A DNA stretch of 64,000 nucleotides from positions 124,001-188,000 of the forward strand of contig NZ_VJZZ01000006.1 in assembly GCF_009659535.1 (NCBI RefSeq), in the 5' to 3' direction. The position numbers were made by a program, and so were the translations under genes. This DNA is from Aggregicoccus sp. 17bor-14. Its GTDB lineage: Bacteria > Myxococcota > Myxococcia > Myxococcales > Myxococcaceae. Shown here in pieces: positions 1 to 64,000 of this stretch. How positions within the stretch are numbered: position 1 is the stretch's first letter; every line of letters begins with the position of its first letter. The notes below the pieces were generated by a model. That model searched no databases, was not told the origin of the DNA, and was given only the letters and a program-made list of their open reading frames with translations.

Positions 1-121
1 TCGTGGCGTAGGGGCTGGTGGTGTTCCACTCCAGGTACTTCGGAGCCATCCAGCCGGCGATGAAGCCGCCCAGCAGTGCGCCGGCGAGCATCAGGGTGAT
101 GACGGTGCGGAGCAGGGACAT
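1..121 (-). CDS. Small membrane protein, partial (C-terminus outside window)
   Basis: Reading leftward from an ATG at 121, the frame stays open to the window edge and gives 40 residues. It begins MSLLRTVITLMLAGALLGGF, a hydrophobic segment with a small-residue cluster, and continues GWMAPKYLEW. This looks like a single membrane helix or an uncleaved signal anchor. I do not recognise the family, and the C-terminus is cut off by the window. It is divergent from the small membrane gene at 218. Confidence 0.5.
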   Translation of the reverse strand, partial: MSLLRTVITLMLAGALLGGFIAGWMAPKYLEWNTTSPYAT

Positions 122-217
122 GGCGCATGCCTCGTGAGCAGGGAGGGAGACTGGGGCCTGGCTTAGCCCAGCACGCCCGGGCGGCAAAGGCCGCCCTACC
201 CATGCTATGGCCACGGT

Positions 218-493
218 GTGCCGCTCCTGCCACTCGCCACCCTGTTCGCGCTCGCCGCGCTCGTCTGCGCCTTCTTCCTCGTCCGCCACGCCTTCGCGCG
301 CAGCGTGGGCACCGGGATGCTGGTGCTGCTGCTGCCCGCCTACGTGCTCGTGTACGCGTTCAGCCAGTTCGAGCACCGGCGCAAGGGGCTGATCGTGGCG
401 GGCTTCGTGGCCTGCAGCGTGCTCGCGGCGCTGCTGCTGGGCGTGGGGCTCGCGGCGCTGCAGCCCGCGCTCCCGCCTCCTCCGCGCTTCTAG
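218..493 (+). CDS. Small hypothetical membrane protein
   Basis: This is a 91-residue protein that starts at GTG; the two nearby ATGs at 202 and 207 are out of frame. Hydrophobic stretches at about residues 4-22, 32-48 and 60-80 suggest three short membrane helices, with a basic patch (EHRRKG) between the last two and a proline-rich end. No family is recognised. Its stop codon shares the palindromic CTAG at 490-493 with the stop codon of the convergent queE gene. Length and hydrophobicity support a real gene, but the start codon is uncertain. Confidence 0.5.
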   Translation: MPLLPLATLFALAALVCAFFLVRHAFARSVGTGMLVLLLPAYVLVYAFSQFEHRRKGLIVAGFVACSVLAALLLGVGLAALQPALPPPPRF

Positions 494-1182
494 ACCCCGC
501 GCGCGACCGGGTCCCAGACGTACTTGTGCAGCTGCAGCTGGAAGCGCACCGGGAGCCGGTCCGCGATGATCCACTCGGCGAGCTCGCGCGGGTGCAGCTT
601 CTCGAACACGGTGGAGAAGAGCAGCCCGTAGGGCTTCTTCAGCAGGCCGTGCTCCTCGATGAGCCGGCGGCTCCAGTCGTAGTCCTCGCGGCTGCCGATG
701 ACGAGCTTGAGCTCGTCGTTGCCGTTCATGCTGGTGAGGTTGCGCAGGTCGTTGCGGTCGCACTCGCCCGAGGACGGCGTCTTCATGTCCACGATCTTGT
801 GGACCGCCGGGGGCACGAGCCGCACGTCGATGGCGCCCGAGGTCTCCAGCAGCACGGTGAGCCCCTCGGCGAGCAGCGCCTCCATCAGCGGGTAGACGCC
901 CGGCTGCAGCAGGGGCTCGCCGCCGGTCACCTCCACCAGGGGCGCGTTCATCCCGCGCACCTCCTGCACCACGTCCGCGATGCTGCGCCGCTGCCCGCCG
1001 TGGAAGGCGAACTCGCTGTCGCAGTAGCTGCAGCGCAGGTGGCAGCCGGTGAGCCGCACGAAGGCGCACAGCAGCCCCGCGTGCGAGCTCTCGCCCTGCA
1101 CCGAGAGGTAGGTCTCCTTCACCACCACCGAGTCGGCGGAGGGGAGGCGGCGGGGCTCGATATGGGGGCGCGCGGCGGGCAT
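490..1182 (-). CDS. queE: 7-carboxy-7-deazaguanine synthase QueE (radical SAM)
   Basis: The 230-residue protein is the radical-SAM enzyme that rearranges 6-carboxytetrahydropterin to 7-carboxy-7-deazaguanine, a step towards preQ0 and queuosine. The 4Fe-4S ligands are visible as CHLRCSYC (C47, C51, C54), and the SAM-binding GGEP is at 87-90. The start, with KETYLSVQGESSHAG at about 22-36, matches the substrate-facing segment of the family. Length is normal for QueE. No other queuosine gene is adjacent. It lies 64 bases downstream of nudC on the same strand. Confidence 0.93.
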   Translation of the reverse strand: MPAARPHIEPRRLPSADSVVVKETYLSVQGESSHAGLLCAFVRLTGCHLRCSYCDSEFAFHGGQRRSIADVVQEVRGMNAPLVEVTGGEPLLQPGVYPLMEALLAEGLTVLLETSGAIDVRLVPPAVHKIVDMKTPSSGECDRNDLRNLTSMNGNDELKLVIGSREDYDWSRRLIEEHGLLKKPYGLLFSTVFEKLHPRELAEWIIADRLPVRFQLQLHKYVWDPVARGV

Positions 1183-1246
1183 GGGAGGGAGGCCTTTAAC
1201 CGCACGCGGGGCGCGCTGCGCAAGCGCTACCCGCCCCTCCGCAGGG

Positions 1247-2083
1247 CTAGCGGGGAGCCTGCCCCTTGCGCGCGAGGTAGTCGTCGATGAGGCGGCGCGC
1301 GATGGAGAGCGGCGGGGGCAGGGGCGGCATCGCGTCCGCGCGGAACCACGCGGCTTCCGCGATCTCCTTCGGGTCCAGCTGCAGCGCGCCGCCCGCGTAC
1401 TGCGCGGTGAAGCCCACCATCAGCGAGCGCCCGAAGGGCCAGGGCTGGCTGCCGAAGTAGCGCACCTCGCGCAGCTCCACGCCCACCTCCTCGCGCACCT
1501 CGCGCACCACCGTCTCCTCGAGCGACTCGCCCGGCTCCACGAAGCCCGCGAGCAGGCTGAACCACTTGCCGGGGAAGTTCGCCCCGCGCGCGAGCAGCAC
1601 CTCGTCCCCGCGCTCGATGAGCACGATCACCGCGGGGCTGATGCGCGGGTAGAAGACCGCGTGGCAGGCGGGGCAGCGGCGCGCCCGCTCGCCCTCGGCG
1701 AGCTGCGTGGGGGTGGCGCAGCGCCCGCAGTAGCGGTGCATCACGTCCCACTCGCTGATGGCGATGGCGCGCCCCACCATGCCGAAGCGCGCCTCGTCCA
1801 CCGTGCCGTAGAGCGTGCGCGCGGGCGCGAGCCGCAGCGGCGCGGGCAGCTCCACCCCTGCGCGCAGCGGCGCGGTGAAGCAGGCCTGCTCGCCCAGCAT
1901 GCCGAGGAAGTGCAGGGGGCCGTCCGCGAGGGGCTGCACCTGCGCGAAGGCGGGCAGCTGCGGCGCCGCGCCCTCGGCCTGCGCCACCACCACCTCCATG
2001 CCCTGGGCGAGCACCAGCTGCGCCGGGGCGCCGGGAGCGGGTTCGGGAGCCTGGTGACCGGGGACGAAGAGGGCGCTGGGCAT
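1247..2083 (-). CDS. nudC: NADH pyrophosphatase NudC (Nudix hydrolase; RNA deNADding)
   Basis: The 278-residue protein hydrolyses NADH to NMNH and AMP and, in the known family, removes NAD caps from RNA. A four-cysteine zinc site, CGRC then CPAC, precedes the catalytic domain. The Nudix box reads GFVEPGESLEETVVREVREE (GX5EX7REXXEE), followed by SQPWPFGRS, the hallmark that separates NudC from other Nudix enzymes. The ATG at 2083 gives the family's usual N-terminal domain; the frame is open much further upstream, but that stretch is the overlapping lipoprotein gene in another frame. The lipoprotein stop is only 14 bases upstream, so the two are probably cotranscribed. Confidence 0.93.
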   Translation of the reverse strand: MPSALFVPGHQAPEPAPGAPAQLVLAQGMEVVVAQAEGAAPQLPAFAQVQPLADGPLHFLGMLGEQACFTAPLRAGVELPAPLRLAPARTLYGTVDEARFGMVGRAIAISEWDVMHRYCGRCATPTQLAEGERARRCPACHAVFYPRISPAVIVLIERGDEVLLARGANFPGKWFSLLAGFVEPGESLEETVVREVREEVGVELREVRYFGSQPWPFGRSLMVGFTAQYAGGALQLDPKEIAEAAWFRADAMPPLPPPLSIARRLIDDYLARKGQAPR

Positions 2084-2097
2084 GGGCGGCGCGAAAG

Positions 2098-2544
2098 CTA
2101 ACGCGCCCCCTCCACCCCGCGCACGGTGAAGGAGCGGCTGCGCGCGGCGAGCACCCCCGTGCCGTGCGCCTCCAGCTGGTAGGCGCCCACGTGCATCAGG
2201 GTGAGGTTGGGGAAGGTGGCCCGCCCGTCCTGGGTGTACGCCACCGCGCCGCGCAGGTTCTCTCCGCTCGTGCGCAGCGGCAGGGTCAGCTCCACCGGCA
2301 CCGAGAGGTCGCGCACGCGCTCGCCCGCCGCGTCCACCACCTCCACGGTGACGACCGGCTCGATGGGCGCCCCGGACAGCGCGTCCGAGGGCTCCACCGC
2401 GAAGCGCAGGCTGTGCGCCACCTGCAGCTGGTCCGTCTCGCCGCTGCCGCCCCCGGACCCGCAGGCCCCGAGCCCCAGCGCCCACGCCCCCAGCACGAGC
2501 CCCCGCAGCAGCCCGCCTCCCCGCCCTCCGCCCCGATGCCCCAC
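2098..2544 (-). CDS. Putative lipoprotein with an Ig-like domain
   Basis: Starting at GTG 2544 gives 148 residues: a hydrophobic signal ending in a lipobox (LGLGAC) followed by a Gly/Ser spacer, then a beta-rich domain. That domain has the rhythm of bacterial Ig-like modules: PVVTVEVVDAAGERV, then PVELTL, then GRATFPNLTL, then GAYQLEA. It is probably exported and lipid-anchored, but the role is unknown. The open frame extends to an ATG at 2646, but the extra residues are low-complexity Gly/Arg and would bury the signal peptide. It lies directly upstream of nudC; no functional link is evident. Confidence 0.72.
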   Translation of the reverse strand: MGHRGGGRGGGLLRGLVLGAWALGLGACGSGGGSGETDQLQVAHSLRFAVEPSDALSGAPIEPVVTVEVVDAAGERVRDLSVPVELTLPLRTSGENLRGAVAYTQDGRATFPNLTLMHVGAYQLEAHGTGVLAARSRSFTVRGVEGAR

Positions 2545-2668
2545 GCAGCCACCTCCGCCCCTCACAGGTGGGCCCGCGCGCGGGAGGCGGCAAACCCCGC
2601 CGTCCTCTTCTGGGCGTGCGCCGCGCGCCTCCGTGGCCCAGCGCACAGCCTCCCTGTCCTGCAGAACG

Positions 2669-3145
2669 TCAGCCCTCTGCCAGCAGGCGCTGCATGTGGC
2701 GGTGGGGCACGCCCACCTCCTCGAAGGGCTCGCCGTACACCGCGTAGCCCAGCCGCTCGTAGAAGGGCAGCACGGCCGCGCGCGCGTGCAGGTGCACCCG
2801 CGCCACCCCGCGCCGCCGCAGCTCCGCCTCGAGGTGGCGCACCAGCCGCGCCCCCAGCCCCTGGCCCTGCAGCCGCGGGCTCACCGCCATCTGGAAGAGC
2901 CGCCCGCCGGAGGGCTCGCCAGCGGCGCTGTCCGGGTGGAAGAGCACGCAGCCCACCACCTCGTCGCCTGCATGCGCGACGAGGTGCAGGCTCTGCGCCT
3001 CGAAGGGGAAGGTGACGCTCTCGCGCGGGCGGCCCAGGGGCTCGCGCAGCACGCGGAAGCGCAGCTCCAGCTCGCCCGCGTAGAGCGGGTCCGCGGGGGT
3101 GATGAAGCGCAGCGCGAAGGAGGGCGCGTCAGGGGAGGAGGACAC
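2669..3145 (-). CDS. GNAT-family N-acetyltransferase
   Basis: This is a 158-residue single-domain acetyltransferase of the GNAT fold. The acetyl-CoA pyrophosphate loop is visible as RLQGQGLGARL at about residues 91-101, preceded by the strand FQMAVSP. The C-terminal motif B region PFYERLGYAVYGEPF is also typical (compare ElaA/RimI-like enzymes). The acceptor substrate cannot be predicted. The start lies 9 bases after the TonB-dependent receptor stop on the same strand, so it is likely the second gene of that unit. Confidence 0.88.
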   Translation of the reverse strand: MSSSPDAPSFALRFITPADPLYAGELELRFRVLREPLGRPRESVTFPFEAQSLHLVAHAGDEVVGCVLFHPDSAAGEPSGGRLFQMAVSPRLQGQGLGARLVRHLEAELRRRGVARVHLHARAAVLPFYERLGYAVYGEPFEEVGVPHRHMQRLLAEG

Positions 3146-3154
3146 GGGCGCGCC

Positions 3155-6076
3155 TCAGTAGCTGCCGGTGAGCTGCAGGGTGAAGGTGCGGCGGTACTGG
3201 GGCACGGCGCTCGCGGCGCTCGGCGCGAGCGAGGGCAGGGCGTACGCGGCATCCAGCAGGTTCTGCACGCCGGCGAAGTAGCGCAGCCGCCCGTAGTCGC
3301 CCGAGACGCCGAGCCCCACCAGCAGCGCCTCGCCGCCCTCCGAGCCGCGCCCCCCGCCGCGCGCGCTCTGGTACGTCGCCTGGGTGGCGAGCCGCACGCT
3401 GCCGTCCGCCACGGGCAGGAGCAGCCGCGCCGTGGCGAGGTGGCGAGGCCCCAGCGCCGCCACCTCCGCGGGCGCCTCCTCCAGCCGCGCCCAGGTGTAG
3501 GAGACGTCCACCAGCAGCAGCCGCCCCGGCTGCCAGTGCAGGCCGGCCTCCGCGCTCCAGTCCCGGGCGCTGCCCTCGGCGTTCGCGAACGCGACGCAGG
3601 CCGCCGTGACGCAGCCGTCCTGCGGCGCGAGCACCACCAGGTCGCTGAGCCGGGTGAGGCTCGCGCCCACGGTGAGGCGCAGCGCGTCGTTCAGGTCGTG
3701 CGAGTGCTCGAGGGCGAGCGTGGCCGCGTACTCCGAGCCGAGCGTCGAACCGGCCACTGCGCCGGCGCCCGGCGCGAGCGCGGGCGCGTAGAGCTCGCGC
3801 GGGCTGGGGGCGCGAAAGGCCCGGCCCACCGAGAGCCGGGTGAGCCCCGCGGCGTAGGGGTGCGCGAGCAGCGCGAGCTCCGCGGACACCGGCAGCCCGT
3901 CCACCCCCTGCACGCTGTCCACGCGCAGGCCGCCGAGCAGCTGCAGCCGCGGGTGCAGCTGCACCTCGTCGCGCACGAAGAGGCCGAGCTGCGTGCGCCC
4001 CGGCAGCGAGACGGTGTCGGGCGCGGCGTCGCTCTCGGGGGCGAGCCGCTCTCCTTCCGCGCGCAGCTGCCCCTGCGCCTGCACCCCGAGGGTGAGCTGC
4101 TGGCGCGCGCCCAGCTGCAGCCCCAGCCGCGCCTCGCCGCCCAGCGCGTCGGTGGCCCCCGCGTCCGTGCTGCGCCCGGCGCCCGCCGCGTAGGCCCAGT
4201 GGCCGCGCACGCGGCTCGCGTCGTAGCTCCCGCGCACGCTCAGGCTCGCGCGCTCGCCGAAGCGGTGCTCCCAGCGCGCCTCGGCGAAGGCGCGCACCGT
4301 CTGCGCCTGGGTGCCGGCCGCGCCCACGAGCGTGCCGCGCGGGGCGGTGGGGATGTCCTTGCGCCGCGCATCCAGCTGGCCGAGCAGGGTGAAGCTGCCC
4401 AGGCGGGCGCGCGCGCTCGCGCTCGCGGCGCGCTCCTCGTCGAGCCCCTCCACCGTGACGCCTTCGGAGAGCGCAGTGAACTCCGCGCCGCGGCTGCGCC
4501 CCACCGCCGCGCTCAAGAGGAGGCTGCGGGCAGGGCCGCCCTGCGCCTCGAGCGAGGCGGTGGCGTGCCCGCGCACCCCGCCCAGCGCCGCGAGCGCGCC
4601 CGTCACCTCCAGGTGCTGGCCTGCGCCGAGCGAGTCGCGCGGCACCACGTTCACCACCCCGAGCAGCGCGCCCGAGCCGTAGAGCAGGCTCGCGGGGCCG
4701 CGCACCACCTCGAGCCGCTCCACCTCGTCCAGGTCCACCGCCAGGTCGCTCCCCGCGTACGCGCGCGCGTCCCAGCCGCCGTTGAGCGGGTGGCCGTCCC
4801 AGAGCACCAGCAGGCGGCTGCCCACGTCGGAGGGGGCCTCGAAGCCGCGCACCCCGAGCGAGGTGAGGCGGCGGTCGTCGGTGAGGAAGAAGCCGCTCAC
4901 CCCCGCGAGCGCCTCCGAGAGCGTGGTGTAGCCGAAGGCGCGCAGCTCCTCCTGGGAGAGCACGGTGGTGGAGGCGGCGAGCGCGTCCATGGGGGTGGGG
5001 CGGCCGGTGGCGGCCGCGACGGGCGGCGGCGTGTAGCGCAGCGCCAGGTGCACGCTCGTCTCCTGGTCGCGCACCACCTCCACCTGCTGCTGCTGCGGGC
5101 GCACCTCGTTGCTCTCCACCTCCAGGGTGTGCGGGCCCTCGCTCAGGGTGAGCAGCGCGGGCAGGGTGCCCTGCGGCTTGCCGTCCACCTTGAGGTGCGC
5201 GCCCTCGCGGCTCGCCGTCACGCGCAGGCGCCCGGTGGGCCCCGCCTCGTGCCCCTCCTCGAGCGCCACCTGCGCCTGCACGCTGCCGTCCTCCGGCACG
5301 TCCACCGCCACGCTCGCGCTCGCGTGGCCCGGCGCGCTCACGTGCAGCTGGTGGCGCCCGGCGGAGAGCGGGAACTTCCCGGGCACCCGGCCCACGAGCG
5401 CCCCGCCGGGGCCTCCCTCGCGCACCTCGGCGCCCTCGGGGCTGCCCGTGAGCTCCACCTGGCCCACGATGGGCGCGAGCTCGAGCGCCTGCGCGAGCTG
5501 GCGCCCCTTCACCGGCACCACGAAGGCCTCGGCCGGGCGAAAGCCCTCCTTGCGCGCGATGAGCCGCGCGCGCACCCCGGGCGGCAGCACCAGCGTGAGC
5601 GGCGTCTTGCCGCGCGCGCCCGCCGCGTCCAGCCGCCCCACGTAGAGGTCCGCGCCGCGCGGGTTCGAGTCCACGCGCACCAGCGCCACCTTCGGCCGCA
5701 GCCGCTCGAGCGAGCGGCGCACCTCCGTCACGTCGTCGTCATCCAACCCCGAGCCGAGGCCCTCGGGCGACTGCGAGAGCTCGTCGTAGTAGCGGTAGGC
5801 CTCGGTGGGGCGCTCGAGCGCCTCGTAGCAGCGCGCGATGTTGAAGAGCACGCTGCGGTTGGGCACCAGGCGGTAGCTGGTGAAGTACTGCTGCAGCGCG
5901 AGGTTGAAGTTGCCCTTCGCGTACGCCTCGTTGCCCAGCTCGAAGGCCACGTCCGCCTCGTCCGCGGTGCTGCTCGCGGCGCGCGCGGCCGGGGCGCCGA
6001 GCAGCATCAGCAGCGCGAGCGCGAGCGCGGCCGCGAGGGCGGTGGAGCGGGGGGGCAGGGGGGACACGGGGCGCAT
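3155..6076 (-). CDS. TonB-dependent outer-membrane receptor with N-terminal TPR and PEGA domains
   Basis: From ATG 6076 the protein is 973 residues. Domains in order: signal peptide 1-33; a TPR-like segment about 41-100 (LGNEAYAKGNFNLALQQY); three PEGA-like beta modules about 131-200, 205-272 and 283-345 (for example VDSNPRGADLYVGRL and TASREGAHLKVDGKPQG); a plug about 365-480 (SLGVRGFEAPSD, then VEVVRGPASLLYGSGALLGVVNV); and a 22-strand-type barrel ending in TLQLTGSY. The usual role is energised uptake of siderophores, cobalamin or glycans across the outer membrane; the substrate is unknown here. Fusing TPR and PEGA ahead of the plug is unusual. An in-frame ATG at 6133 is possible but would put charged residues before the signal peptide. 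Confidence 0.88.
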   Translation of the reverse strand: MRPVSPLPPRSTALAAALALALLMLLGAPAARAASSTADEADVAFELGNEAYAKGNFNLALQQYFTSYRLVPNRSVLFNIARCYEALERPTEAYRYYDELSQSPEGLGSGLDDDDVTEVRRSLERLRPKVALVRVDSNPRGADLYVGRLDAAGARGKTPLTLVLPPGVRARLIARKEGFRPAEAFVVPVKGRQLAQALELAPIVGQVELTGSPEGAEVREGGPGGALVGRVPGKFPLSAGRHQLHVSAPGHASASVAVDVPEDGSVQAQVALEEGHEAGPTGRLRVTASREGAHLKVDGKPQGTLPALLTLSEGPHTLEVESNEVRPQQQQVEVVRDQETSVHLALRYTPPPVAAATGRPTPMDALAASTTVLSQEELRAFGYTTLSEALAGVSGFFLTDDRRLTSLGVRGFEAPSDVGSRLLVLWDGHPLNGGWDARAYAGSDLAVDLDEVERLEVVRGPASLLYGSGALLGVVNVVPRDSLGAGQHLEVTGALAALGGVRGHATASLEAQGGPARSLLLSAAVGRSRGAEFTALSEGVTVEGLDEERAASASARARLGSFTLLGQLDARRKDIPTAPRGTLVGAAGTQAQTVRAFAEARWEHRFGERASLSVRGSYDASRVRGHWAYAAGAGRSTDAGATDALGGEARLGLQLGARQQLTLGVQAQGQLRAEGERLAPESDAAPDTVSLPGRTQLGLFVRDEVQLHPRLQLLGGLRVDSVQGVDGLPVSAELALLAHPYAAGLTRLSVGRAFRAPSPRELYAPALAPGAGAVAGSTLGSEYAATLALEHSHDLNDALRLTVGASLTRLSDLVVLAPQDGCVTAACVAFANAEGSARDWSAEAGLHWQPGRLLLVDVSYTWARLEEAPAEVAALGPRHLATARLLLPVADGSVRLATQATYQSARGGGRGSEGGEALLVGLGVSGDYGRLRYFAGVQNLLDAAYALPSLAPSAASAVPQYRRTFTLQLTGSY

Positions 6077-6478
6077 TGTGCGCCGGGGCTCACCCGGGGG
6101 TGCAAGCACGGAGGCGCGGGGGGCGCCGCGCATGTCCAGCGGGAGAACACGCCGCTGTCCGGGTTTGCGCCACCCGTACCGCCAGGCGAAAGCCCAGCAG
6201 GGCCCACGACTTGGCCTGCGCGCTGTCAGCGCGCTTTACAGCGCGGGTGCGCGAGGACGCCGCAGCCCCGGGCGCTCAAGTGCGCGGGATTGCACGTGCG
6301 CCGGTGCTGCCGCCTCTCTGGCCCACGGGTTGCTCATGGCGCACGCCGCGCCGGGGCGGTGCTCCATCGACGGCGTCTCGAGTCGCTTCACCTGCTTCAA
6401 CGGCCGAGGACCTCCTCGGGAGGGGAGGGCCGGTGCGCCTCTGGAGCGCGCCGGCCCTCCTCCCTTCTTCCGTCCGCC
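6077..6478. other. Intergenic region between receptor and methyltransferase
   Basis: About 400 bases without a convincing gene. It should hold the promoter of the receptor-acetyltransferase unit next to 6077. Next to 6478 it holds a strong GC-rich hairpin that fits transcript ending for the methyltransferase gene. Open frames crossing it have no recognisable protein features. Confidence 0.5.
6418..6464 (-). terminator. Hairpin downstream of methyltransferase gene
   Basis: The arms at 6418-6438 and 6446-6464 pair over nearly 20 bases (GGGCCGGTGCGC against GCGCGCCGGCCC, then GGGAGG against CCTCCC with one or two unpaired G). The structure begins 15 bases beyond the methyltransferase stop. No T-tract follows, so it may be a Rho-assisted or 3'-end-protecting hairpin rather than a classic intrinsic terminator. 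Confidence 0.5.
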
Positions 6479-7333
6479 TCAGCGCCGCGCGCTCAGCGCG
6501 TACATCAGCGGCAGCGCGGGCACGTCCTCGGCGAGCGCGTAGCGGCGCGGGCCCACCTCGCGCATCCCGGGCAGCAGCCGGCAGCCGTTGGCGTACGGGT
6601 ACTCCTCGAAGCGCTCGAGGGTGAGCCCCGCCGCGAGCAGCGCGCCCACCACGTCCGCGAGGCCCCACTGGAAGGAGTGGTCCGGGTGCGGGTTGCGGAA
6701 GTCCTTCACCCCCTCCTCGTAGCCCCAGGGCACCAGCCCCTCGCCCGACTGGGCCACGTAGTCGCCCACGCCCGGCGTCTGCACGTGCACGCCGCCGCCG
6801 TACGGATGGGTGAGCTGCAGGCGCCCGTCCGGCCCCGGCTCGAAGAGGCCGAGCACCGGGTGGAACTCCACGAGGCAGAAGCGCCCGCCGGGGGCGAGCA
6901 CCCGCGCGAGCCCGCGCGCCCAGGCGCCGAGGTCGCTGAGCCAGAGGATGGCGCCGTAGGAGCTGAAGGCGAGGTCGAAGCGGCACTCGGGCGCCTCCTG
7001 CAGCCAGTCCAGCACGTCCGCGCGCTCGAAGGTGGCGGCGAGGCCCGTGTCGCGCGAGAGCGCGCGCGCCCTGTCCACCGCCACGTCGCTGATGTCCACG
7101 CCCGTCACCCTCGCGCCCCGCGCCGCGAGGCTGAGGGAGTCCGCTCCTGCGTTGCACTGCAGGTGCGCCAGGCGCTTGCCCGCGAGCGGCCCCAGCAGCG
7201 CGAGCTCCTCGGGAAACAGCGTGCTGCCCCCCTCGCGCAGGAAGCGCGCCTGGCCACCCTTGTGGCTCTCGTGCGCGGCGGTGGCCGCGTTCCAGGTGAG
7301 GCGGTTCGCCTCGTGCAGGTCCTTCCTCGCCAT
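6479..7333 (-). CDS. Class I SAM-dependent methyltransferase
   Basis: This 284-residue protein has a Rossmann-type methyltransferase core. Motif I is modified to LAHLQCNAGADSLSLA, followed by the acidic ribose-binding strand VTGVDISD and a post-motif ADVLDWL. The N-terminus (ANRLTWNAATAAHESHK) resembles small-molecule methyltransferases of the UbiE/Trm9 type. The substrate is unknown. The ATG at 7333 is well placed. The next gene on this strand (DUF1361) ends 78 bases upstream, so cotranscription is possible but not shown. Confidence 0.85.
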   Translation of the reverse strand: MARKDLHEANRLTWNAATAAHESHKGGQARFLREGGSTLFPEELALLGPLAGKRLAHLQCNAGADSLSLAARGARVTGVDISDVAVDRARALSRDTGLAATFERADVLDWLQEAPECRFDLAFSSYGAILWLSDLGAWARGLARVLAPGGRFCLVEFHPVLGLFEPGPDGRLQLTHPYGGGVHVQTPGVGDYVAQSGEGLVPWGYEEGVKDFRNPHPDHSFQWGLADVVGALLAAGLTLERFEEYPYANGCRLLPGMREVGPRRYALAEDVPALPLMYALSARR

Positions 7334-7411
7334 GGCCGCTGCCTCCCCCGGGTGCTGCGCGGTTCCGCGCTCCTGCTTACCCGAACGGCGCGCGGCGTGC
7401 GCGGTGGCGGC

Positions 7412-8119
7412 CTACGCGCGCGGCGGGGCCGGCGTGCGGCGCAGGAGCGCAAAGGCTACCGAGGACAGCAGCATCAGCGCGCCGAACACCCCCGTCACGC
7501 TGAGCAGCCCGGGGTGGGCGGAGGGCGCGCGCAGGTGCGCGAGCACCTGGAGGCAGAGCGCGCCGGGCGCGCCGAGCAGGTCCCAGCTGTTCCAGCGCAG
7601 CACCCGTCCCAGCCAGATGCCGTAGCCGCACGCGACGCAGGTGAGCGCCGCGAGCGCCCACGCGGCCGCCGCGCCCCAGCGCGCCTCCCAGCGCGCGCGC
7701 CACACCTCGAGCGAGAGCAGCCCCAGCAGCCAGCCCGTGGCGGCGAAGAGCGCGAGCAGCCCGATGTCCAGCCACACGGGCACGCCGGGGCGCACGCGCA
7801 GGTGCACGAAGTCCGTGAGCAGGTAGGGCGCGTTGGGCAGGAAGAGCGCCCAGAGCACGAGCAGCGCCCCCTGCAGCGGCGCGGGCGCGCGCGGCCCCAG
7901 CGCCGCGGCGCAGAGGGCAAACGCATACGGCGCCCAGGCGAGCGCGAGGTTCCAGGCGAGGAAGATGAAGCTCGCGCGCTCGCTCAGCCGCAGCCGCAGG
8001 AGGAGCAGCGCGAGCGCGGCGGCGCTGCCCAGCAGCGCGGGCAGCAGGCCGCAGGCGGGCGGCGCCGTGCGGGCGAGCGCCCGCGCACGAGCAGGAGAGT
8101 CCGGGAGGGGGAAGGCCAT
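7412..8119 (-). CDS. DUF1361 integral membrane protein
   Basis: From ATG 8119 this is a 235-residue protein with six or so membrane helices. The family signature is clear: WALFLPNAPYLLTDFVHL, then the later GYGIWLGRVLRWNSWD. DUF1361 proteins have no established biochemical function. The frame remains open to 8410, but the extra 97 residues are low-complexity and lack hydrophobic helices, so the internal ATG giving the normal family length was chosen. It is divergent from the carrier gene at 8409. Confidence 0.85.
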   Translation of the reverse strand: MAFPLPDSPARARALARTAPPACGLLPALLGSAAALALLLLRLRLSERASFIFLAWNLALAWAPYAFALCAAALGPRAPAPLQGALLVLWALFLPNAPYLLTDFVHLRVRPGVPVWLDIGLLALFAATGWLLGLLSLEVWRARWEARWGAAAAWALAALTCVACGYGIWLGRVLRWNSWDLLGAPGALCLQVLAHLRAPSAHPGLLSVTGVFGALMLLSSVAFALLRRTPAPPRA

Positions 8120-8408
8120 GCGCGACCCGGGGAGCAAGGCCTGCGCCAGCGCGTCACCTGTCCGGATGTGGGAATGCACCCTGCCCGCACGGTGCACGGC
8201 CCGGCAGAGGGGCCGGCGCGCGCCCTGCGCCACGTGCGCCGCCCACGCGCCGGCGGCGGCGCTAGCGTCTGCCTCCGGCATGGCCCACGACTCCACGCGC
8301 ACTCCGCCGCCCCCTGCACCGAAGGAGGGAATAGACCCGGGCCCCGGAGGTTCGGGCGCCCACGGCGGCGCAGGGCGCGCCGGCACACGAGGGGCGAGCG
8401 CACACTCC

Positions 8409-9722
8409 ATGCTGCGGCGACTGGTCGACGTACGGGGCGAGGAGGTCCGGGCGATGCTCTGGAGCTTCGCCTACTTCTTCTGCCTCATGTGCGGCTACGC
8501 CATCCTCAAGCCGCTGCGCGACGCGATGCTCGTCGCCGGGAGCATGAAGCTGCTGAGCACCTCGGTGACCTTCAGCATCACCTTCGGCGCGATGCTGGTG
8601 GCGGTGCCGCTCTACTCGGCGCTCGTCGCGCGCTACCCGCGCCACCGCGTCATCCCGTACGTGTACGGCTTCTTCCTGCTCAACCTGGTCGCCTTCTACG
8701 CGCTGATGGAGGCAGGCGTGGCGCCGCGGGCCGTGGCGCGCTCCTTCTTCGTCTGGGCCAGCGTCTACAACCTCTTCGTCGTCTCCGTGTTCTGGAGCTT
8801 CATGGCGGACCTGTTCGTGAGCGAGCAGGGCAAGCGCCTCTTCGGCTTCATCGCGGCGGGCGGCACGCTGGGTGCCATTCTCGGGCCGCTGCTCACGGCG
8901 CGGCTGGTGAAGCCGCTGGGGGCGACCAACCTCCTGCTGGTTTCCGCGGCGCTGCTCGTGGTCGCGATCGTGTGCGTGAAGCGGCTCACCGCCTGGGCCC
9001 ACGTGGCCAGCGAGCGCCGCCCGCCGCTCGTGCCGCGCAACGAGGCGCCGGTGGGCGGCGGCGTCTTCGCCGGCTTCCAGCTGATGCTGCGCTCGCGTTT
9101 CCTGCTGATGCTGGGCCTCCAGGTCCTGCTCTACACCGTCACCTCCACGTTCCTGTACATCCAGCAGCTCCAGCTGGTGGCGACGCACGCGAGCGACACG
9201 GCGGGCCGCGTCCAGGCCTTCGCGAACATCGAGTTCTGGGTGCAGGGCCTCACGCTGTTCCTCCAGGTCCTGGTCACCGGGCGCCTGCTGGACCGGCTCG
9301 GGCTTGTGACGGGGCTCCTGCTCACGCCTGTGGTCACGGCACTGGGCTTCCTCGCCCTCGCGGTGTCGCCGTCGCTCGCGATGCTCACGGTCTTTCGCGC
9401 CCTGCGCAGCTCGGTGCACTACGCCATCGACCGGCCCAGCCGCGAGGTGCTCTTCACCAGCGTGGACCGCGAGGAGCGCTACAAGTCCAAGAGCTTCATC
9501 GACACGGCGGTGTACCGCGGCGGCGATCTCGTCAGCACCTGGCTGCAGACGGGGCTCACGGGGCTGGGCCTCGGGCTCGCCGGGCTCGCGCTGCTGGGCA
9601 CGCCGCTCGCCGTGCTGTGGGGCGTGGTCGCGGTGTACCTCGCGCGCCACCAGGCCCGCGCCGCGCGCGCGCACCTCACCGTGGACCAGGTGGAGGCGCA
9701 GGAGGCGTCCGCCGCGCGCTGA
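8409..9722 (+). CDS. MFS-type transporter, NTP/NDP exchange (Npt1/Npt2)-like
   Basis: The 437-residue protein has about 12 hydrophobic helices. Features such as YFFCLMCGYAILKPLRDAM at the first helix and RPSREVLFTSVDREERYKSKSFIDTAVYRGGD late in the chain are characteristic of carriers annotated as ATP:ADP antiporter-like MFS proteins in free-living proteobacteria (the second string is shown only in part by its key residues RPSRE and KSKSFID). Whether it moves nucleotides is unproven. Start choice: ATG 8409 has a purine-rich stretch upstream (GAGGGGCGAG); an in-frame ATG at 8280 would add 43 proline/glycine-rich residues without a ribosome site. Its stop lies 32 bases before the SDR gene. Confidence 0.8.
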   Translation: MLRRLVDVRGEEVRAMLWSFAYFFCLMCGYAILKPLRDAMLVAGSMKLLSTSVTFSITFGAMLVAVPLYSALVARYPRHRVIPYVYGFFLLNLVAFYALMEAGVAPRAVARSFFVWASVYNLFVVSVFWSFMADLFVSEQGKRLFGFIAAGGTLGAILGPLLTARLVKPLGATNLLLVSAALLVVAIVCVKRLTAWAHVASERRPPLVPRNEAPVGGGVFAGFQLMLRSRFLLMLGLQVLLYTVTSTFLYIQQLQLVATHASDTAGRVQAFANIEFWVQGLTLFLQVLVTGRLLDRLGLVTGLLLTPVVTALGFLALAVSPSLAMLTVFRALRSSVHYAIDRPSREVLFTSVDREERYKSKSFIDTAVYRGGDLVSTWLQTGLTGLGLGLAGLALLGTPLAVLWGVVAVYLARHQARAARAHLTVDQVEAQEASAAR

Positions 9723-9754
9723 AGGGCCGCCGCACATTCACGAGGGGAGAAGCC

Positions 9755-10945
9755 ATGACGAAGCTGAGCCGCAGGCAGGTGGTGCAGATCGCGCTGGTCG
9801 CCGGGGCCGTGGTGGCCGCGGGCTGCACGGCCGGGAAGAAGTCGGGCGCGGCGGACGCGGGCAGCAGCACCGCTGCCGCGAGCGCAGGCAGTGCCCAGGC
9901 GAAGAGCGCGCCCTTGCGCATCCTGATTCTCGGCGGCACGGGCTTCCTCGGCCCCGAGCTGGTGGAGGCGGCGCAGGCGCGCGGCCACCACCTCACGCTC
10001 TTCAACCGCGGCAAGACGCGCCCCGGCCTCTTCGCGAAGGACGAGACCATCGAGAAGCTGCAGGGCGACCGCGACCCGAAGAATGCGCCCGGGCTCGAGG
10101 CCCTGAAGGGCAAGCAGTGGGACGCGGTCATCGACACCAGCGGCTACGTGCCGCGCATCGTGGGCGCGAGCGCGGAGCTGCTCGCCCCGAACGTGAAGCA
10201 GTACGTGTTCATCTCCACCATCTCGGTCTACGCGGACCTGAGCAAGCCGGGGATGGACGAGAGCGCGCCGCTCGCGACCATCGCCGACGAGACGAACGAG
10301 AACGTCCCGGAGAACTACGGCGCGCTCAAGGCGCTGTGCGAGAAGGCCGCGGAGCGGGCGATGCCGGGCCGCGTGACGGTCATCCGCCCCGGGCTCATCG
10401 TCGGGCCCGGGGACCCCACGGGCCGCTTCACCTACTGGCCCCTGCGCGTGAAGCGCGGCGGCGAGGTGCTCGCGCCGGGCACGGGGGAGGACCCCGCCCA
10501 GGTCATCGACGCGCGCGACCTGGCGAAGTGGACCATCCACATGGTGGAGCAGAAGGCCATGGGCACCTACAACGCCGTGGGCCCCGCGCAGCGCACCTCG
10601 ATGCGCCAGATGCTGGAGCAGGTGAAGCAGGGCGTGCCGAGCGACGCGCACTTCACCTGGGTGCCGGCCGCCTTCCTCGAGAAGCAGAACGTGACGCCCT
10701 GGCAGGACATGCCGATGTGGATTCCCGCCGAGGGCGACACCCTGGGCGCGAACACCATCATCAGCCAGAGGGCGATTGCGCAGGGGCTCACTTTCCGCCC
10801 CATCGCCGAGACCGCGCGCGACACGGTGACCTGGTTCGAGGGATTGCCCCCCGAGCAGCAGGTGAAGTTCAGCAGCCGCGCCGGCCTCAAGCCCGAGCGC
10901 GAGCAAGAGGTGCTGAAGGCCTGGCACGCCGAATCGCAGCGGTAG
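9755..10945 (+). CDS. Exported NAD-dependent epimerase/dehydratase (extended SDR), Tat lipoprotein
   Basis: This 396-residue protein begins with a Tat-like signal (LSRRQVVQIALVAGAVVA) ending in a lipobox, AAGC. A Gly/Ala/Ser linker follows, then an extended short-chain dehydrogenase fold with the nucleotide-binding ILGGTGFLGPEL at about 52-63. The catalytic YxxxK appears as YGALKAL. The substrate is unknown. Export of a cofactor-binding SDR by Tat is consistent with folding in the cytoplasm first. A good ribosome site (GAGGGGAGAAG) precedes ATG 9755. It probably shares a transcript with the upstream carrier. Confidence 0.87.
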   Translation: MTKLSRRQVVQIALVAGAVVAAGCTAGKKSGAADAGSSTAAASAGSAQAKSAPLRILILGGTGFLGPELVEAAQARGHHLTLFNRGKTRPGLFAKDETIEKLQGDRDPKNAPGLEALKGKQWDAVIDTSGYVPRIVGASAELLAPNVKQYVFISTISVYADLSKPGMDESAPLATIADETNENVPENYGALKALCEKAAERAMPGRVTVIRPGLIVGPGDPTGRFTYWPLRVKRGGEVLAPGTGEDPAQVIDARDLAKWTIHMVEQKAMGTYNAVGPAQRTSMRQMLEQVKQGVPSDAHFTWVPAAFLEKQNVTPWQDMPMWIPAEGDTLGANTIISQRAIAQGLTFRPIAETARDTVTWFEGLPPEQQVKFSSRAGLKPEREQEVLKAWHAESQR

Positions 10946-11020
10946 GCGCAGCGTTGGGGGGCACAGTCCCTCGCCGTCAGCCCATGGCGCCTTGCGCCGC
11001 GCGCTGACGCCGCGTCCGCC

Positions 11021-11434
11021 TCAGGGCGCGGAGCCCCTGCCCTCCAGGTGCGCACGCACGCTCTGCACCGGGTGCGCGACCCCGTAGAGGGAGTCGCCCT
11101 GGTGGCCGCCCCCGAGGTTGACGCCGACGACCTCGCCCTTCGCATTGACCACGGGGGCACCGCTGGTCGCCCGCAGCTCCAGCGTCGGGTCCTCGAAGGT
11201 GTAGGCGAGCGTCGTCCGCTTCGACTCCACCACCCGCGCGCGATGCAGGTGCGTGCCGACGGAGCGGCCGCCGCGCACCTCGGCCACGAGCCACACGTCG
11301 TCGCCGACCTTGGGGTTCTGCGTCGCGAGGGGCAGCACCCGCGATGCCGCGCTCTCCGGAGCGATGAACGCCGCGAGGTCCTTCGAGTTGTCGCCGGGAG
11401 GCGCGCCGTGGGCTGTCGCCGGCAGCACCAGCAT
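11021..11434 (-). pseudogene. Trypsin-like serine protease remnant (C-terminal half)
   Basis: From ATG 11434 the frame gives 137 residues that match only the second half of a chymotrypsin-fold protease. It includes a possible Asp segment (DNSKDLAAFIAP) and the Ser motif LELRATSGAPVVNAKGEVVG, with the nucleophile at S91. No catalytic-His segment precedes it. Upstream, protein-like sequence (TGDDGFAWRP, from about 11517) continues in a different frame that would join near 11440, suggesting a frameshift or decay. A genuine short protein, or a sequencing error, cannot be excluded. Confidence 0.45.
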
Positions 11435-11728
11435 CGGCCCGGCGGCAGGGACTCCGCCTGCGCGTGCGGCCAGTGCAGGCCCTGGGGCCGCCAGGCGAAG
11501 CCGTCGTCGCCGGTGGAGGCGAGGCCCCGCCTGCGACCCGGTAGGGCTCCGGAATCCCGCAAGTGGTGACGGCTGCCTGCCGTGCCGCCCAGTTCCACAC
11601 AGCGGGGTCCGCGCGCGGGAGATTGCATCCCCGCCCGCGGGCAGAGGTGAAACGGTGGACCCAGCGGGCCGACCTCCTCGCGGAGGACGCCGCTCGACAC
11701 GCACGCACTCGCTCAACGGGAGACGACG

Positions 11729-12490
11729 ATGGCCCAGAAGAAGAAGGCGCAGGCGAAGAAGGCTCCGGTCACGAAGCGCGCGGCTGCGACGAGCGCCCGC
11801 GGCGCTGCGGCGAAGGGTGCGGGGGCGAAGCGCGGTGGCACGGCGGCGCGCAGCGCGTCTCGCACGGGTGCGCCTCGCGCGGGCGCTGCTGTGACGGCGC
11901 GCACCGGTGCAGCCGCGAAGCGCGCGGGCGCCCGCAGCGGCCGCGTGGAGAACCTCTCCGACCGGCGCGTGGGCCACACGCCCGAGCCCGCCCCACGCGG
12001 CGGCGGCCGCGTAGAGAACCTGCGCGACACGGCCCGCCGTGCGGCGCCTGCGACTGCCACCACCACCACCACTCGGCGCGGTGCGGGCGTGGAGAACCTC
12101 GCGGACTCCGGCCTGCGCATCCGCGAGACGGCGCCCGCTCGCGAGGACTTCCGCGTGGAGAACCTGTCGCGGACGCAGCGCCCCGCGCGCCCCCACCCGG
12201 AGCGCGAGAGCCGCCGCTCGGGCGTGGAGAACCTCTCGGAAACGCAGACGCCCGCCGACCCGCGCACCGCCGTGGTGACCGTGCCGGACGCGGGCACGGA
12301 GGACCTCACCCGCACCACGCGCCCGGTGCGCGAGCGCAGGACCGCGACGGAGCGCGGCAGCGGCATCGAGAACCTTTCCCGCACGACGACGCCCGCCGCC
12401 GCAGGCCCCGTCACCACCACGGTGCCCGCGGGCGTGGAGAACCTGCAGGAGACGGCGCGCCGGCGCCGCACCGGGCGCAACCCCCGCTAG
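11729..12490 (+). CDS. Basic protein with eight VENL repeats (novel)
   Basis: The 253-residue protein has two parts. Residues 1-70 are rich in Lys, Ala and Arg (MAQKKKAQAKKAPVTKRAAA), like a histone H1 tail. Residues 71-253 carry a short motif, [RG][VIT]E[ND]L followed by S/R/A/T/Q and D/E/R: VENL starts at 73, 95, 121, 143, 166 and 236, with TEDL at 190 and IENL at 213. Spacing is 22-26 residues. Between repeats the sequence is Thr/Pro/Arg-rich and probably disordered. No enzyme or membrane features are seen. It may bind nucleic acid or a partner that reads the repeat, but the function is unknown. A purine-rich site (GGGAGACGACG) precedes the ATG, and a long hairpin follows the stop. Confidence 0.75.
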   Translation: MAQKKKAQAKKAPVTKRAAATSARGAAAKGAGAKRGGTAARSASRTGAPRAGAAVTARTGAAAKRAGARSGRVENLSDRRVGHTPEPAPRGGGRVENLRDTARRAAPATATTTTTRRGAGVENLADSGLRIRETAPAREDFRVENLSRTQRPARPHPERESRRSGVENLSETQTPADPRTAVVTVPDAGTEDLTRTTRPVRERRTATERGSGIENLSRTTTPAAAGPVTTTVPAGVENLQETARRRRTGRNPR

Positions 12491-12837
12491 CCGCATCGGC
12501 GGTGCGAGAGCGCTTCCAGGTCGGCTTCGAGAAGCCCCGAGGCCCCGGAGGCGCTCGCCTCAACCGCCGATGAAGGGGCGCAGGTGGCCCCCCAACCCCG
12601 ATGCTCGCCTCGCCATACCAGCGGCGCCACTGCGGGGAGAACGGCGGGCCTGCGGGCGGCAGGGCAGCCCCCCCGCAGGGCCGCACCGCGGAGGGGTTCA
12701 GGCCGCCTGCCTGCTCGTCCTTCCGCGGGCCCGCTGGCGCTCGTGCCCGAGACGCTCGCAGCCCTCGACGGTCACCCGCGGACCTTCCGGAGGCCGCAGG
12801 GGCGCGGGGTGGGGGAGCCCGGGTGTAGACGGGGCGC
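12491..12837. other. Intergenic region, hairpin then putative hydrolase promoter
   Basis: About 350 bases. The first 80 form a long imperfect hairpin (separate entry). The remainder up to the hydrolase start shows no convincing gene on either strand and presumably contains the hydrolase promoter; no clear promoter boxes were found. Confidence 0.45.
12494..12572 (+). other. Long imperfect hairpin after the VENL gene
   Basis: The outer arms CATCGGCGGT (12494-12503) and ACCGCCGATG (12563-12572) are perfect reverse complements. Inside them GCGAG pairs with CTCGC, CGCTTCC with GGAGGCG (one G-U) and GGCTTC with GAAGCC around a two-base turn. All lie symmetrically within 79 bases and start 3 bases after the stop codon. 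This could end or stabilise the transcript, or be a structured RNA. Confidence 0.5.
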
Positions 12838-13710
12838 ATGGACCGCCGCACGCGCACCTTCTCCTCCCCCGACGGAACCCGGCTCGCGCTCACCGAGCTC
12901 GGCCGCGGCCCTCCGCTGCTGTGCCATCCGGGAGGGCCGGGCCGCGCGTCCGTGTATCTGGAGGACCTCGCGGGCCTCGCGGAGGAGCGGACGCTGCTGC
13001 TGCTGGACCCGCGCGGGACGGGGAGCAGCGAGATGCCGGCGGACCCGTCCACGCTGCGCTTCGACCGGCTCGCGGACGACCTCGAGGCCGCTCGCGCGCA
13101 CCTGGGCCTCGCGCGGATGGACGTGCTCGCGCACTCCGCGGGCGCCGTGGTCGCCGAGGTGTGGGCGGCGCGGCACCCCGATGGCGTAGGCGCGCTGGTG
13201 CTGGTGACGCCGAGCGACCGGCTGCAGGGCGGCCGGCACGCGGACGTCCCTGCCATCCGCGCCTCGCGCGCGGGCGAGCCCTGGTACGCGGACGCCGCAG
13301 CGGCGGAGCGCGCGCTCGCGAGCGCTCCGCCCGAGGCGCAGCAGCCGCTCGTGCGCCGCACGCGCCCCTTCTTCTACGGCCGCTGGGACGCGCGCATCCA
13401 GGCGCACGCAGCCGGGGCGGAGGCGCAGTCCAGCGCCGCCGCGGAGGAGGGCTACGGGCGCGACGCGGGCGGTGTCGACACCGCGGGGCTCGCCGCGCAG
13501 CTGGCGCGCGTGCGGGCGCCGGTGCTCGTGGTGGGCGGGGCGCGCGACGGCATCACCGGCGTCGCGTCCGTGCACGCCGTCGCGCGCTGCTTCCCCTCGG
13601 CTCGCGCCCTCGTCCTCCCCGAGGCCGGCCACTTCCCGTGGATCGACGCGCCGGAGGCCTTCCGCGAGGCGGTGGGCCGCTTCCTGCGGGACGCGGTCGC
13701 CCGCGCCTGA
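12838..13710 (+). CDS. Alpha/beta hydrolase (proline iminopeptidase-like)
   Basis: The 290-residue protein has the alpha/beta-hydrolase order: oxyanion-side CHPGGPG at about 29-35, strand LLLLDPRGTGSS, nucleophile elbow LAHSAGA with S100, an acid region VVGGARDGI and the catalytic His in PEAGHFPW. HPGGPG and DPRGTGSS are typical of proline iminopeptidase-like enzymes. The first Gly of the usual GxSxG is Ala here, which is tolerated in the family. The substrate is unknown. It is convergent with the HD-domain gene at 13768. Confidence 0.85.
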   Translation: MDRRTRTFSSPDGTRLALTELGRGPPLLCHPGGPGRASVYLEDLAGLAEERTLLLLDPRGTGSSEMPADPSTLRFDRLADDLEAARAHLGLARMDVLAHSAGAVVAEVWAARHPDGVGALVLVTPSDRLQGGRHADVPAIRASRAGEPWYADAAAAERALASAPPEAQQPLVRRTRPFFYGRWDARIQAHAAGAEAQSSAAAEEGYGRDAGGVDTAGLAAQLARVRAPVLVVGGARDGITGVASVHAVARCFPSARALVLPEAGHFPWIDAPEAFREAVGRFLRDAVARA

Positions 13711-13767
13711 CCCGGGCCGCGGGGCAGGGAAGCGTCGACTCCGGACTCGCTCACCGCCCAGCGCACC

Positions 13768-14898
13768 TCATGGGGCCTCCGCTGCGGACGCGTCCGCATC
13801 ACTCAGCAGCGGGATGTGCCGCTCCCGCAGCGCCGTGCGCACCGCCGCTTCGCCGCCGCGCGCGTAGGCGGTGTACAGCACCACGCCCGGCACGAGGGCC
13901 TGGACCCGGTGGTGCATCCAGCGCAGGCGGGACCCGGGCAGCGGCGCGCCGGCCTCCGCCTGCGCCAGCTGGTCGAGCAGCGCCTCCACCTGTCCAGCGG
14001 CGGGGTCGGTGAGGACGTAGTCGTGGTCGGACAGGTGGTGGATGACGGCCTCGGCAGGGGCGGGCGCGGCCAGCTCGAAGCCCTGTCCGCCTTTGCGCAG
14101 CAGCCCCGCCTCCACGGGGTCCACGCCGGCGAGGAGGGCGCCTGCGCGCAGGTAGTCCACGACGTGCGCGGCGGAGGGGCCCAGAGGCGCTTCGTGCGCC
14201 GAGGCGAGCACGACGACGAACGCGGCGGGCAGCTCGCGGTGGAGCGCCTCGGCGACGATGAACGCGTGGTGGGACGCGGTGCCGCCCACCCGCGGCTGCG
14301 TCGTCAGGCCTCCGTCGGGCTGCCACTGCAACACCCACGGCTTCATCGCGTCATGGAGGATGGCGGCGGCAGCCACCCAGTCCGAGCGCAGGGTCCCGGG
14401 CGCAAAGCCGTACACCCGCTCGTAGTCCTGCACGAGCGCGAGGCCACTGCGGGTGTTGAAGGCGGTGTGCTCGGCGAGACCGCCCGGGTAGCCATGGTGG
14501 CCGTGCACCGCCTGGCCCGGCGCCGAGAGGAAGGGCTGGGGCGCTGCGGGCGCCGGTGGCAGCGGCGGAAACAGCTGCTCGAGCGTGACCGCGGCATCCA
14601 GCAGGCCCTGCTCCACCAGCTGCGCGCGCACGCGCTCGCGCGCCTCGGGCAGGGCGAGCCGCTCCGTGAAGGTCGGCCGCGGGTTCTCGAGCAGGCCCAC
14701 CGTGGCCTCGCGCAGCGCCTTGTCCCGCAGGCCGCGCGCAGTACGCAGCAGGTCCGCGTAGGCGGTGCGCGCCGTGGGCGAGGTGCGCGCGAGCGCGAGC
14801 GCCCGTGCGTTGCCCGCCTGGGCAAGCGCAGGGGTGGTGGAGAGCAGGCCGGCGCACAGCACGAGCGCACGGGAGAGGGACGATGGCGCTTGCCGCAT
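13768..14898 (-). CDS. Secreted HD-domain (metal-dependent phosphohydrolase-like) protein
   Basis: This 376-residue protein has a cleavable signal peptide (residues 1-26, ending ALAQA). A helical domain follows with histidine-rich motifs of an HD fold: HGHHGYPGGLAEHT, then AAILHDAMKPW (the His-Asp pair), then ASHHAFIVAEAL and VLASAHEAPLG. HD enzymes hydrolyse phosphoesters using bound metal; a secreted version is less usual. The catalytic class is inferred from these motifs only. The neighbouring TetR gene is on the same strand, 96 bases away. Confidence 0.68.
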   Translation of the reverse strand: MRQAPSSLSRALVLCAGLLSTTPALAQAGNARALALARTSPTARTAYADLLRTARGLRDKALREATVGLLENPRPTFTERLALPEARERVRAQLVEQGLLDAAVTLEQLFPPLPPAPAAPQPFLSAPGQAVHGHHGYPGGLAEHTAFNTRSGLALVQDYERVYGFAPGTLRSDWVAAAAILHDAMKPWVLQWQPDGGLTTQPRVGGTASHHAFIVAEALHRELPAAFVVVLASAHEAPLGPSAAHVVDYLRAGALLAGVDPVEAGLLRKGGQGFELAAPAPAEAVIHHLSDHDYVLTDPAAGQVEALLDQLAQAEAGAPLPGSRLRWMHHRVQALVPGVVLYTAYARGGEAAVRTALRERHIPLLSDADASAAEAP

Positions 14899-14994
14899 GG
14901 CGGGGGCTCCGGACGACGCGTGGGGACTCGGGGCCCAGCAGGGCCCGACGCGCCGACATACTCCACCGACGCGCAGGACAACCAGCGGTCCGCC

Positions 14995-15615
14995 TCACCC
15001 GTGCGCTGGCGCGCGCGCGCGTACCGGCGGCGCAAACGCGCGCAGCAGTGCATCCACCAGCGTGCGGGTCACCCTCCGGTCGAGCGGCGCGCCGGTGAAG
15101 AGGAAGCGGTAGAAGAGCGGGCCCTGCAGCGCGTCCAGGGCGAGCTCGAGGTCCAGCCCGCGCCGCAGCTCGCCCCGTCGCACGCCCCGTCGCAGCGCGA
15201 GAAGGAAGCCCGCGCGTCCGGCGGCGAAGAAGCCCTCGCGCACCGTGCGCGCGAGCGGCGCACTGCGGGCCATGCCCGCCACCAGCCCCGACAGCAGCTC
15301 GCCCGTGGCCTCGTCGCGGTACAGCCCGAGCTGCCCGTCCATCAGCCGCAGCAGGTCGTCGCGCAGGCGCCCCGTGTCCGGCACCGGCAGGGCGCTCACC
15401 AGCCGCTCGAGCGCCTCGCAGACGAGCGCCTCGCAGGTCTTCCACCGCCGGTACACGGTGGCCTTGCCCACGCCAGCGCGCCGGGCGACCGCGTCCATGC
15501 GCACCCGGTCGTAGCCCACCTCGCGCACGAGCGCGATCGCCGAGGCCAGGATGGCCTGGTGCGCCTCCTCGCTGCGCGGCCGGCCTGGCCGCCGTTCCTC
15601 TCCGCTCGTGCCCAT
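14995..15615 (-). CDS. TetR-family transcriptional regulator
   Basis: From ATG 15615 this is a 206-residue protein. The N-terminal helix-turn-helix is typical: ILASAIALVREVGYDRVRMD, then ARRAGVGKATVYRRWK. A helical ligand-binding domain follows. The basic GRPRSEEAHQ leader is usual for the family. The open frame continues to 15858, but that part overlaps the P450 coding region and lacks homology-like features. It is divergent from the cytochrome P450 gene with 112 bases between starts, so it probably represses that gene and itself in response to a small molecule. Confidence 0.92.
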   Translation of the reverse strand: MGTSGEERRPGRPRSEEAHQAILASAIALVREVGYDRVRMDAVARRAGVGKATVYRRWKTCEALVCEALERLVSALPVPDTGRLRDDLLRLMDGQLGLYRDEATGELLSGLVAGMARSAPLARTVREGFFAAGRAGFLLALRRGVRRGELRRGLDLELALDALQGPLFYRFLFTGAPLDRRVTRTLVDALLRAFAPPVRARAPAHG

Positions 15616-15727
15616 CTCGCCGGCCAACGGTAGCCGCGGGGATATACGGAACACAACCGTCTCGAAACTCCTTGAGGCCTCGCCCGGGCGTGTGTTCGAT
15701 AGGGGCAAGGCATCCCGGAGGAGCACC
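15616..15727. promoter_or_regulatory. Divergent TetR/P450 promoter region with possible operator
   Basis: This 112-base region holds both promoters. GAACACA at 15649-15655 is the reverse complement of TGTGTTC at 15691-15697, a 7-base inverted repeat separated by 35 bases that could bracket a promoter. The region is locally AT-richer than its surroundings (GATATACGGAACAC). A ribosome site, GGAGGAGCACC, precedes the P450 start. Confidence 0.4.
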
Positions 15728-17152
15728 ATGAGCAACGCGACGAGGGAGGAGCTCCTGGCAGCGCGCGAGCCCGAGGGCCCCGCGCCGGTGGGCGTGTGGA
15801 AGCTATTGCGCGGCCACCGCGAGGACCCCCTGCAGCGCTGGACGCACGTCCGCGACACCTACGGCGACGTGGCGCGCTACCGCTACGGCGTGGGGACGAA
15901 CTACCTCGTCACCCACCCGGACGGGCTCAAGCGCGTGCTGCAGGACAACGCGGGCAACTACACCAAGCGCCACCCCACCTACGCGATGATCCGCCGCCTC
16001 GTGGGCAACGGGCTGCTCACGAGCGAGGGCCCCTACTGGCTGCGCCAGCGGCGGCTCGCCCAGCCGGCCTTCCACCGCGCCCGCATCGCGGCGATGGCGG
16101 AGCGGATGGTGCGCGCGGCCGAGCGCACCCGCGACGCGTGGGAGGCGCGTGCCGCCTCCGGCGCCCCCTTCTCCATGCTGGAGGACATGTCCGCGCTCAC
16201 CCTGCAGGTGGTGGGCGAGGCGCTGTTCGGCACGAGGCTGGCGGCGAAGACGGAGCAGGTGCGCCAGGCGTGGGACACCCTCAACGCCCAGTTCGTCGAG
16301 CGCTACAACCGCCGGCGCTTCCTGCCCCCGGTGCTGCCCACCCGCTCGGACCGCGCGTTCCGCGCCGCGCACCGCGCGTTCTTCTCCATCGTCGACGAGC
16401 TGGTGCAGGCCAAGCGGCGCGAGGGCGGGGCGGGGGAGGACCTGCTGTCCATGCTGGTGTCCGCGCGCGACGCCGACACGGGCGAGGCGATGAGCGACGC
16501 GCAGCTGCGCGACGAGGTGGTGACGCTGCTGCTCGCAGGACACGAGACCACGGCGCTCGCGCTGGGGTGGGCGTGGGCGCTGCTCGACCAGCACCCGCGC
16601 GTGGCCGAGCGGCTGCGCGACGAGCTCGCGCGCGAGCTGCAGGGCCGCTCACCCACCTTCGCGGACCTGCCCCGGCTCGCCCACACCCGGCACGTGGTGG
16701 ACGAGGTGCTGCGCCTCTATCCGCCCGCCTACATCTTCTTCCGGCGCGTGGAGGCGGACGACGTGGTGTGCGGCGCGCGCGTGCGCAAGGGCGGCACCGT
16801 CGTCGTCGCCCCCATGGCGCTGCACCGCCACCCCGCCTACTGGGAGGACCCGGACGCCTTCCGCCCCGAGCGCTGGGCGGACGAGGCCGCCGTGCAGCGC
16901 CGCCCCCGCTTCGCCTACCTGCCCTTCAGCGCCGGGCCCCGCCAGTGCATCGGCAACACCTTCGCCCTCACCGAGGCGGTGCTGCTGCTCGCCACGCTCG
17001 CTCCGCGCTTCCGCCCCCGGCTCGTCGACGGGTACACGCTCCGCCCCGAGTACCTCACCACGCTGCGGCCCTCCGGCGGACTGCCCATGCGCCTCGAGCG
17101 CGCGGCGGTCGGGGCGGGCCCGCGCCCGGAAGAGTCGCGCGTCGTCGGGTGA
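15728..17152 (+). CDS. Cytochrome P450 monooxygenase
   Basis: This 474-residue soluble bacterial P450 has all signature elements: the I-helix oxygen-binding LLLAGHETTALAL, the K-helix EVLRLYPP (ExxR) and the heme loop FSAGPRQCIGN with axial Cys407. The PERW meander (RPERWAD) is intact. It lacks a membrane anchor. Residue patterns (SEGPYWLRQRRLAQPAFH) recall CYP families that oxidise fatty acids or terpenoids, but the substrate is unknown. No ferredoxin or reductase gene is adjacent. The start has a strong ribosome site. Control by the divergent TetR is likely. Confidence 0.95.
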   Translation: MSNATREELLAAREPEGPAPVGVWKLLRGHREDPLQRWTHVRDTYGDVARYRYGVGTNYLVTHPDGLKRVLQDNAGNYTKRHPTYAMIRRLVGNGLLTSEGPYWLRQRRLAQPAFHRARIAAMAERMVRAAERTRDAWEARAASGAPFSMLEDMSALTLQVVGEALFGTRLAAKTEQVRQAWDTLNAQFVERYNRRRFLPPVLPTRSDRAFRAAHRAFFSIVDELVQAKRREGGAGEDLLSMLVSARDADTGEAMSDAQLRDEVVTLLLAGHETTALALGWAWALLDQHPRVAERLRDELARELQGRSPTFADLPRLAHTRHVVDEVLRLYPPAYIFFRRVEADDVVCGARVRKGGTVVVAPMALHRHPAYWEDPDAFRPERWADEAAVQRRPRFAYLPFSAGPRQCIGNTFALTEAVLLLATLAPRFRPRLVDGYTLRPEYLTTLRPSGGLPMRLERAAVGAGPRPEESRVVG

Positions 17153-17485
17153 GTGCCCGGGTGGGCGCGGAGAACGCGTGCGCCGACCCCACGGGGGCGC
17201 TGAGCAGGGAGAGCAAGCGGGCACGAGGCGCCCCACCGCAGGTCCGCTGGGACTCGGGCCTGCGGGCCCGCCACCGCTCCCGCGTGCCCGGCCGGGCACG
17301 TCGCCGCCCTGGCAAGTGGTCGTAATTGCTCTGGGCTTCGCGCAGCGCAGGACGCGCGGCGAGGCAGCGGGCTGCGCGTCCGGCCGTGGGCGCGGGACTT
17401 GCTGCGGGGTACGCGCGTGACGCTCTCGCCGCTGCCCTCCCGCAGCGGCTCCCCTGCCGCCGCGGCCCCGCTCCCCCTTCGAGTC
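17153..17485. other. Intergenic region between P450 and chemoreceptor
   Basis: About 330 bases. The frame of the chemoreceptor is open back to 17399, but the family start is the ATG at 17486. The region contains an 18-base perfect palindrome (separate entry) and a short AT-rich patch (TGGTCGTAATTGC, about 17316-17329) that may belong to the chemoreceptor promoter. No gene is seen. Confidence 0.45.
17283..17300. promoter_or_regulatory. 18-base perfect palindrome
   Basis: CGTGCCCGGCCGGGCACG reads identically on both strands. It lies 130 bases after the P450 stop and 185 bases before the chemoreceptor start. It could be a dimeric regulator site or, as RNA, a GTGCCC/GGGCAC hairpin ending the P450 transcript. 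Confidence 0.35.
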
Positions 17486-19486
17486 ATGACGCTCAGCCAC
17501 CGCCTCTCGACCAAGCTTCTCGTCACCCTCTGCAGCGTCATCGCGCTGACGCTGGGCCTCGTGGTCCTCGTCGTCAGCCGGCAGTCCTCACGCGTCGCGG
17601 AGGAGGAGGCGACGCAGGCCGCGACCGGGCTGGCGAGGGACGCCGCGGCGCAGGTGCACGCGCGGTTCGAGCGCTCGGTGCTCACCTCCCGCACGATCGC
17701 GCAGTCCCTCGCGGCCCTGAAGCTCGCGGGCAACACGGACCGGGAGCTCGGCTCCGCGATGGTGCGCCGCACCGTCGAGGAGACGCCGGAGATCCTCGGC
17801 CTCTGGTTCATCTGGGAGCCGAACGCCTTCGACGGCGCCGACGCGAAGTTCGCGAACAAGGGCTTCGTCGATGCCACCGGCCGCCACATGGCCTGGTGGA
17901 ACCGGGGCAGCGGGAACATCCAGCAGGAGGTGGCGATGGACTACGAGAAGCCCGGTCCCGGCGACTGCTACCTGCTGCCGCGCGCCACGAAGAAGGAGAC
18001 CCTCCTCGAGCCCTACTTCTACACGACCGCGGGCAAGACGGAGCTCATCACCGGCATCTCGGTGCCCATCCTGATGGACGGCAAGTTCATGGGCGTCGTC
18101 GGCGAGGACATGCCCCTGCGGCAGACGCAGGCGCTCGTCGCGACCATCAAGCCCTTCGAGAAGGGCTTCGCGACGCTCACCTCCAGTCAGGGCAACCTCA
18201 TCGCGCACCCCAACGCGGAGCTGCTGGGCAAGCCGCTCGGGGACTCGGCCGCGGACGCGCTCGTGAAGCGCGCGCTCGCCAGCCGCGAGACCCAGGTCGG
18301 CCGCGTGCACTCCGACGTGCTCGGCGCCGAGGCCATCGCGGTCGTGGTGCCCTTCGTCGTCGGCCACTCGGAGACGCCCTGGGCCCTCACCGTGTTCGCG
18401 CCGCTCGAGACCGTGCTCGCCCCGGCGCACCAGCTGCGCACCTTCACGCTCGCCCTGGGGGTGCTGGCGCTGCTCGCGCTCGCCCTCATGGTCCTCGTCG
18501 TCGTCCGCCGCGTCACCCGCCCGCTCGAGCGCATCTCGGAGGTGGCCACGCAGATTGCCGCGGGCAACCTGACCGAGCAGGTCGAGCACCGCTCCTCCGA
18601 CGAGATCGGCGCGCTCGCGGAGGCGTTCCGCACCATGAGCGAGCGGCTCGCGCAGGTCATCGGCGAGGTGCGCAACGGCGCCAGCGCCCTCTCCTCGGCG
18701 TCGGGTCAGCTGTCGCAGACCTCCCAGGCGCTCTCCTCGGGCACCAGCGAGCAGGCGGCCTCCTTCGAGGAGGTGACGGCGAGCCTCGAGCAGATGCGAA
18801 GCTCCATCGACCAGAACGCCACCCACAGCGCGCGCGTGGATACGCTCGCCCTCAAGGGTGCGAACGATGCGGCGGAGAGCGGCCGCGCGGTGGCCGAGCT
18901 GGTGGAGGCGATGAAGCAGATCGCGGGCCGCATCACCATCATCGAGGACATCGCGTACCAGACGAACCTGCTCGCGCTCAACGCCGCCATCGAGGCGGCG
19001 CGCGCAGGCGAGCACGGCCGCGGCTTCGCGGTGGTGGCCTCGGAGGTGCGCAAGCTCGCGGAGGGCAGCCAGCGGGCCGCGCGCGACATCGTCGAGCTCG
19101 CCTCCCAGCGCGTCGCCCAGGCGGAGCGCACCGGCGGGATGCTCGAGGAGCTGGTGCCCAGCATCCAGCAGACGAGCGCGCTGGTGAAGGAGGTGGCGGC
19201 CGCCAGCACCGAGCAGTCGCAGAGCGTGGGCCAGATGAACCGGGCCGTGCTGGGGCTCAACTCCGTCACCCAGCAGAACGCGTCGGCCGCCGAGGAGCTG
19301 GCGGCCACGGCGGAGGAGATGGCGAGCCACGCGCAGAGCCTGCTGCAGCTCATGTCCTTCTTCCGCACCGCGGAGGACGCCGGCAGCGCGCGGCCGGGCG
19401 GGCCCGTCGTGCACCTGCCCGTGCGCGCGCAGCGCCCTGCGGTGGCACCCACCCCGGCCCCTTCGCCCAGGCTCGAGAGCCGCTAG
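17486..19486 (+). CDS. Methyl-accepting chemotaxis protein with periplasmic Cache-type sensor
   Basis: This 666-residue receptor has: a basic start and first membrane helix (about 8-31), a large periplasmic sensor (about 32-315) with dCache-like features ([43 protein letters not shown]), a second helix (about 317-340), HAMP, then the cytoplasmic signalling coiled coil. The hairpin tip contains [20 protein letters not shown], essentially invariant in the family. It signals to CheA/CheW; no che genes are nearby. The ATG at 17486 is chosen because the upstream frame would bury the signal anchor. The C-terminal tail is Pro/Ala-rich without a CheR-binding pentapeptide. Confidence 0.93.
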
Positions 19487-19672
19487 GCAGGGCGGCGACA
19501 GGGGCCGCCGGGCGCGCCTGCGCGCGCTCCGGGACCTCGTGGCCATGCGCCTGGCGGGCTGAGCCCGGCAGCACCGGGCAGGCCGGTGAGCGGTTGCTCC
19601 TGGCGCCAACAGAGCTCCTCGGTGTTAGGACGAACGCCTGGGGCGTAGACCCCACCCTGGGGAGGACGTGAG

Positions 19673-20182
19673 ATGAGCACCGAGAAGGCGATTCTGGCGG
19701 GTGGCTGCTTCTGGGGCGTGGAGGAGCTGTTGCGGCGCATGGACGGAGTGATCTCCACGCGCGTGGGCTACAGCGGCGGCGACGTGCCGAACGCGACCTA
19801 CCGCAACCACGGCACGCACGCCGAGGCGGTCGAGATCGTCTTCGACCCCGCGCGCCTGAGCTTCCGCACGTTGCTGGAGTTCTTCTTCCAGATCCACGAC
19901 CCGTCCACGCGCAACCGGCAGGGCAACGACATCGGCACGTCCTACCGCTCGGCCATCTTCTACACCTCGCCCGAGCAGCAGCGCATCGCGCTGGACACCA
20001 TTGCGGACGTCGATGCCTCGGGCCTGTGGCCCGGCAAGGTGGTCACCGAGGTTGCTCCCGCGGGTGCGTTCTGGGAGGCCGAGCCCGAACACCAGGACTA
20101 CCTGCAGCGCTACCCCGACGGCTACACCTGCCACTTCGTGCGTCCGGGCTGGAAGCTGCCGCGCCGCCAGGCCGCGAGCTGA
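19673..20182 (+). CDS. msrA: Peptide-methionine (S)-S-oxide reductase MsrA
   Basis: This 169-residue enzyme reduces the S-epimer of methionine sulfoxide in proteins. The catalytic GGCFWG (Cys12) is at the N-terminus, followed by [20 protein letters not shown] and the later [17 protein letters not shown] and YTCH segments of the family. Length is typical. A ribosome site, GGGGAGGACGTGAG, is directly upstream. MsrB is not fused or adjacent. It is convergent with the phospholipase-D-like gene. Confidence 0.96.
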
Positions 20183-20229
20183 CCCCGGCCTCGGCCGGTG
20201 CTCGCGCCCGCCGCGCGCGTGGCCACTCC

Positions 20230-20246
20230 GGCCCCGCGCGGGGGCC
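20230..20246. terminator. Possible hairpin between convergent msrA and phospholipase-D-like genes
   Basis: GGCCCC (20230-20235) and GGGGCC (20241-20246) pair around a five-base loop. Position between two convergent stops suits a shared transcript end, but the stem is short and no T-tract is present. Confidence 0.28.
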
Positions 20247-20275
20247 CGCGGCCGTGCGGCGCGCGGAGGGAGCCG

Positions 20276-21544
20276 CTACTTGCCCTCGGCGCCGGCGATG
20301 TCCGGGGGCGTGTAGACCGCCTTCGGGTCCACGGGGGAGGCGTAGGTGCTGTTCCACAGGTCGAGGAAGAAGGCGTCCAGCTGCCGCGCGAACGCGGCGC
20401 CCTCGACCACGAGCCCCACGTTGCGGCTGCCGTGGAAGTAGCTGCGCTCCCAGTTGTTCGTCCCCACCCAGCCCTTCTCGCCGTCCACCACCAGGTACTT
20501 GGAGTGCACGACGCGGGCGAAGGGGATGTGGCCACTCGAGTGCTGCGGGATGGTGACCAGCTTCACGGTGAGGCCCCGCTCGGGCGCGTGCAGCGCCTGC
20601 AGCCCCTCGATGGTGCCCTTGCGCTTGCCCCAGTCCGCGAGCAGCAGCTCCACCTGCACGCCGCGCAGGGCGGCGCGCTGCAGCGCGGACTCGAGCACCT
20701 CCCAGTTCCCCTCGCGCGAGCGCGCACGGTAGGTGAGCAGCTGCACGCGCACCGTGCGCCGGGCGCCGTCGATGAGGCGCACCAGCTGGGGCAGGTCCCA
20801 CGCGCTGCTCGCGGGCACCTGGCCCTCGGGGCTCGCCACGGGCAGCACCCGCACCCGCTCCCCGCCGAAGCGCGCCTCCGTCCACGCGGCCGCGGGGCCC
20901 GAGGCGGACGGCAGGGGCTCACCGCCCGCCTGGGCCCAGTCGTAGGCGAACACGTCGGAGAGCGGGCGCACCGCCGCGGGACCGCTCAGGCGCAGCCCCA
21001 GCTCCTGGATGTGCTCGAGCGAGCGCCAGTCGAAGTTCTGGCTGCCGAGGTAGCCCTCGCGCCCATCGACGACGAAGTACTTCGCGTGCAGCACGCCGCC
21101 CTGCAGCTTCTCCCGGTCCCAGCGGCGCAGGCTCACGTTCGGCTGCGCCTGCAGCCGCGCCACCGTCTCCGGGTAGGTCCGGGCGAACTTCTCCTCGGTG
21201 AGGATGCGCACCCGCACGCCCCGCGCCGCCGCGGCCTCCAGCGCCCGCACGCTCGGCTCGAGCGCGCTGCCCTCCCGGTTGGAGTTGGACAGGTAGAACT
21301 CCGCCACGTCGAGCGTCCGGGTGGCCCGCGCGAACAGCTCCGGCCACACGTCCTTCGCATCGCGCAGCGCCGCGTGGTTCAGCGGCGTCTCCACCGGCGC
21401 GCTCTCCACCAGCTCCAGCTCCAGCTCCAGCTCCGGCGGTGCGGCCTGCGGCCCCGCGGCGGGCGCGCGCACGCCGGGTGCGGCGCAGGCGAGCGCCAGG
21501 AGGAGTGGGACGAGGCGGGCAGGCGAGTGTCGGACGGGTTGCAT
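20276..21544 (-). CDS. Phospholipase D-like lipoprotein (two HKD motifs)
   Basis: From ATG 21544 this is a 422-residue protein: a signal with lipobox LALAC (Cys20), an acidic repeat ELELELELVE, then two PLD half-domains. HKD motif 1 is HAKYFVVDGREGYLGS (H153, K155, D160) and motif 2 is HSKYLVVDGEKGWVGT (H347, K349, D354). The two together form one active site that cuts or transfers phosphodiester bonds, as in phospholipase D or cardiolipin synthase. Here it would be lipid-anchored in the envelope, possibly acting on lipids or as a nuclease. Confidence 0.88.
   Translation of the reverse strand: MQPVRHSPARLVPLLLALACAAPGVRAPAAGPQAAPPELELELELVESAPVETPLNHAALRDAKDVWPELFARATRTLDVAEFYLSNSNREGSALEPSVRALEAAAARGVRVRILTEEKFARTYPETVARLQAQPNVSLRRWDREKLQGGVLHAKYFVVDGREGYLGSQNFDWRSLEHIQELGLRLSGPAAVRPLSDVFAYDWAQAGGEPLPSASGPAAAWTEARFGGERVRVLPVASPEGQVPASSAWDLPQLVRLIDGARRTVRVQLLTYRARSREGNWEVLESALQRAALRGVQVELLLADWGKRKGTIEGLQALHAPERGLTVKLVTIPQHSSGHIPFARVVHSKYLVVDGEKGWVGTNNWERSYFHGSRNVGLVVEGAAFARQLDAFFLDLWNSTYASPVDPKAVYTPPDIAGAEGK
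21411..21434 (-). repeat. Hexanucleotide microsatellite (four AGCTCC units)
   Basis: Four perfect copies of AGCTCC encode alternating Glu-Leu in the linker after the lipobox of the phospholipase-D-like protein. Unit gain or loss would keep the frame and only change linker length. Confidence 0.8.
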
Positions 21545-21766
21545 GGTGCGCCTGTCCTGACAGCGACCGGATGCGTCGCGCAAGTGGCGGCCGTTGCGCA
21601 CCTCGCCCGCGCTTCGAGGCGAAAGCACCTCGAGGGGGAACCTGGCCCGTTCCGTCCCCGGCCAGCCAGGCGGCAGCGCCGCCCCCCACCCCGCGGCGCA
21701 GTTCCCAGCGCCGTGCCCGCGGGTGACACCGCGCCGGACCCGGACGTCGAATGGGGAGGACGGGCA

Positions 21767-22765
21767 ATGGACGAAGGCACCTCGCGCGGACCCGAGGCGC
21801 TCGCGCGCAGCACGCTGCTGCGCCAGCGGGCGGGCGCGGCCCTGGTGGATGCGTTCTGCACGGGGCTCACCCGCGGCGGCCGGCTGCTGCCGCAGTCCCG
21901 CAGCGAGCTGCACGCCGTCGAGGTGCTGCGCGACGTCGCGTACCTGCCCGATGGCGGCAGCGCCCACCGGCTGGACCTCTACCGCCCCCGCGGGCCGGGC
22001 GGCCCGCGGCCCGTGGTGCTCTACATCCACGGGGGCGCCTTCCGGGCGCTCTCCAAGGAGACGCACTGGGTGTTCGGCGTGGTGTTCGCGCGCCAGGGCT
22101 TCGTCGCGCTGAACCTCAACTACCGGCTGGCCCCCGCGCACCCCTTCCCCGCGGCACTCGAGGACGTGGCGGCGGCGTACTGCTGGGCGGTGCAGCACGC
22201 GGCGCACTACGGGGGGGACCCCGCGCGCGTCGTAGTGGCCGGCGAGTCGGCGGGGGCGAACCTCGCGCTGGGGCTGGCGCTGGCCACCTGCTACCGCCGT
22301 CCGGAGCCGTGGGCGCGCGCCGTCTTCGACACCGGCGTGGTGCCGCGCGCGGTGCTGCCCGCCTGCGGGGTGCTGCAGGTGAGCGACCCGGAGCGCTACT
22401 GGCGCACGCAGCCGCGCAGCTTCTTCGTGCGCGACCGGCTCTCCGAGGTGGGGCAGACCTACCTGCGCGGGGCCCGCGTCCCGGAGGAGGGTGGGCTGGA
22501 GCTCGCGGACCCGCTGCTGGTGCTCGAGCGGGCCGGGGCGCCCGCGCGCCCGCTGCCCGCCTTCTTCGTCGCCTGCGGCACCGCGGACGTGCTGCTCGAG
22601 GACTCCCGGCGGCTCGCGCGGGCGCTGCAGCAGCTCGGCGCACGCTGCGAGGCGCGCGACTACGCGGGCGAGCCGCACGCCTTCCTCGCCTTCGTCCACA
22701 CGCGCGCCGGCGCGCGGCGGCACTGGGAGGATGCGTTTCGCTTCCTCGCCCAGCAGCTGCACTGA
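21767..22765 (+). CDS. Alpha/beta hydrolase, hormone-sensitive-lipase-like esterase
   Basis: This 332-residue protein has the signature oxyanion motif YIHGGAF (HGG at 88-90) and the nucleophile elbow VVAGESAGANL with S161. A later acid segment, ACGTADVLLED, and the histidine in GEPHAFLAF complete a probable catalytic triad. The family hydrolyses short- or medium-chain carboxylic esters. No signal peptide is seen. ATG 21767 has a ribosome site (GGGGAGGACGGGC). It is divergent from the phospholipase-D-like gene and ends 16 bases before the convergent metallophosphoesterase stop. Confidence 0.9.
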   Translation: MDEGTSRGPEALARSTLLRQRAGAALVDAFCTGLTRGGRLLPQSRSELHAVEVLRDVAYLPDGGSAHRLDLYRPRGPGGPRPVVLYIHGGAFRALSKETHWVFGVVFARQGFVALNLNYRLAPAHPFPAALEDVAAAYCWAVQHAAHYGGDPARVVVAGESAGANLALGLALATCYRRPEPWARAVFDTGVVPRAVLPACGVLQVSDPERYWRTQPRSFFVRDRLSEVGQTYLRGARVPEEGGLELADPLLVLERAGAPARPLPAFFVACGTADVLLEDSRRLARALQQLGARCEARDYAGEPHAFLAFVHTRAGARRHWEDAFRFLAQQLH

Positions 22766-22781
22766 AGCGCGCCCCGGGGCC

Positions 22782-23645
22782 TCACGCGCGCCGGGCCGCC
22801 TCCTGCCGCCAGGCGCGCAGCGTCTCGCCCACCGCGGTGCGCAGCTCCTGCGCCGAGGAGAGCGGGGCCAGCGGCGCCTCGGTGAAGGGCAGCCAGCGCG
22901 CCCCGGGGCCCGCCGCCGCGCACGGCCCGGGCGCGAAGAGGGGCACCCGGCCCAGCTCGAGGGTCGCCCCCGCGTTGCTCACGTGCAGGGGGCGGCCGGT
23001 GGAGTGGCCAGGAGCCCGCAGCGTCCGCGCGCTCGGGCGGTGGCGGTGGCCGTGCAGCACCCGGTCCGCCCGGCCCAGCAGCCGCTGCAGCAGCGCCGCG
23101 CCGAGCGGCAGCTCCTCCAGCCTGCCTGTCCCCAGGCGGCAGGCGAGGCGCTCGCCGAGCGACTCCGTGGGCAGGGGCAGCGGGTGGTGGTGCATCAGCA
23201 CCCAGACGCCGTCGCCGGGCCGGGCCGCGTCCACCGCGCGCTCCACCGCGTCGAGCTGCTCGGGCGTGAGCAGCCCCTGGCACTGCCAGTAGCTGTGGTT
23301 CTGCGGGCCGGTGGTGTCCACCCGCACCAGGTGCAGGCCGCGCGCGCGCACCGCGTCCACGCGCCGCCCGCCCATGAAGCCCTCGCCCACCGCGGGGCCC
23401 ACGCGGTCGTGGTTGCCCGGCACCAGCGTCACCCGCCCTGCCTCGAGCAGCGGGGCGAAGAGCCGCTCGAAGAGCGCGAGCTCCTCCGGGCGCCCCCGGT
23501 GCGTCACGTCCCCGGTGACGACCACGTGCGCCACCCGCGCGGCGAGCAGCGCGGCCACCAGCTGGCGCGCGGTGTCCACGCGGGACGCGTCGGCGCCGAG
23601 GTGCAGGTCCGAGACGTGCGCGACGAGGCCCGCCCTCACCGGCAT
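22782..23645 (-). CDS. Calcineurin-like metallophosphoesterase
   Basis: The 287-residue protein carries the full dinuclear-metal motif set: SDLHLG (D13, H15), TGDVTHRG (D46), PGNHDR (N78, H79), MHHHPLPL and GHRHRP. This arrangement is typical of class III cyclic-nucleotide phosphodiesterase/CpdA-like enzymes, but the substrate cannot be told from sequence. The C-terminal helix region is family-variable. ATG 23645 gives a normal start immediately before the first metal motif. Confidence 0.92.
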   Translation of the reverse strand: MPVRAGLVAHVSDLHLGADASRVDTARQLVAALLAARVAHVVVTGDVTHRGRPEELALFERLFAPLLEAGRVTLVPGNHDRVGPAVGEGFMGGRRVDAVRARGLHLVRVDTTGPQNHSYWQCQGLLTPEQLDAVERAVDAARPGDGVWVLMHHHPLPLPTESLGERLACRLGTGRLEELPLGAALLQRLLGRADRVLHGHRHRPSARTLRAPGHSTGRPLHVSNAGATLELGRVPLFAPGPCAAAGPGARWLPFTEAPLAPLSSAQELRTAVGETLRAWRQEAARRA

Positions 23646-23818
23646 GCCCTCCGCATTCCTGGCTGCACCGGCGTGCAGGGCGCGCCGCACGCTGCACAGG
23701 AGTGGAGCCGCCCGCGCATGGCCTTGCCTCCGCTGAAGCGGAAAGAAACCCGGGGCCGGAACGGTGGGGCGCGACCCTCGGCGTGTCCACCCCGGCCTGC
23801 GGGACGGCCCGGGGGCGC

Positions 23819-24703
23819 TCAGGGCTTCTGCGCCTTCACCAGCACGTAGTCGATGTAGCCGCGGCGGTAGGCCTCGTAGGCGAGCACGTCGATGGCGAGC
23901 CCGCCGGCGGCCGCCCCCAGCCCGCGCCGCGCGCGCATCTCGCGCAGGTTGCGCAGGGTGCGCTGCTCCCGGAAGTAGCCCGGGTAGGTGAGCGCCCCCA
24001 CCCGCTGCACCTGGACCGCGGTGAAGCCGGTGCGCTGCAGCTTGTGCACGTAGTCCTCCTGCGTGTCGCAGTTCTCCCAGGGGATGTGCCAGCCGCGGCA
24101 GATGAGCTTCAGCACGAGCCGGTCCGCGCGGCTGCCCTGGCGCAGCTCGCGCTGGGCGCAGTAGTCGGCGAGCAGCAGCGTGCCGCCCGGCTCCAGCACC
24201 CGGAAGGCCTCCTGCAGGAAGCGCTCGCGGGTGTCGAAGTGCACGGGTCCCTCCACCCCCAGCACGTGGGTGAAGCAGGCGGGCGCGAAGGGGAGCGCCG
24301 TCGCGCTGCCGTGGTGCAGGTGCACCTGCCCCTCGAGCCCGGCCCGCGCGACCCTGCGGCGCCCCGCCTCGACGTGGCCCCACGTCACGTCCACCGCGTG
24401 GATGACGCGGGGGCGGAACTCGCGCGCGAGCAGCACGTCCTGCGCGCCCGTGCCGCACGCCACGTCGGCCAGCACGCTGTCCTCGTCGAGCGCTCCCCAG
24501 TGCGCCAGCCGGCGCACCAGGTTCTCCGCCGCGGCCTCGTAGTGGCGGACGCCGTCCTCCCAGAGGCCGAAGTTCAGGTAGCCCCCGTGGTAGTCGCCGT
24601 AGCGCTCCACCCCGTGCGAGTAGAAGTGCTCGACCGCGCGCTCGTGCGTGCGCTGCGGCCAGCGCTGGCGGTCCGGGCCCGCGTCGTCCGGGATGACGTC
24701 CAT
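23819..24703 (-). CDS. Class I SAM methyltransferase (UbiE/sterol- or terpenoid-type)
   Basis: This 294-residue protein has motif I VLADVACGTGAQDVLLA, acidic VIHAVDVTWG, and the post-motif THVLGVEGPVHFDTRERFL followed by FRVLEPGGTLLLADY. The layout resembles small-molecule C-methyltransferases. The N-terminal YGDYHGGYLNFGLWEDG segment is common to that group. The substrate is unknown. ATG 24703 has a good ribosome site (GCAGGAGGAACACGAC). It is divergent from the dehydrogenase operon at 24935. Confidence 0.88.
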   Translation of the reverse strand: MDVIPDDAGPDRQRWPQRTHERAVEHFYSHGVERYGDYHGGYLNFGLWEDGVRHYEAAAENLVRRLAHWGALDEDSVLADVACGTGAQDVLLAREFRPRVIHAVDVTWGHVEAGRRRVARAGLEGQVHLHHGSATALPFAPACFTHVLGVEGPVHFDTRERFLQEAFRVLEPGGTLLLADYCAQRELRQGSRADRLVLKLICRGWHIPWENCDTQEDYVHKLQRTGFTAVQVQRVGALTYPGYFREQRTLRNLREMRARRGLGAAAGGLAIDVLAYEAYRRGYIDYVLVKAQKP

Positions 24704-24934
24704 GTCGTGTTCCTCCTGCGGCACCCTGCGCGGCGCCCTCCGGGCGGGCAGGCGCCCGGGCGGGAAATCTGCGCACGGGGGGCACGGCCGGAAGTCCCCG
24801 AGGTCCTCCCGTCCACAGGTACAGGACACCCGGGGCCATGGCGGCGCGAGCAGCCGGCCGTGCGCCGGGCGGCCGGCGGCGGCCCTGCACGTTGCGCCGA
24901 TGATGCGCGCGGGCCACGGCCCTATCGTCGGCCC

Positions 24935-25585
24935 ATGCTCCCGCTGACCGAGCTACCGCCCGCGGCTGCCGCGGGCATCCCCCGGCGGCGCTTCCTGCAG
25001 GGAGGTCTGCTGGGCGGCGCGCTGCTCGCGCTGGGCGGCGGCGCGCTCGCGCTGGGCGGCGGCGCGCTCGCGCTGCGCTCCACGCGGCTCGTCCCCGTGC
25101 CGCCCGAGGGACTGCGCGTGCTGACCCCCGGGCAGTACGCGGTCGTGGACGCGTTCGTGCGGCGCATGGCGCCGCCGCGGCCGGGCTTCCCCCCGCACGA
25201 GGTGGTGCGCACCGCACTCAACGCCGACCGCATCCTCGCCGCCACGGAAGCCGGAGCGCAGGAGGACTTCCGGCGGCTGCTCGACCTCTTCGAGAGCGCG
25301 CTGGCCGGGCTGCTCCTCACCGGGCGCACCACGCCCTTCACCCGCCTGTCCCCCGAGGCGCAGGACGCCGTCATCGCGGACTGGCGCGACAGCGGCCTCG
25401 CGCTGCGGCGCACCGGCTTCCAGGCGCTGCGCGCGCTCGCCGCGGGCGCCTACTACGGCTCGCCCCGGGTGTGGCCCGCGGTGGGCTACCCCGGGCCGCC
25501 CGCCGCGCTGCACGACCCGGCCGCGCCCGTGTGGAAGGGCGGGGGCGCGCCCCGGCCGGGAGGTGGGCTCGGAGGTGGGCCGTGA
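24935..25585 (+). CDS. Gluconate 2-dehydrogenase subunit 3-like small subunit (Tat signal)
   Basis: The 216-residue protein begins with a Tat signal (IPRRRFLQGG) and a long hydrophobic stretch containing a perfect repeat of ALGGGAL. A helical domain follows (LTPGQYAVVDAFVRRM, RLSPEAQDAVIADW, AYYGSPRVWPAVGYPGPP) that matches the small subunit of membrane-linked GMC dehydrogenases. In known systems this subunit escorts the folded flavoprotein through Tat. The stop overlaps the start of the next gene (GTGA), so translation is coupled. The glycine-rich tail is unusual. Confidence 0.82.
   Translation: MLPLTELPPAAAAGIPRRRFLQGGLLGGALLALGGGALALGGGALALRSTRLVPVPPEGLRVLTPGQYAVVDAFVRRMAPPRPGFPPHEVVRTALNADRILAATEAGAQEDFRRLLDLFESALAGLLLTGRTTPFTRLSPEAQDAVIADWRDSGLALRRTGFQALRALAAGAYYGSPRVWPAVGYPGPPAALHDPAAPVWKGGGAPRPGGGLGGGP
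25028..25069 (+). repeat. Two perfect tandem 21-base repeats in the Tat signal
   Basis: The unit GCGCTGGGCGGCGGCGCGCT plus C occurs twice in a row and encodes seven residues each (ALGGGAL). Copy change would lengthen or shorten the hydrophobic core of the Tat signal without changing the frame. Confidence 0.85.
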
Positions 25586-27144
25586 GCTGCGCGGAGGCGG
25601 GCCGCATCCACACCGGCGACGAGGTGGCGCAGGACCTCGAGCGCACCTGCGACGTGTGCGTGGTGGGCTCGGGCGCCGGCGGCGCGGTGCTCGCCCACGC
25701 GCTGGTGGAGCGCGGGCTGTGCGTGGTGATGCTCGAGGAGGGCGGCTACCACACGCGGCGCGAGTTCGACATGCGCGAGGACCACGCCTTCCCGCGGCTG
25801 TACCAGGACCTGGGCAACCGCGCGACGGACGACCTGTCCCTCACGATGCTGCAGGGGCGCAGCGTGGGCGGAGGCACCACCGTCAACTGGTGCGTGTGCT
25901 ACCGCACGCCGCCCAAGGTGCTCGCGCTGTGGCGCGACGTGCACGGGGCGGAGGGCCTGTCCGAGGAGGCGCTGGCGCCGCACTGGGACTGGCTCGAGCA
26001 GCGGCTGCACATCGCCGAGTGGCCCATCGCCGCCGCCAACCGCAACAACCGCCTCCTGTGGGACGGCCTGGGCGCGCTGGGCTACGAGCGCCACAGCCTC
26101 AAGCGCAACGTGCAGCGGTGCGTGAACAGCGGGTACTGCGGCATGGGCTGCCCGGTGGACGCGAAGCAGGGCATGCTGGTGACGCTCATCCCGGAGGCGG
26201 TGGAGCGCGGGCTGACGGTGTTCGCCAACGCGCGGGTGCTGCGGCTGGAGACGCGGGGGCGGCGCGTGGAGGCGGTGCACGCGCAGCTGCTGGATCCGGA
26301 GACGGACAGGCCCACCGGCCGCCGCCTCACCGTGCGCGCGCGGGTGACGGCGCTGTGCGCGGGGGCCATCAACAGCCCCGCGCTGCTGCTGCGCTCGGGG
26401 CTGGACGGGGGCGGGCGCGTGGGCCGGCGCACCTTCCTGCACCCGGGCATCGTGTCCGCCGCGCTCTTCGAGGAGCCGGTGAACGCCTGGTACGGCGCGC
26501 CCATGAGCGTGGGCAGCCGCCAGTTCGCCGAGCGCGGCGACGACCGGCTGGGCTACCTGATGGAGACGCCCCCGGTGCACCCCATGCTCGGCGCGATCGC
26601 GCTGGGCGGCTTCGGGCTCGCGCACCAGGAGGCGATGGAGCAGCTCGCCCACGTGCAGGCCGCGCTCGTCATCACCCGCGACGGCGTGGTGGAGGGGGAC
26701 GAGGGGGGCACGGTGGCCCTGCGCGAGGGCGGCCGCCGGCTCTCCATCCAGTACCCGCTGCGCGCGCACCACTGGGAGGCGCTGCGCCACGCGCAGGTGG
26801 AGCTCGCGCGGGTGCAGCTCGCCGCGGGCGCGCGCGAGGTGCGCTCGCTGCACGCGCGGCCCGTGGTGGTGCGCCGGGCGGAGGACCTGCCGCTGCTCGA
26901 GCGCGCGCCGTGGGAGGCGCTGCGGGTCAAGGTCTTCAGCGCCCACCAGATGGGCGGCTGCGCCATGGGCGGCGACCCGGCGCGCAGCGTCGTGGACTCC
27001 CGGCTGCGCTACCACGGCCTGGACAACCTCTTCGTCGCGGACGGCAGCGTCTTCCCCACCAGCGTGGGCGTGAACCCGCAGCAGAGCATTTTCGGGCTCG
27101 CGCGCTGGGGCGCCCAGCACGTCGCGGCCGCGGTGGGCGCGTAG
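25582..27144 (+). CDS. GMC-family FAD-dependent oxidoreductase
   Basis: Starting at GTG 25582 (overlapping the upstream stop by GTGA) gives 520 residues. The FAD-binding VVGSGAGGAVLAHAL lies near residue 26. Later motifs are SVGGGTTVNWCVCYRTP, CPVDAKQGM, CAGAINSPALLLRSG and the catalytic-side VFSAHQMGGCAMG with HGLDNLFVADGSVFP, all typical of GMC alcohol/sugar dehydrogenases. With the Tat small subunit it likely forms a periplasmic dehydrogenase. The third, c-type cytochrome subunit of gluconate dehydrogenases is not adjacent. Confidence 0.92.
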   Translation: MSCAEAGRIHTGDEVAQDLERTCDVCVVGSGAGGAVLAHALVERGLCVVMLEEGGYHTRREFDMREDHAFPRLYQDLGNRATDDLSLTMLQGRSVGGGTTVNWCVCYRTPPKVLALWRDVHGAEGLSEEALAPHWDWLEQRLHIAEWPIAAANRNNRLLWDGLGALGYERHSLKRNVQRCVNSGYCGMGCPVDAKQGMLVTLIPEAVERGLTVFANARVLRLETRGRRVEAVHAQLLDPETDRPTGRRLTVRARVTALCAGAINSPALLLRSGLDGGGRVGRRTFLHPGIVSAALFEEPVNAWYGAPMSVGSRQFAERGDDRLGYLMETPPVHPMLGAIALGGFGLAHQEAMEQLAHVQAALVITRDGVVEGDEGGTVALREGGRRLSIQYPLRAHHWEALRHAQVELARVQLAAGAREVRSLHARPVVVRRAEDLPLLERAPWEALRVKVFSAHQMGGCAMGGDPARSVVDSRLRYHGLDNLFVADGSVFPTSVGVNPQQSIFGLARWGAQHVAAAVGA

Positions 27145-27176
27145 CGCTCGGCGCGGGGCCCGGGGCTGCGCTTTTT
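27143..27176 (+). terminator. Candidate intrinsic terminator after the GMC gene
   Basis: AGCGC (27143-27147) can pair with GCGCT (27168-27172), enclosing a G/C-rich loop with further self-complementary GGGCCC. A run of five T (27172-27176) follows, which is rare in this GC-rich DNA. It starts at the GMC stop codon. Confidence 0.42.
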
Positions 27177-27273
27177 CCGGAAAGGGCTGTTTGTTCGCGT
27201 TTCGCCACCCGTGCGCTAAAGCCGGGGACTCACGGCGGCGCGGACTCTCCGCCGCCTGCTCACGAGGGAGTGG

Positions 27274-27978
27274 ATGCAGGTGCGAGGCGCAGTGAAGGCG
27301 TGGGTGGTGGGCTGCGTGCTGCTGGGCGCGCAGGGGGCGGCGGCGCAGGACGGAGAGCAGGAGGCGCAGGGGCGACTCGCTGCGCGCTGGTCGGTGGGCG
27401 CGGGCATCGGCTACTCCGGCTTCACCCTGGTGGGCGGCCCCTTCCTCTCCTCCAGCACCCTGGGCACGCTCGGAGGCGTGAGCGGGCTGGCCGGGCGCAC
27501 CTCGCTCGAGTACCTGCTGGGCGAGAACCTCGCGCTGGTGCTCGGGGGCTCCGGCTCCTACGCGCGCTCCACCCTCGAGTCGTCGGACCCGGGGGTGGTG
27601 CTGCCCGAGCCGCAGACCGCCTATGGCTTCACCGCGAGCGTAGGCCTGCGCGGCTTCGTGGCGAGCGCGGGCGCCACCCGCTTCTCCGTGTACGGCCTGC
27701 TCAACGCGGGCGGCGCGCGCAGCGAGGCACCCTCTTCCAACACGGCACGCGACGAGCGCATGCGCGGCGTCTTCGTCAGCGCCGGCTTCGGCGTGGAGCA
27801 CCCGCTGCTCGAGCGCCTGAGCCTGCGGGTGAGCGCAGACATGCTCAGCGTGGGCCGCAACAGCTACCGCCGCACCTCCGTCGCTTTCGAGGGGGCTCCG
27901 GAGAGCGAGCTGCGCAGCGCCGTCACCAGTGCGACGCTCTACCTCGCGCCCAGCCTCGAGCTGCGGCTCGCGTTCTAG
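27274..27978 (+). CDS. Outer-membrane beta-barrel protein
   Basis: This is a 234-residue protein with a signal peptide (1-25, ending GAAAQ). Alternating hydrophobic strands with glycine and aromatic residues run through the rest (RWSVGAGIGYSGFTLVGG, TSLEYLLGENLALVLGG, TASVGLRGFVASA). The chain ends SLELRLAF with a terminal Phe, the usual signature for BAM-assembled barrels. It probably has eight to ten strands. No ligand or function is evident. It appears to be a single-gene unit. Confidence 0.75.
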   Translation: MQVRGAVKAWVVGCVLLGAQGAAAQDGEQEAQGRLAARWSVGAGIGYSGFTLVGGPFLSSSTLGTLGGVSGLAGRTSLEYLLGENLALVLGGSGSYARSTLESSDPGVVLPEPQTAYGFTASVGLRGFVASAGATRFSVYGLLNAGGARSEAPSSNTARDERMRGVFVSAGFGVEHPLLERLSLRVSADMLSVGRNSYRRTSVAFEGAPESELRSAVTSATLYLAPSLELRLAF

Positions 27979-28143
27979 CCTCTGAGAGGAGGCGGGGGCC
28001 GCACCTTGGCCTGGACGCGTCCCAGGCCCGTTCGCTCCATGCTTTCTCGCTGCTCACAGTCGCGGGGCCGCCGCATTGACGGCTCCACTCCCGGCGAATG
28101 GAATCGCAGCGGGGCCTTTGGCTTCCCCCTCAGGAGGCGTCCC

Positions 28144-29325
28144 ATGCGGCTCTCCGCATCCATCCCTGCGCTGGCAGTGGCGCTGCTCTCTGCGCTCGTC
28201 GTGACCGCGTGCGGGGAGGGCCCGACCGCGACCGTGTCCGGCACCGTGAGGACCTCCACCGGAGCCGCCATCGCGGGCGCCTCGGTGACGAGTGGAAGCG
28301 TGACCGCGACCACCGACGCCGATGGACGCTTCGAGCTCCAGAGGCTGCCCGTCGGCCGCGTCACCCTCAGCACGAGCGCTCCGCGCTTCGACGCACGCTC
28401 CGAGGACCTCAGCCTGGTCGAGGGGAGCAACGCCCACGACGTCGTGCTGCTGGACCAGACGCTCTTCACGCACGGGGAGGTGCGCGCCTACCTGCCCCTC
28501 GGCGTCGCCCAGTACAGGGCGGCGATCGTCTTCCTGCCGGGCCTGAAGGACCCCGCCACCGGTAACCCCTTGGACTCGCGTGACCTCGTGAGTGGGACCT
28601 GGAAGGGGAAGTGCAGCATCTGGTGCTCGCCCTCCGTGATGGAGGAGGTGAGGCAGCGCTCCCTCGCGCTCGCCGGCGGGCAGGTGGCACTCGTCGGAAC
28701 GACGACCCTGGTCGAGCAGCCGGCAAGCTACGAGACGCTGCTCACGGCGCTCTCCGCGCTGGGCACGCAGAGCCTTCATCCGGAGCTCGAGAGCATTCCC
28801 CTCCTGTTCGTCGGGCACTCGATGGGCGGGTGCACCGCGTACGGCTTCAGCCGTGCGCACGGCGCCCGGGTGGCCGGGTTCATCACCATGAAGGGCGCCT
28901 GCCACGACCTGGGCCCCGCGCAGGCCGCGGCCTCGGTGCCGGGCTACTTCCTCGTTGGAGGAGCGGACGAGGACTACCGGCGCGAGAACATCACCGCCGT
29001 CTTCGAGGCCGGCCGGGCGGCCGGGGCGCCCTGGGCCGTCTCGGTCGATGCGCTGGGCCACGACCCGATGGCCGACCTGGAGCAGATGTTCGACTGGATG
29101 GACACCGTCCTCACGGCCCGCCTGCCGGAGAGCGCGGGGGCGCCGCTGCGTGCGGTGACGGAGACGGCCGGCTGGCTCGGCGACCGCGAGACCGGCGCGA
29201 TCTCGACCTATGCGTGCTACGGCTCCACGCCGTCGAGTGCGAGCTGGCTGCCCTCCGAGGAGACGGCGCTCCACTGGCAGGAGACGGCGCAGGGAACCGG
29301 CGTCGTCAGGAGCTGCTCCCGCTGA
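28144..29325 (+). CDS. Lipoprotein: carboxypeptidase-regulatory-like domain fused to alpha/beta hydrolase
   Basis: From ATG 28144 (ribosome site CAGGAGGCG) this is a 393-residue protein. The signal ends in lipobox VVTAC. Residues about 24-95 form a CarboxypepD-regulatory-like beta sandwich (VSGTVRTSTGAAIAGASV, TTDADGRFELQRLPVG). The remainder is an alpha/beta hydrolase with nucleophile elbow LLFVGHSMGGCTAY. The acid and His are probably in the GGADEDY and ALGHDPM segments. The likely role is an envelope-anchored esterase, lipase or peptidase; the substrate is unknown. Confidence 0.8.
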   Translation: MRLSASIPALAVALLSALVVTACGEGPTATVSGTVRTSTGAAIAGASVTSGSVTATTDADGRFELQRLPVGRVTLSTSAPRFDARSEDLSLVEGSNAHDVVLLDQTLFTHGEVRAYLPLGVAQYRAAIVFLPGLKDPATGNPLDSRDLVSGTWKGKCSIWCSPSVMEEVRQRSLALAGGQVALVGTTTLVEQPASYETLLTALSALGTQSLHPELESIPLLFVGHSMGGCTAYGFSRAHGARVAGFITMKGACHDLGPAQAAASVPGYFLVGGADEDYRRENITAVFEAGRAAGAPWAVSVDALGHDPMADLEQMFDWMDTVLTARLPESAGAPLRAVTETAGWLGDRETGAISTYACYGSTPSSASWLPSEETALHWQETAQGTGVVRSCSR

Positions 29326-29456
29326 GCGCGCTCGGCGCACCCGGAAACACAGGGGCCTGCCGCGGCCTGGAATTTACCCCCCTCGAAGCGGTTCGCTCCA
29401 GATCCATGCCCGCGCACGGTGCTCGGCATGCGAAGAGACCGTGAGGCGGGTGGCCG

Positions 29457-31517
29457 ATGGCGCTCAATCGACGCGAGTTCGTTCAACTGGCCGCAGCGAT
29501 GGGGGCCTCGCTGGCGTGGGGCGGCTCGGCTCGAGCGTCCACCACCGGCTGGCAGGAGCGGCGCGACCTCTATCCGGAGGGCGTCGCGTCCGGCGATCCC
29601 GATCCGAGCAGCGTGATCCTCTGGACCCGGCGGCCGTTCGAGTCGGGCCGCCAGCGTGTGCTCACGGTGGAGGTCGCCGAGGACAATGCGTTCCAGCGGG
29701 TCGTGGCCAAAGCGCCCGCGCCGGTCTCGGCGGAGTCGGACTGGACGACGCGCGTGCTGGTCGGTCGGCTGAAGCCTGCGCGCGTCTACTGGTACCGGTT
29801 CACCGATGGCGAGGGGAACGGGAGCCGCATCGGCCGGACGATCACCGCGCCGTCGGCCAACGATCCACGGCCGGTCAACTTCGCCTTCGTCAGCTGCCAG
29901 AGCGTCAACGAGGGCAAGCTCAACGGCTATCGCCGGATGATCTTCGAGGACGAGCGCGCCGCGCCCGCCGACCAGCTCGGCTTCGTCCTCCACCTCGGCG
30001 ACTTCATCTACGAGGTCGTCGAGTATCCCGACGAGGTGCCGACGCGCTACGACCGCACCATCTACGACGTCGGCCGGATTCCCGATGGGGGTCAGAGCAG
30101 CAACTTCCACTACCCGCTCACGGTCGAGGGCTATCGGGTCGTCTACAAGGGCTACCTTGCCGATCCCGACCTCCAGGACGCGCGGGCGCGGTGGCCCTTC
30201 GTCGCCATCTGGGACAACCATGAGTTCTCGTGGCAGGGCCGGCAGAGCATCGTCCAGGCCGGGGGCGCGCCGCGGCCGGGCCAGACCGTCAAGGTCGCCG
30301 CGAACCAGGCCTGGTTCGAGTACATCCCCGCGCGCGTGAAGGCGCCGAGCGGCTCGCTCGACACCTTCGGCGCGGTGGCGGTGAAGAACGTGCCGATCGA
30401 CGCGTGGGACGACAGTGGTCTCGGGACCGAGCCCAACAACCTGAAGGCCATCCACAGCCTGATCGCCTACCGGTCACTGCGCTACGGCCAGCACCTCGAG
30501 CTCCTCCTCACGGACCAGCACAGCTTCCGCGGCGACGACCCGACGGACGCGGAGGGCGTCGAGAAGATCTACGACCCGGCCTTCAACGGGATGTTCTCGG
30601 AGCCAGCGATGCTCGCGCTCGACGCCGGCCGCACCTTCAACGGCGGCAAGCCGCCCGCCGAGCTGCGCTTCGGCGACACGCGCATCCCGAACCCGCGAAA
30701 GGACTCACCGCCGCGCACCCTCCTCGGGACCCGTCAGAAGAAGTGGTTCATGGACCAGCTGCGCCGGTCCAGGGCCACCTGGAAGATCTGGGGCAACTCG
30801 CTGGGGGCCCTCGACGAGCGGGCCGACCCGCAGAACCTTCCGGATGGACTGACGAAGCAGAAGTGGCCGGCCCACACCTTCGCCCAGTTCGGCAGCGGCG
30901 ACTACGGCAGCGCCTACCACGAGCGCGGCGAGATCTACGACCTCGTCCGCGACGCGAAGATCACCGGCTTCGCGATCGTGTCGGGCGACCGGCACAGCTT
31001 CTGGGCCGGCTATGCCGCCGCCCTGTTGCCACCCGCGAAGTTCGAGCCGGTCGGGCTCAGCTTCGTCGGCGCCTCGCTGGCCAGCCCCGGAGCGATGGAG
31101 TCCTTCGAGCACAAGCTCCCCAAGGACCATCCGCTCCGCGCGCTCTTCCTCGCCGATCGGCCGGGGGGAAAGCCCGAGTGGACCTACAACATGCTGCTGA
31201 AGCACGGCGTCCGCTCGTGCCTCGAGTACGCCCGGAGCTTCGACCTGAAGCGCGCCCACGCCGTCTCCAACCCGGAGCTCTCCCCGCACCTCGAGTTCGT
31301 GGACATGGGCGGTCACGGCTACGCGACGGTGCGGCTCACCCGCACCGAGATTCGGACCGAGTTCGTCTGCATTCCACGCCCGATCACCCGCAGCGACCGC
31401 CCCGATGGCGGTCCTCTTCGCTACCGGGTCGTCCACACGGCATCGCTCTGGAAGCCGGGCGAGCGCCCTTCGCTGCGCCAGCAGGTCCTCGAGGGCGATC
31501 CCGGCCTCTCGATCTGA
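29457..31517 (+). CDS. phoD: PhoD-like alkaline phosphatase (Tat-exported)
   Basis: This 686-residue protein starts with a Tat signal (LNRREFVQLAAAMGASLAWG). A fibronectin-like N-terminal domain (GVASGDPDPSSVILWTR) precedes the PhoD catalytic domain: SCQS, LHLGDFIYE, FVAIWDNHEFS, TDQHSFRGDD, WGNSLG and IVSGDRHSFW. Family members are Ca/Fe-dependent periplasmic phosphomonoesterases or diesterases that release phosphate. The second metal motif reads WDNHE where WDDHE is common. Codon choice (more TAT and GAT) looks less GC-extreme than in neighbours. No Pho box was identified. Confidence 0.9.
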   Translation: MALNRREFVQLAAAMGASLAWGGSARASTTGWQERRDLYPEGVASGDPDPSSVILWTRRPFESGRQRVLTVEVAEDNAFQRVVAKAPAPVSAESDWTTRVLVGRLKPARVYWYRFTDGEGNGSRIGRTITAPSANDPRPVNFAFVSCQSVNEGKLNGYRRMIFEDERAAPADQLGFVLHLGDFIYEVVEYPDEVPTRYDRTIYDVGRIPDGGQSSNFHYPLTVEGYRVVYKGYLADPDLQDARARWPFVAIWDNHEFSWQGRQSIVQAGGAPRPGQTVKVAANQAWFEYIPARVKAPSGSLDTFGAVAVKNVPIDAWDDSGLGTEPNNLKAIHSLIAYRSLRYGQHLELLLTDQHSFRGDDPTDAEGVEKIYDPAFNGMFSEPAMLALDAGRTFNGGKPPAELRFGDTRIPNPRKDSPPRTLLGTRQKKWFMDQLRRSRATWKIWGNSLGALDERADPQNLPDGLTKQKWPAHTFAQFGSGDYGSAYHERGEIYDLVRDAKITGFAIVSGDRHSFWAGYAAALLPPAKFEPVGLSFVGASLASPGAMESFEHKLPKDHPLRALFLADRPGGKPEWTYNMLLKHGVRSCLEYARSFDLKRAHAVSNPELSPHLEFVDMGGHGYATVRLTRTEIRTEFVCIPRPITRSDRPDGGPLRYRVVHTASLWKPGERPSLRQQVLEGDPGLSI

Positions 31518-31554
31518 GCTCCGCGGCCTGCCTGCGTGCGCACCCGCGGCGCTG

Positions 31555-32871
31555 CTACTTCCCGCTCTCTGCGTGCGAGCGCTCCACGTGTGTCCCGGCG
31601 GAGGCAGCGGTGGACGGGCTGGGCTCGTGGGTGGAGGAGCTGGCGGGTGGCTCGGCCACGGGCGGAGGCGGCGGGGCGGGTGGCGCCATCGGCGCGGAGG
31701 CGGCCCCGGCCGACGGTGACGGTGACGGTGCGCTCGCGGGCGGCGGCGTGCTCGGCGCGAAGGCCGGCTGCGCGGCCGGCTCGCTCGGCCCGTGGCGCTC
31801 GGCGGGCGAGGGCGCGTGGGCGCTGCCCGCTGCGCTGGAGGGCGGGGGCTGCGCGGGCGCGACGGCGCTGGGCTCGGCCACCGGCGCGGCCCCGCCCGTC
31901 CCCTGCGCCTCCTCCGCGTCCAGGTCCAGCGCGCGGCGGTGCTGCTCGGCCCGCGAGAGGCCCTCGTCATCCGCCGGGTCGCCGCGGCGGGGCGTCGAGT
32001 TCTCGGCGGGAGGCGGCGGCATGGGCAGCGTCACCGCAGTGGGTGCCGGCGGGGTGGAGGGGCGCTCTGGGGCCTGCGGCTCCCGCTCCCTGCGGGGCTT
32101 GCCCACGGGCTCCTCGCGCGTGGTGCGCTGCGGTCCCCACTCGCCCCCGAGCGCGCTGGGCGGCTGCTCCACCACGGGCCCTGTCTCCACCCGGGCCACG
32201 CGCCCCTCGGCAGGAGGCTGCAGCCCCACGGTGGGCACGCGGGCATCGTCGCGCACCGCGATCTCCGAAGGCTCCGGCCCCACGGGCCAGGTCCTTCCGC
32301 CCTGCGCGGGGGCGCGCGGCAGCGGCCGTGTCAGCCCGGTGTAGTGCCGGTCGTGCGGGAAGAGGTGGCTCGAGACGAAGGGGTCGGTGAAGTCGCGCGC
32401 GGAGGTGAAGCACCAGCGCGGGGGCCAGTCCCAGGCGGGCGGCCCCAGGGGCGCCCATCCCACGATGCCGCCGCCGACGCGCCACGCCACCCAGGCGGGC
32501 GCCCACTGCGTGCCCGGCACCCACAGCCAGCCGAGGCTCGGGTCGAAGAGCCAGTAGCCGTAGTGGAAGGTGGCCCAGCCCCAGGACCAGTCACTGAGGA
32601 AGACCCAGCCCACGGGGGCATAGGCCCAGCGGCCGCGCGAGGCGTAGGGGATGAAGTCCGCGCCCACCTCGTGCTCGGAGGGCCGCCACACCGTTCCGAA
32701 GGGCTCCACGTCGAGCCAGTCCCCGTACGGCGCGAGCTCGGTGACGAAGGGCGCCGCGGGAGCGCGGAGGCGCCGCGTGAACGAGTCCTCCGCCTGCGCC
32801 TCCCTCGCCATCCCACCGCCGCCCAGGAAGAGCAGCAGCGCCACTGCGCTCACATCCACCGCGTGCCTCAT
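31555..32871 (-). CDS. DUF6600-type exported protein with proline-rich tail
   Basis: This 438-residue protein has a signal peptide (1-27). The conserved part (about 40-180) is rich in Trp, Tyr and Gly and fits the DUF6600 pattern: ELAPYGDWLDVEPFGTVWRP, then GRWAYAPVGWVFLSDWSWGW, then HYGYWLFDPSLGWLWVPG. Residues from about 195 to the end are Pro/Ala/Ser/Glu-rich and probably disordered. The function is unknown; exported placement is inferred. It is convergent with phoD. Confidence 0.75.
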   Translation of the reverse strand: MRHAVDVSAVALLLFLGGGGMAREAQAEDSFTRRLRAPAAPFVTELAPYGDWLDVEPFGTVWRPSEHEVGADFIPYASRGRWAYAPVGWVFLSDWSWGWATFHYGYWLFDPSLGWLWVPGTQWAPAWVAWRVGGGIVGWAPLGPPAWDWPPRWCFTSARDFTDPFVSSHLFPHDRHYTGLTRPLPRAPAQGGRTWPVGPEPSEIAVRDDARVPTVGLQPPAEGRVARVETGPVVEQPPSALGGEWGPQRTTREEPVGKPRREREPQAPERPSTPPAPTAVTLPMPPPPAENSTPRRGDPADDEGLSRAEQHRRALDLDAEEAQGTGGAAPVAEPSAVAPAQPPPSSAAGSAHAPSPAERHGPSEPAAQPAFAPSTPPPASAPSPSPSAGAASAPMAPPAPPPPPVAEPPASSSTHEPSPSTAASAGTHVERSHAESGK

Positions 32872-33036
32872 GGCGGGCCTCCACTGCGTCCCATAGCGGC
32901 GAGGGCCCGGCGCTGCGGCGCCGGCAGGCCGGGAGCGCGCGCGCCCGCTCGGGGGGACAGGGGCCGCCGCTCGCCCGTGCGGCTGGACGGGGCCCGGCGT
33001 GCAGCCGCGAGCCTGGCAGGACGCGCCTGGACGCGG

Positions 33037-34500
33037 CTACGCGAGCTTGCGTGCGAGCTCTGGCCCGAGCTCCGGCGCGGCCGCCTCGGCCATCTCGACG
33101 CGGTTGCGGCCGTGCTGCTTGGCCCGGTAGCAGGCCTGGTCCGCGCGTGCCACCAGCGCGTGGGGGTCCGCGTCGCGGTGGGCCGTGCCGGCGGTGCCGA
33201 GGCTCAGCGTCACCGTGAGGGGGTTGGCGACGTACTGCTGCACCAGCGGCACCGCGGCCACGGCGGCCCGGACGCGCTCGGCGAGGTGCGGCGCGTCCGC
33301 CGGCGCCGTGTGCGGCAGCAGGATGACGAACTCCTCGCCGCCCCAGCGGAACAGCAGGTCGTGCTCGCGCATCACGCTCTGCACGCGGCGCACGAGCTGG
33401 CGCAGCACCTCGTCGCCCATCTCGTGGCCGAAGCTGTCGTTGAGGGTCTTGAAGCGGTCGACGTCGAAGAAGATGACCGACAGGCCGAGGCCGAGGCGCT
33501 GGCTGCGGTCGAGCTCCTTCTCGAAGGCCGGGTAGAACGCGCGGCGGTTGAGCGCGCCCGTGAGCGCATCGTGCCGGCCCACGTTCTGCTCGCGCTCGCC
33601 GTGGCGCGCGATGGCGCTCGCGAAGGTGGTGGTGGTGACGATGGCCACCAGCACGAGCAGCGCCATGAAGTAGAGGATCTCGCGCAGGCGCGGCAGCAGC
33701 AGCTCGCCGCTGGGCGTGCGGGCGTCGGCCGCGATGTGCAGCGACTGCGTGATCATGCCCACGCCCTGGAACACGATGGCGGTCATCAGCAGCACGATGA
33801 CCACCACGAGCCCCACGCTGCGCGTGTAGCTGAAGGCGTAGCGCGGCGGCAGCGGGAACTGCCGGTCCACCCAGCCGCGCACCCGCGGCCCGAAGACGCG
33901 CAGCAGCGGCGGCGCGAACACGCACATCTGCAGGATGTCGCCGATGATCCATCCCTGCCAGATGCGCTCGCCGGCGAGGAGGTCCAGCCCCCTCGCGTCG
34001 ATCCAGATGAGGCCCGCGAGCGAGCTGGCGATCGCGGCGATGGTGGCCACCGCCACGAAGCGCCACACGTCGCGCCGCCGCTGGAGGTCGGGGTGCACGT
34101 CGAGCACCACCATCGAGCCCCAGACGATGACCAGCTCCACGGGCGTGGCGAATGCGAACAGCGCCGCCACCTGCCAGGGCAGGCCCGCGTAGAGCGCGCT
34201 CACCAGGGTGGAGAGGTAGGCGGGGATGCTGCCCCAGGTGGGGCCCAGCCACAGCGCGAGCAGCAGCGTGACGAGCAGCGGCGGGTAGAAGCTCACGCTC
34301 ACCGTGGCCCCGCCGACCGGCACCGGAATGCCGCTCCAGTCGAAGTGCGCCTCGAGCAGCGCCGTCACGATGGCGAAGAGCCCCACGGTGACCCACGCCA
34401 GCGCCACGCGCCGCACACCCGCGTGGCGGCCGCTCTCGCGCACGAGCGCGAGTGGCCACCACGCCGGTCCCTGGTTCTGACCGAGCGGGGCTGGGGTCAC
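33037..34500 (-). CDS. Membrane-bound diguanylate cyclase (GGDEF domain)
   Basis: The 487-residue protein starts at GTG 34500 with a GGAG ribosome site. Residues about 30-300 form eight or so membrane helices of an MASE1-like sensor. The GGDEF domain follows, with substrate/metal residues (VIFFDVDRFKTLNDSFGH) and signature GGEEF at 387-391. An RxxD inhibitory site, REHD at 378-381, lies exactly five residues before it, so product inhibition is expected. It should make cyclic di-GMP from two GTP. No EAL or HD-GYP domain is attached. Confidence 0.93.
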   Translation of the reverse strand: MTPAPLGQNQGPAWWPLALVRESGRHAGVRRVALAWVTVGLFAIVTALLEAHFDWSGIPVPVGGATVSVSFYPPLLVTLLLALWLGPTWGSIPAYLSTLVSALYAGLPWQVAALFAFATPVELVIVWGSMVVLDVHPDLQRRRDVWRFVAVATIAAIASSLAGLIWIDARGLDLLAGERIWQGWIIGDILQMCVFAPPLLRVFGPRVRGWVDRQFPLPPRYAFSYTRSVGLVVVIVLLMTAIVFQGVGMITQSLHIAADARTPSGELLLPRLREILYFMALLVLVAIVTTTTFASAIARHGEREQNVGRHDALTGALNRRAFYPAFEKELDRSQRLGLGLSVIFFDVDRFKTLNDSFGHEMGDEVLRQLVRRVQSVMREHDLLFRWGGEEFVILLPHTAPADAPHLAERVRAAVAAVPLVQQYVANPLTVTLSLGTAGTAHRDADPHALVARADQACYRAKQHGRNRVEMAEAAAPELGPELARKLA

Positions 34501-34876
34501 GACGGCTCCATGGCGAGGACCGCCCGACTATAGGACGAGCGCGGGGGGCAGGGCCAACGGCCGGGGTCCGGAAGGACCCACGCCGCGACGCAGCGGCGAG
34601 GGCGCTCTTCCCATGCGGGAGGCGAGTTCGACGGAGACAAGAGTGTGTACCCCCCTGGAGACGGCGGCCGATTCCTTTGGGCCCCGGCCGCAGTCTACGT
34701 GCGCATGAATCTACCCCACTCGATGCGCGCCCTCCAGCAGCTGTCCCTCACCGGCCCGAGCGGCCTGGTCGTCCTCGAGGCCACGGCGACCGGCAGGGCG
34801 CGGGGGCGCTTGCCTTCGCGGGGCGGGACGGCAAGCGTGCGCTGCCCGCTGCGCCGCGCCCCCCAGGAGCCCCGCC
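34501..34876. other. Divergent intergenic region, cyclase and amidohydrolase promoters
   Basis: About 375 bases between divergent starts. GACTATAGG near 34526-34534 is the only AT-rich box-like patch near the cyclase start. The amidohydrolase has a ribosome site (AGGAG, 34865-34869). Frames crossing the region look like high-GC shadows; no gene is supported. Confidence 0.4.
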
Positions 34877-36211
34877 TTGCCCTCCCGTTCCCCCCGCCCG
34901 TGGGCGCCGCTCATCGGTGCGCTCCTCCTGTGCTGCGTCTCCCTGCCTGCGCGGGGTCAGGCGCGCCCGGCTGCCGCGCCCGGGCGCCTCGCGCTGCGCG
35001 CCGCGAGGCTCTTCGACGGGCGGAGTGACCGGGTGCTGCCGAACGCGGTGGTGCTCGTCGAGGGTGCGCGCATCCGGGCCGTGGGCACGGGGCTCCCCAT
35101 TCCCGCGGGGACCCGGATCATCGACCTGGGCGACGTGACCCTGCTGCCCGGGTTGATCGACGCGCACTCGCACCTGCTGCTGGAGGTGGGCCCGGAGGAG
35201 GGCGGTGACCCGCTGCTCGCCACCGTGGCCCAGCGCAGCACCGCCGAGCGCGCGCTGCTGGGCGCGAAGCTCGGCCGCGAGATGCTCGAGGCGGGGGTCA
35301 CCACGGTGCGCGACGTGGGCAACTCCGGGGTCAACGGCGACGTGGCGCTGCGCAACGCCATCGGGCGCGGCTGGGTGCAGGGCCCGCGCATCTCCGCCTG
35401 CACCCGCGCACTCGCGCCCCACGGCGGGCAGCTCCCCGCGCTCCAGCCCGCGGCCCAGTCCCTCGTCGAGCAGGAGTACGTCACCGTCTCCGGGGTGGAG
35501 GAGGCCCGGCGCGCCGTGCGCCAGGCAATCGTGGACGGCGCGGACTGCATCAAGGTCATCGTCGACAACGGGCACACCCTCCTGTCGCTGGAGGAGCTGA
35601 AGGTCATCGTCGAGGAGGCCCACCGCATGAAGCGCCCGGTGGCGACGCACACCACCACCGAGGAGAGCGCGCGCCTCGCGGTGCAGGCGGGCGTCGACTC
35701 CATCGAGCATGGCTACGTGCTCCCCGAGGACGTGCTGGGGCCCATGGCGCGCAAGCACATCTTCCTCGTGCCGACGGACGGCCCGGCGGAGGTCTGCGAC
35801 TCGCTCGCGGCGCCCACCGGCGATGCGCAGCGCCAGCGCGCGAGGCAGGAGCGCTGCAAGCAGGCCTTCGCGAGGGCGCATGATCGCCTCCGCCGTGCAG
35901 TGGCCGCCGGCGTGCGGATCGCCGCCGGCTCGGACCTGTACGACGTGAGGCCCGGGCTGACGCGGGGGCAGGCGAGCGTGAGGTGGATCACCGCCTACGC
36001 CGAGGCGGGCCTCCGGCCCGTGGACATCCTGCGCGCGGCGACGCTGAACGCCGCGGAGCTGCTGCGCGTGCAGGACCAGGTGGGCTCGCTCGAGCCGGAC
36101 AAGCTCGCGGACCTCGTCGCCGTCGCGGGCGACCCGCTGAAGGACATCCGCGCGCTGGAGCAGGTGCGGCTCGTGGTGAAGGACGGGCAGGTGGTCCTGG
36201 ACGCCCGCTGA
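34877..36211 (+). CDS. Exported metal-dependent amidohydrolase
   Basis: Starts at TTG 34877, seven bases after AGGAG, giving 444 residues with a signal peptide (1-28). The fold is an amidohydrolase/imidazolonepropionase-like TIM barrel: metal ligands in LPGLIDAHSH (H97, H99), a probable bridging Lys in DCIKVIVD, His in VATHTTTEE and SIEHGYVL, and the Asp in IAAGSDLYD. The C-terminal LEPDKLADLVAV is the usual small-domain return. Related exported enzymes cut prolidase- or carboxypeptidase-like substrates; the exact one is unknown. Confidence 0.88.
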   Translation: MPSRSPRPWAPLIGALLLCCVSLPARGQARPAAAPGRLALRAARLFDGRSDRVLPNAVVLVEGARIRAVGTGLPIPAGTRIIDLGDVTLLPGLIDAHSHLLLEVGPEEGGDPLLATVAQRSTAERALLGAKLGREMLEAGVTTVRDVGNSGVNGDVALRNAIGRGWVQGPRISACTRALAPHGGQLPALQPAAQSLVEQEYVTVSGVEEARRAVRQAIVDGADCIKVIVDNGHTLLSLEELKVIVEEAHRMKRPVATHTTTEESARLAVQAGVDSIEHGYVLPEDVLGPMARKHIFLVPTDGPAEVCDSLAAPTGDAQRQRARQERCKQAFARAHDRLRRAVAAGVRIAAGSDLYDVRPGLTRGQASVRWITAYAEAGLRPVDILRAATLNAAELLRVQDQVGSLEPDKLADLVAVAGDPLKDIRALEQVRLVVKDGQVVLDAR

Positions 36212-36341
36212 GCGAAGCGCAGCGCCCTCTCTTGGGAAATCCCTTTCCCTCCTGCAGCCCGCCGGCGCTCCAGGCGTGCACCAGCGCACACCCGTCCTGC
36301 CCATTGGATTGGCCCGCGGGTTGAAAAGGCCTCCACCGGCC

Positions 36342-38132
36342 ATGAAGCGCACGTCCGTCCTCCTGTTCGTCGTCGTCTCCGGTGTCCTGCTCGCCGCCTG
36401 TGGGGCGCCTGCCGCTCCCGAAGGCGCCCCCGCAGTGCCCCCGCCGGCGCCGCTGCCCACCCCCTCCACCTCGCCCGGGGACGGGGTGCCGCCGGAGGCG
36501 CAGGACCTCCCGCCGCTCCCGCCCGGGCCTCCCGGCGCGTGGCTGCCGGAGCGCGACGCGCAGGGCTGGCCGCGGCTGCAGGCGGAGCTCGCCCACTACC
36601 GGCTGGACCTGGCCCCGGCGGACCTGGAGCTCCTCTACACGCATCTGTGGGACGAGGACCTGCAGGTGCCCGGACGCTTCACCGCCTACGGGCGCACCTG
36701 GGCCGTGCAGGTGTCCCTGCGCGGGCAGTCCACGCGCAAGGCGCCGAAGAAGAGCTTCCAGGTGCGCTTCGACAAGGACGACCGCTTCATGCAGCGCAAG
36801 CGCATCGAGCTGCTCGCCGAGTACGCGGACGCAGGCGCCCTCTCGGAGAAGCTCTGGTACGACACCGCGGGCCTGCTGGGCCTGCAGGCACCGCTCGCGC
36901 GCTTCGTCACGCTGGAGGTGAACGGAGAGCAGCTGGGGGTGATGACCGAGCTGGAGGCGGTGACGAAGGACTTCCTCGTCGCGCACGGGCTGGATGCGGA
37001 CGGGGACGTGTACCGCTGCGGCATGTACAACTGCGACCTCACCGAGCAGCCTCCGCCCTACAGCTACCAGGAGCCCTGGGACAAGCGCACGAACGAGGAC
37101 GCGCCCTGGGACGGGCTGAACGCGCTGCTCTCCCAGCTCAACCGCACGCCGCCCCAGGACTTCGCCGCGTGGCTCACGCGCCGCTTCGACGTGGAGGGCT
37201 TCCTCACCTGGATGGCGCTGGATGCCTTCATCGCCAACGACTACCAGACGGATGCGCGCAGCTTCCTGGTGTACGAGCCGCGCACCGGCCAGTGGCGCTA
37301 CGTGCCCTGGGACCTGAACAACGCCTGGTCCCACCTGCGCCGCGACCAGCCCGCGGACCAGCGCCCCTGGGTGGGGCTCCCGGTGCCCAGCTTCACCGCG
37401 TGGGACCCCACGGCCTACGAGCTCGCCGAGTTCCGCCAGGGCCTGGGCGCCACGGAGATGCGCCCGGCCTGGTGCACCCTGCGCACCCGCATCCTCATGG
37501 ACCCCACCTTGCGCGCCCGCTACGCGGAGCGCCTGCGCACGCTGCTCGCGGGGCCGCTGAGCGAGGCGCAGCTGGGCGCGCGCATCGACGCCACCGCGGC
37601 GCTGCTCGCGGGGCCGCTGGCCGAGGACCCCTTCGCGCTGCCCGACTACACGGCCGCGAGCGCGCCCTTCCTGCGCCGCTTCGTGCGCGAGCGCCGCGAC
37701 TTCCTGCAGCAGCAGCTCTCCGCGCTGGAGCAGATTGCGCAGACCGGCCCGCTGAAGCTGGACCGCGCGGGGCGCGATGCGCAGGGCCGCCTCTTCGTGC
37801 AGGTGCTCAACACGGGCGCGGAGCCCGTGTCGCTCGGGGGCCTCTACCTCACCGGCGCGCTGCGCGACGTGAAGCAGGCGCCGCCCCTGCCCGCGCTCAC
37901 GCTGCAGCCGGGCACCTGGGCCACCTTCTGGGAGCGCCCGGCCGAGGGCGAGCTCGCGCTGGGCGCGCAGGTGGACCCGCAGCGGCCCGAGCTGGGGCTG
38001 TACACCGCGGACGCGCACCACCCTCTGGACCTGCTGTGGCTGCCGCCGCAGGCGCCCGGCGAGGCGCTCGCGCGCAGCCCCCGCGGCGCCGAGCACTACG
38101 TGCGGCTGACGGACGGCGCCGGCACGCCCTGA
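36342..38132 (+). CDS. CotH-kinase-family lipoprotein
   Basis: From ATG 36342 this is a 596-residue protein with lipobox LLAACG, then a Pro/Ala-rich spacer to about residue 70. The CotH-like domain follows: VSLRGQSTRKAPKKSFQVRF, the NGEQLGVMTELEAV strand, ALDAFIANDYQTDARSF and WRYVPWDLNNAWSH (catalytic Asp region). The end (about 490-596) is a beta-rich domain resembling a lamin-tail/cohesin-like fold. CotH proteins are atypical protein kinases; here the location is the envelope, and the target is unknown. Confidence 0.85.
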   Translation: MKRTSVLLFVVVSGVLLAACGAPAAPEGAPAVPPPAPLPTPSTSPGDGVPPEAQDLPPLPPGPPGAWLPERDAQGWPRLQAELAHYRLDLAPADLELLYTHLWDEDLQVPGRFTAYGRTWAVQVSLRGQSTRKAPKKSFQVRFDKDDRFMQRKRIELLAEYADAGALSEKLWYDTAGLLGLQAPLARFVTLEVNGEQLGVMTELEAVTKDFLVAHGLDADGDVYRCGMYNCDLTEQPPPYSYQEPWDKRTNEDAPWDGLNALLSQLNRTPPQDFAAWLTRRFDVEGFLTWMALDAFIANDYQTDARSFLVYEPRTGQWRYVPWDLNNAWSHLRRDQPADQRPWVGLPVPSFTAWDPTAYELAEFRQGLGATEMRPAWCTLRTRILMDPTLRARYAERLRTLLAGPLSEAQLGARIDATAALLAGPLAEDPFALPDYTAASAPFLRRFVRERRDFLQQQLSALEQIAQTGPLKLDRAGRDAQGRLFVQVLNTGAEPVSLGGLYLTGALRDVKQAPPLPALTLQPGTWATFWERPAEGELALGAQVDPQRPELGLYTADAHHPLDLLWLPPQAPGEALARSPRGAEHYVRLTDGAGTP

Positions 38133-38640
38133 GGGCCTGCGCGAGCGGCCAGGCAGTCAGGCGGCGCGGAGTTGACCCTGCCAACGCGGCCAGGGACTCT
38201 CCCGCGCCCGCAGTTCACGTCCGTGCCCGCAGCCACCGTGGACCGCAGCGCGGAGCTGCCGTGGGGCGGGCGGCTGGATGCGCAAGCTCGCGGACCTGAT
38301 CGCAGTCGAGGCTGACCCACTCGAAGCCAGACATGCGGCAGAGGGGCGGCGCTCGCGACGAGGGAGGGACGGGGTGTTCGGGACACCCGTGATCGCGCCG
38401 CGCCGGTGGGTGCTTCGGCACCCGAGCGGGTCAGCTTCGCGCCGGCGATGTTGTAGGCAAAAAAGCACTTTGTCGCTCAATCCCTCTCATTTTGAAGATG
38501 CGGATTCGACGCGAGCCCCATTGCGCTTCGGTAAAGTTTGGTGTTGAGTTTGTAACCAGGGTGCCCGAGGGCACGCTCCCTCGCGGTTTCCTCCCCCCGC
38601 GAGCCGGTAATAACAAAACAGCCAAAGAGAAGGCACGACC
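38133..38640. other. Long intergenic region with hairpins before the MBL-fold lipoprotein
   Basis: About 500 bases with no supported gene. The first half is GC-rich. Two similar hairpins sit at 38372-38423 (separate entry). From about 38450 the DNA is clearly AT-richer (GGCAAAAAAGCACTTTG, then TTTGGTGTTGAGTTTG), the likely promoter and leader of the lipoprotein at 38641. The leader also has CTCGCGG/CCGCGAG arms at about 38580-38602. Confidence 0.45.
38372..38423 (+). other. Tandem similar hairpins (second with a UUCG loop)
   Basis: GGGTGT (38372-38377) pairs with ACACCC (38383-38388), loop TCGGG. GGGTGC (38408-38413) pairs with GCACCC (38418-38423), loop TTCG, an extra-stable RNA tetraloop. 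The two stems differ by one base pair, so they look like copies. They lie about 240 bases after the CotH stop. Confidence 0.45.
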
Positions 38641-39723
38641 ATGCGCGTTGGCATTGGCAAGCTCAGTACTGCTGCACTTTTGATGATTTCAACCGCCGGC
38701 TGCGGCACCGCGGGCGATGACTCGCAGGCGCCCGTCGCTCAGCAGGCCACCGTCGGCAAGGCGGCCCAGGCGCTCGGCAACCAGGACATCTGCCTCTCTG
38801 CTGCGCCCATCGTCGGGCCCGCGCGGAAGATCTTCCAGCTCAACGACCACCTCATCGCCTTCTACGACGGCCGCAACACCGAGCGCCTGACGCCGGACGC
38901 GAACTGGGTGGACGACGCGGCGAACAAGCTGGGCGTCGCCACGTACGCCATCTACAAGGGCAACGAGGCGATCGTCTTCGACACCTTCCCGACCATCGAC
39001 CAGGCCCGGTGGCAGCGCGCCACGCTCGAGTCCATGGGCATCACGAAGTTCACGGTCGTCACCAGCCACTGGCACAACGACCACATCGCGGGCAACGAGG
39101 TCTACGCGGACAGCAAGATCCTCATGACCGCCCGCGGCCTGCAGTTCATGACGGACAACAAGGCCGACCTCGAGGCCGGCACGTCCCTGTTCGGTCCGCC
39201 GGCGATCAACCCGGTGGTGCTGCCGAACGACACCTACGTGGGTGAGCGCACCCTGCACGTGGGCGACATCACGGTGGAGCTGCACCAGCTGAACGTCCAC
39301 AGCCCGGACGAGACCGTGATCCTGCTCCCGGCCGACCGCATCCTGCTCTCGGGCGACACCACCGAGGACAGCATCCCCTACCTGGTCGAGTACGCCGACC
39401 TGAAGCTCCACATCACCGGCCTGAAGGCGATGGCCAAGTGGACCTCGTTCGATCGCATCCTGCCGAACCACGGCAACCCGGACCGCATCCAGACCGGCGG
39501 CTACGACAAGAGCTTCATCGACGCGACGCAGACGTACATCACCAACATGGTGAACGGCGCCACGAAGGCCGGCTTCCTGGACGCGCCGGTGGAGGAGTTC
39601 GCGGGCAAGGCGCTGCGCTCCTGCGACGTCAGCCTGTACGACGGTTACCTCGACGTGCACGAGTACAACAAGCAGGGCGTGGCCGCCGTCTGGGGCATGA
39701 AGCACACGCGCACCGCGCCGTAA
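38641..39723 (+). CDS. Metallo-beta-lactamase-fold lipoprotein
   Basis: This 360-residue protein has a lipobox (STAGC, Cys21) and a metallo-hydrolase fold. The zinc motif is VVTSHWHNDHIAG (HxHxDH), with a later strand LLSGDTTED (Asp ligand) and LPNHGNP (His ligand). Such folds include beta-lactamases, lactonases and quinoprotein-like hydrolases; the sequence resembles the latter, exported group rather than antibiotic enzymes. It appears monocistronic with its own AT-rich leader. Codon usage is moderate in GC compared with flanking genes. Confidence 0.88.
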   Translation: MRVGIGKLSTAALLMISTAGCGTAGDDSQAPVAQQATVGKAAQALGNQDICLSAAPIVGPARKIFQLNDHLIAFYDGRNTERLTPDANWVDDAANKLGVATYAIYKGNEAIVFDTFPTIDQARWQRATLESMGITKFTVVTSHWHNDHIAGNEVYADSKILMTARGLQFMTDNKADLEAGTSLFGPPAINPVVLPNDTYVGERTLHVGDITVELHQLNVHSPDETVILLPADRILLSGDTTEDSIPYLVEYADLKLHITGLKAMAKWTSFDRILPNHGNPDRIQTGGYDKSFIDATQTYITNMVNGATKAGFLDAPVEEFAGKALRSCDVSLYDGYLDVHEYNKQGVAAVWGMKHTRTAP

Positions 39724-39750
39724 GGCCTTTGCACGTCGTCGTGCTGTGAG

Positions 39751-39785
39751 CGACGCCCGTGGGCCCTCCAGGCCCGCGGGCGTCG
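39751..39785. terminator. Bidirectional hairpin terminator between convergent genes
   Basis: A 15-pair stem, CGACGCCCGTGGGCC (39751-39765) against GGCCCGCGGGCGTCG (39771-39785), has one G-U type mismatch and a CTCCA loop. It lies between the stops of the MBL lipoprotein and the AfsR-like regulator. The 3' side continues TCGTTCT, a weak T-tract. Confidence 0.62.
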
Positions 39786-39798
39786 TCGTTCTGGGGGC

Positions 39799-41931
39799 TC
39801 AGTGCGCCGCGGCCAGCCGCGAGCCCGCGGCGCGGCGGCACTCGGCCTCGCGCCGGCGCGCCGCTGCGGCCTGCTCGAGCTGACCCGCGCCCTCCAGCAG
39901 CCCGGCCGCGCGCGCGTACAGGTCCGCGGCCTCGGTGGGCAGCATCACGTCCTCGTCCACGCCGGCCGCCTGCATGAGGAAGGGCACCGCGCGCTGCGAC
40001 TCGCCCGCGGCGAACCAGTGGTGCGCGACCCGCACCGGGGGCGCGGCGCGCGTCACCAGCACCTCGGCGAGCCGCGCGTGCAGCGCGCGCGCGAGCGCCG
40101 GCGGCGTGCCCGCCTCCACGGCCTCGTGCACCAGGTCGTGCGTGAAGCGCTCGGAGCGCAGCACCTGCGCCTCCTCGAGCTCCGCGGCCGCCTCGCCCAC
40201 GTCCACCAGGCTCGCCTCCAGCACCGCCGAGGCCAGCGTGAGGGTGAACTGCGTGCCCGCCAGCGCCGCCACGCGCGCAAGCCGCAGCGCCGCGGGGCTC
40301 ACGCGCTGCAGGCGCTGCTGGATGAGCGGGGCCACCTTGCCGGGCGGCGGCAGGCGCTCGGGCCAGCCCGTCTCGTGCGCGCCCGTCTCCAGCAGGTGCT
40401 TCACCGTCTCCACGACGAAGAGCGGGTTGCCGCCGGTGTAGCGCGCGAGGCGCTCCGCGTGTGGCACCAGCGCCGGAACGCCCAGCCCCTCGAGCAGGCG
40501 CGCGACGCCGCGCGCGTCCAGCGGCTCCACGTGCACGTTTCGCGAGAGGCCCGCGAGCTCCATGTTGACCAGCTGCTGCTGGTGCGCCGGGCGCAGCTCG
40601 CCCGCGCGGTACGCGATGAGGATGGGCGGCATGCTGCCCGGACGGCCCAGCGGGAAGAGCTCCCCCAAGCAGAAGCGCGCCATCGTCACGCTGCCCGGGT
40701 CGTAGTACTGCATGTCGTCCACGATGCAGGCGCGCAGGTGGTCGCACCCGGCCACGTAGAGGTCGCGCGCGGCGCGGAAGAAGCGCACCTGCTCGGCCTC
40801 GCTGCGCAGCGGCCCCGGCACCGGCTCGTCGGGCGCGAGCAGCTCGGGCACCACGCGGCCCAGCTCGCGGCGCGCCCACGGCTCCAGCTGCACGTCCGGC
40901 CGTGCGGCCAGCAGCAGGCGGAAGTTGCGCGTCTGCGAGGCGTAGGGCACCTCGCGGTCGTCCACGCGCCCGTCGAAGCTCATCCAGCGGCCCTTGGACT
41001 CGGCGAAGTCCTGCGCGAGGCGCGACTTGCCCGCCCCTGGCGCCCCGGAGATGTAGAGCACCTGGCCCCGGTCCCAGCCCTCGCTGAGCGCGCGCCAGGC
41101 CTCCTCGCGGCCGGCGAGCACTGGCGGGCGCAGCACCGAGGGCGGCAGCGCGCGGCGCGCGGGCGACGGGGGCGCGGCCACACCGAGCAGCCGCGCGCCG
41201 CGCTCGATGGTGCGCGCGAGCGCGCGCGTCTCCTCCATCGGCTCCACGTCCAGCGCCTGCGAGAGCGCGCGGCGCAGCCGCTCCCACGCGAGCAGCGCCG
41301 CGGTGCGCCCGCCCAGCTGGTAGTGCAGCCGCATCTGCGCGCGGCCCGCCTCCTCCGAGGCGGGCTCCGCCTGCGCCCACTCCTCCGCGAGCGCGAGCGC
41401 GGCGCCGAGCTCTCCGGCCGCCTCCAGCCGGGCCACCTCCGCCTCCCGCGCGGTGCGGCGCCAGGCGCGCACCTGCTCGCGCGCCTCGTCCACCCACGCG
41501 GCGAGCTCGCCCACGTCGTCGAAGGTCTCGCTGCCCAGCAGCTCGCCCGGCGCCGCGAGCACCTCGGCGTGCCTTCCTGCGCGCGCCGCCTCGCGCAGCA
41601 GCAGCACGTCCAGCCGCGCGTCCGCGCCCAGGGCCAGCGTGTCGCCCGCGTCCGCCACCAGGTCCGCCGCGCCCGCCGCGAGCCGCAGCCGGCGCAGCAG
41701 TTGGCGCAGGTTCGCGCGCGCCGCGGTCTCCGCCGTCTCGGGCCACAGCAGCTGCGCGAGCGCTGCGCGCGGGGCGGGGCCCTCCAGCGCCAGGCGCGCG
41801 AGCAGGGCCGCCGTCTTGCGCTCCAGGCCCTTGGCGGCGTGCGGCAGCTGCAGCCGCGGCGCCTCGAGCAGCAGGACGTTGAGGCGGCGTGCGTCGGCGG
41901 CGGGGAGGCGGGGGAGGTCGTCGCTGGGCAT
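39799..41931 (-). CDS. AfsR/SARP-like regulator: BTAD domain plus STAND-type ATPase
   Basis: From ATG 41931 this is a 710-residue protein. Residues about 20-110 form a winged-helix DNA-binding-like domain (LAQLLWPETAETAARANLRQ), about 115-255 the BTAD helical repeats, and about 270-500 an AAA_16/STAND ATPase with Walker A GAPGAGKS (296-303) and Walker B-like CIVDDMQYYD. The rest is helical. Related AfsR-type proteins activate genes in response to ATP-dependent signals. No adjacent biosynthetic cluster is visible, so the target is unknown. Confidence 0.85.
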   Translation of the reverse strand: MPSDDLPRLPAADARRLNVLLLEAPRLQLPHAAKGLERKTAALLARLALEGPAPRAALAQLLWPETAETAARANLRQLLRRLRLAAGAADLVADAGDTLALGADARLDVLLLREAARAGRHAEVLAAPGELLGSETFDDVGELAAWVDEAREQVRAWRRTAREAEVARLEAAGELGAALALAEEWAQAEPASEEAGRAQMRLHYQLGGRTAALLAWERLRRALSQALDVEPMEETRALARTIERGARLLGVAAPPSPARRALPPSVLRPPVLAGREEAWRALSEGWDRGQVLYISGAPGAGKSRLAQDFAESKGRWMSFDGRVDDREVPYASQTRNFRLLLAARPDVQLEPWARRELGRVVPELLAPDEPVPGPLRSEAEQVRFFRAARDLYVAGCDHLRACIVDDMQYYDPGSVTMARFCLGELFPLGRPGSMPPILIAYRAGELRPAHQQQLVNMELAGLSRNVHVEPLDARGVARLLEGLGVPALVPHAERLARYTGGNPLFVVETVKHLLETGAHETGWPERLPPPGKVAPLIQQRLQRVSPAALRLARVAALAGTQFTLTLASAVLEASLVDVGEAAAELEEAQVLRSERFTHDLVHEAVEAGTPPALARALHARLAEVLVTRAAPPVRVAHHWFAAGESQRAVPFLMQAAGVDEDVMLPTEAADLYARAAGLLEGAGQLEQAAAARRREAECRRAAGSRLAAAH

Positions 41932-42077
41932 CGGGGCGAGGGCGGGGGAGAGCGCCGCAGTGTAGCCGGGGCCCGCTGCGGGATGCTTGCCTGGTTGCCC
42001 GGGCTCTCGGGCCGCGGGTGAGGCCAGGCATCCCGGAGGCCGGGGCGCCGGCAGCCCCTCTCTCCGGTGCTCTGCGC

Positions 42078-42551
42078 TCAGGCACGCTTCGCGGCGCGCT
42101 TCGCCTTCGGGCGCGCCTTGCTCGCCCGTGCCTTCCTGGCACCGGCCTTCTTCGCCGCGGTCTTTTTCGCCGCGGTCTTCTTGCGGGGCGCGCTGCCCCT
42201 GACGAAGGTCACCGCCTCCATGTTGTGGCCGTCCGGGTCGAGCACGAACGCGGCGTAGTACGTGGGGCTGTAGTCGCGCAGCCCCGGCGCGCCGTGGTCC
42301 TTGCCGCCGGCCTCCAGCGCCGCGCGGTGGAAGGCGTCCACCGCCTTCCGGTCCTTGGCAAGGAAGGCGATGTGCGTGGGCGTGCCGACGTCGCCCTTCG
42401 ACACCCAGAAGCTCGTGTGCCCGCCTTCCATGAAGCCCACGGCCTCCGGGTAGTCCTGCGTGACGCGGTACCCCAGGGGGGCGAGCGCCTTCTCGTAGAA
42501 CTTCCGACTGGCCGCGACATCGCTGCATCGGAGACTGACGTGCTCGAGCAT
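42078..42551 (-). CDS. VOC (glyoxalase/bleomycin-resistance fold) protein with lysine-rich tail
   Basis: From ATG 42551 this is a 157-residue protein. Residues 1-120 form one VOC unit: MLEHVSLRCSDVAASRKFYE, GTPTHIAFLAKDR and YYAAFVLDPDGHNMEAVTF carry the expected metal/substrate positions. Residues about 122-157 are a basic tail (RKKTAAKKTAAKKAGARKAR and more), like histone H1 or AlgP. Tails of this kind are not part of the VOC fold and suggest DNA or RNA binding. It lies 146 bases from the AfsR-like gene on the same strand. Confidence 0.87.
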   Translation of the reverse strand: MLEHVSLRCSDVAASRKFYEKALAPLGYRVTQDYPEAVGFMEGGHTSFWVSKGDVGTPTHIAFLAKDRKAVDAFHRAALEAGGKDHGAPGLRDYSPTYYAAFVLDPDGHNMEAVTFVRGSAPRKKTAAKKTAAKKAGARKARASKARPKAKRAAKRA

Positions 42552-42748
42552 GTGCACTCCTGCGGTGGGAGAGGGGCGAGAATGCAGGGACTCCCGCGGC
42601 GCAACCACCTCGAGCTCCTGGAAATTCAGCCTTCTGGACCGAAGCCTTGCTCGCGTTTGCGCGTCGCCGGGCGCCTTGTCGCCGGCGCTACAGAGCCTGC
42701 AAGCCCCGCCATGGACTCGCCACGTGCCCGCGCCCTAACGTCCGCCCC

Positions 42749-44788
42749 ATGAAACACCTCTCCCTGGTCCTCGCCCTCGGCCTGGGCGGCTTCAGCGCCG
42801 CCGCCCAAGCCCAGACCTTCCCGCCGGGCGTCGACCAGGCCGGAATCGATAAGTCCGTCACGCCCGGCGATGACTTCTTCGCCTACGCCAACGGCGCCTG
42901 GGTGAAGGCGACGCAGATCCCCGCCGACCGTTCGTCGTGGGGCATTGGAGAGCAGCTCACGGAGAAGACGGCGGCCGAGGTGGCCGAGCTGATCAAAGCG
43001 GCGCAGACCGCGCCGGCGGGCAGCGAGGCGCGAAAGGTCGGCGACTACTACGCCGCCTTCATGGACGAGAAGACGATCGAAGCCCGCGGCCTCGCGCCGC
43101 TGAAGCCTGCGCTGGCGCGCATTGCGGCGATCCGCAACAAGACCGACCTCGCCCGCGCGTTCGGCCAGGGCCTGCGCGCCGACGTGGACGCGCTGAACAA
43201 CACCGACTTCTACACCGACAACCTGTTCGGCCTGTGGGTCGAGCAGGACCTGCACAAGCCCGGCGTCCATGCGCCCTACCTGCTGCAGGGCGGGCTCGGC
43301 ATGCCGGATCGCGAGTACTACGTCGCCACCAGCGACCGGATGGCCAAGATCCGCGACGCCTACAAGGCGCACCTGGCCACCGTGCTGACCCTGATGGGGC
43401 ATCCCGATCCGCAGGGTACGGCGCAGCGCATCTTCGAGCTCGAGACCAAGCTCGCCCGGGCCCACGCCACGCGCGCCGAGTCCGAGGACGTCAAGAAGGC
43501 CGACAACCGCTGGGCCACGTCGAGCTTCAAGACGCGCGCGCGCGGGCTCGACTGGACGACCTTCTTCGCCGCCGCTGGCCTGCAGGCGCGGCGCGAGTTC
43601 TACGTCTGGCACCCGAAGGCGGTGGCGGGCGAGGCGGCGCTGGTCGCCTCCGAGCCGTTGGAGACCTGGAAGGATTACCTGGCGCTGCACCTGGTGGAGC
43701 ATCATGCGGCCTACCTGCCCAGGGCCTTCGCCGACGAGCGCTTCGCCTTCTATTCGAAGACCCTGCGCGGCGTGCCCGAGCAGCGGGTGCGCTGGAAGCG
43801 CGGCGTCGACGCGACGAGCGACAGCCTGGGCATGGCCGTCGGCAAGCTCTACGTCGCCAGGTACTTCCCGCCGTCGTCCAAGGCCGCCGTCGAGCAGATG
43901 GTGAAGGCGCTGATGGCCGCCTTCGACAAGCGGATCGATGGCCTCGACTGGATGGCGCCGGCGACCAAGGCCGAGGCGAAGCGCAAGCTCGCCGCGCTCA
44001 AGGTCGGCGTGGGCTATCCCGACCACTGGATCGACTATTCGACCCTGACGGTCCAGGCCGACGACGCCGTCGGCAACCTCGATCGCGCCGAGCTCTTCGA
44101 ATATCGCCGCAACCTGGCGAAGTTCGGCCATCCCGTCGATCACGGCGAGTGGGTGATGAACCCGCAGCTGGTCAACGCCGTGAACCTGCCGGTGCGCAAC
44201 GCGCTGAACTTCCCGGCGGCCATCCTGCAGCCGCCCTACTTCGATCCGGCCTCGCCGGCGGCGGTGAACTTCGGGGCGACGGGCGCCACCATCGGCCACG
44301 AGATCAGCCACAGCTTCGATGACCAGGGCGCGCAGTTCGACAGCCAGGGCTTGCTGCGGAACTGGTGGACGCGGGCTGACTTCGCCCACTTCGAAGCCTC
44401 GGGGAAGGCGCTGGCCGCGCAGTTCTCGACCTACAGGCCGTTCCCGGACCTCGTGCTGAACGGCGAGCAGGTGCTGAGCGAGAACATCGCCGATCTCGCC
44501 GGCCTGAACGCCGCCTATGACGCCTATCGCATCGCCAACGGCGGCAAGGCCGGCCCGGCGGCTCGGGGCCTGGACGGCGACCAGCAGTTCTTCCTCGCCT
44601 TCGCCCAGAGCTGGCGCTCGGAAACGCGCGAGGCGACGCTTCGCCAGCAGGTCATCACCGACGGCCACGCCCCGGATCAGTACCGGGCGCAGACCGTGCG
44701 CAACATGGACCCCTGGTACGCCGCCTTCGACGTGAAGCCCGGCCAGGCGCTGTACCTCGAGCCCAAGGACCGCGTGCGGGTCTGGTGA
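42749..44788 (+). CDS. M13-family zinc metallopeptidase (neprilysin/PepO-like)
   Basis: The 679-residue exported protein has a signal peptide (ending AAAQAQ). The N-terminal helical half (VTPGDDFFAYANGAWVKATQ, then PYLLQGGLGMPDREYY) precedes the catalytic half: VNAVNLPVRNALNFPAAILQ, the zinc site GHEISH (H517, H521) and ENIADLAG with Glu578, the third ligand. It cleaves short peptides. Codon choice (TAT, GAT, ATC and TTC frequent; the line 43921-43980 is 40/60 G+C) is clearly less GC-rich than neighbours, suggesting a different origin. Confidence 0.95.
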   Translation: MKHLSLVLALGLGGFSAAAQAQTFPPGVDQAGIDKSVTPGDDFFAYANGAWVKATQIPADRSSWGIGEQLTEKTAAEVAELIKAAQTAPAGSEARKVGDYYAAFMDEKTIEARGLAPLKPALARIAAIRNKTDLARAFGQGLRADVDALNNTDFYTDNLFGLWVEQDLHKPGVHAPYLLQGGLGMPDREYYVATSDRMAKIRDAYKAHLATVLTLMGHPDPQGTAQRIFELETKLARAHATRAESEDVKKADNRWATSSFKTRARGLDWTTFFAAAGLQARREFYVWHPKAVAGEAALVASEPLETWKDYLALHLVEHHAAYLPRAFADERFAFYSKTLRGVPEQRVRWKRGVDATSDSLGMAVGKLYVARYFPPSSKAAVEQMVKALMAAFDKRIDGLDWMAPATKAEAKRKLAALKVGVGYPDHWIDYSTLTVQADDAVGNLDRAELFEYRRNLAKFGHPVDHGEWVMNPQLVNAVNLPVRNALNFPAAILQPPYFDPASPAAVNFGATGATIGHEISHSFDDQGAQFDSQGLLRNWWTRADFAHFEASGKALAAQFSTYRPFPDLVLNGEQVLSENIADLAGLNAAYDAYRIANGGKAGPAARGLDGDQQFFLAFAQSWRSETREATLRQQVITDGHAPDQYRAQTVRNMDPWYAAFDVKPGQALYLEPKDRVRVW

Positions 44789-44873
44789 GTGGGCCCGCAC
44801 ACGGCCTGAGGCGCTCGCGTCCTCGACAGCGCGGGCCGGGTGCCGCACGGCCCGCGCAGGCAGGTGCGCGAGG

Positions 44874-45365
44874 ATGCGGCGCATGAAGCTCGAGGGCTCC
44901 TGCCATTGCCGCGCGGTGCGCTTCAGCGTGCAGTCGAAGCACCCGTACCCGTTCATGCACTGCTACTGCTCGGTGTGTCGCAAGACGCAAGGGGGCGGGG
45001 GCTCTGCAATCAACCTCTCGGGTGACGCGAAGACGCTGAAGGTCCGCGGCAAGGAGCACCTGCGCGTGTACCGCGCGCGCATCAAGAACCCCGAGGATGC
45101 GCGGGCGCACCGCAGCACCGGACAGCGCAACTTCTGCGGCGAGTGCGGCTCGGCGCTGTGGCTCTACGACCCGACGTGGCCGGAGCTCGTGCACCCCTTC
45201 GCGTCCGCCATCGACACGGCCCTGCCCATCCCGCCCGAGCGCGTGCACATCATGCTGGAGTTCAAGGCGCCCTGGGTGGTGGTGCGCGCGGACCCGCAGG
45301 ACAAGCGGTTCAAGCGCTACCCGCGCGAGTCCATCGCGCAGTGGCACGAGCGCCACGGGCTGTAG
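44874..45365 (+). CDS. GFA-family (Mss4-like fold) protein
   Basis: The 163-residue protein has the zinc-binding pattern of glutathione-dependent formaldehyde-activating-like proteins: GSCHC near the start (C10, C12), CYCSVCRKTQGG (C32, C35) and FCGECGSAL. Most bacterial members have no proven formaldehyde role; the biochemical function is unknown. An alternative start at ATG 44883 gives MKLEGSCHC and is equally plausible, with GAGG about nine bases upstream. Confidence 0.9.
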   Translation: MRRMKLEGSCHCRAVRFSVQSKHPYPFMHCYCSVCRKTQGGGGSAINLSGDAKTLKVRGKEHLRVYRARIKNPEDARAHRSTGQRNFCGECGSALWLYDPTWPELVHPFASAIDTALPIPPERVHIMLEFKAPWVVVRADPQDKRFKRYPRESIAQWHERHGL

Positions 45366-45441
45366 CTGCACCGGGGGGCGGGACGAGTCGCCGTGCTAGA
45401 TGTCGCAGCCGTTCGCAGTGACACGCGTGAGGAGTGAGCCC

Positions 45442-46131
45442 ATGGCCGCGAAGAAGAAGCGCAGCGCCCCCGCCGCGAAGAAGACCGCCACGAAGCGTGC
45501 GCCGGCGCGCAAGACGGTGGCGAAGAAGGGCACGGCCGCGAAGAAGCGGGCTCCGGCGCGCAAGGTCGCAGCGAAGAAGGGCACCGCGGCGAGGAAGAGT
45601 GCTGCGGCGAAGAAGGGCGCCCGCAAGAGCGCCGCACCGAAGGCCGCTCCGATGCGCCGCGCGTTCGACGCGGTGAAGGGCGTGCTCGAGGCCGTGACGG
45701 GCGCGCCCGCGCTGCTCGCGGAGACCGTGAGCCGGGTGACGCACAGCACGAAGCCGCTCGCGCAGAAGCTGCGGCTGCGCGAGGGGATGCTCGCCACCGT
45801 GCTCGACGCGCCGGGCGACGTGAAGGCGCTCCTGGGCGAGCTGCCGGTGGGCGCGGGCATCAGCACGGAGCTGGGCTCGGGGGAGCCGCCCTTCCTCCTC
45901 GTCTTCGTGCGGAACCAGAAGGAGCTCGCGCGGCGCATGAAGGAGCTCGCCGTGCGCCTCACGCCGAAGACGCTGCTCTGGTTCGCCTATCCGAAGCAGT
46001 CCTCGAAGGTGGACACGGACCTCACCCGCGACCGCGGCTGGGAGGCGGCGACGCGCGAGGGGCTGGAGATCGTGGCGCAGGTGGCGGTAGACGCCACGTG
46101 GGCTGCGAGCCGCTTCATCAAGCGCCGGTAG
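45442..46131 (+). CDS. DUF3052-like protein with histone-H1-like N-terminal tail
   Basis: From ATG 45442 (ribosome site GTGAGGAGTGAG) this is a 229-residue protein. Residues 1-70 consist almost entirely of Lys, Ala, Arg, Pro, Thr and Ser (MAAKKKRSAPAAKKTATKRA). Residues about 110-229 resemble DUF3052: REGMLATVLDAPGDVKALLG, FLLVFVRNQKELARRM, TLLWFAYPKQSS, then GLEIVAQVAVDATWAASRF. A chromatin-like or RNA-binding role for the tail is inferred. The stop overlaps the convergent HIT gene by 14 bases. Confidence 0.8.
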   Translation: MAAKKKRSAPAAKKTATKRAPARKTVAKKGTAAKKRAPARKVAAKKGTAARKSAAAKKGARKSAAPKAAPMRRAFDAVKGVLEAVTGAPALLAETVSRVTHSTKPLAQKLRLREGMLATVLDAPGDVKALLGELPVGAGISTELGSGEPPFLLVFVRNQKELARRMKELAVRLTPKTLLWFAYPKQSSKVDTDLTRDRGWEAATREGLEIVAQVAVDATWAASRFIKRR

Positions 46132-46582
46132 GGCCTGACTCGCGCAGCGCCCTGGCGAGCCGCGCGCACGCCTCTTCGATGCGCTCCGCGGTGAGCATGT
46201 CCGCGGCCTGCGCGTCGAAGGCGCCGCGGCCGCGCAGGCGCTCGGGCGTGTCCGCGTAGCGCGGCACGAGGTGCAGGTGGAAGTGGCGCAGCACGTCTCC
46301 GATCGCGAAGGCGTACGCGTGCTCGGCGCCCAGGACCTCGCGCTGGGCGCGCATCACGCGCGCAGCGAGCGGGCCGAGCGCGGAGGTCGCCTGCGCATCC
46401 AGGTCGTAGAGGGCGCGCGCGTGGCGCTCCGCGCTCAGCACCACCCAGCCGGCGAGCGGGCTCGGTCCCGAGAGGCCGTGCAGCACCAGGCCGCCCTCGC
46501 GCAGCAGCACGCCGCCCGGCGGGCGCAGCGCTCCACTGGAAATCGCGCAGCCGAGGCAGGGGTCGTTCGGGTCCGTGGCCAT
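46118..46582 (-). CDS. HIT-family nucleotide hydrolase
   Basis: This 154-residue protein has the histidine triad HFHLHLVP at about 100-107 (the catalytic HxHxH) after the usual strand HAYAFAIGDVL. An N-terminal CLGC may bind zinc. HIT proteins hydrolyse nucleotide-phosphate bonds (AMP-lysine, Ap4A or similar). The 3' end overlaps the convergent DUF3052-like gene by 14 bases. It is divergent from the topoisomerase-helicase fusion. Confidence 0.88.
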   Translation of the reverse strand: MATDPNDPCLGCAISSGALRPPGGVLLREGGLVLHGLSGPSPLAGWVVLSAERHARALYDLDAQATSALGPLAARVMRAQREVLGAEHAYAFAIGDVLRHFHLHLVPRYADTPERLRGRGAFDAQAADMLTAERIEEACARLARALRESGPTGA

Positions 46583-46651
46583 GTGGCAGAGCGTAGTGCC
46601 CGGATGCCCTCGTCCCGACCGCTTTGCGCAGGGGCGCAGCTTCGCCCTGCA

Positions 46652-46684
46652 CCCTCACCCCGACCCTCTCCCAGGGGGAGAGGG
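46652..46684. repeat. REP-like palindrome, copy 1 (intergenic)
   Basis: CCCTCACCCCGA leads into CCCTCTCCC (46664-46672), loop AGG, GGGAGAGGG (46676-46684). This composite, a short direct part plus a nine-pair palindrome, recurs in inverted orientation at 48933. It lies upstream of the topoisomerase-helicase gene. Confidence 0.75.
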
Positions 46685-46836
46685 AGGACACGGCTGCCTC
46701 CCTGCTGTCTATCCAGGCCTCGAACGGGTCCCCGCCGGTGTCAGGGCCGGGCGATACTCAGGGCTTCCCCCTCTTGTCCTGATCGCTCCAGCTCCGGAGC
46801 CCGGGCGCACGAGGGCAGCGAGGTCGGGAGCGCGCG

Positions 46837-49800
46837 ATGGTCCGGAGGGCGGCAGGCGGCGGCGAGGGTAGGGCGGGCCGGGGCGGCGCGGCGACTGCGG
46901 GCGCAGGCGGCGGTGGCGGCGTGCTCGCCGTCGTGGCCGAGAAGCCCTCGGTGGCGCGAGACCTCGCGAAGGCGCTCGGCGCCGAGCAGCGCGGCGAGGG
47001 GCTCTACCGCGGCAACGGCTACGTGGTGACGTGGGCCATCGGCCACCTGGTGGGGCTCGCGCAGCCGCACGAGATGCGCCCCGAGTGGAAGAAGTGGAGC
47101 CGCGCGGCGCTGCCCATGCTCCCCGAGGACTGGCCGCTCGTGGTCTCCAACTCCACCGCGGACCAGTTCCGCATCGTGCGCGAGGTGATGAACGCGCCCG
47201 ACGTCGAGGCCGTCATCTGCGCCACGGACGCGGGGCGCGAGGGCGAGCTCATCTTCCGCTACATCTACGAGGCCGCGCGCTGCCGCAAGCCGGTGCGCCG
47301 CCTCTGGGTGTCCAGCCTCACCGACGGCGCCATCCGCGAGGGCTTCCGCCGCCTCAAGGACGGCCGCGAGTACGAGCCGCTCGCCGACGCCGCCAAGGGA
47401 CGCAGCCGCGCCGACTGGCTCGTGGGCATGAACCTGAGCCGCCTCTACACGCTCGCCTACCGCGACGCGCTGGGGGACACGCTCTCGGTGGGCCGCGTGC
47501 AGACGCCCACGCTCGCCATGGTGGTGGAGCGCGAGCTCGCCATCCGCAACTTCGTGCCCCAGGACTACAAGGAGGTGCTCGCCACCTTCGGGCCCGCGCA
47601 AAGTCAGACCGGCCGCTACGAGGGCGTGTGGTTTCGCAGCGGCCCTCAGCTCAAGCCCAACGAGTCCGCGGCGTCCGATGCGCGCGAGGCGCGCCGGCTC
47701 CCGTCGGACGGCGCCGAGGCGAAGCGCATCGTCGAGCGGGTGAAGGGCGGCCGGGCCGAGGTGGAGAGCCTCACCGCGGAGACGCGGCGCATGGCGCCTC
47801 CGCTGCTCTACGATCTCACCGAGCTGCAGCGCCACGCGAACCGCCTCTACGGCTTCAGCGCCCAGCGCACCCTCGAGCTCGCCCAGGCGCTCTACGAGAA
47901 GCACAAGCTGCTGAGCTACCCGCGCACCGCGAGCCGGCACCTGTCCCAGGACGTGGCCGCGACCCTGCCCTCGGTGGTGCAGGCCATCCGCGCGCCCTTC
48001 GAGACCCAGCTGGCCCCGGGCACGGGCACGCGGCCGCTCTCGCGCCGCTACGTGGACGACGGCAAGGTGACCGACCACCACGCCCTCATCCCCACTGCGG
48101 TGTCCCCGTCCAGCGCGAGCCTCTCGCCCGACGAGCGCCGCATCTACGAGCTGGTGTGCCGCCGGCTCCTCGCCGCCTGGCACGAGGACTTCGTGTGGCA
48201 GGTGACCACCGTCATCACCGCCGTGACGTCGACCGAAGGCGCGCGGCAGGAGGTGGACCGCTTCCACAGCCAGGGCACGCTGGTGCAGAGCCAGGGCTGG
48301 AAGGTGCTGGACGTGGGCGGGGGCGCGAAGCCGCCGAAGGAGCGCGCCGCCAGCAAGGGCAAGAAGCCCGAGAGCGCGAAGGACGCGGACGCCGGGGAGC
48401 CGCAGGAAGACGACTCGCAGGAGCTGCCCGTGGGGCTCGCGCAGGGGCAGCGCCAGCACGTGCACGACGTGCGCGCAGTGGACAAGCGCACGCGGCCCCC
48501 GGCGCGCTTCACCGAGGCGAGCCTGCTCACCGCGATGGAGACGGCCGGGCGCACGCTGGACGAGAAGGCCCTCTCGGACGCGATGCGCGAGACGGGGCTG
48601 GGCACGCCGGCCACGCGCGCCGCCATCATCGAGACGCTGCTCGAGCGCGAGTACCTGGTTCGCCGGGGCAAGTCGCTCGAGGCGACGGACAAGGGCATCC
48701 AGCTCATCGGCGTGGTGCACCCGGACGTGAAGAGCCCGGCGATGACGGGCGCGTGGGAGGCGCGGCTGCAGCGCATCGAGCAGGGCAGCGGCGAGCTGCC
48801 GGCCTTCCTGCGCGACATCGAGGCCTACGTGCGCGAGGTGGTGGGCCACGTGCCCGCCGGCCCTGCGCGCGCAGTCACACAGAGCGCCCCCCGTCTTCCG
48901 GTGGCCCACGACGCGCCCCCGTCCCGAGTGTCCCCTCTCCCTCCGGGAGAGGGTCAGGGTGAGGGAAGGGGACGCAGCTCCTCGCCTACGTCCCCTGTGG
49001 GACAGGGTGCCGGACGCAGCGCCGTCACCGCACCCACCCAGCCGGGCCTCTTCGCGCCGACTCCCGTGCGCAACACGCTGGCCGCTGCCACTGCCGCCCC
49101 GCGCCGTGCGAGCCTGCGCGACATGGCCCAGAACGCCGCGCAGGGTGACCTCCTCAATCCCCAGGCTCCGAGCCCGCGCGCCCGGCGCGAGCCCACGCCG
49201 CCGGACCAGCTGCGCTCGCTGCTCCAGTCGGCCTTCGGCTTCCCGGACTTCCGTCCCTACCAGGAGGCGGTGTGCCGCGCGGCGACGGAGGGCCAGGACC
49301 TGCTGCTGGTGATGCCCACGGGCGCGGGCAAGAGCCTGTGCTACCAGCTGCCGGGCCTCGCGCGGGCGGGGACCACGCTGGTGGTGAGCCCGCTCATCGC
49401 GCTGATGGAGGACCAGGTGCTGCGGCTGCAGAGCCTGGGCTTCGCGGCGGAGCGCATCCACTCCGGGCGCGAGCGCGCGGCGAGCCGCCAGGTGTGCCAG
49501 GACTACCTGGAGGGGAAGCTGGACTTCCTCTTCATCGCGCCCGAGCGGCTCGGGGTGCCGGGCTTCCCGGAGCTGCTCGCCAAGCGCACCCCCGCGCTCG
49601 TCGCCATCGACGAGGCGCACTGCATCAGCCAGTGGGGCCACGACTTCCGGCCGGACTACCGGCTGCTGGGCTCGCGCCTGCCGCTCCTGCGCCCCGCGCC
49701 CGTGGTGGCGCTCACCGCCACGGCCACGCCGGACGTGCAGAAGGACATCGTGCAGCAGCTGCGGCTGCAAGGCCATCCCGGCAGCGCCGGAAATGCGCGC

Positions 49801-51402
49801 ACCTTCATCCACGGCTTTCGCCGCACGAACATCGCGGTGGAGGTGCGCGAGCTCGCCCCGAAGCAGCGCCCCGAGGCCATCCTCACGCTGCTCGCGCAGG
49901 AGGAGCGCCGGCCGGCCATCGTGTACGCGCCCACGCGCAAGCACGCCGAGGCGCTGGCGGAAGCGCTCGGAGAGCGCTTCCCCGCGGCCGTGTACCACGC
50001 GGGGCTCAGCGCGAGCGCGCGCGACAGCGTGCAGGCGGCCTTCCTGGGCGGGCGGCTCGAGGTGATCGTCGCGACCACGGCCTTCGGCATGGGCATCGAC
50101 AAGGCGGACGTGCGCACCGTGGTGCACGCGGCGCTGCCGGCGAGCGTGGAGGGCTACTACCAGGAGCTGGGGCGCGCGGGGCGCGACGGGCTGCCCAGCC
50201 GCGCGGTGCTCTTGCACTCCTTCGTGGACCGCAAGACGCACGAGCACTTCCACAAGCGCGACTACCCGGAGCCCAGCGTGCTGGAGCGCGTGTACCTCGC
50301 GGCCCGGGCCGAGCCCGAGCCCGAGGAGCTGCTCTACAGCCGCCTGCGCATGGAGCAGGAGCTGTTCGCCAAGGCGCTCGAGCAGCTGTGGATCCACAAG
50401 GGCCTGGAGCGCGGCCAGGACGGCACGGTGGCCCGCGGCAATCCCGGCTGGCGCGCCACCTACGTGGAGCAGCGCGAGCGCAAGCTGCGCCACCTGGAGG
50501 ACATGGGCAAGTACGCCGAGCGCGCCGCCTGCCGCATGCAGCAGCTGGTGGAGCACTTCGGCGACAGCCAGGACAGGGGCGGCCCCTGCGGCATCTGTGA
50601 CGTGTGCGCGCCGGAGGACTGCGGCTCGCTCTCCTTCGTGCCGCCCACCGCCCTGGAGGCGGACGCGCTCGAGCGCATCCTCGAGGCGCTGCACGAGCGC
50701 GACGCCCAGGCCACCGGCCGCCTGCACCGCGAGCTGTTCGCGGACGCACTGCCGCGCCGCGCCTTCGAGCGGCTCGTGGGAGGCCTGGTGCGCGCAGGGC
50801 TGGTGCGCCTCTCGGACGACGCCTTCGAGAAGGACGGCAAGACCATCCCCTTCCAGCGCGCGCACCTCACCCACGAGGGGCGCGAGGCGCGCGGCCTGCT
50901 CTCCAACGTCTCGCTCACGGCGGAGGCCGCGCCCGAGGCCAAGGGGCCCCGGAAGCGCGGCCGCGCCCAGCCCAAGCCCACCTCGTCCAAGTCCACCTCG
51001 CGTCGGGCGCGCCGGGGGGCGCGCGCGAAGGCCGAGGCGGGCTCGGGCTCGGGCTCGGACTCGGACGACGCCGAGTACGCGCAGGCCGCGCCCCGCAGCC
51101 GCTGGCGCCGCGAGCCGGTGTCCGCGAGCACGCCCGCGCCGCGCAGCCGCACCAGCGCCGCGGCGCCGCTCAAGTGGGGCGCCTCCGCGGGGCTCGCCGA
51201 GGCGCTGCGCAGCTGGCGGCTCGCCGAGGCGCGCGAGCGCGGGGTGCCCGCCTTCCGCATCTTCACCGACCGGGTGCTGCACGCCATCGTCGAGGCGCGC
51301 CCCCGGGACGTGGCCTCCCTGCGCGCGCTGGACGGGGTGGGGCCGCAGCTCGCCTCGCGCTACGGCAAGGCGCTGCTCGCGCTGGTGGGCGAGAGCGGCT
51401 GA
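46837..51402 (+). CDS. Topoisomerase III-RecQ helicase fusion
   Basis: This 1521-residue protein holds two enzymes. Residues about 29-680: type IA topoisomerase III, with Toprim (VVAEKPSVARDLA; ATDAGREGELIF at 129-140), LSVGRVQTPTLAMV, catalytic Tyr361 in LLSYPRTAS and RPPARFTEASLL. Residues 681-790: Pro/Ser/Gly linker, partly REP-encoded. Residues about 790-1260: RecQ, with MPTGAGKSLCYQLP (Walker A 829-833), DEAH at 925-928, QELGRAGRDG, and a zinc site C1232, C1251, C1254, C1257. The end has winged-helix and HRDC-like domains. In eukaryotes Top3 and Sgs1/BLM are separate partners that dissolve double Holliday junctions. ATG 46837 adds a Gly-rich leader; GTG 46921 gives the usual family start and is also plausible. 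Confidence 0.9.
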   Translation: MVRRAAGGGEGRAGRGGAATAGAGGGGGVLAVVAEKPSVARDLAKALGAEQRGEGLYRGNGYVVTWAIGHLVGLAQPHEMRPEWKKWSRAALPMLPEDWPLVVSNSTADQFRIVREVMNAPDVEAVICATDAGREGELIFRYIYEAARCRKPVRRLWVSSLTDGAIREGFRRLKDGREYEPLADAAKGRSRADWLVGMNLSRLYTLAYRDALGDTLSVGRVQTPTLAMVVERELAIRNFVPQDYKEVLATFGPAQSQTGRYEGVWFRSGPQLKPNESAASDAREARRLPSDGAEAKRIVERVKGGRAEVESLTAETRRMAPPLLYDLTELQRHANRLYGFSAQRTLELAQALYEKHKLLSYPRTASRHLSQDVAATLPSVVQAIRAPFETQLAPGTGTRPLSRRYVDDGKVTDHHALIPTAVSPSSASLSPDERRIYELVCRRLLAAWHEDFVWQVTTVITAVTSTEGARQEVDRFHSQGTLVQSQGWKVLDVGGGAKPPKERAASKGKKPESAKDADAGEPQEDDSQELPVGLAQGQRQHVHDVRAVDKRTRPPARFTEASLLTAMETAGRTLDEKALSDAMRETGLGTPATRAAIIETLLEREYLVRRGKSLEATDKGIQLIGVVHPDVKSPAMTGAWEARLQRIEQGSGELPAFLRDIEAYVREVVGHVPAGPARAVTQSAPRLPVAHDAPPSRVSPLPPGEGQGEGRGRSSSPTSPVGQGAGRSAVTAPTQPGLFAPTPVRNTLAAATAAPRRASLRDMAQNAAQGDLLNPQAPSPRARREPTPPDQLRSLLQSAFGFPDFRPYQEAVCRAATEGQDLLLVMPTGAGKSLCYQLPGLARAGTTLVVSPLIALMEDQVLRLQSLGFAAERIHSGRERAASRQVCQDYLEGKLDFLFIAPERLGVPGFPELLAKRTPALVAIDEAHCISQWGHDFRPDYRLLGSRLPLLRPAPVVALTATATPDVQKDIVQQLRLQGHPGSAGNARTFIHGFRRTNIAVEVRELAPKQRPEAILTLLAQEERRPAIVYAPTRKHAEALAEALGERFPAAVYHAGLSASARDSVQAAFLGGRLEVIVATTAFGMGIDKADVRTVVHAALPASVEGYYQELGRAGRDGLPSRAVLLHSFVDRKTHEHFHKRDYPEPSVLERVYLAARAEPEPEELLYSRLRMEQELFAKALEQLWIHKGLERGQDGTVARGNPGWRATYVEQRERKLRHLEDMGKYAERAACRMQQLVEHFGDSQDRGGPCGICDVCAPEDCGSLSFVPPTALEADALERILEALHERDAQATGRLHRELFADALPRRAFERLVGGLVRAGLVRLSDDAFEKDGKTIPFQRAHLTHEGREARGLLSNVSLTAEAAPEAKGPRKRGRAQPKPTSSKSTSRRARRGARAKAEAGSGSGSDSDDAEYAQAAPRSRWRREPVSASTPAPRSRTSAAAPLKWGASAGLAEALRSWRLAEARERGVPAFRIFTDRVLHAIVEARPRDVASLRALDGVGPQLASRYGKALLALVGESG
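48933..49007. repeat. REP-like palindromes, copy 2 (inside the fusion linker)
   Basis: CCCTCTCCC (48933-48941), loop TCC, GGGAGAGGG (48945-48953), then TCAGGGTGAGGG: the reverse complement of the 46652 element, with few differences. A second palindrome, CCCTGT (48993-48998) and ACAGGG (49002-49007), follows. All are in frame and encode part of the Pro/Gly/Ser linker of the fusion protein. Confidence 0.75.
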
Positions 51403-51518
51403 GCGGGAGCCGCCGAAGCCCCTCGCCCCGGACTACGCACCGGAGGGTGGGGGGACAGCGGCGGCCGGAGTGTGGCATGGTGGTGGCTCGCGCGTCGCAG
51501 CACGGGGGAACCGCGTCC

Positions 51519-52100
51519 ATGCAGAGCCAGGCCAGCACGGCAGTTGCGCCCAGCAGGCACATCTTCGGCCATGCGATGGAGGGGCTGCTGCGGGTGCTGG
51601 GCCCCGAGCCCACGGACGAGGACCTGCGCGTGCTCCACCGCCTCGGGATGTCCCTGGACGCGCTCGAGGTGACGTACCCGCTGGAGGCGCACCTCGCGCT
51701 GCTGGACCACCTGGTGCAGAGCCGCTGGGCGCAGCTTCCCGGGGACGAGGGCTACGCGGCGCTGGGCCGCGCCACGGTGGAGGCCTACGAGGGCACGCTG
51801 ATGGGCCGGGTGCTGCTGCAGATGCTGCGGGTGCTGGGCCCCGAGCGCGTGCTGTACCGGCTGACCAAGACCTTCCGCAGCACGAACAACTACACCGAGA
51901 CGCAGGTGCGCGAGGTGGGCCCGCGCCACTTCGAGGTGTGGATCAACGTGGCCCTGCGCCCCGGCTTCGTGCGCGGGCTGCTCGAGCAGGGGCTCTGCTT
52001 CGCCGGCGCGCACGGCGTGCGGGTGGGGCAGATGGTCGGGCGCGACGGCTGCGCGGTGTACTACGTGCGCTGGGACGCGCCCGAGCCCCTGCCGGCCTGA
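51519..52100 (+). CDS. DUF2378 (TIGR02265) myxobacterial protein
   Basis: This 193-residue protein matches the DUF2378 family, which is expanded in Myxococcales and has no known function. Conserved features include GRATVEAYEGTLMGRVLLQM, FRSTNNYTETQ and HFEVWINVALRPGF. No signal or membrane segment is seen. An alternative in-frame ATG at 51477 would add 14 residues; ATG 51519 has GGGGGA upstream. Confidence 0.85.
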   Translation: MQSQASTAVAPSRHIFGHAMEGLLRVLGPEPTDEDLRVLHRLGMSLDALEVTYPLEAHLALLDHLVQSRWAQLPGDEGYAALGRATVEAYEGTLMGRVLLQMLRVLGPERVLYRLTKTFRSTNNYTETQVREVGPRHFEVWINVALRPGFVRGLLEQGLCFAGAHGVRVGQMVGRDGCAVYYVRWDAPEPLPA

Positions 52101-52217
52101 GGGCCCCTCCCGCAGGCGTGCGGCAGCGGGCGTCCGGCACCCGTCTTCGCGCCCGCATTTCGCTCGATTTTCCCCCGCGCCCGCACCATCTCTGCCCCCA
52201 CACGCGGGGAGGCAGAC

Positions 52218-53222
52218 ATGGCAGCGCAGCGCACGGTGAGGCTGGGAGCGACGGGGCCCGAGGTGTTCCCCCTGGGGCTCGGGTGCATGGGGATGAGCGG
52301 GATGTACGGCGCGGCGGACGAGGCGGAGAGCGTGCGCACGATCCACGCCGCCCTCGACCGGGGCGTCACCCTGCTGGACACCGGGGACTTCTACGGCATG
52401 GGGCACAACGAGCTGCTGGTGGGCCGTGCCCTCAGGGAAGCCGGCCGCCGCGAGCGGGTGCAGCTCTCCGTGAAGTTCGGCGCGCTGCGCAGCCCGGACG
52501 GGGGTTGGGGCGGCTACGACGCGCGCCCCGCGGCGGTGAAGAACTTCTGCGCCTACAGCCTCAAGCGCCTCGGCGTGGACGTCATCGACATCTACCGCCC
52601 CGCGCGCCTGGATGCAGCGGTGCCCATCGAGGACACGGTGGGCGCCATCGCGGACCTGGTGAAGGCGGGCTACGTGCGCCACATCGGCCTGTCCGAGGTG
52701 GGCGCGGAGACGGTGCGGCGCGCCGCGCGCGTGCACCCCATCGTCGATCTTCAGATCGAGTACTCGCTCGCGACCCGCGGGCCGGAGGCGGACATCTTCC
52801 CCTGCCTGCGCGAGCTGGGGATGAGCGCCACGCTCTACGGGGTGCTCTCGCGCGGGCTGCTCACCGGGAGCAAGCCCCAGGCGAAGGGGGACTTCCGCGC
52901 GTTCCTGCCGCGCTTCAGCGGCGAGGCGGGGGCGAGGAACCAGCAGCTCGTGGAGCGGCTCGCGCGCTTCGCCGGGGAGCGCGGGATGACCTCCGGGCAG
53001 CTCGCCATCGCGTACGTGCTCGCGCGCCAGCCGGGCTTCGTGCCGGTGGTGGGGGCGCGCAAGGTGGCGCAGCTGGAGGACGCGCTGGGGGCGCTCGAGC
53101 GGCCGCTCTCGCCGGAGGACGTGGCGGCGCTCGAGCGCCTGGGCGCGCTGGAGGGCTCGCGCTACGGCGCGCAGCAGATGCGCGACCTGGACAGCGAGCG
53201 CGGCGGCGGCGCTAGGCCTTGA
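52218..53222 (+). CDS. Aldo/keto reductase with altered catalytic His
   Basis: The 334-residue TIM-barrel protein has the AKR pattern: LGLGCMGMSGMYG, DTGDFYG (D54, Y59) and VKFGA (K86). At the position of the tetrad His the sequence is IDIYRPARLD, without His, a variant seen in some AKR subfamilies. The cofactor site YVLARQPGFVPVVGAR is normal. The family reduces carbonyls with NADPH; the substrate is unknown. A ribosome site, GGGGAGGCAGAC, precedes it. Its stop overlaps the convergent ABC permease gene by 11 bases. Confidence 0.9.
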   Translation: MAAQRTVRLGATGPEVFPLGLGCMGMSGMYGAADEAESVRTIHAALDRGVTLLDTGDFYGMGHNELLVGRALREAGRRERVQLSVKFGALRSPDGGWGGYDARPAAVKNFCAYSLKRLGVDVIDIYRPARLDAAVPIEDTVGAIADLVKAGYVRHIGLSEVGAETVRRAARVHPIVDLQIEYSLATRGPEADIFPCLRELGMSATLYGVLSRGLLTGSKPQAKGDFRAFLPRFSGEAGARNQQLVERLARFAGERGMTSGQLAIAYVLARQPGFVPVVGARKVAQLEDALGALERPLSPEDVAALERLGALEGSRYGAQQMRDLDSERGGGARP

Positions 53223-53973
53223 GCTTGTAGCCGCGGCGCAGCAGCGTGTACGCGACCGCGGTGGCCACCACCGCGAGCGCGACGAGGATGGCCCCGCCCA
53301 GCAGCGGCGGGAAGGCGCTGCGCCCCAGCATGCCGTAGCGCAGGCCTTCCACCATGTAGACCACCGGGTTGAAGAGGCTCACCTGGGCCCAGGGGCTGGG
53401 CAGCTCCCGCACCGAGTAGAAGACGCCGCCCAGGAAGGTGAGGGGCAGCATCACGAAGGTGGGAAAGAAGTTCACCTGCTCGAACTTCTCGGCCCACATG
53501 GCCGCGAGCAGCCCCAGCATGCTGAACACGTAGGAGGCGAGCAGCAGGAAGAAGAGCACCGCGGGCGCGTGCGCGAGGCTCACGCCGGTGAACAGCGCCG
53601 CCACCCCCCAGGTGAGCAGGCCCACCATCAGCCCGCGCACCATGCCGCCGCCGATGAAGCCGAAGAGCAGCTCGAAGGGGCCCAGGGGCGCGGCGAGCAG
53701 GTCCACCACCGTGCCCTGGATCTTCGTGATGAAGAGGCTCGAGGAGCTGTTGAGGAAGGCGTTGTTCGCGATGCCCAGGAACACGAGCCCCGGCACGATG
53801 AAGGGCAGGTAGGGGTGCCCGTCCACCTCGTGCACGCGCCCCGCGAGGCTGTAGCCGAAGACGACGAAGTAGAGCGAGGTGCTGATGAGGGGCGAGAGCA
53901 CGGTCTGCCCCGGCACCCGCAGGAAACGGCGGACCTCCTTCGCGAGGAGGGTCTTCATCCCGAGCGTGTTCAT
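53212..53973 (-). CDS. ABC-2-type transporter permease
   Basis: This 253-residue protein has six membrane helices in the ABC-2 arrangement: an N-terminal cytoplasmic KEVRRFLRVPGQTV, then PYLPFIVPGLVFLG, FLNSSSSLFITKIQGTVVDL and the conserved ending VMLPLTFLGGVFY, FNPVVYMVEGLRYG. Such permeases pair with an ATPase to export lipids, polysaccharide or drugs. The matching ATPase is at 58295-59233 on the same strand, with the hybrid kinase between. Its start lies 17 bases after the kinase stop. Confidence 0.92.
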   Translation of the reverse strand: MNTLGMKTLLAKEVRRFLRVPGQTVLSPLISTSLYFVVFGYSLAGRVHEVDGHPYLPFIVPGLVFLGIANNAFLNSSSSLFITKIQGTVVDLLAAPLGPFELLFGFIGGGMVRGLMVGLLTWGVAALFTGVSLAHAPAVLFFLLLASYVFSMLGLLAAMWAEKFEQVNFFPTFVMLPLTFLGGVFYSVRELPSPWAQVSLFNPVVYMVEGLRYGMLGRSAFPPLLGGAILVALAVVATAVAYTLLRRGYKLKA

Positions 53974-53990
53974 GGCGCGTACCCGTGCGC

Positions 53991-57716
<3,726 letters not shown>

Positions 57717-58294
57717 GGACGCGCGCGACTGTAGCAATGGGTGTTCCAGCCCCTGATGCGGGCCAGCTGCGCTCGCCTGCCCGGGATGCGAGCGGCTGCG
57801 GGGCAGCGGGGCGGGTGCGGGTGACCCACGTGGGTAGAGGGATACCCGCCTGCAGCGCCGAGGTGCGCCGCAGAGGGCTCGAAGGGAAGCCGGGAGGGAC
57901 GGAGGCGGGAGGCCTGCGCCCAGCGCGTCAGGGCGCCGGCCTGCGAGGCGCCCCGGGGAGGCGCGAGTGAAGGGGAGAGGGGTGTCGGGCCGAGTGCTGT
58001 GCGGCCCTGAATACAAACCTCGGGACTTCTGAAAACTCCCGAGGTTTGTCATCAGGAGCGCACCGGCCTGCCCCGGCCCAACCCGCACGCGCGTGCTTTT
58101 CGGCGACCGAAGCGCGGGGACGTCGAGCCGGCTCGCCGCGCCTGCTGCAAACCGGTTCTCTCCCGAGCCTCCCCGGAGCGCCGCGCAGGCCGACGCCCGC
58201 GCGCGCTCGGCACCCACGACAGGAGCCCGTCCCGTCCGGCTTCCTATGAGCGCGCGTGACGTGCTCGCCTGGGCGCTGGGAGCCGAGCCAGACC
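57717..58294. other. Intergenic region between ABC ATPase and hybrid kinase
   Basis: About 580 bases without a convincing gene. The last bases before 57716 presumably hold the kinase promoter. A perfect 13-base inverted repeat at 58013-58049 (separate entry) is the main feature and is AT-richer than its surroundings. Confidence 0.5.
58013..58049. terminator. Perfect 13-base inverted repeat, probable terminator
   Basis: ACAAACCTCGGGA (58013-58025) and TCCCGAGGTTTGT (58037-58049) are exact reverse complements around CTTCTGAAAAC. The stem runs from A-rich to T-rich ends, as in bidirectional terminators. It lies about 245 bases downstream of the ABC ATPase stop. A regulator site is the alternative. 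Confidence 0.55.
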
Positions 58295-59233
58295 CTACGC
58301 GGCGGGACGGCCGCGCAGCACCTCGAGCATCACATCCTCGAGCCGCGAGTGTCGTGTCTCCACGTCCGCCACGGGGACGCCTGCGGCATACAGCGCGCGC
58401 AGCAGCTCGCCCGCCGGAGCGCCGCCGCTGCGCTCGACGTAGGTCAGCGTGCGCCCGTCCGGGGCCAGCGTGGCGCCCACGCGTGCCGCCGCCTCGGGAA
58501 GCGTGGGCAGGGCGGAGGAGAGCTGCACCACCAGGCGCTTCTCGCCCATGCGGCGCAGCAGCGCGGTCTTCTCCTCCACCAGCAGCAGGCGGCCCTCGTT
58601 GATCACGCCCACGCGGTCCGCGAGCTCCTCGGCCTCCTCGAGGTAGTGCGTGGTGAGCACGATGGTGGTGCCCTCGCTCGCGAGCTTGCGCACGTAGGTC
58701 CACAGGTCGCGGCGCAGCTCCACGTCCACGCCCGCGGTAGGCTCGTCGAGGAAGACGAGGCGCGGGCGGTGCACCAGCGCCTTCGAGATGAGCAGGCGTC
58801 GCTTCATGCCGCCGGACAGCTGGCGCGTGATGGCGTCCGCCTTGGACTGGAGGTTGAGCGCGGTGAGCACCTCGGTCACGCGCGCGTCGTCGCGCGGGCG
58901 GCCGTAGTAGCCGAGCTGGATCTGCAGGCTCTCCTTCACCGTGAAGAAGGGGTCGAAGTTGATCTCCTGCGGCACCAGCCCCACCTCGTAGCGCGGGCGC
59001 ACCGGGTCCTGGTCCAGGTCGTGGCCGAAGACGCGGATGGTGCCGGTGGTCTTCTTCACCAGCCCGCACACGCTGCCGATCATCGTGGTCTTGCCCGCGC
59101 CGTTGGGGCCGAGCAGGGCGAAGATCTCCCCCGGCGCGATGGTGAGCGACAGGTCCTGCAGCGCAGTGAACTTGCCGTAGCGCTTGGAGAGGCCGGAGAT
59201 CTCGAGGGCGGGCGTGACGGGGGCGGAGGACAT
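58295..59233 (-). CDS. ABC transporter ATP-binding protein (ABC-2 exporter)
   Basis: The 312-residue protein carries Walker [12 protein letters not shown] (about 41-51), the Q-loop VGLVPQEINFDPFFTV, signature LSGGMKRRLL, Walker B LVFLDEPTAGVD and the switch His in VLTTHYLEEAEELADR. The sequence resembles drug/lipid exporter ATPases of the DrrA/NatA type. The C-terminal extension is common in that group. It pairs with the permease at 53212, although a kinase gene and 578 bases of non-coding DNA intervene. Confidence 0.94.
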   Translation of the reverse strand: MSSAPVTPALEISGLSKRYGKFTALQDLSLTIAPGEIFALLGPNGAGKTTMIGSVCGLVKKTTGTIRVFGHDLDQDPVRPRYEVGLVPQEINFDPFFTVKESLQIQLGYYGRPRDDARVTEVLTALNLQSKADAITRQLSGGMKRRLLISKALVHRPRLVFLDEPTAGVDVELRRDLWTYVRKLASEGTTIVLTTHYLEEAEELADRVGVINEGRLLLVEEKTALLRRMGEKRLVVQLSSALPTLPEAAARVGATLAPDGRTLTYVERSGGAPAGELLRALYAAGVPVADVETRHSRLEDVMLEVLRGRPAA

Positions 59234-59325
59234 GGCGCCCGTTGCTCTAGCATCGCCGGGGCGCGCGCACCGCTCGAAACGCGCGGCCCGTCTCGGCGGG
59301 TCAACACGACCGTTTGCCGCACACC

Positions 59326-60687
59326 CTACGGAGCCTGCGCCCCGGAGGCACTGCGCGTGTCTCCCGGGGCCAGCGCGCCCGCGGCGACGAGTGGGAACGA
59401 CAGGTCCTCGAGGTCGGACTGCGAGAACGCCAGGGATGCGTGCGCGCCATCCACGACACGCAGGGTCGGTCGAGGCAGCGGCGGAGCAGCGGCGAGGACC
59501 GTGGAGCTGGTGGGCCACACACCGGTCGCCGCTTGCGCCGCGCGCGCCCTGGCGGCCGCGAACAGCAGGGCGAGCTGCGCGTGCTGGCGATCGATGCGTC
59601 GGGCGAAGGCGGCGAAGCCGGCGTTCTCGCCACAGAGAACGTCGCGCTCCACGGGGTTGTACGAGCGCTGCTCCTCGGCACAGAGGGCCTGCAGCCGCGA
59701 GTCCCGGGCGTCCGGAGGCAGCGCCGCCGCGGCGATGTAGCGCTCTTTGATGCCGGAGAGGCGGCGCGCGTGCTCCCAGTGCCAGAAACGCCGGAGCAGC
59801 GACGGGTCCGCGTCGAAGTCCATCCCCATCTTCGAGAGGGCGAGGGCGCGCGCTCCATCCGGCAGGGCCCGCAGGTGCGCCTCTCCGAGCCAGCGGCTCT
59901 CGAAGGTGATGCCCGCCCACAGGGCCTCGCCCCTCATCGTGTCCGCGAACGACATCCAGCCGACCGACAGCCGCTCCAGCGCGGGCAGTGCGCGCTGCAG
60001 GTCGGAAAGGGGGGCCTCGGTGAGGGCCGTGGCGCAGGCGCGGTAGCCGAGGTTCAGCGTGCTCACCGAGATGAGCTGTGCGAGGAGCGTGGCCTCGGAG
60101 CCCAGGTCACGCGAGAGGGCGATGACATCGAGGCAGGTGTCCAGCGCCTCGGCGGCTGCACCTGCCTGCAGCTGCTGCTGCATGGAGAGCGCGCTCAGCC
60201 TCGTCGCGTGCTGGAGCGCCAGCCCCACGTCTCCTTCGCGCGGGAGGTCCGGGTCGTCGAGCGCCCCGAAGCCCGGCGGGACGCCTCCGCGCTCGGCGCG
60301 TGTGGCCCGGAGTGCCCGGCGCGCCAGCTCGCCGCCGCGCTCGAGTGCATCGCGGCAGGCCTGGGGGAGCTGCTCGAAGGGCCGCTTCCCCTCGCGCACC
60401 TCGCTGCACGCCTGGGTCGTCTTCTCGTCGAGCGCCCGGTAGGCCTGGGCGTCCTTGCCGAGCGGCGCGAGCAGCGGCGCCACGAGCGCTCCGAAGCTCC
60501 CGGCCATGGGTGGCTGTCCGTGGGAGGGACGCGCGAACGGCTGCGCGACGTGAGCCTGCGCCTCCGCCGCGAGCTGCTCTCCCCGCCGCTCGCGCCGCCA
60601 CAGCTCGGCGCCGCCGGCGACCGCCATGCCTGCGAGCACGAGGAGCGAGCAGAGCAGCAGGCGCGGGTGGCGGGTGCGGAAGGCCAT
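59326..60687 (-). CDS. Membrane-anchored protein of unknown function
   Basis: The 453-residue protein begins with a hydrophobic signal anchor ([19 protein letters not shown], about 8-27). A largely helical soluble domain follows ([80 protein letters not shown]). No known motif is recognised; the pattern resembles uncharacterised proteins of myxobacteria. It ends 92 bases before the ABC ATPase start on the same strand and is divergent from ettA. Confidence 0.75.
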
Positions 60688-60798
60688 GGCACCGGCAGTG
60701 TGTCACGGACGCCCGCCGCGCGCCCCACCGCCAGGGCCCTTGCGCCTCCCCCGCCGCCACGCTATCCGGCTGGGCTTTCCCCCACTCTCGAAAGACCC

Positions 60799-62478
<1,680 letters not shown>

Positions 62479-62484
62479 AGCCCG

Positions 62485-64000
62485 GTGAGCGACACGCCCC
62501 CCGGCCCCGGCCTGCGCATCCCCGCGCTCGCGTCCATGCTGGACGCGATGCGCCAGGGGCTGTGCGCCGTGGACCGCGAGGGGCGCGTCACCTTCGTGAA
62601 CCGCGCAGCCTGCGCGCTGCTCGGAGTCACGCCCGCGCAGGTGCTGGGCCAGGGCGTGCAGCGCTTCCTCGTCGCGCCCCCCGCGCCTGGCGAGGAGGCG
62701 GCGCGCGCGCGGCGGCTGAGCGGCAGCTTCGGCCAGCGCCAGACGCTCAAGCTCACGCGCGCGGACGGCGCGCCGCTCACCGTGGCGTACGTGGTGGACC
62801 CGCTCGTGGAGGGGGGCGAGCGCGTGGGCGCGCTCGTGTCGTTCGAGGACGTGACGGAGCGCGAGCGCACCGAGGGGCAGCTGCGCGAGGCGCAGCGCAC
62901 GCTCTCCACGCTGATGGCGAACCTGCCCGGCATCGCGTACCGCTGCCAGAACAACCGCGACTGGACGATGGAGTTCATGAGCGAGGGCACGCTCGCGCTC
63001 ACCGGCTACCCGCCCGAGCGCTTCCTGGGCCCCGGCGGGCTCTCCTTCAACACGATCATCCACCCGGAGGACCAGGCCGACACCTGGGAGCGGGTGCAGG
63101 CGGCGCTCGCCCGGCGCGCGCCCTTCCAGCTCACCTATCGCCTGCGCTGCCGCGACGGGAGCGAGCGCTGGGTGTGGGAGCAGGGGCGCGGCGTGTGGAG
63201 TGCGGACGGGCGGCTGCTCGCGCTCGAGGGCTTCATCACCGACATCACCGAGCGCAAGCAGATCGAGGCGCGGCTGGTGGCGAGCGACCGCATGGCCAGC
63301 GTGGGCATGCTCGCGGCCGGGGTGGCGCACGAGATCAACAACCCGCTCGCCTACGTGCAGGCGAACGTGGGCTTCGTCTCGGACGTGCTCGCGCGCGAGG
63401 GCAGGGCGCTCGCGCCCGCGCTGGTGGAGGAGGCGCAGCAGGCCCTGCAGGAGGCGCGCGAGGGCACGCAGCGCATGCGCGACATCGTGCGCGACCTGCG
63501 CACCTTCAGCCGCGTGGACGACGCCGTCCTCGCCCCGGTGGACCTGGAGCGGGTGCTGGACAGCGCGAGCAGCATCGCCTCGAACGAGGTGCGCCACCGC
63601 GCGCGGCTGGTGCGCGTGCGCGGGGGCGTGCCGCAGGTGCTCGCGCACGAGGGGCGGCTGGTGCAGCTCTTCGTGAACCTCATCGTGAACGCCGCGCACG
63701 CGCTGCCCGAGGGGCAGGTGGAGCGCCACGAGATCCGCCTGCGCACCGCCGCCGCGCCCACGGGCGAGGCGCTGGTGGAGGTGCAGGACACCGGCAGCGG
63801 CATCGCACCCGAGCTGCTGCCCCGCCTCTTCGAGCCCTTCTTCACCACCAAGCCCGCGGGCCGCGGCACGGGGCTCGGCCTCTCCATCTGCCAGGGCATC
63901 GTGGCGGCGCTGGGCGGCAGCATCGAGGTGCAGAGCGCGGTCGGCCAGGGCAGCACCTTCCGCGTGCGCCTGCCGGCGGCTCCCGCGGCGAGCACGGCCG
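62485..64000 (+). CDS. Sensor histidine kinase, PAS-PAS-HisKA-HATPase (partial)
   Basis: Begins at GTG 62485, six bases after the ettA stop, and runs off the window end (505 codons seen). Two PAS domains (ALASMLDAMRQGLCAVDREG; LMANLPGIAYRCQNN) precede the kinase core: His282 in GVAHEINNPLAYVQANV, NLIVNAAHALPEG, VQDTGSGIAPEL and GTGLGLSICQGIVAALGG. The core closely resembles that of the hybrid kinase at 53991-57716. No membrane helix is seen. Coupling to ettA is suggested only by position. A receiver may lie beyond the window. Confidence 0.92.
   Translation, partial: MSDTPPGPGLRIPALASMLDAMRQGLCAVDREGRVTFVNRAACALLGVTPAQVLGQGVQRFLVAPPAPGEEAARARRLSGSFGQRQTLKLTRADGAPLTVAYVVDPLVEGGERVGALVSFEDVTERERTEGQLREAQRTLSTLMANLPGIAYRCQNNRDWTMEFMSEGTLALTGYPPERFLGPGGLSFNTIIHPEDQADTWERVQAALARRAPFQLTYRLRCRDGSERWVWEQGRGVWSADGRLLALEGFITDITERKQIEARLVASDRMASVGMLAAGVAHEINNPLAYVQANVGFVSDVLAREGRALAPALVEEAQQALQEAREGTQRMRDIVRDLRTFSRVDDAVLAPVDLERVLDSASSIASNEVRHRARLVRVRGGVPQVLAHEGRLVQLFVNLIVNAAHALPEGQVERHEIRLRTAAAPTGEALVEVQDTGSGIAPELLPRLFEPFFTTKPAGRGTGLGLSICQGIVAALGGSIEVQSAVGQGSTFRVRLPAAPAASTA

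Follow-up and report, generated by a model that had tools for sequence, protein, structure and literature searches.

A basic protein with eight evenly spaced VENL motifs, a possible docking strand, in Aggregicoccus sp. 17bor-14

What might a bacterial protein be for that repeats a short acidic-hydrophobic motif eight times in a strongly basic chain? This question is raised by an open reading frame in a stretch of 64,000 nucleotides from Aggregicoccus sp. 17bor-14 (Myxococcaceae; contig NZ_VJZZ01000006.1, positions 124,001 to 188,000), hereafter called the window. In the original prediction, the protein was described as a disordered basic chain with a histone-like start and without a recognizable family, and the motifs were suggested to be docking sites for a partner or for a sorting enzyme.

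The VENL frame and its motif array

In a genome of 74% GC, several reading frames stay open by default, as they do at this locus, and the VENL frame was therefore tested for coding. With the codon usage of 23 other genes of the window as reference, its synonymous-codon score is +0.16 per codon, at the lower end of the range of the native genes shown (0.15-0.35), whereas the open antisense frame (11713-12480, minus strand) scores -0.03 and the remaining four frames -0.35 to -0.46 per codon. A composition-dependent coding score is 58.9 for the VENL frame vs. 2.2 for the antisense frame. Thus, the frame very probably codes for a protein, as indicated by a codon choice better than in the other five frames and by a Shine-Dalgarno-like GGGAG. 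Neither a sigma-70-type promoter nor an intrinsic terminator was matched in the segment 11400-12900, which carries little weight at such a GC content. The gene consists of the following features:

11707..11728, plus strand: leader (CAACGGGAGACGACGATG) with the Shine-Dalgarno-like GGGAG ~7 nt 5' of the ATG
11729..12490, plus strand: VENL-array gene, ATG to TAG, 253 amino acids, net charge about +28, coding frame supported
11729..11944, plus strand: acid-free basic N-terminal segment, residues 1-72, a candidate anchor to a polyanion (DNA, RNA or polyphosphate), supported by composition and by the internal DNA repeats D5/D6
11945..11956, plus strand: motif 1, VENL, residue 73
12011..12022, plus strand: motif 2, VENL, residue 95
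12089..12100, plus strand: motif 3, VENL, residue 121
12155..12166, plus strand: motif 4, VENL, residue 143
12224..12235, plus strand: motif 5, VENL, residue 166
12296..12307, plus strand: motif 6, TEDL, residue 190, the most divergent of the eight
12365..12376, plus strand: motif 7, IENL, residue 213
12434..12445, plus strand: motif 8, VENL, residue 236, where the single predicted helix (237-248) begins

All eight copies of [VIT]E[ND]L are located exactly where they had been predicted, i.e., at residues 73, 95, 121, 143, 166, 190, 213 and 236, and each of them is directly preceded by R or G. When the protein was shuffled 20,000 times, the motif occurred 0.008 times on average and never more than twice. 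The almost even spacing was confirmed as well: the distances are 22, 26, 22, 23, 24, 23 and 23 residues, and 200,000 random placements included none that was equally even. Column statistics over the eight units revealed V/I/T at position 0, E at +1, N/D at +2 and L at +3 (each p <= 2e-5), with weaker constraint outside this core at -1 (R/G), +5 (charged in all eight units) and +6 (T/S in seven), resulting in the extended motif [GR]-[VIT]-E-[ND]-L-x-[DER]-[TS]. The linkers, of ~16 residues, are rich in Arg, Thr, Pro and Ala and would be flexible in the model proposed below.

The charges are divided between the two parts of the protein. Residues 1-72 comprise nine Lys and ten Arg (19 Lys/Arg) without a single Asp or Glu; in the array (residues 73-253), there are 33 Arg, seven Asp and 17 Glu but no Lys. 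Hence, all nine lysines are in the N-terminus and all 24 acidic residues in the array. The Lys/Ala-rich N-terminus is thus real, and the term histone-like is appropriate for its acid-free, basic composition but not as a family assignment, since models of histone H1-like proteins did not match. A single-sequence AlphaFold2 prediction gave a mean pLDDT of 49.6, a pTM of 0.13 and a single C-terminal helix (residues 237-248); as this model was built without an alignment, it is weak evidence of disorder by itself. It agrees, however, with the composition: with one aromatic residue in 253 amino acids and no hydrophobic stretch anywhere, the protein fits disorder and a cytoplasmic location. Presumably, therefore, the chain is also disordered in vivo, as envisaged in the original prediction. 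A sortase substrate would contain a signal peptide and a C-terminal sorting signal with a hydrophobic stretch. As read from the sequence, there is no signal peptide, hydrophobic stretch or sorting-signal architecture, which leaves the proposed role as a sorting-enzyme substrate without support.

Origin of the units and constraint on the motif

At units 4, 5, 7 and 8, DNA blocks of 34 nt, with spacings of 69, 141 and 69 nt, share 71-79% identity with the reference copy, so that the units can be traced to one ancestral repeat. This repeat is not fresh, since Tandem Repeats Finder no longer detects an array of the VENL period. Between the units, linker positions match in 19% of the cases, where 11% would be expected from composition, whereas 29 of the 32 core residues (91%) have been kept. 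As neutral decay would wear down both equally, this difference points to selection on the motif. The Leu codon of the motifs is CTC, CTG or CTT, and its variable third base and invariant first two bases fit constraint at the protein level. It offers the only informative wobble position, since the codons for Val, Glu and Asn are nearly fixed by genome-wide bias (GTG in 74%, GAG in 97% and AAC in 98% of the cases, respectively). These data fit a scenario in which protein-level selection holds VENL while the linkers drift freely, as judged from eight paralogous repeats inside one gene, which is a small sample, an orthologue for comparison being absent from the collections searched.

Relatives and genomic place

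The original prediction that the protein belongs to no recognizable family was supported by all libraries and genome samples tried. No Pfam or NCBIfam family matches it at E values up to 1, and PHROGs and PADLOC gave no meaningful family match; a hit to PHROG 8887 ("toxin", E 0.3) was composition noise. The same holds for the matches among PDB sequences, including those to designed helical repeats (E 0.16), and ARVENLSDST, present once in a benzoate dioxygenase reductase (1krh), is an isolated coincidence. The protein found no match in 60 related genomes or in phages, plasmids and viral contigs, including IMG/VR, and it found only itself in its own genome. Also a peptide-pattern scan of genome contigs retrieved no other VENL protein. 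A literature search on the motif yielded nothing relevant.

A search with the repeat as a profile, as suggested together with the original prediction, recovered the eight units in the own genome with E values of 4e-5 to 9e-9, and the next best match had an E value of 0.76; neither a second VENL protein nor a fused partner was found there. Among 145 genomes of the order, the profile detected no array, and the single match (E 0.004, SRAEDLSRSG) was considered a chance match, as it is one copy and its frame contains no other motif; 195 genomes of the phylum contained none. At the DNA level, a strict pattern of paired motifs matched the VENL gene only. With a loose version, 12 of 97 relatives (4 with the reversed control) showed single pairs, each of them isolated, but never two neighboring pairs as in the VENL gene. 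With a pattern of three motifs, applied to genome and viral contigs, no basic VENL-like array was among the matches listed; the in-frame arrays among them belonged to leucine-rich repeats or phage repeats or were unrelated tandem arrays. Thus, within the collections searched, there is no homologue, as one half of the refutation named with the original prediction would require, and the protein is apparently lineage-specific, i.e., missing from all other genera sampled.

The gene is located in a stretch between two genes that lie close together in six of the seven relatives compared:

10946..46920, no strand: lineage-specific stretch of ~36 kb from the epimerase gene to the topoisomerase III-RecQ fusion gene, containing the VENL gene

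A transporter gene (8409-9722) and the epimerase gene (9755-10945) are also found side by side in seven relatives. In six of these seven, the next conserved gene after the epimerase gene is that for topoisomerase III-RecQ, at a distance of 0.5 to 4.4 kb, whereas in the window this gene (46921-51402, plus strand) is located ~36 kb further on. The corresponding gap in the relatives contains no match to the VENL protein. The stretch, which encodes, among others, the VENL protein, a trypsin-like fragment, an alpha/beta hydrolase, a TetR regulator and a P450, represents either an insertion or a rearrangement; the GC content is unremarkable, and the window contains no tRNA. The neighbors of the VENL gene, i.e., the trypsin-like fragment and the alpha/beta hydrolase, point to no pathway.

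Two genes in this region deserve a comment of their own. The trypsin-like frame (11021-11434, minus strand) matches Trypsin_2 over its C-terminal two thirds only (profile positions 51-144), and the N-terminal part, which is expected to include the catalytic His, is therefore absent from it; it appears to be either a fragment or a frame-disrupted gene. At the other end of the stretch, 46921-51402 (plus strand) is one frame of 1493 amino acids, in which residues 3-647 correspond to DNA topoisomerase III (NF005829, above the cut-off) and residues 765-1489 to a helicase of the RecQ type that includes zinc-binding and HRDC domains. Since a single open frame matches both halves also in six relatives, this is a natural fusion in this family.

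A possible docking role and its alternatives

How could such a protein function? Tentatively, and with somewhat more doubt than confidence, we propose that it is a soluble, disordered, strongly basic and anchored strand for the multivalent docking of a putative partner. The acid-free, Lys/Arg/Ala-rich residues 1-72 would hold the strand on a polyanion, which is most likely the chromosome or, alternatively, RNA or polyphosphate. The 181 residues from 73 to 253 would display eight copies of [GR][VIT]E[ND]Lx[DER][TS] on Arg/Thr/Pro linkers of ~16 residues, and a partner whose binding pocket is small might be gathered by avidity through these eight similar, weak sites. Of the two options in the original prediction, docking is preferable, given that the core of the motif was kept while the linkers decayed, with the partner itself remaining putative. 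The case is weakened by the fact that wobble information comes from Leu alone and that selection is deduced solely from a few paralogous units in one gene, and neither a second VENL protein, a fused partner nor the neighboring genes in this genome lend it further support.

Several known systems offer analogies. KGG-repeat stress proteins (PF10685) are disordered hydrophilic proteins of bacteria in which a short motif recurs every ~20-25 residues. The VENL protein resembles them in motif spacing and in the nature of the chain, but it has no KGG motif and no Pfam match. It shares a Lys/Ala-rich, acid-free basic segment with histone H1-like HC2 proteins, but their models (PF07382; NF038052, NF038053) do not match it above the curated cut-off or even at E 1. 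AlgP of Pseudomonas aeruginosa is a histone H1-like DNA-binding protein thought to tether polyphosphate granules to the chromosome (PMC9239181). Like the VENL protein, it combines a basic low-complexity segment with short repeats (PMC9239181), but these are KPAA repeats and its C-terminus is Lys-rich, whereas the VENL protein has a Lys-rich N-terminus and acidic-hydrophobic repeats at 23-residue spacing; no sequence relation between the two was found. The carboxysome scaffold CsoS2 is a disordered protein in which repeated motifs drive carboxysome assembly (PMC11365436, PMC10484944). The VENL protein likewise contains several copies of a short conserved motif, which in CsoS2 bind partners by multivalency, in a chain whose disorder is deduced solely from its composition and from a single-sequence model. 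However, the two differ in their motifs, partner genes and genome context; carboxysome genes are absent beside the VENL gene, and Pfam, NCBIfam and PDB sequences revealed no homologous relation to CsoS2 or to any other known scaffold. By analogy, the VENL protein would resemble AlgP and CsoS2 in mode of action only, as a disordered motif-array protein outside all families searched.

Alternatively, the protein could be a generic histone H1-like condenser of the nucleoid or of RNA, acting through its basic charge, with the VENL units as charge-breaking spacers rather than docking sites. The net charge of +28, the Lys/Ala tails found elsewhere in the genome (see below) and the related logic of the KPAA repeats in AlgP (PMC9239181) are in line with this option. 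Still, it appears unlikely, since charge alone would not require a specific hydrophobic-acidic-polar-Leu core to be kept for 91%, the array has all the acidic residues and no Lys, and no H1-like model matches the protein. We consider it just as unlikely that the gene is a young orphan that has little function or none, i.e., a degenerate minisatellite of ~69 bp that is open by chance in a stop-poor genome of 74% GC. Its location in a stretch missing from the relatives' syntenic site, the failure to find a homologue in the collections searched and the other open frames would be explained, but not the native-like codon choice in the VENL frame only, the Shine-Dalgarno-like site, the age of the repeat or the retention of the core in the midst of decayed linkers. 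Myxobacteria are rich in eukaryote-like Ser/Thr kinases, and the Ser/Thr at +4 and +6 might be kinase targets in a phospho-regulated scaffold, on which the docked partner would be a kinase or a phosphothreonine-reading (FHA-type) protein. T/S is found at +6 in seven and at +4 in five of the eight units, as compared to 20% in the region, but this conservation (p 0.03 at +4 and 0.02 at +6, per column and uncorrected) is far weaker than that of VENL and may merely mirror the shared ancestry of the units, which makes this option improbable. The least likely of the four, and very improbable, is a feature at the DNA level, i.e., an array of 12-bp protein-binding sites around GTGGAGAACCT, or a minus-strand gene (11713-12480), since, in spite of the open antisense frame and the shared wobble positions, the antisense codon score is below zero, most motif substitutions are conservative in sense (V to I, N to D), those in antisense being more radical, and the wobble base of Leu is free to vary.

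In its strongest form, the docking reading would imply a linear-motif docking system not described before, i.e., a lineage-specific strand, anchored to the chromosome or to RNA, of which the eight VENL sites cluster one host protein as a new motif-domain pair; this is rather doubtful. Few linear-motif scaffolds are known in bacteria, and they were mostly discovered via known organelles. The VENL orphan is a ready bait with eight natural copies, and an inactive control, with VENL replaced by alanines, is at hand, which makes a search for the partner testable. If the docking reading is true, such scaffolds emerge within single bacterial lineages. As the gene seems confined to one lineage and the partner is putative, the reach of the finding would be limited.

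Basic tails are not restricted to the VENL protein. A second protein of the window (45442-46131, plus strand) also has a Lys/Ala-rich, histone-like N-terminus (MAAKKKRSAPAAKK...), which is fused to a globular-looking C-terminal part, and shows weak HC2 matches, mainly over the tail. Elsewhere in the genome, there is a Lys/Ala-rich protein (L004), and a peroxiredoxin, BCP-like by reading (L005; C2:385171-388264), carries a long AAKRPAAKKGAAKK C-terminal tail, showing that enzymes in the same genome carry appended basic tails.
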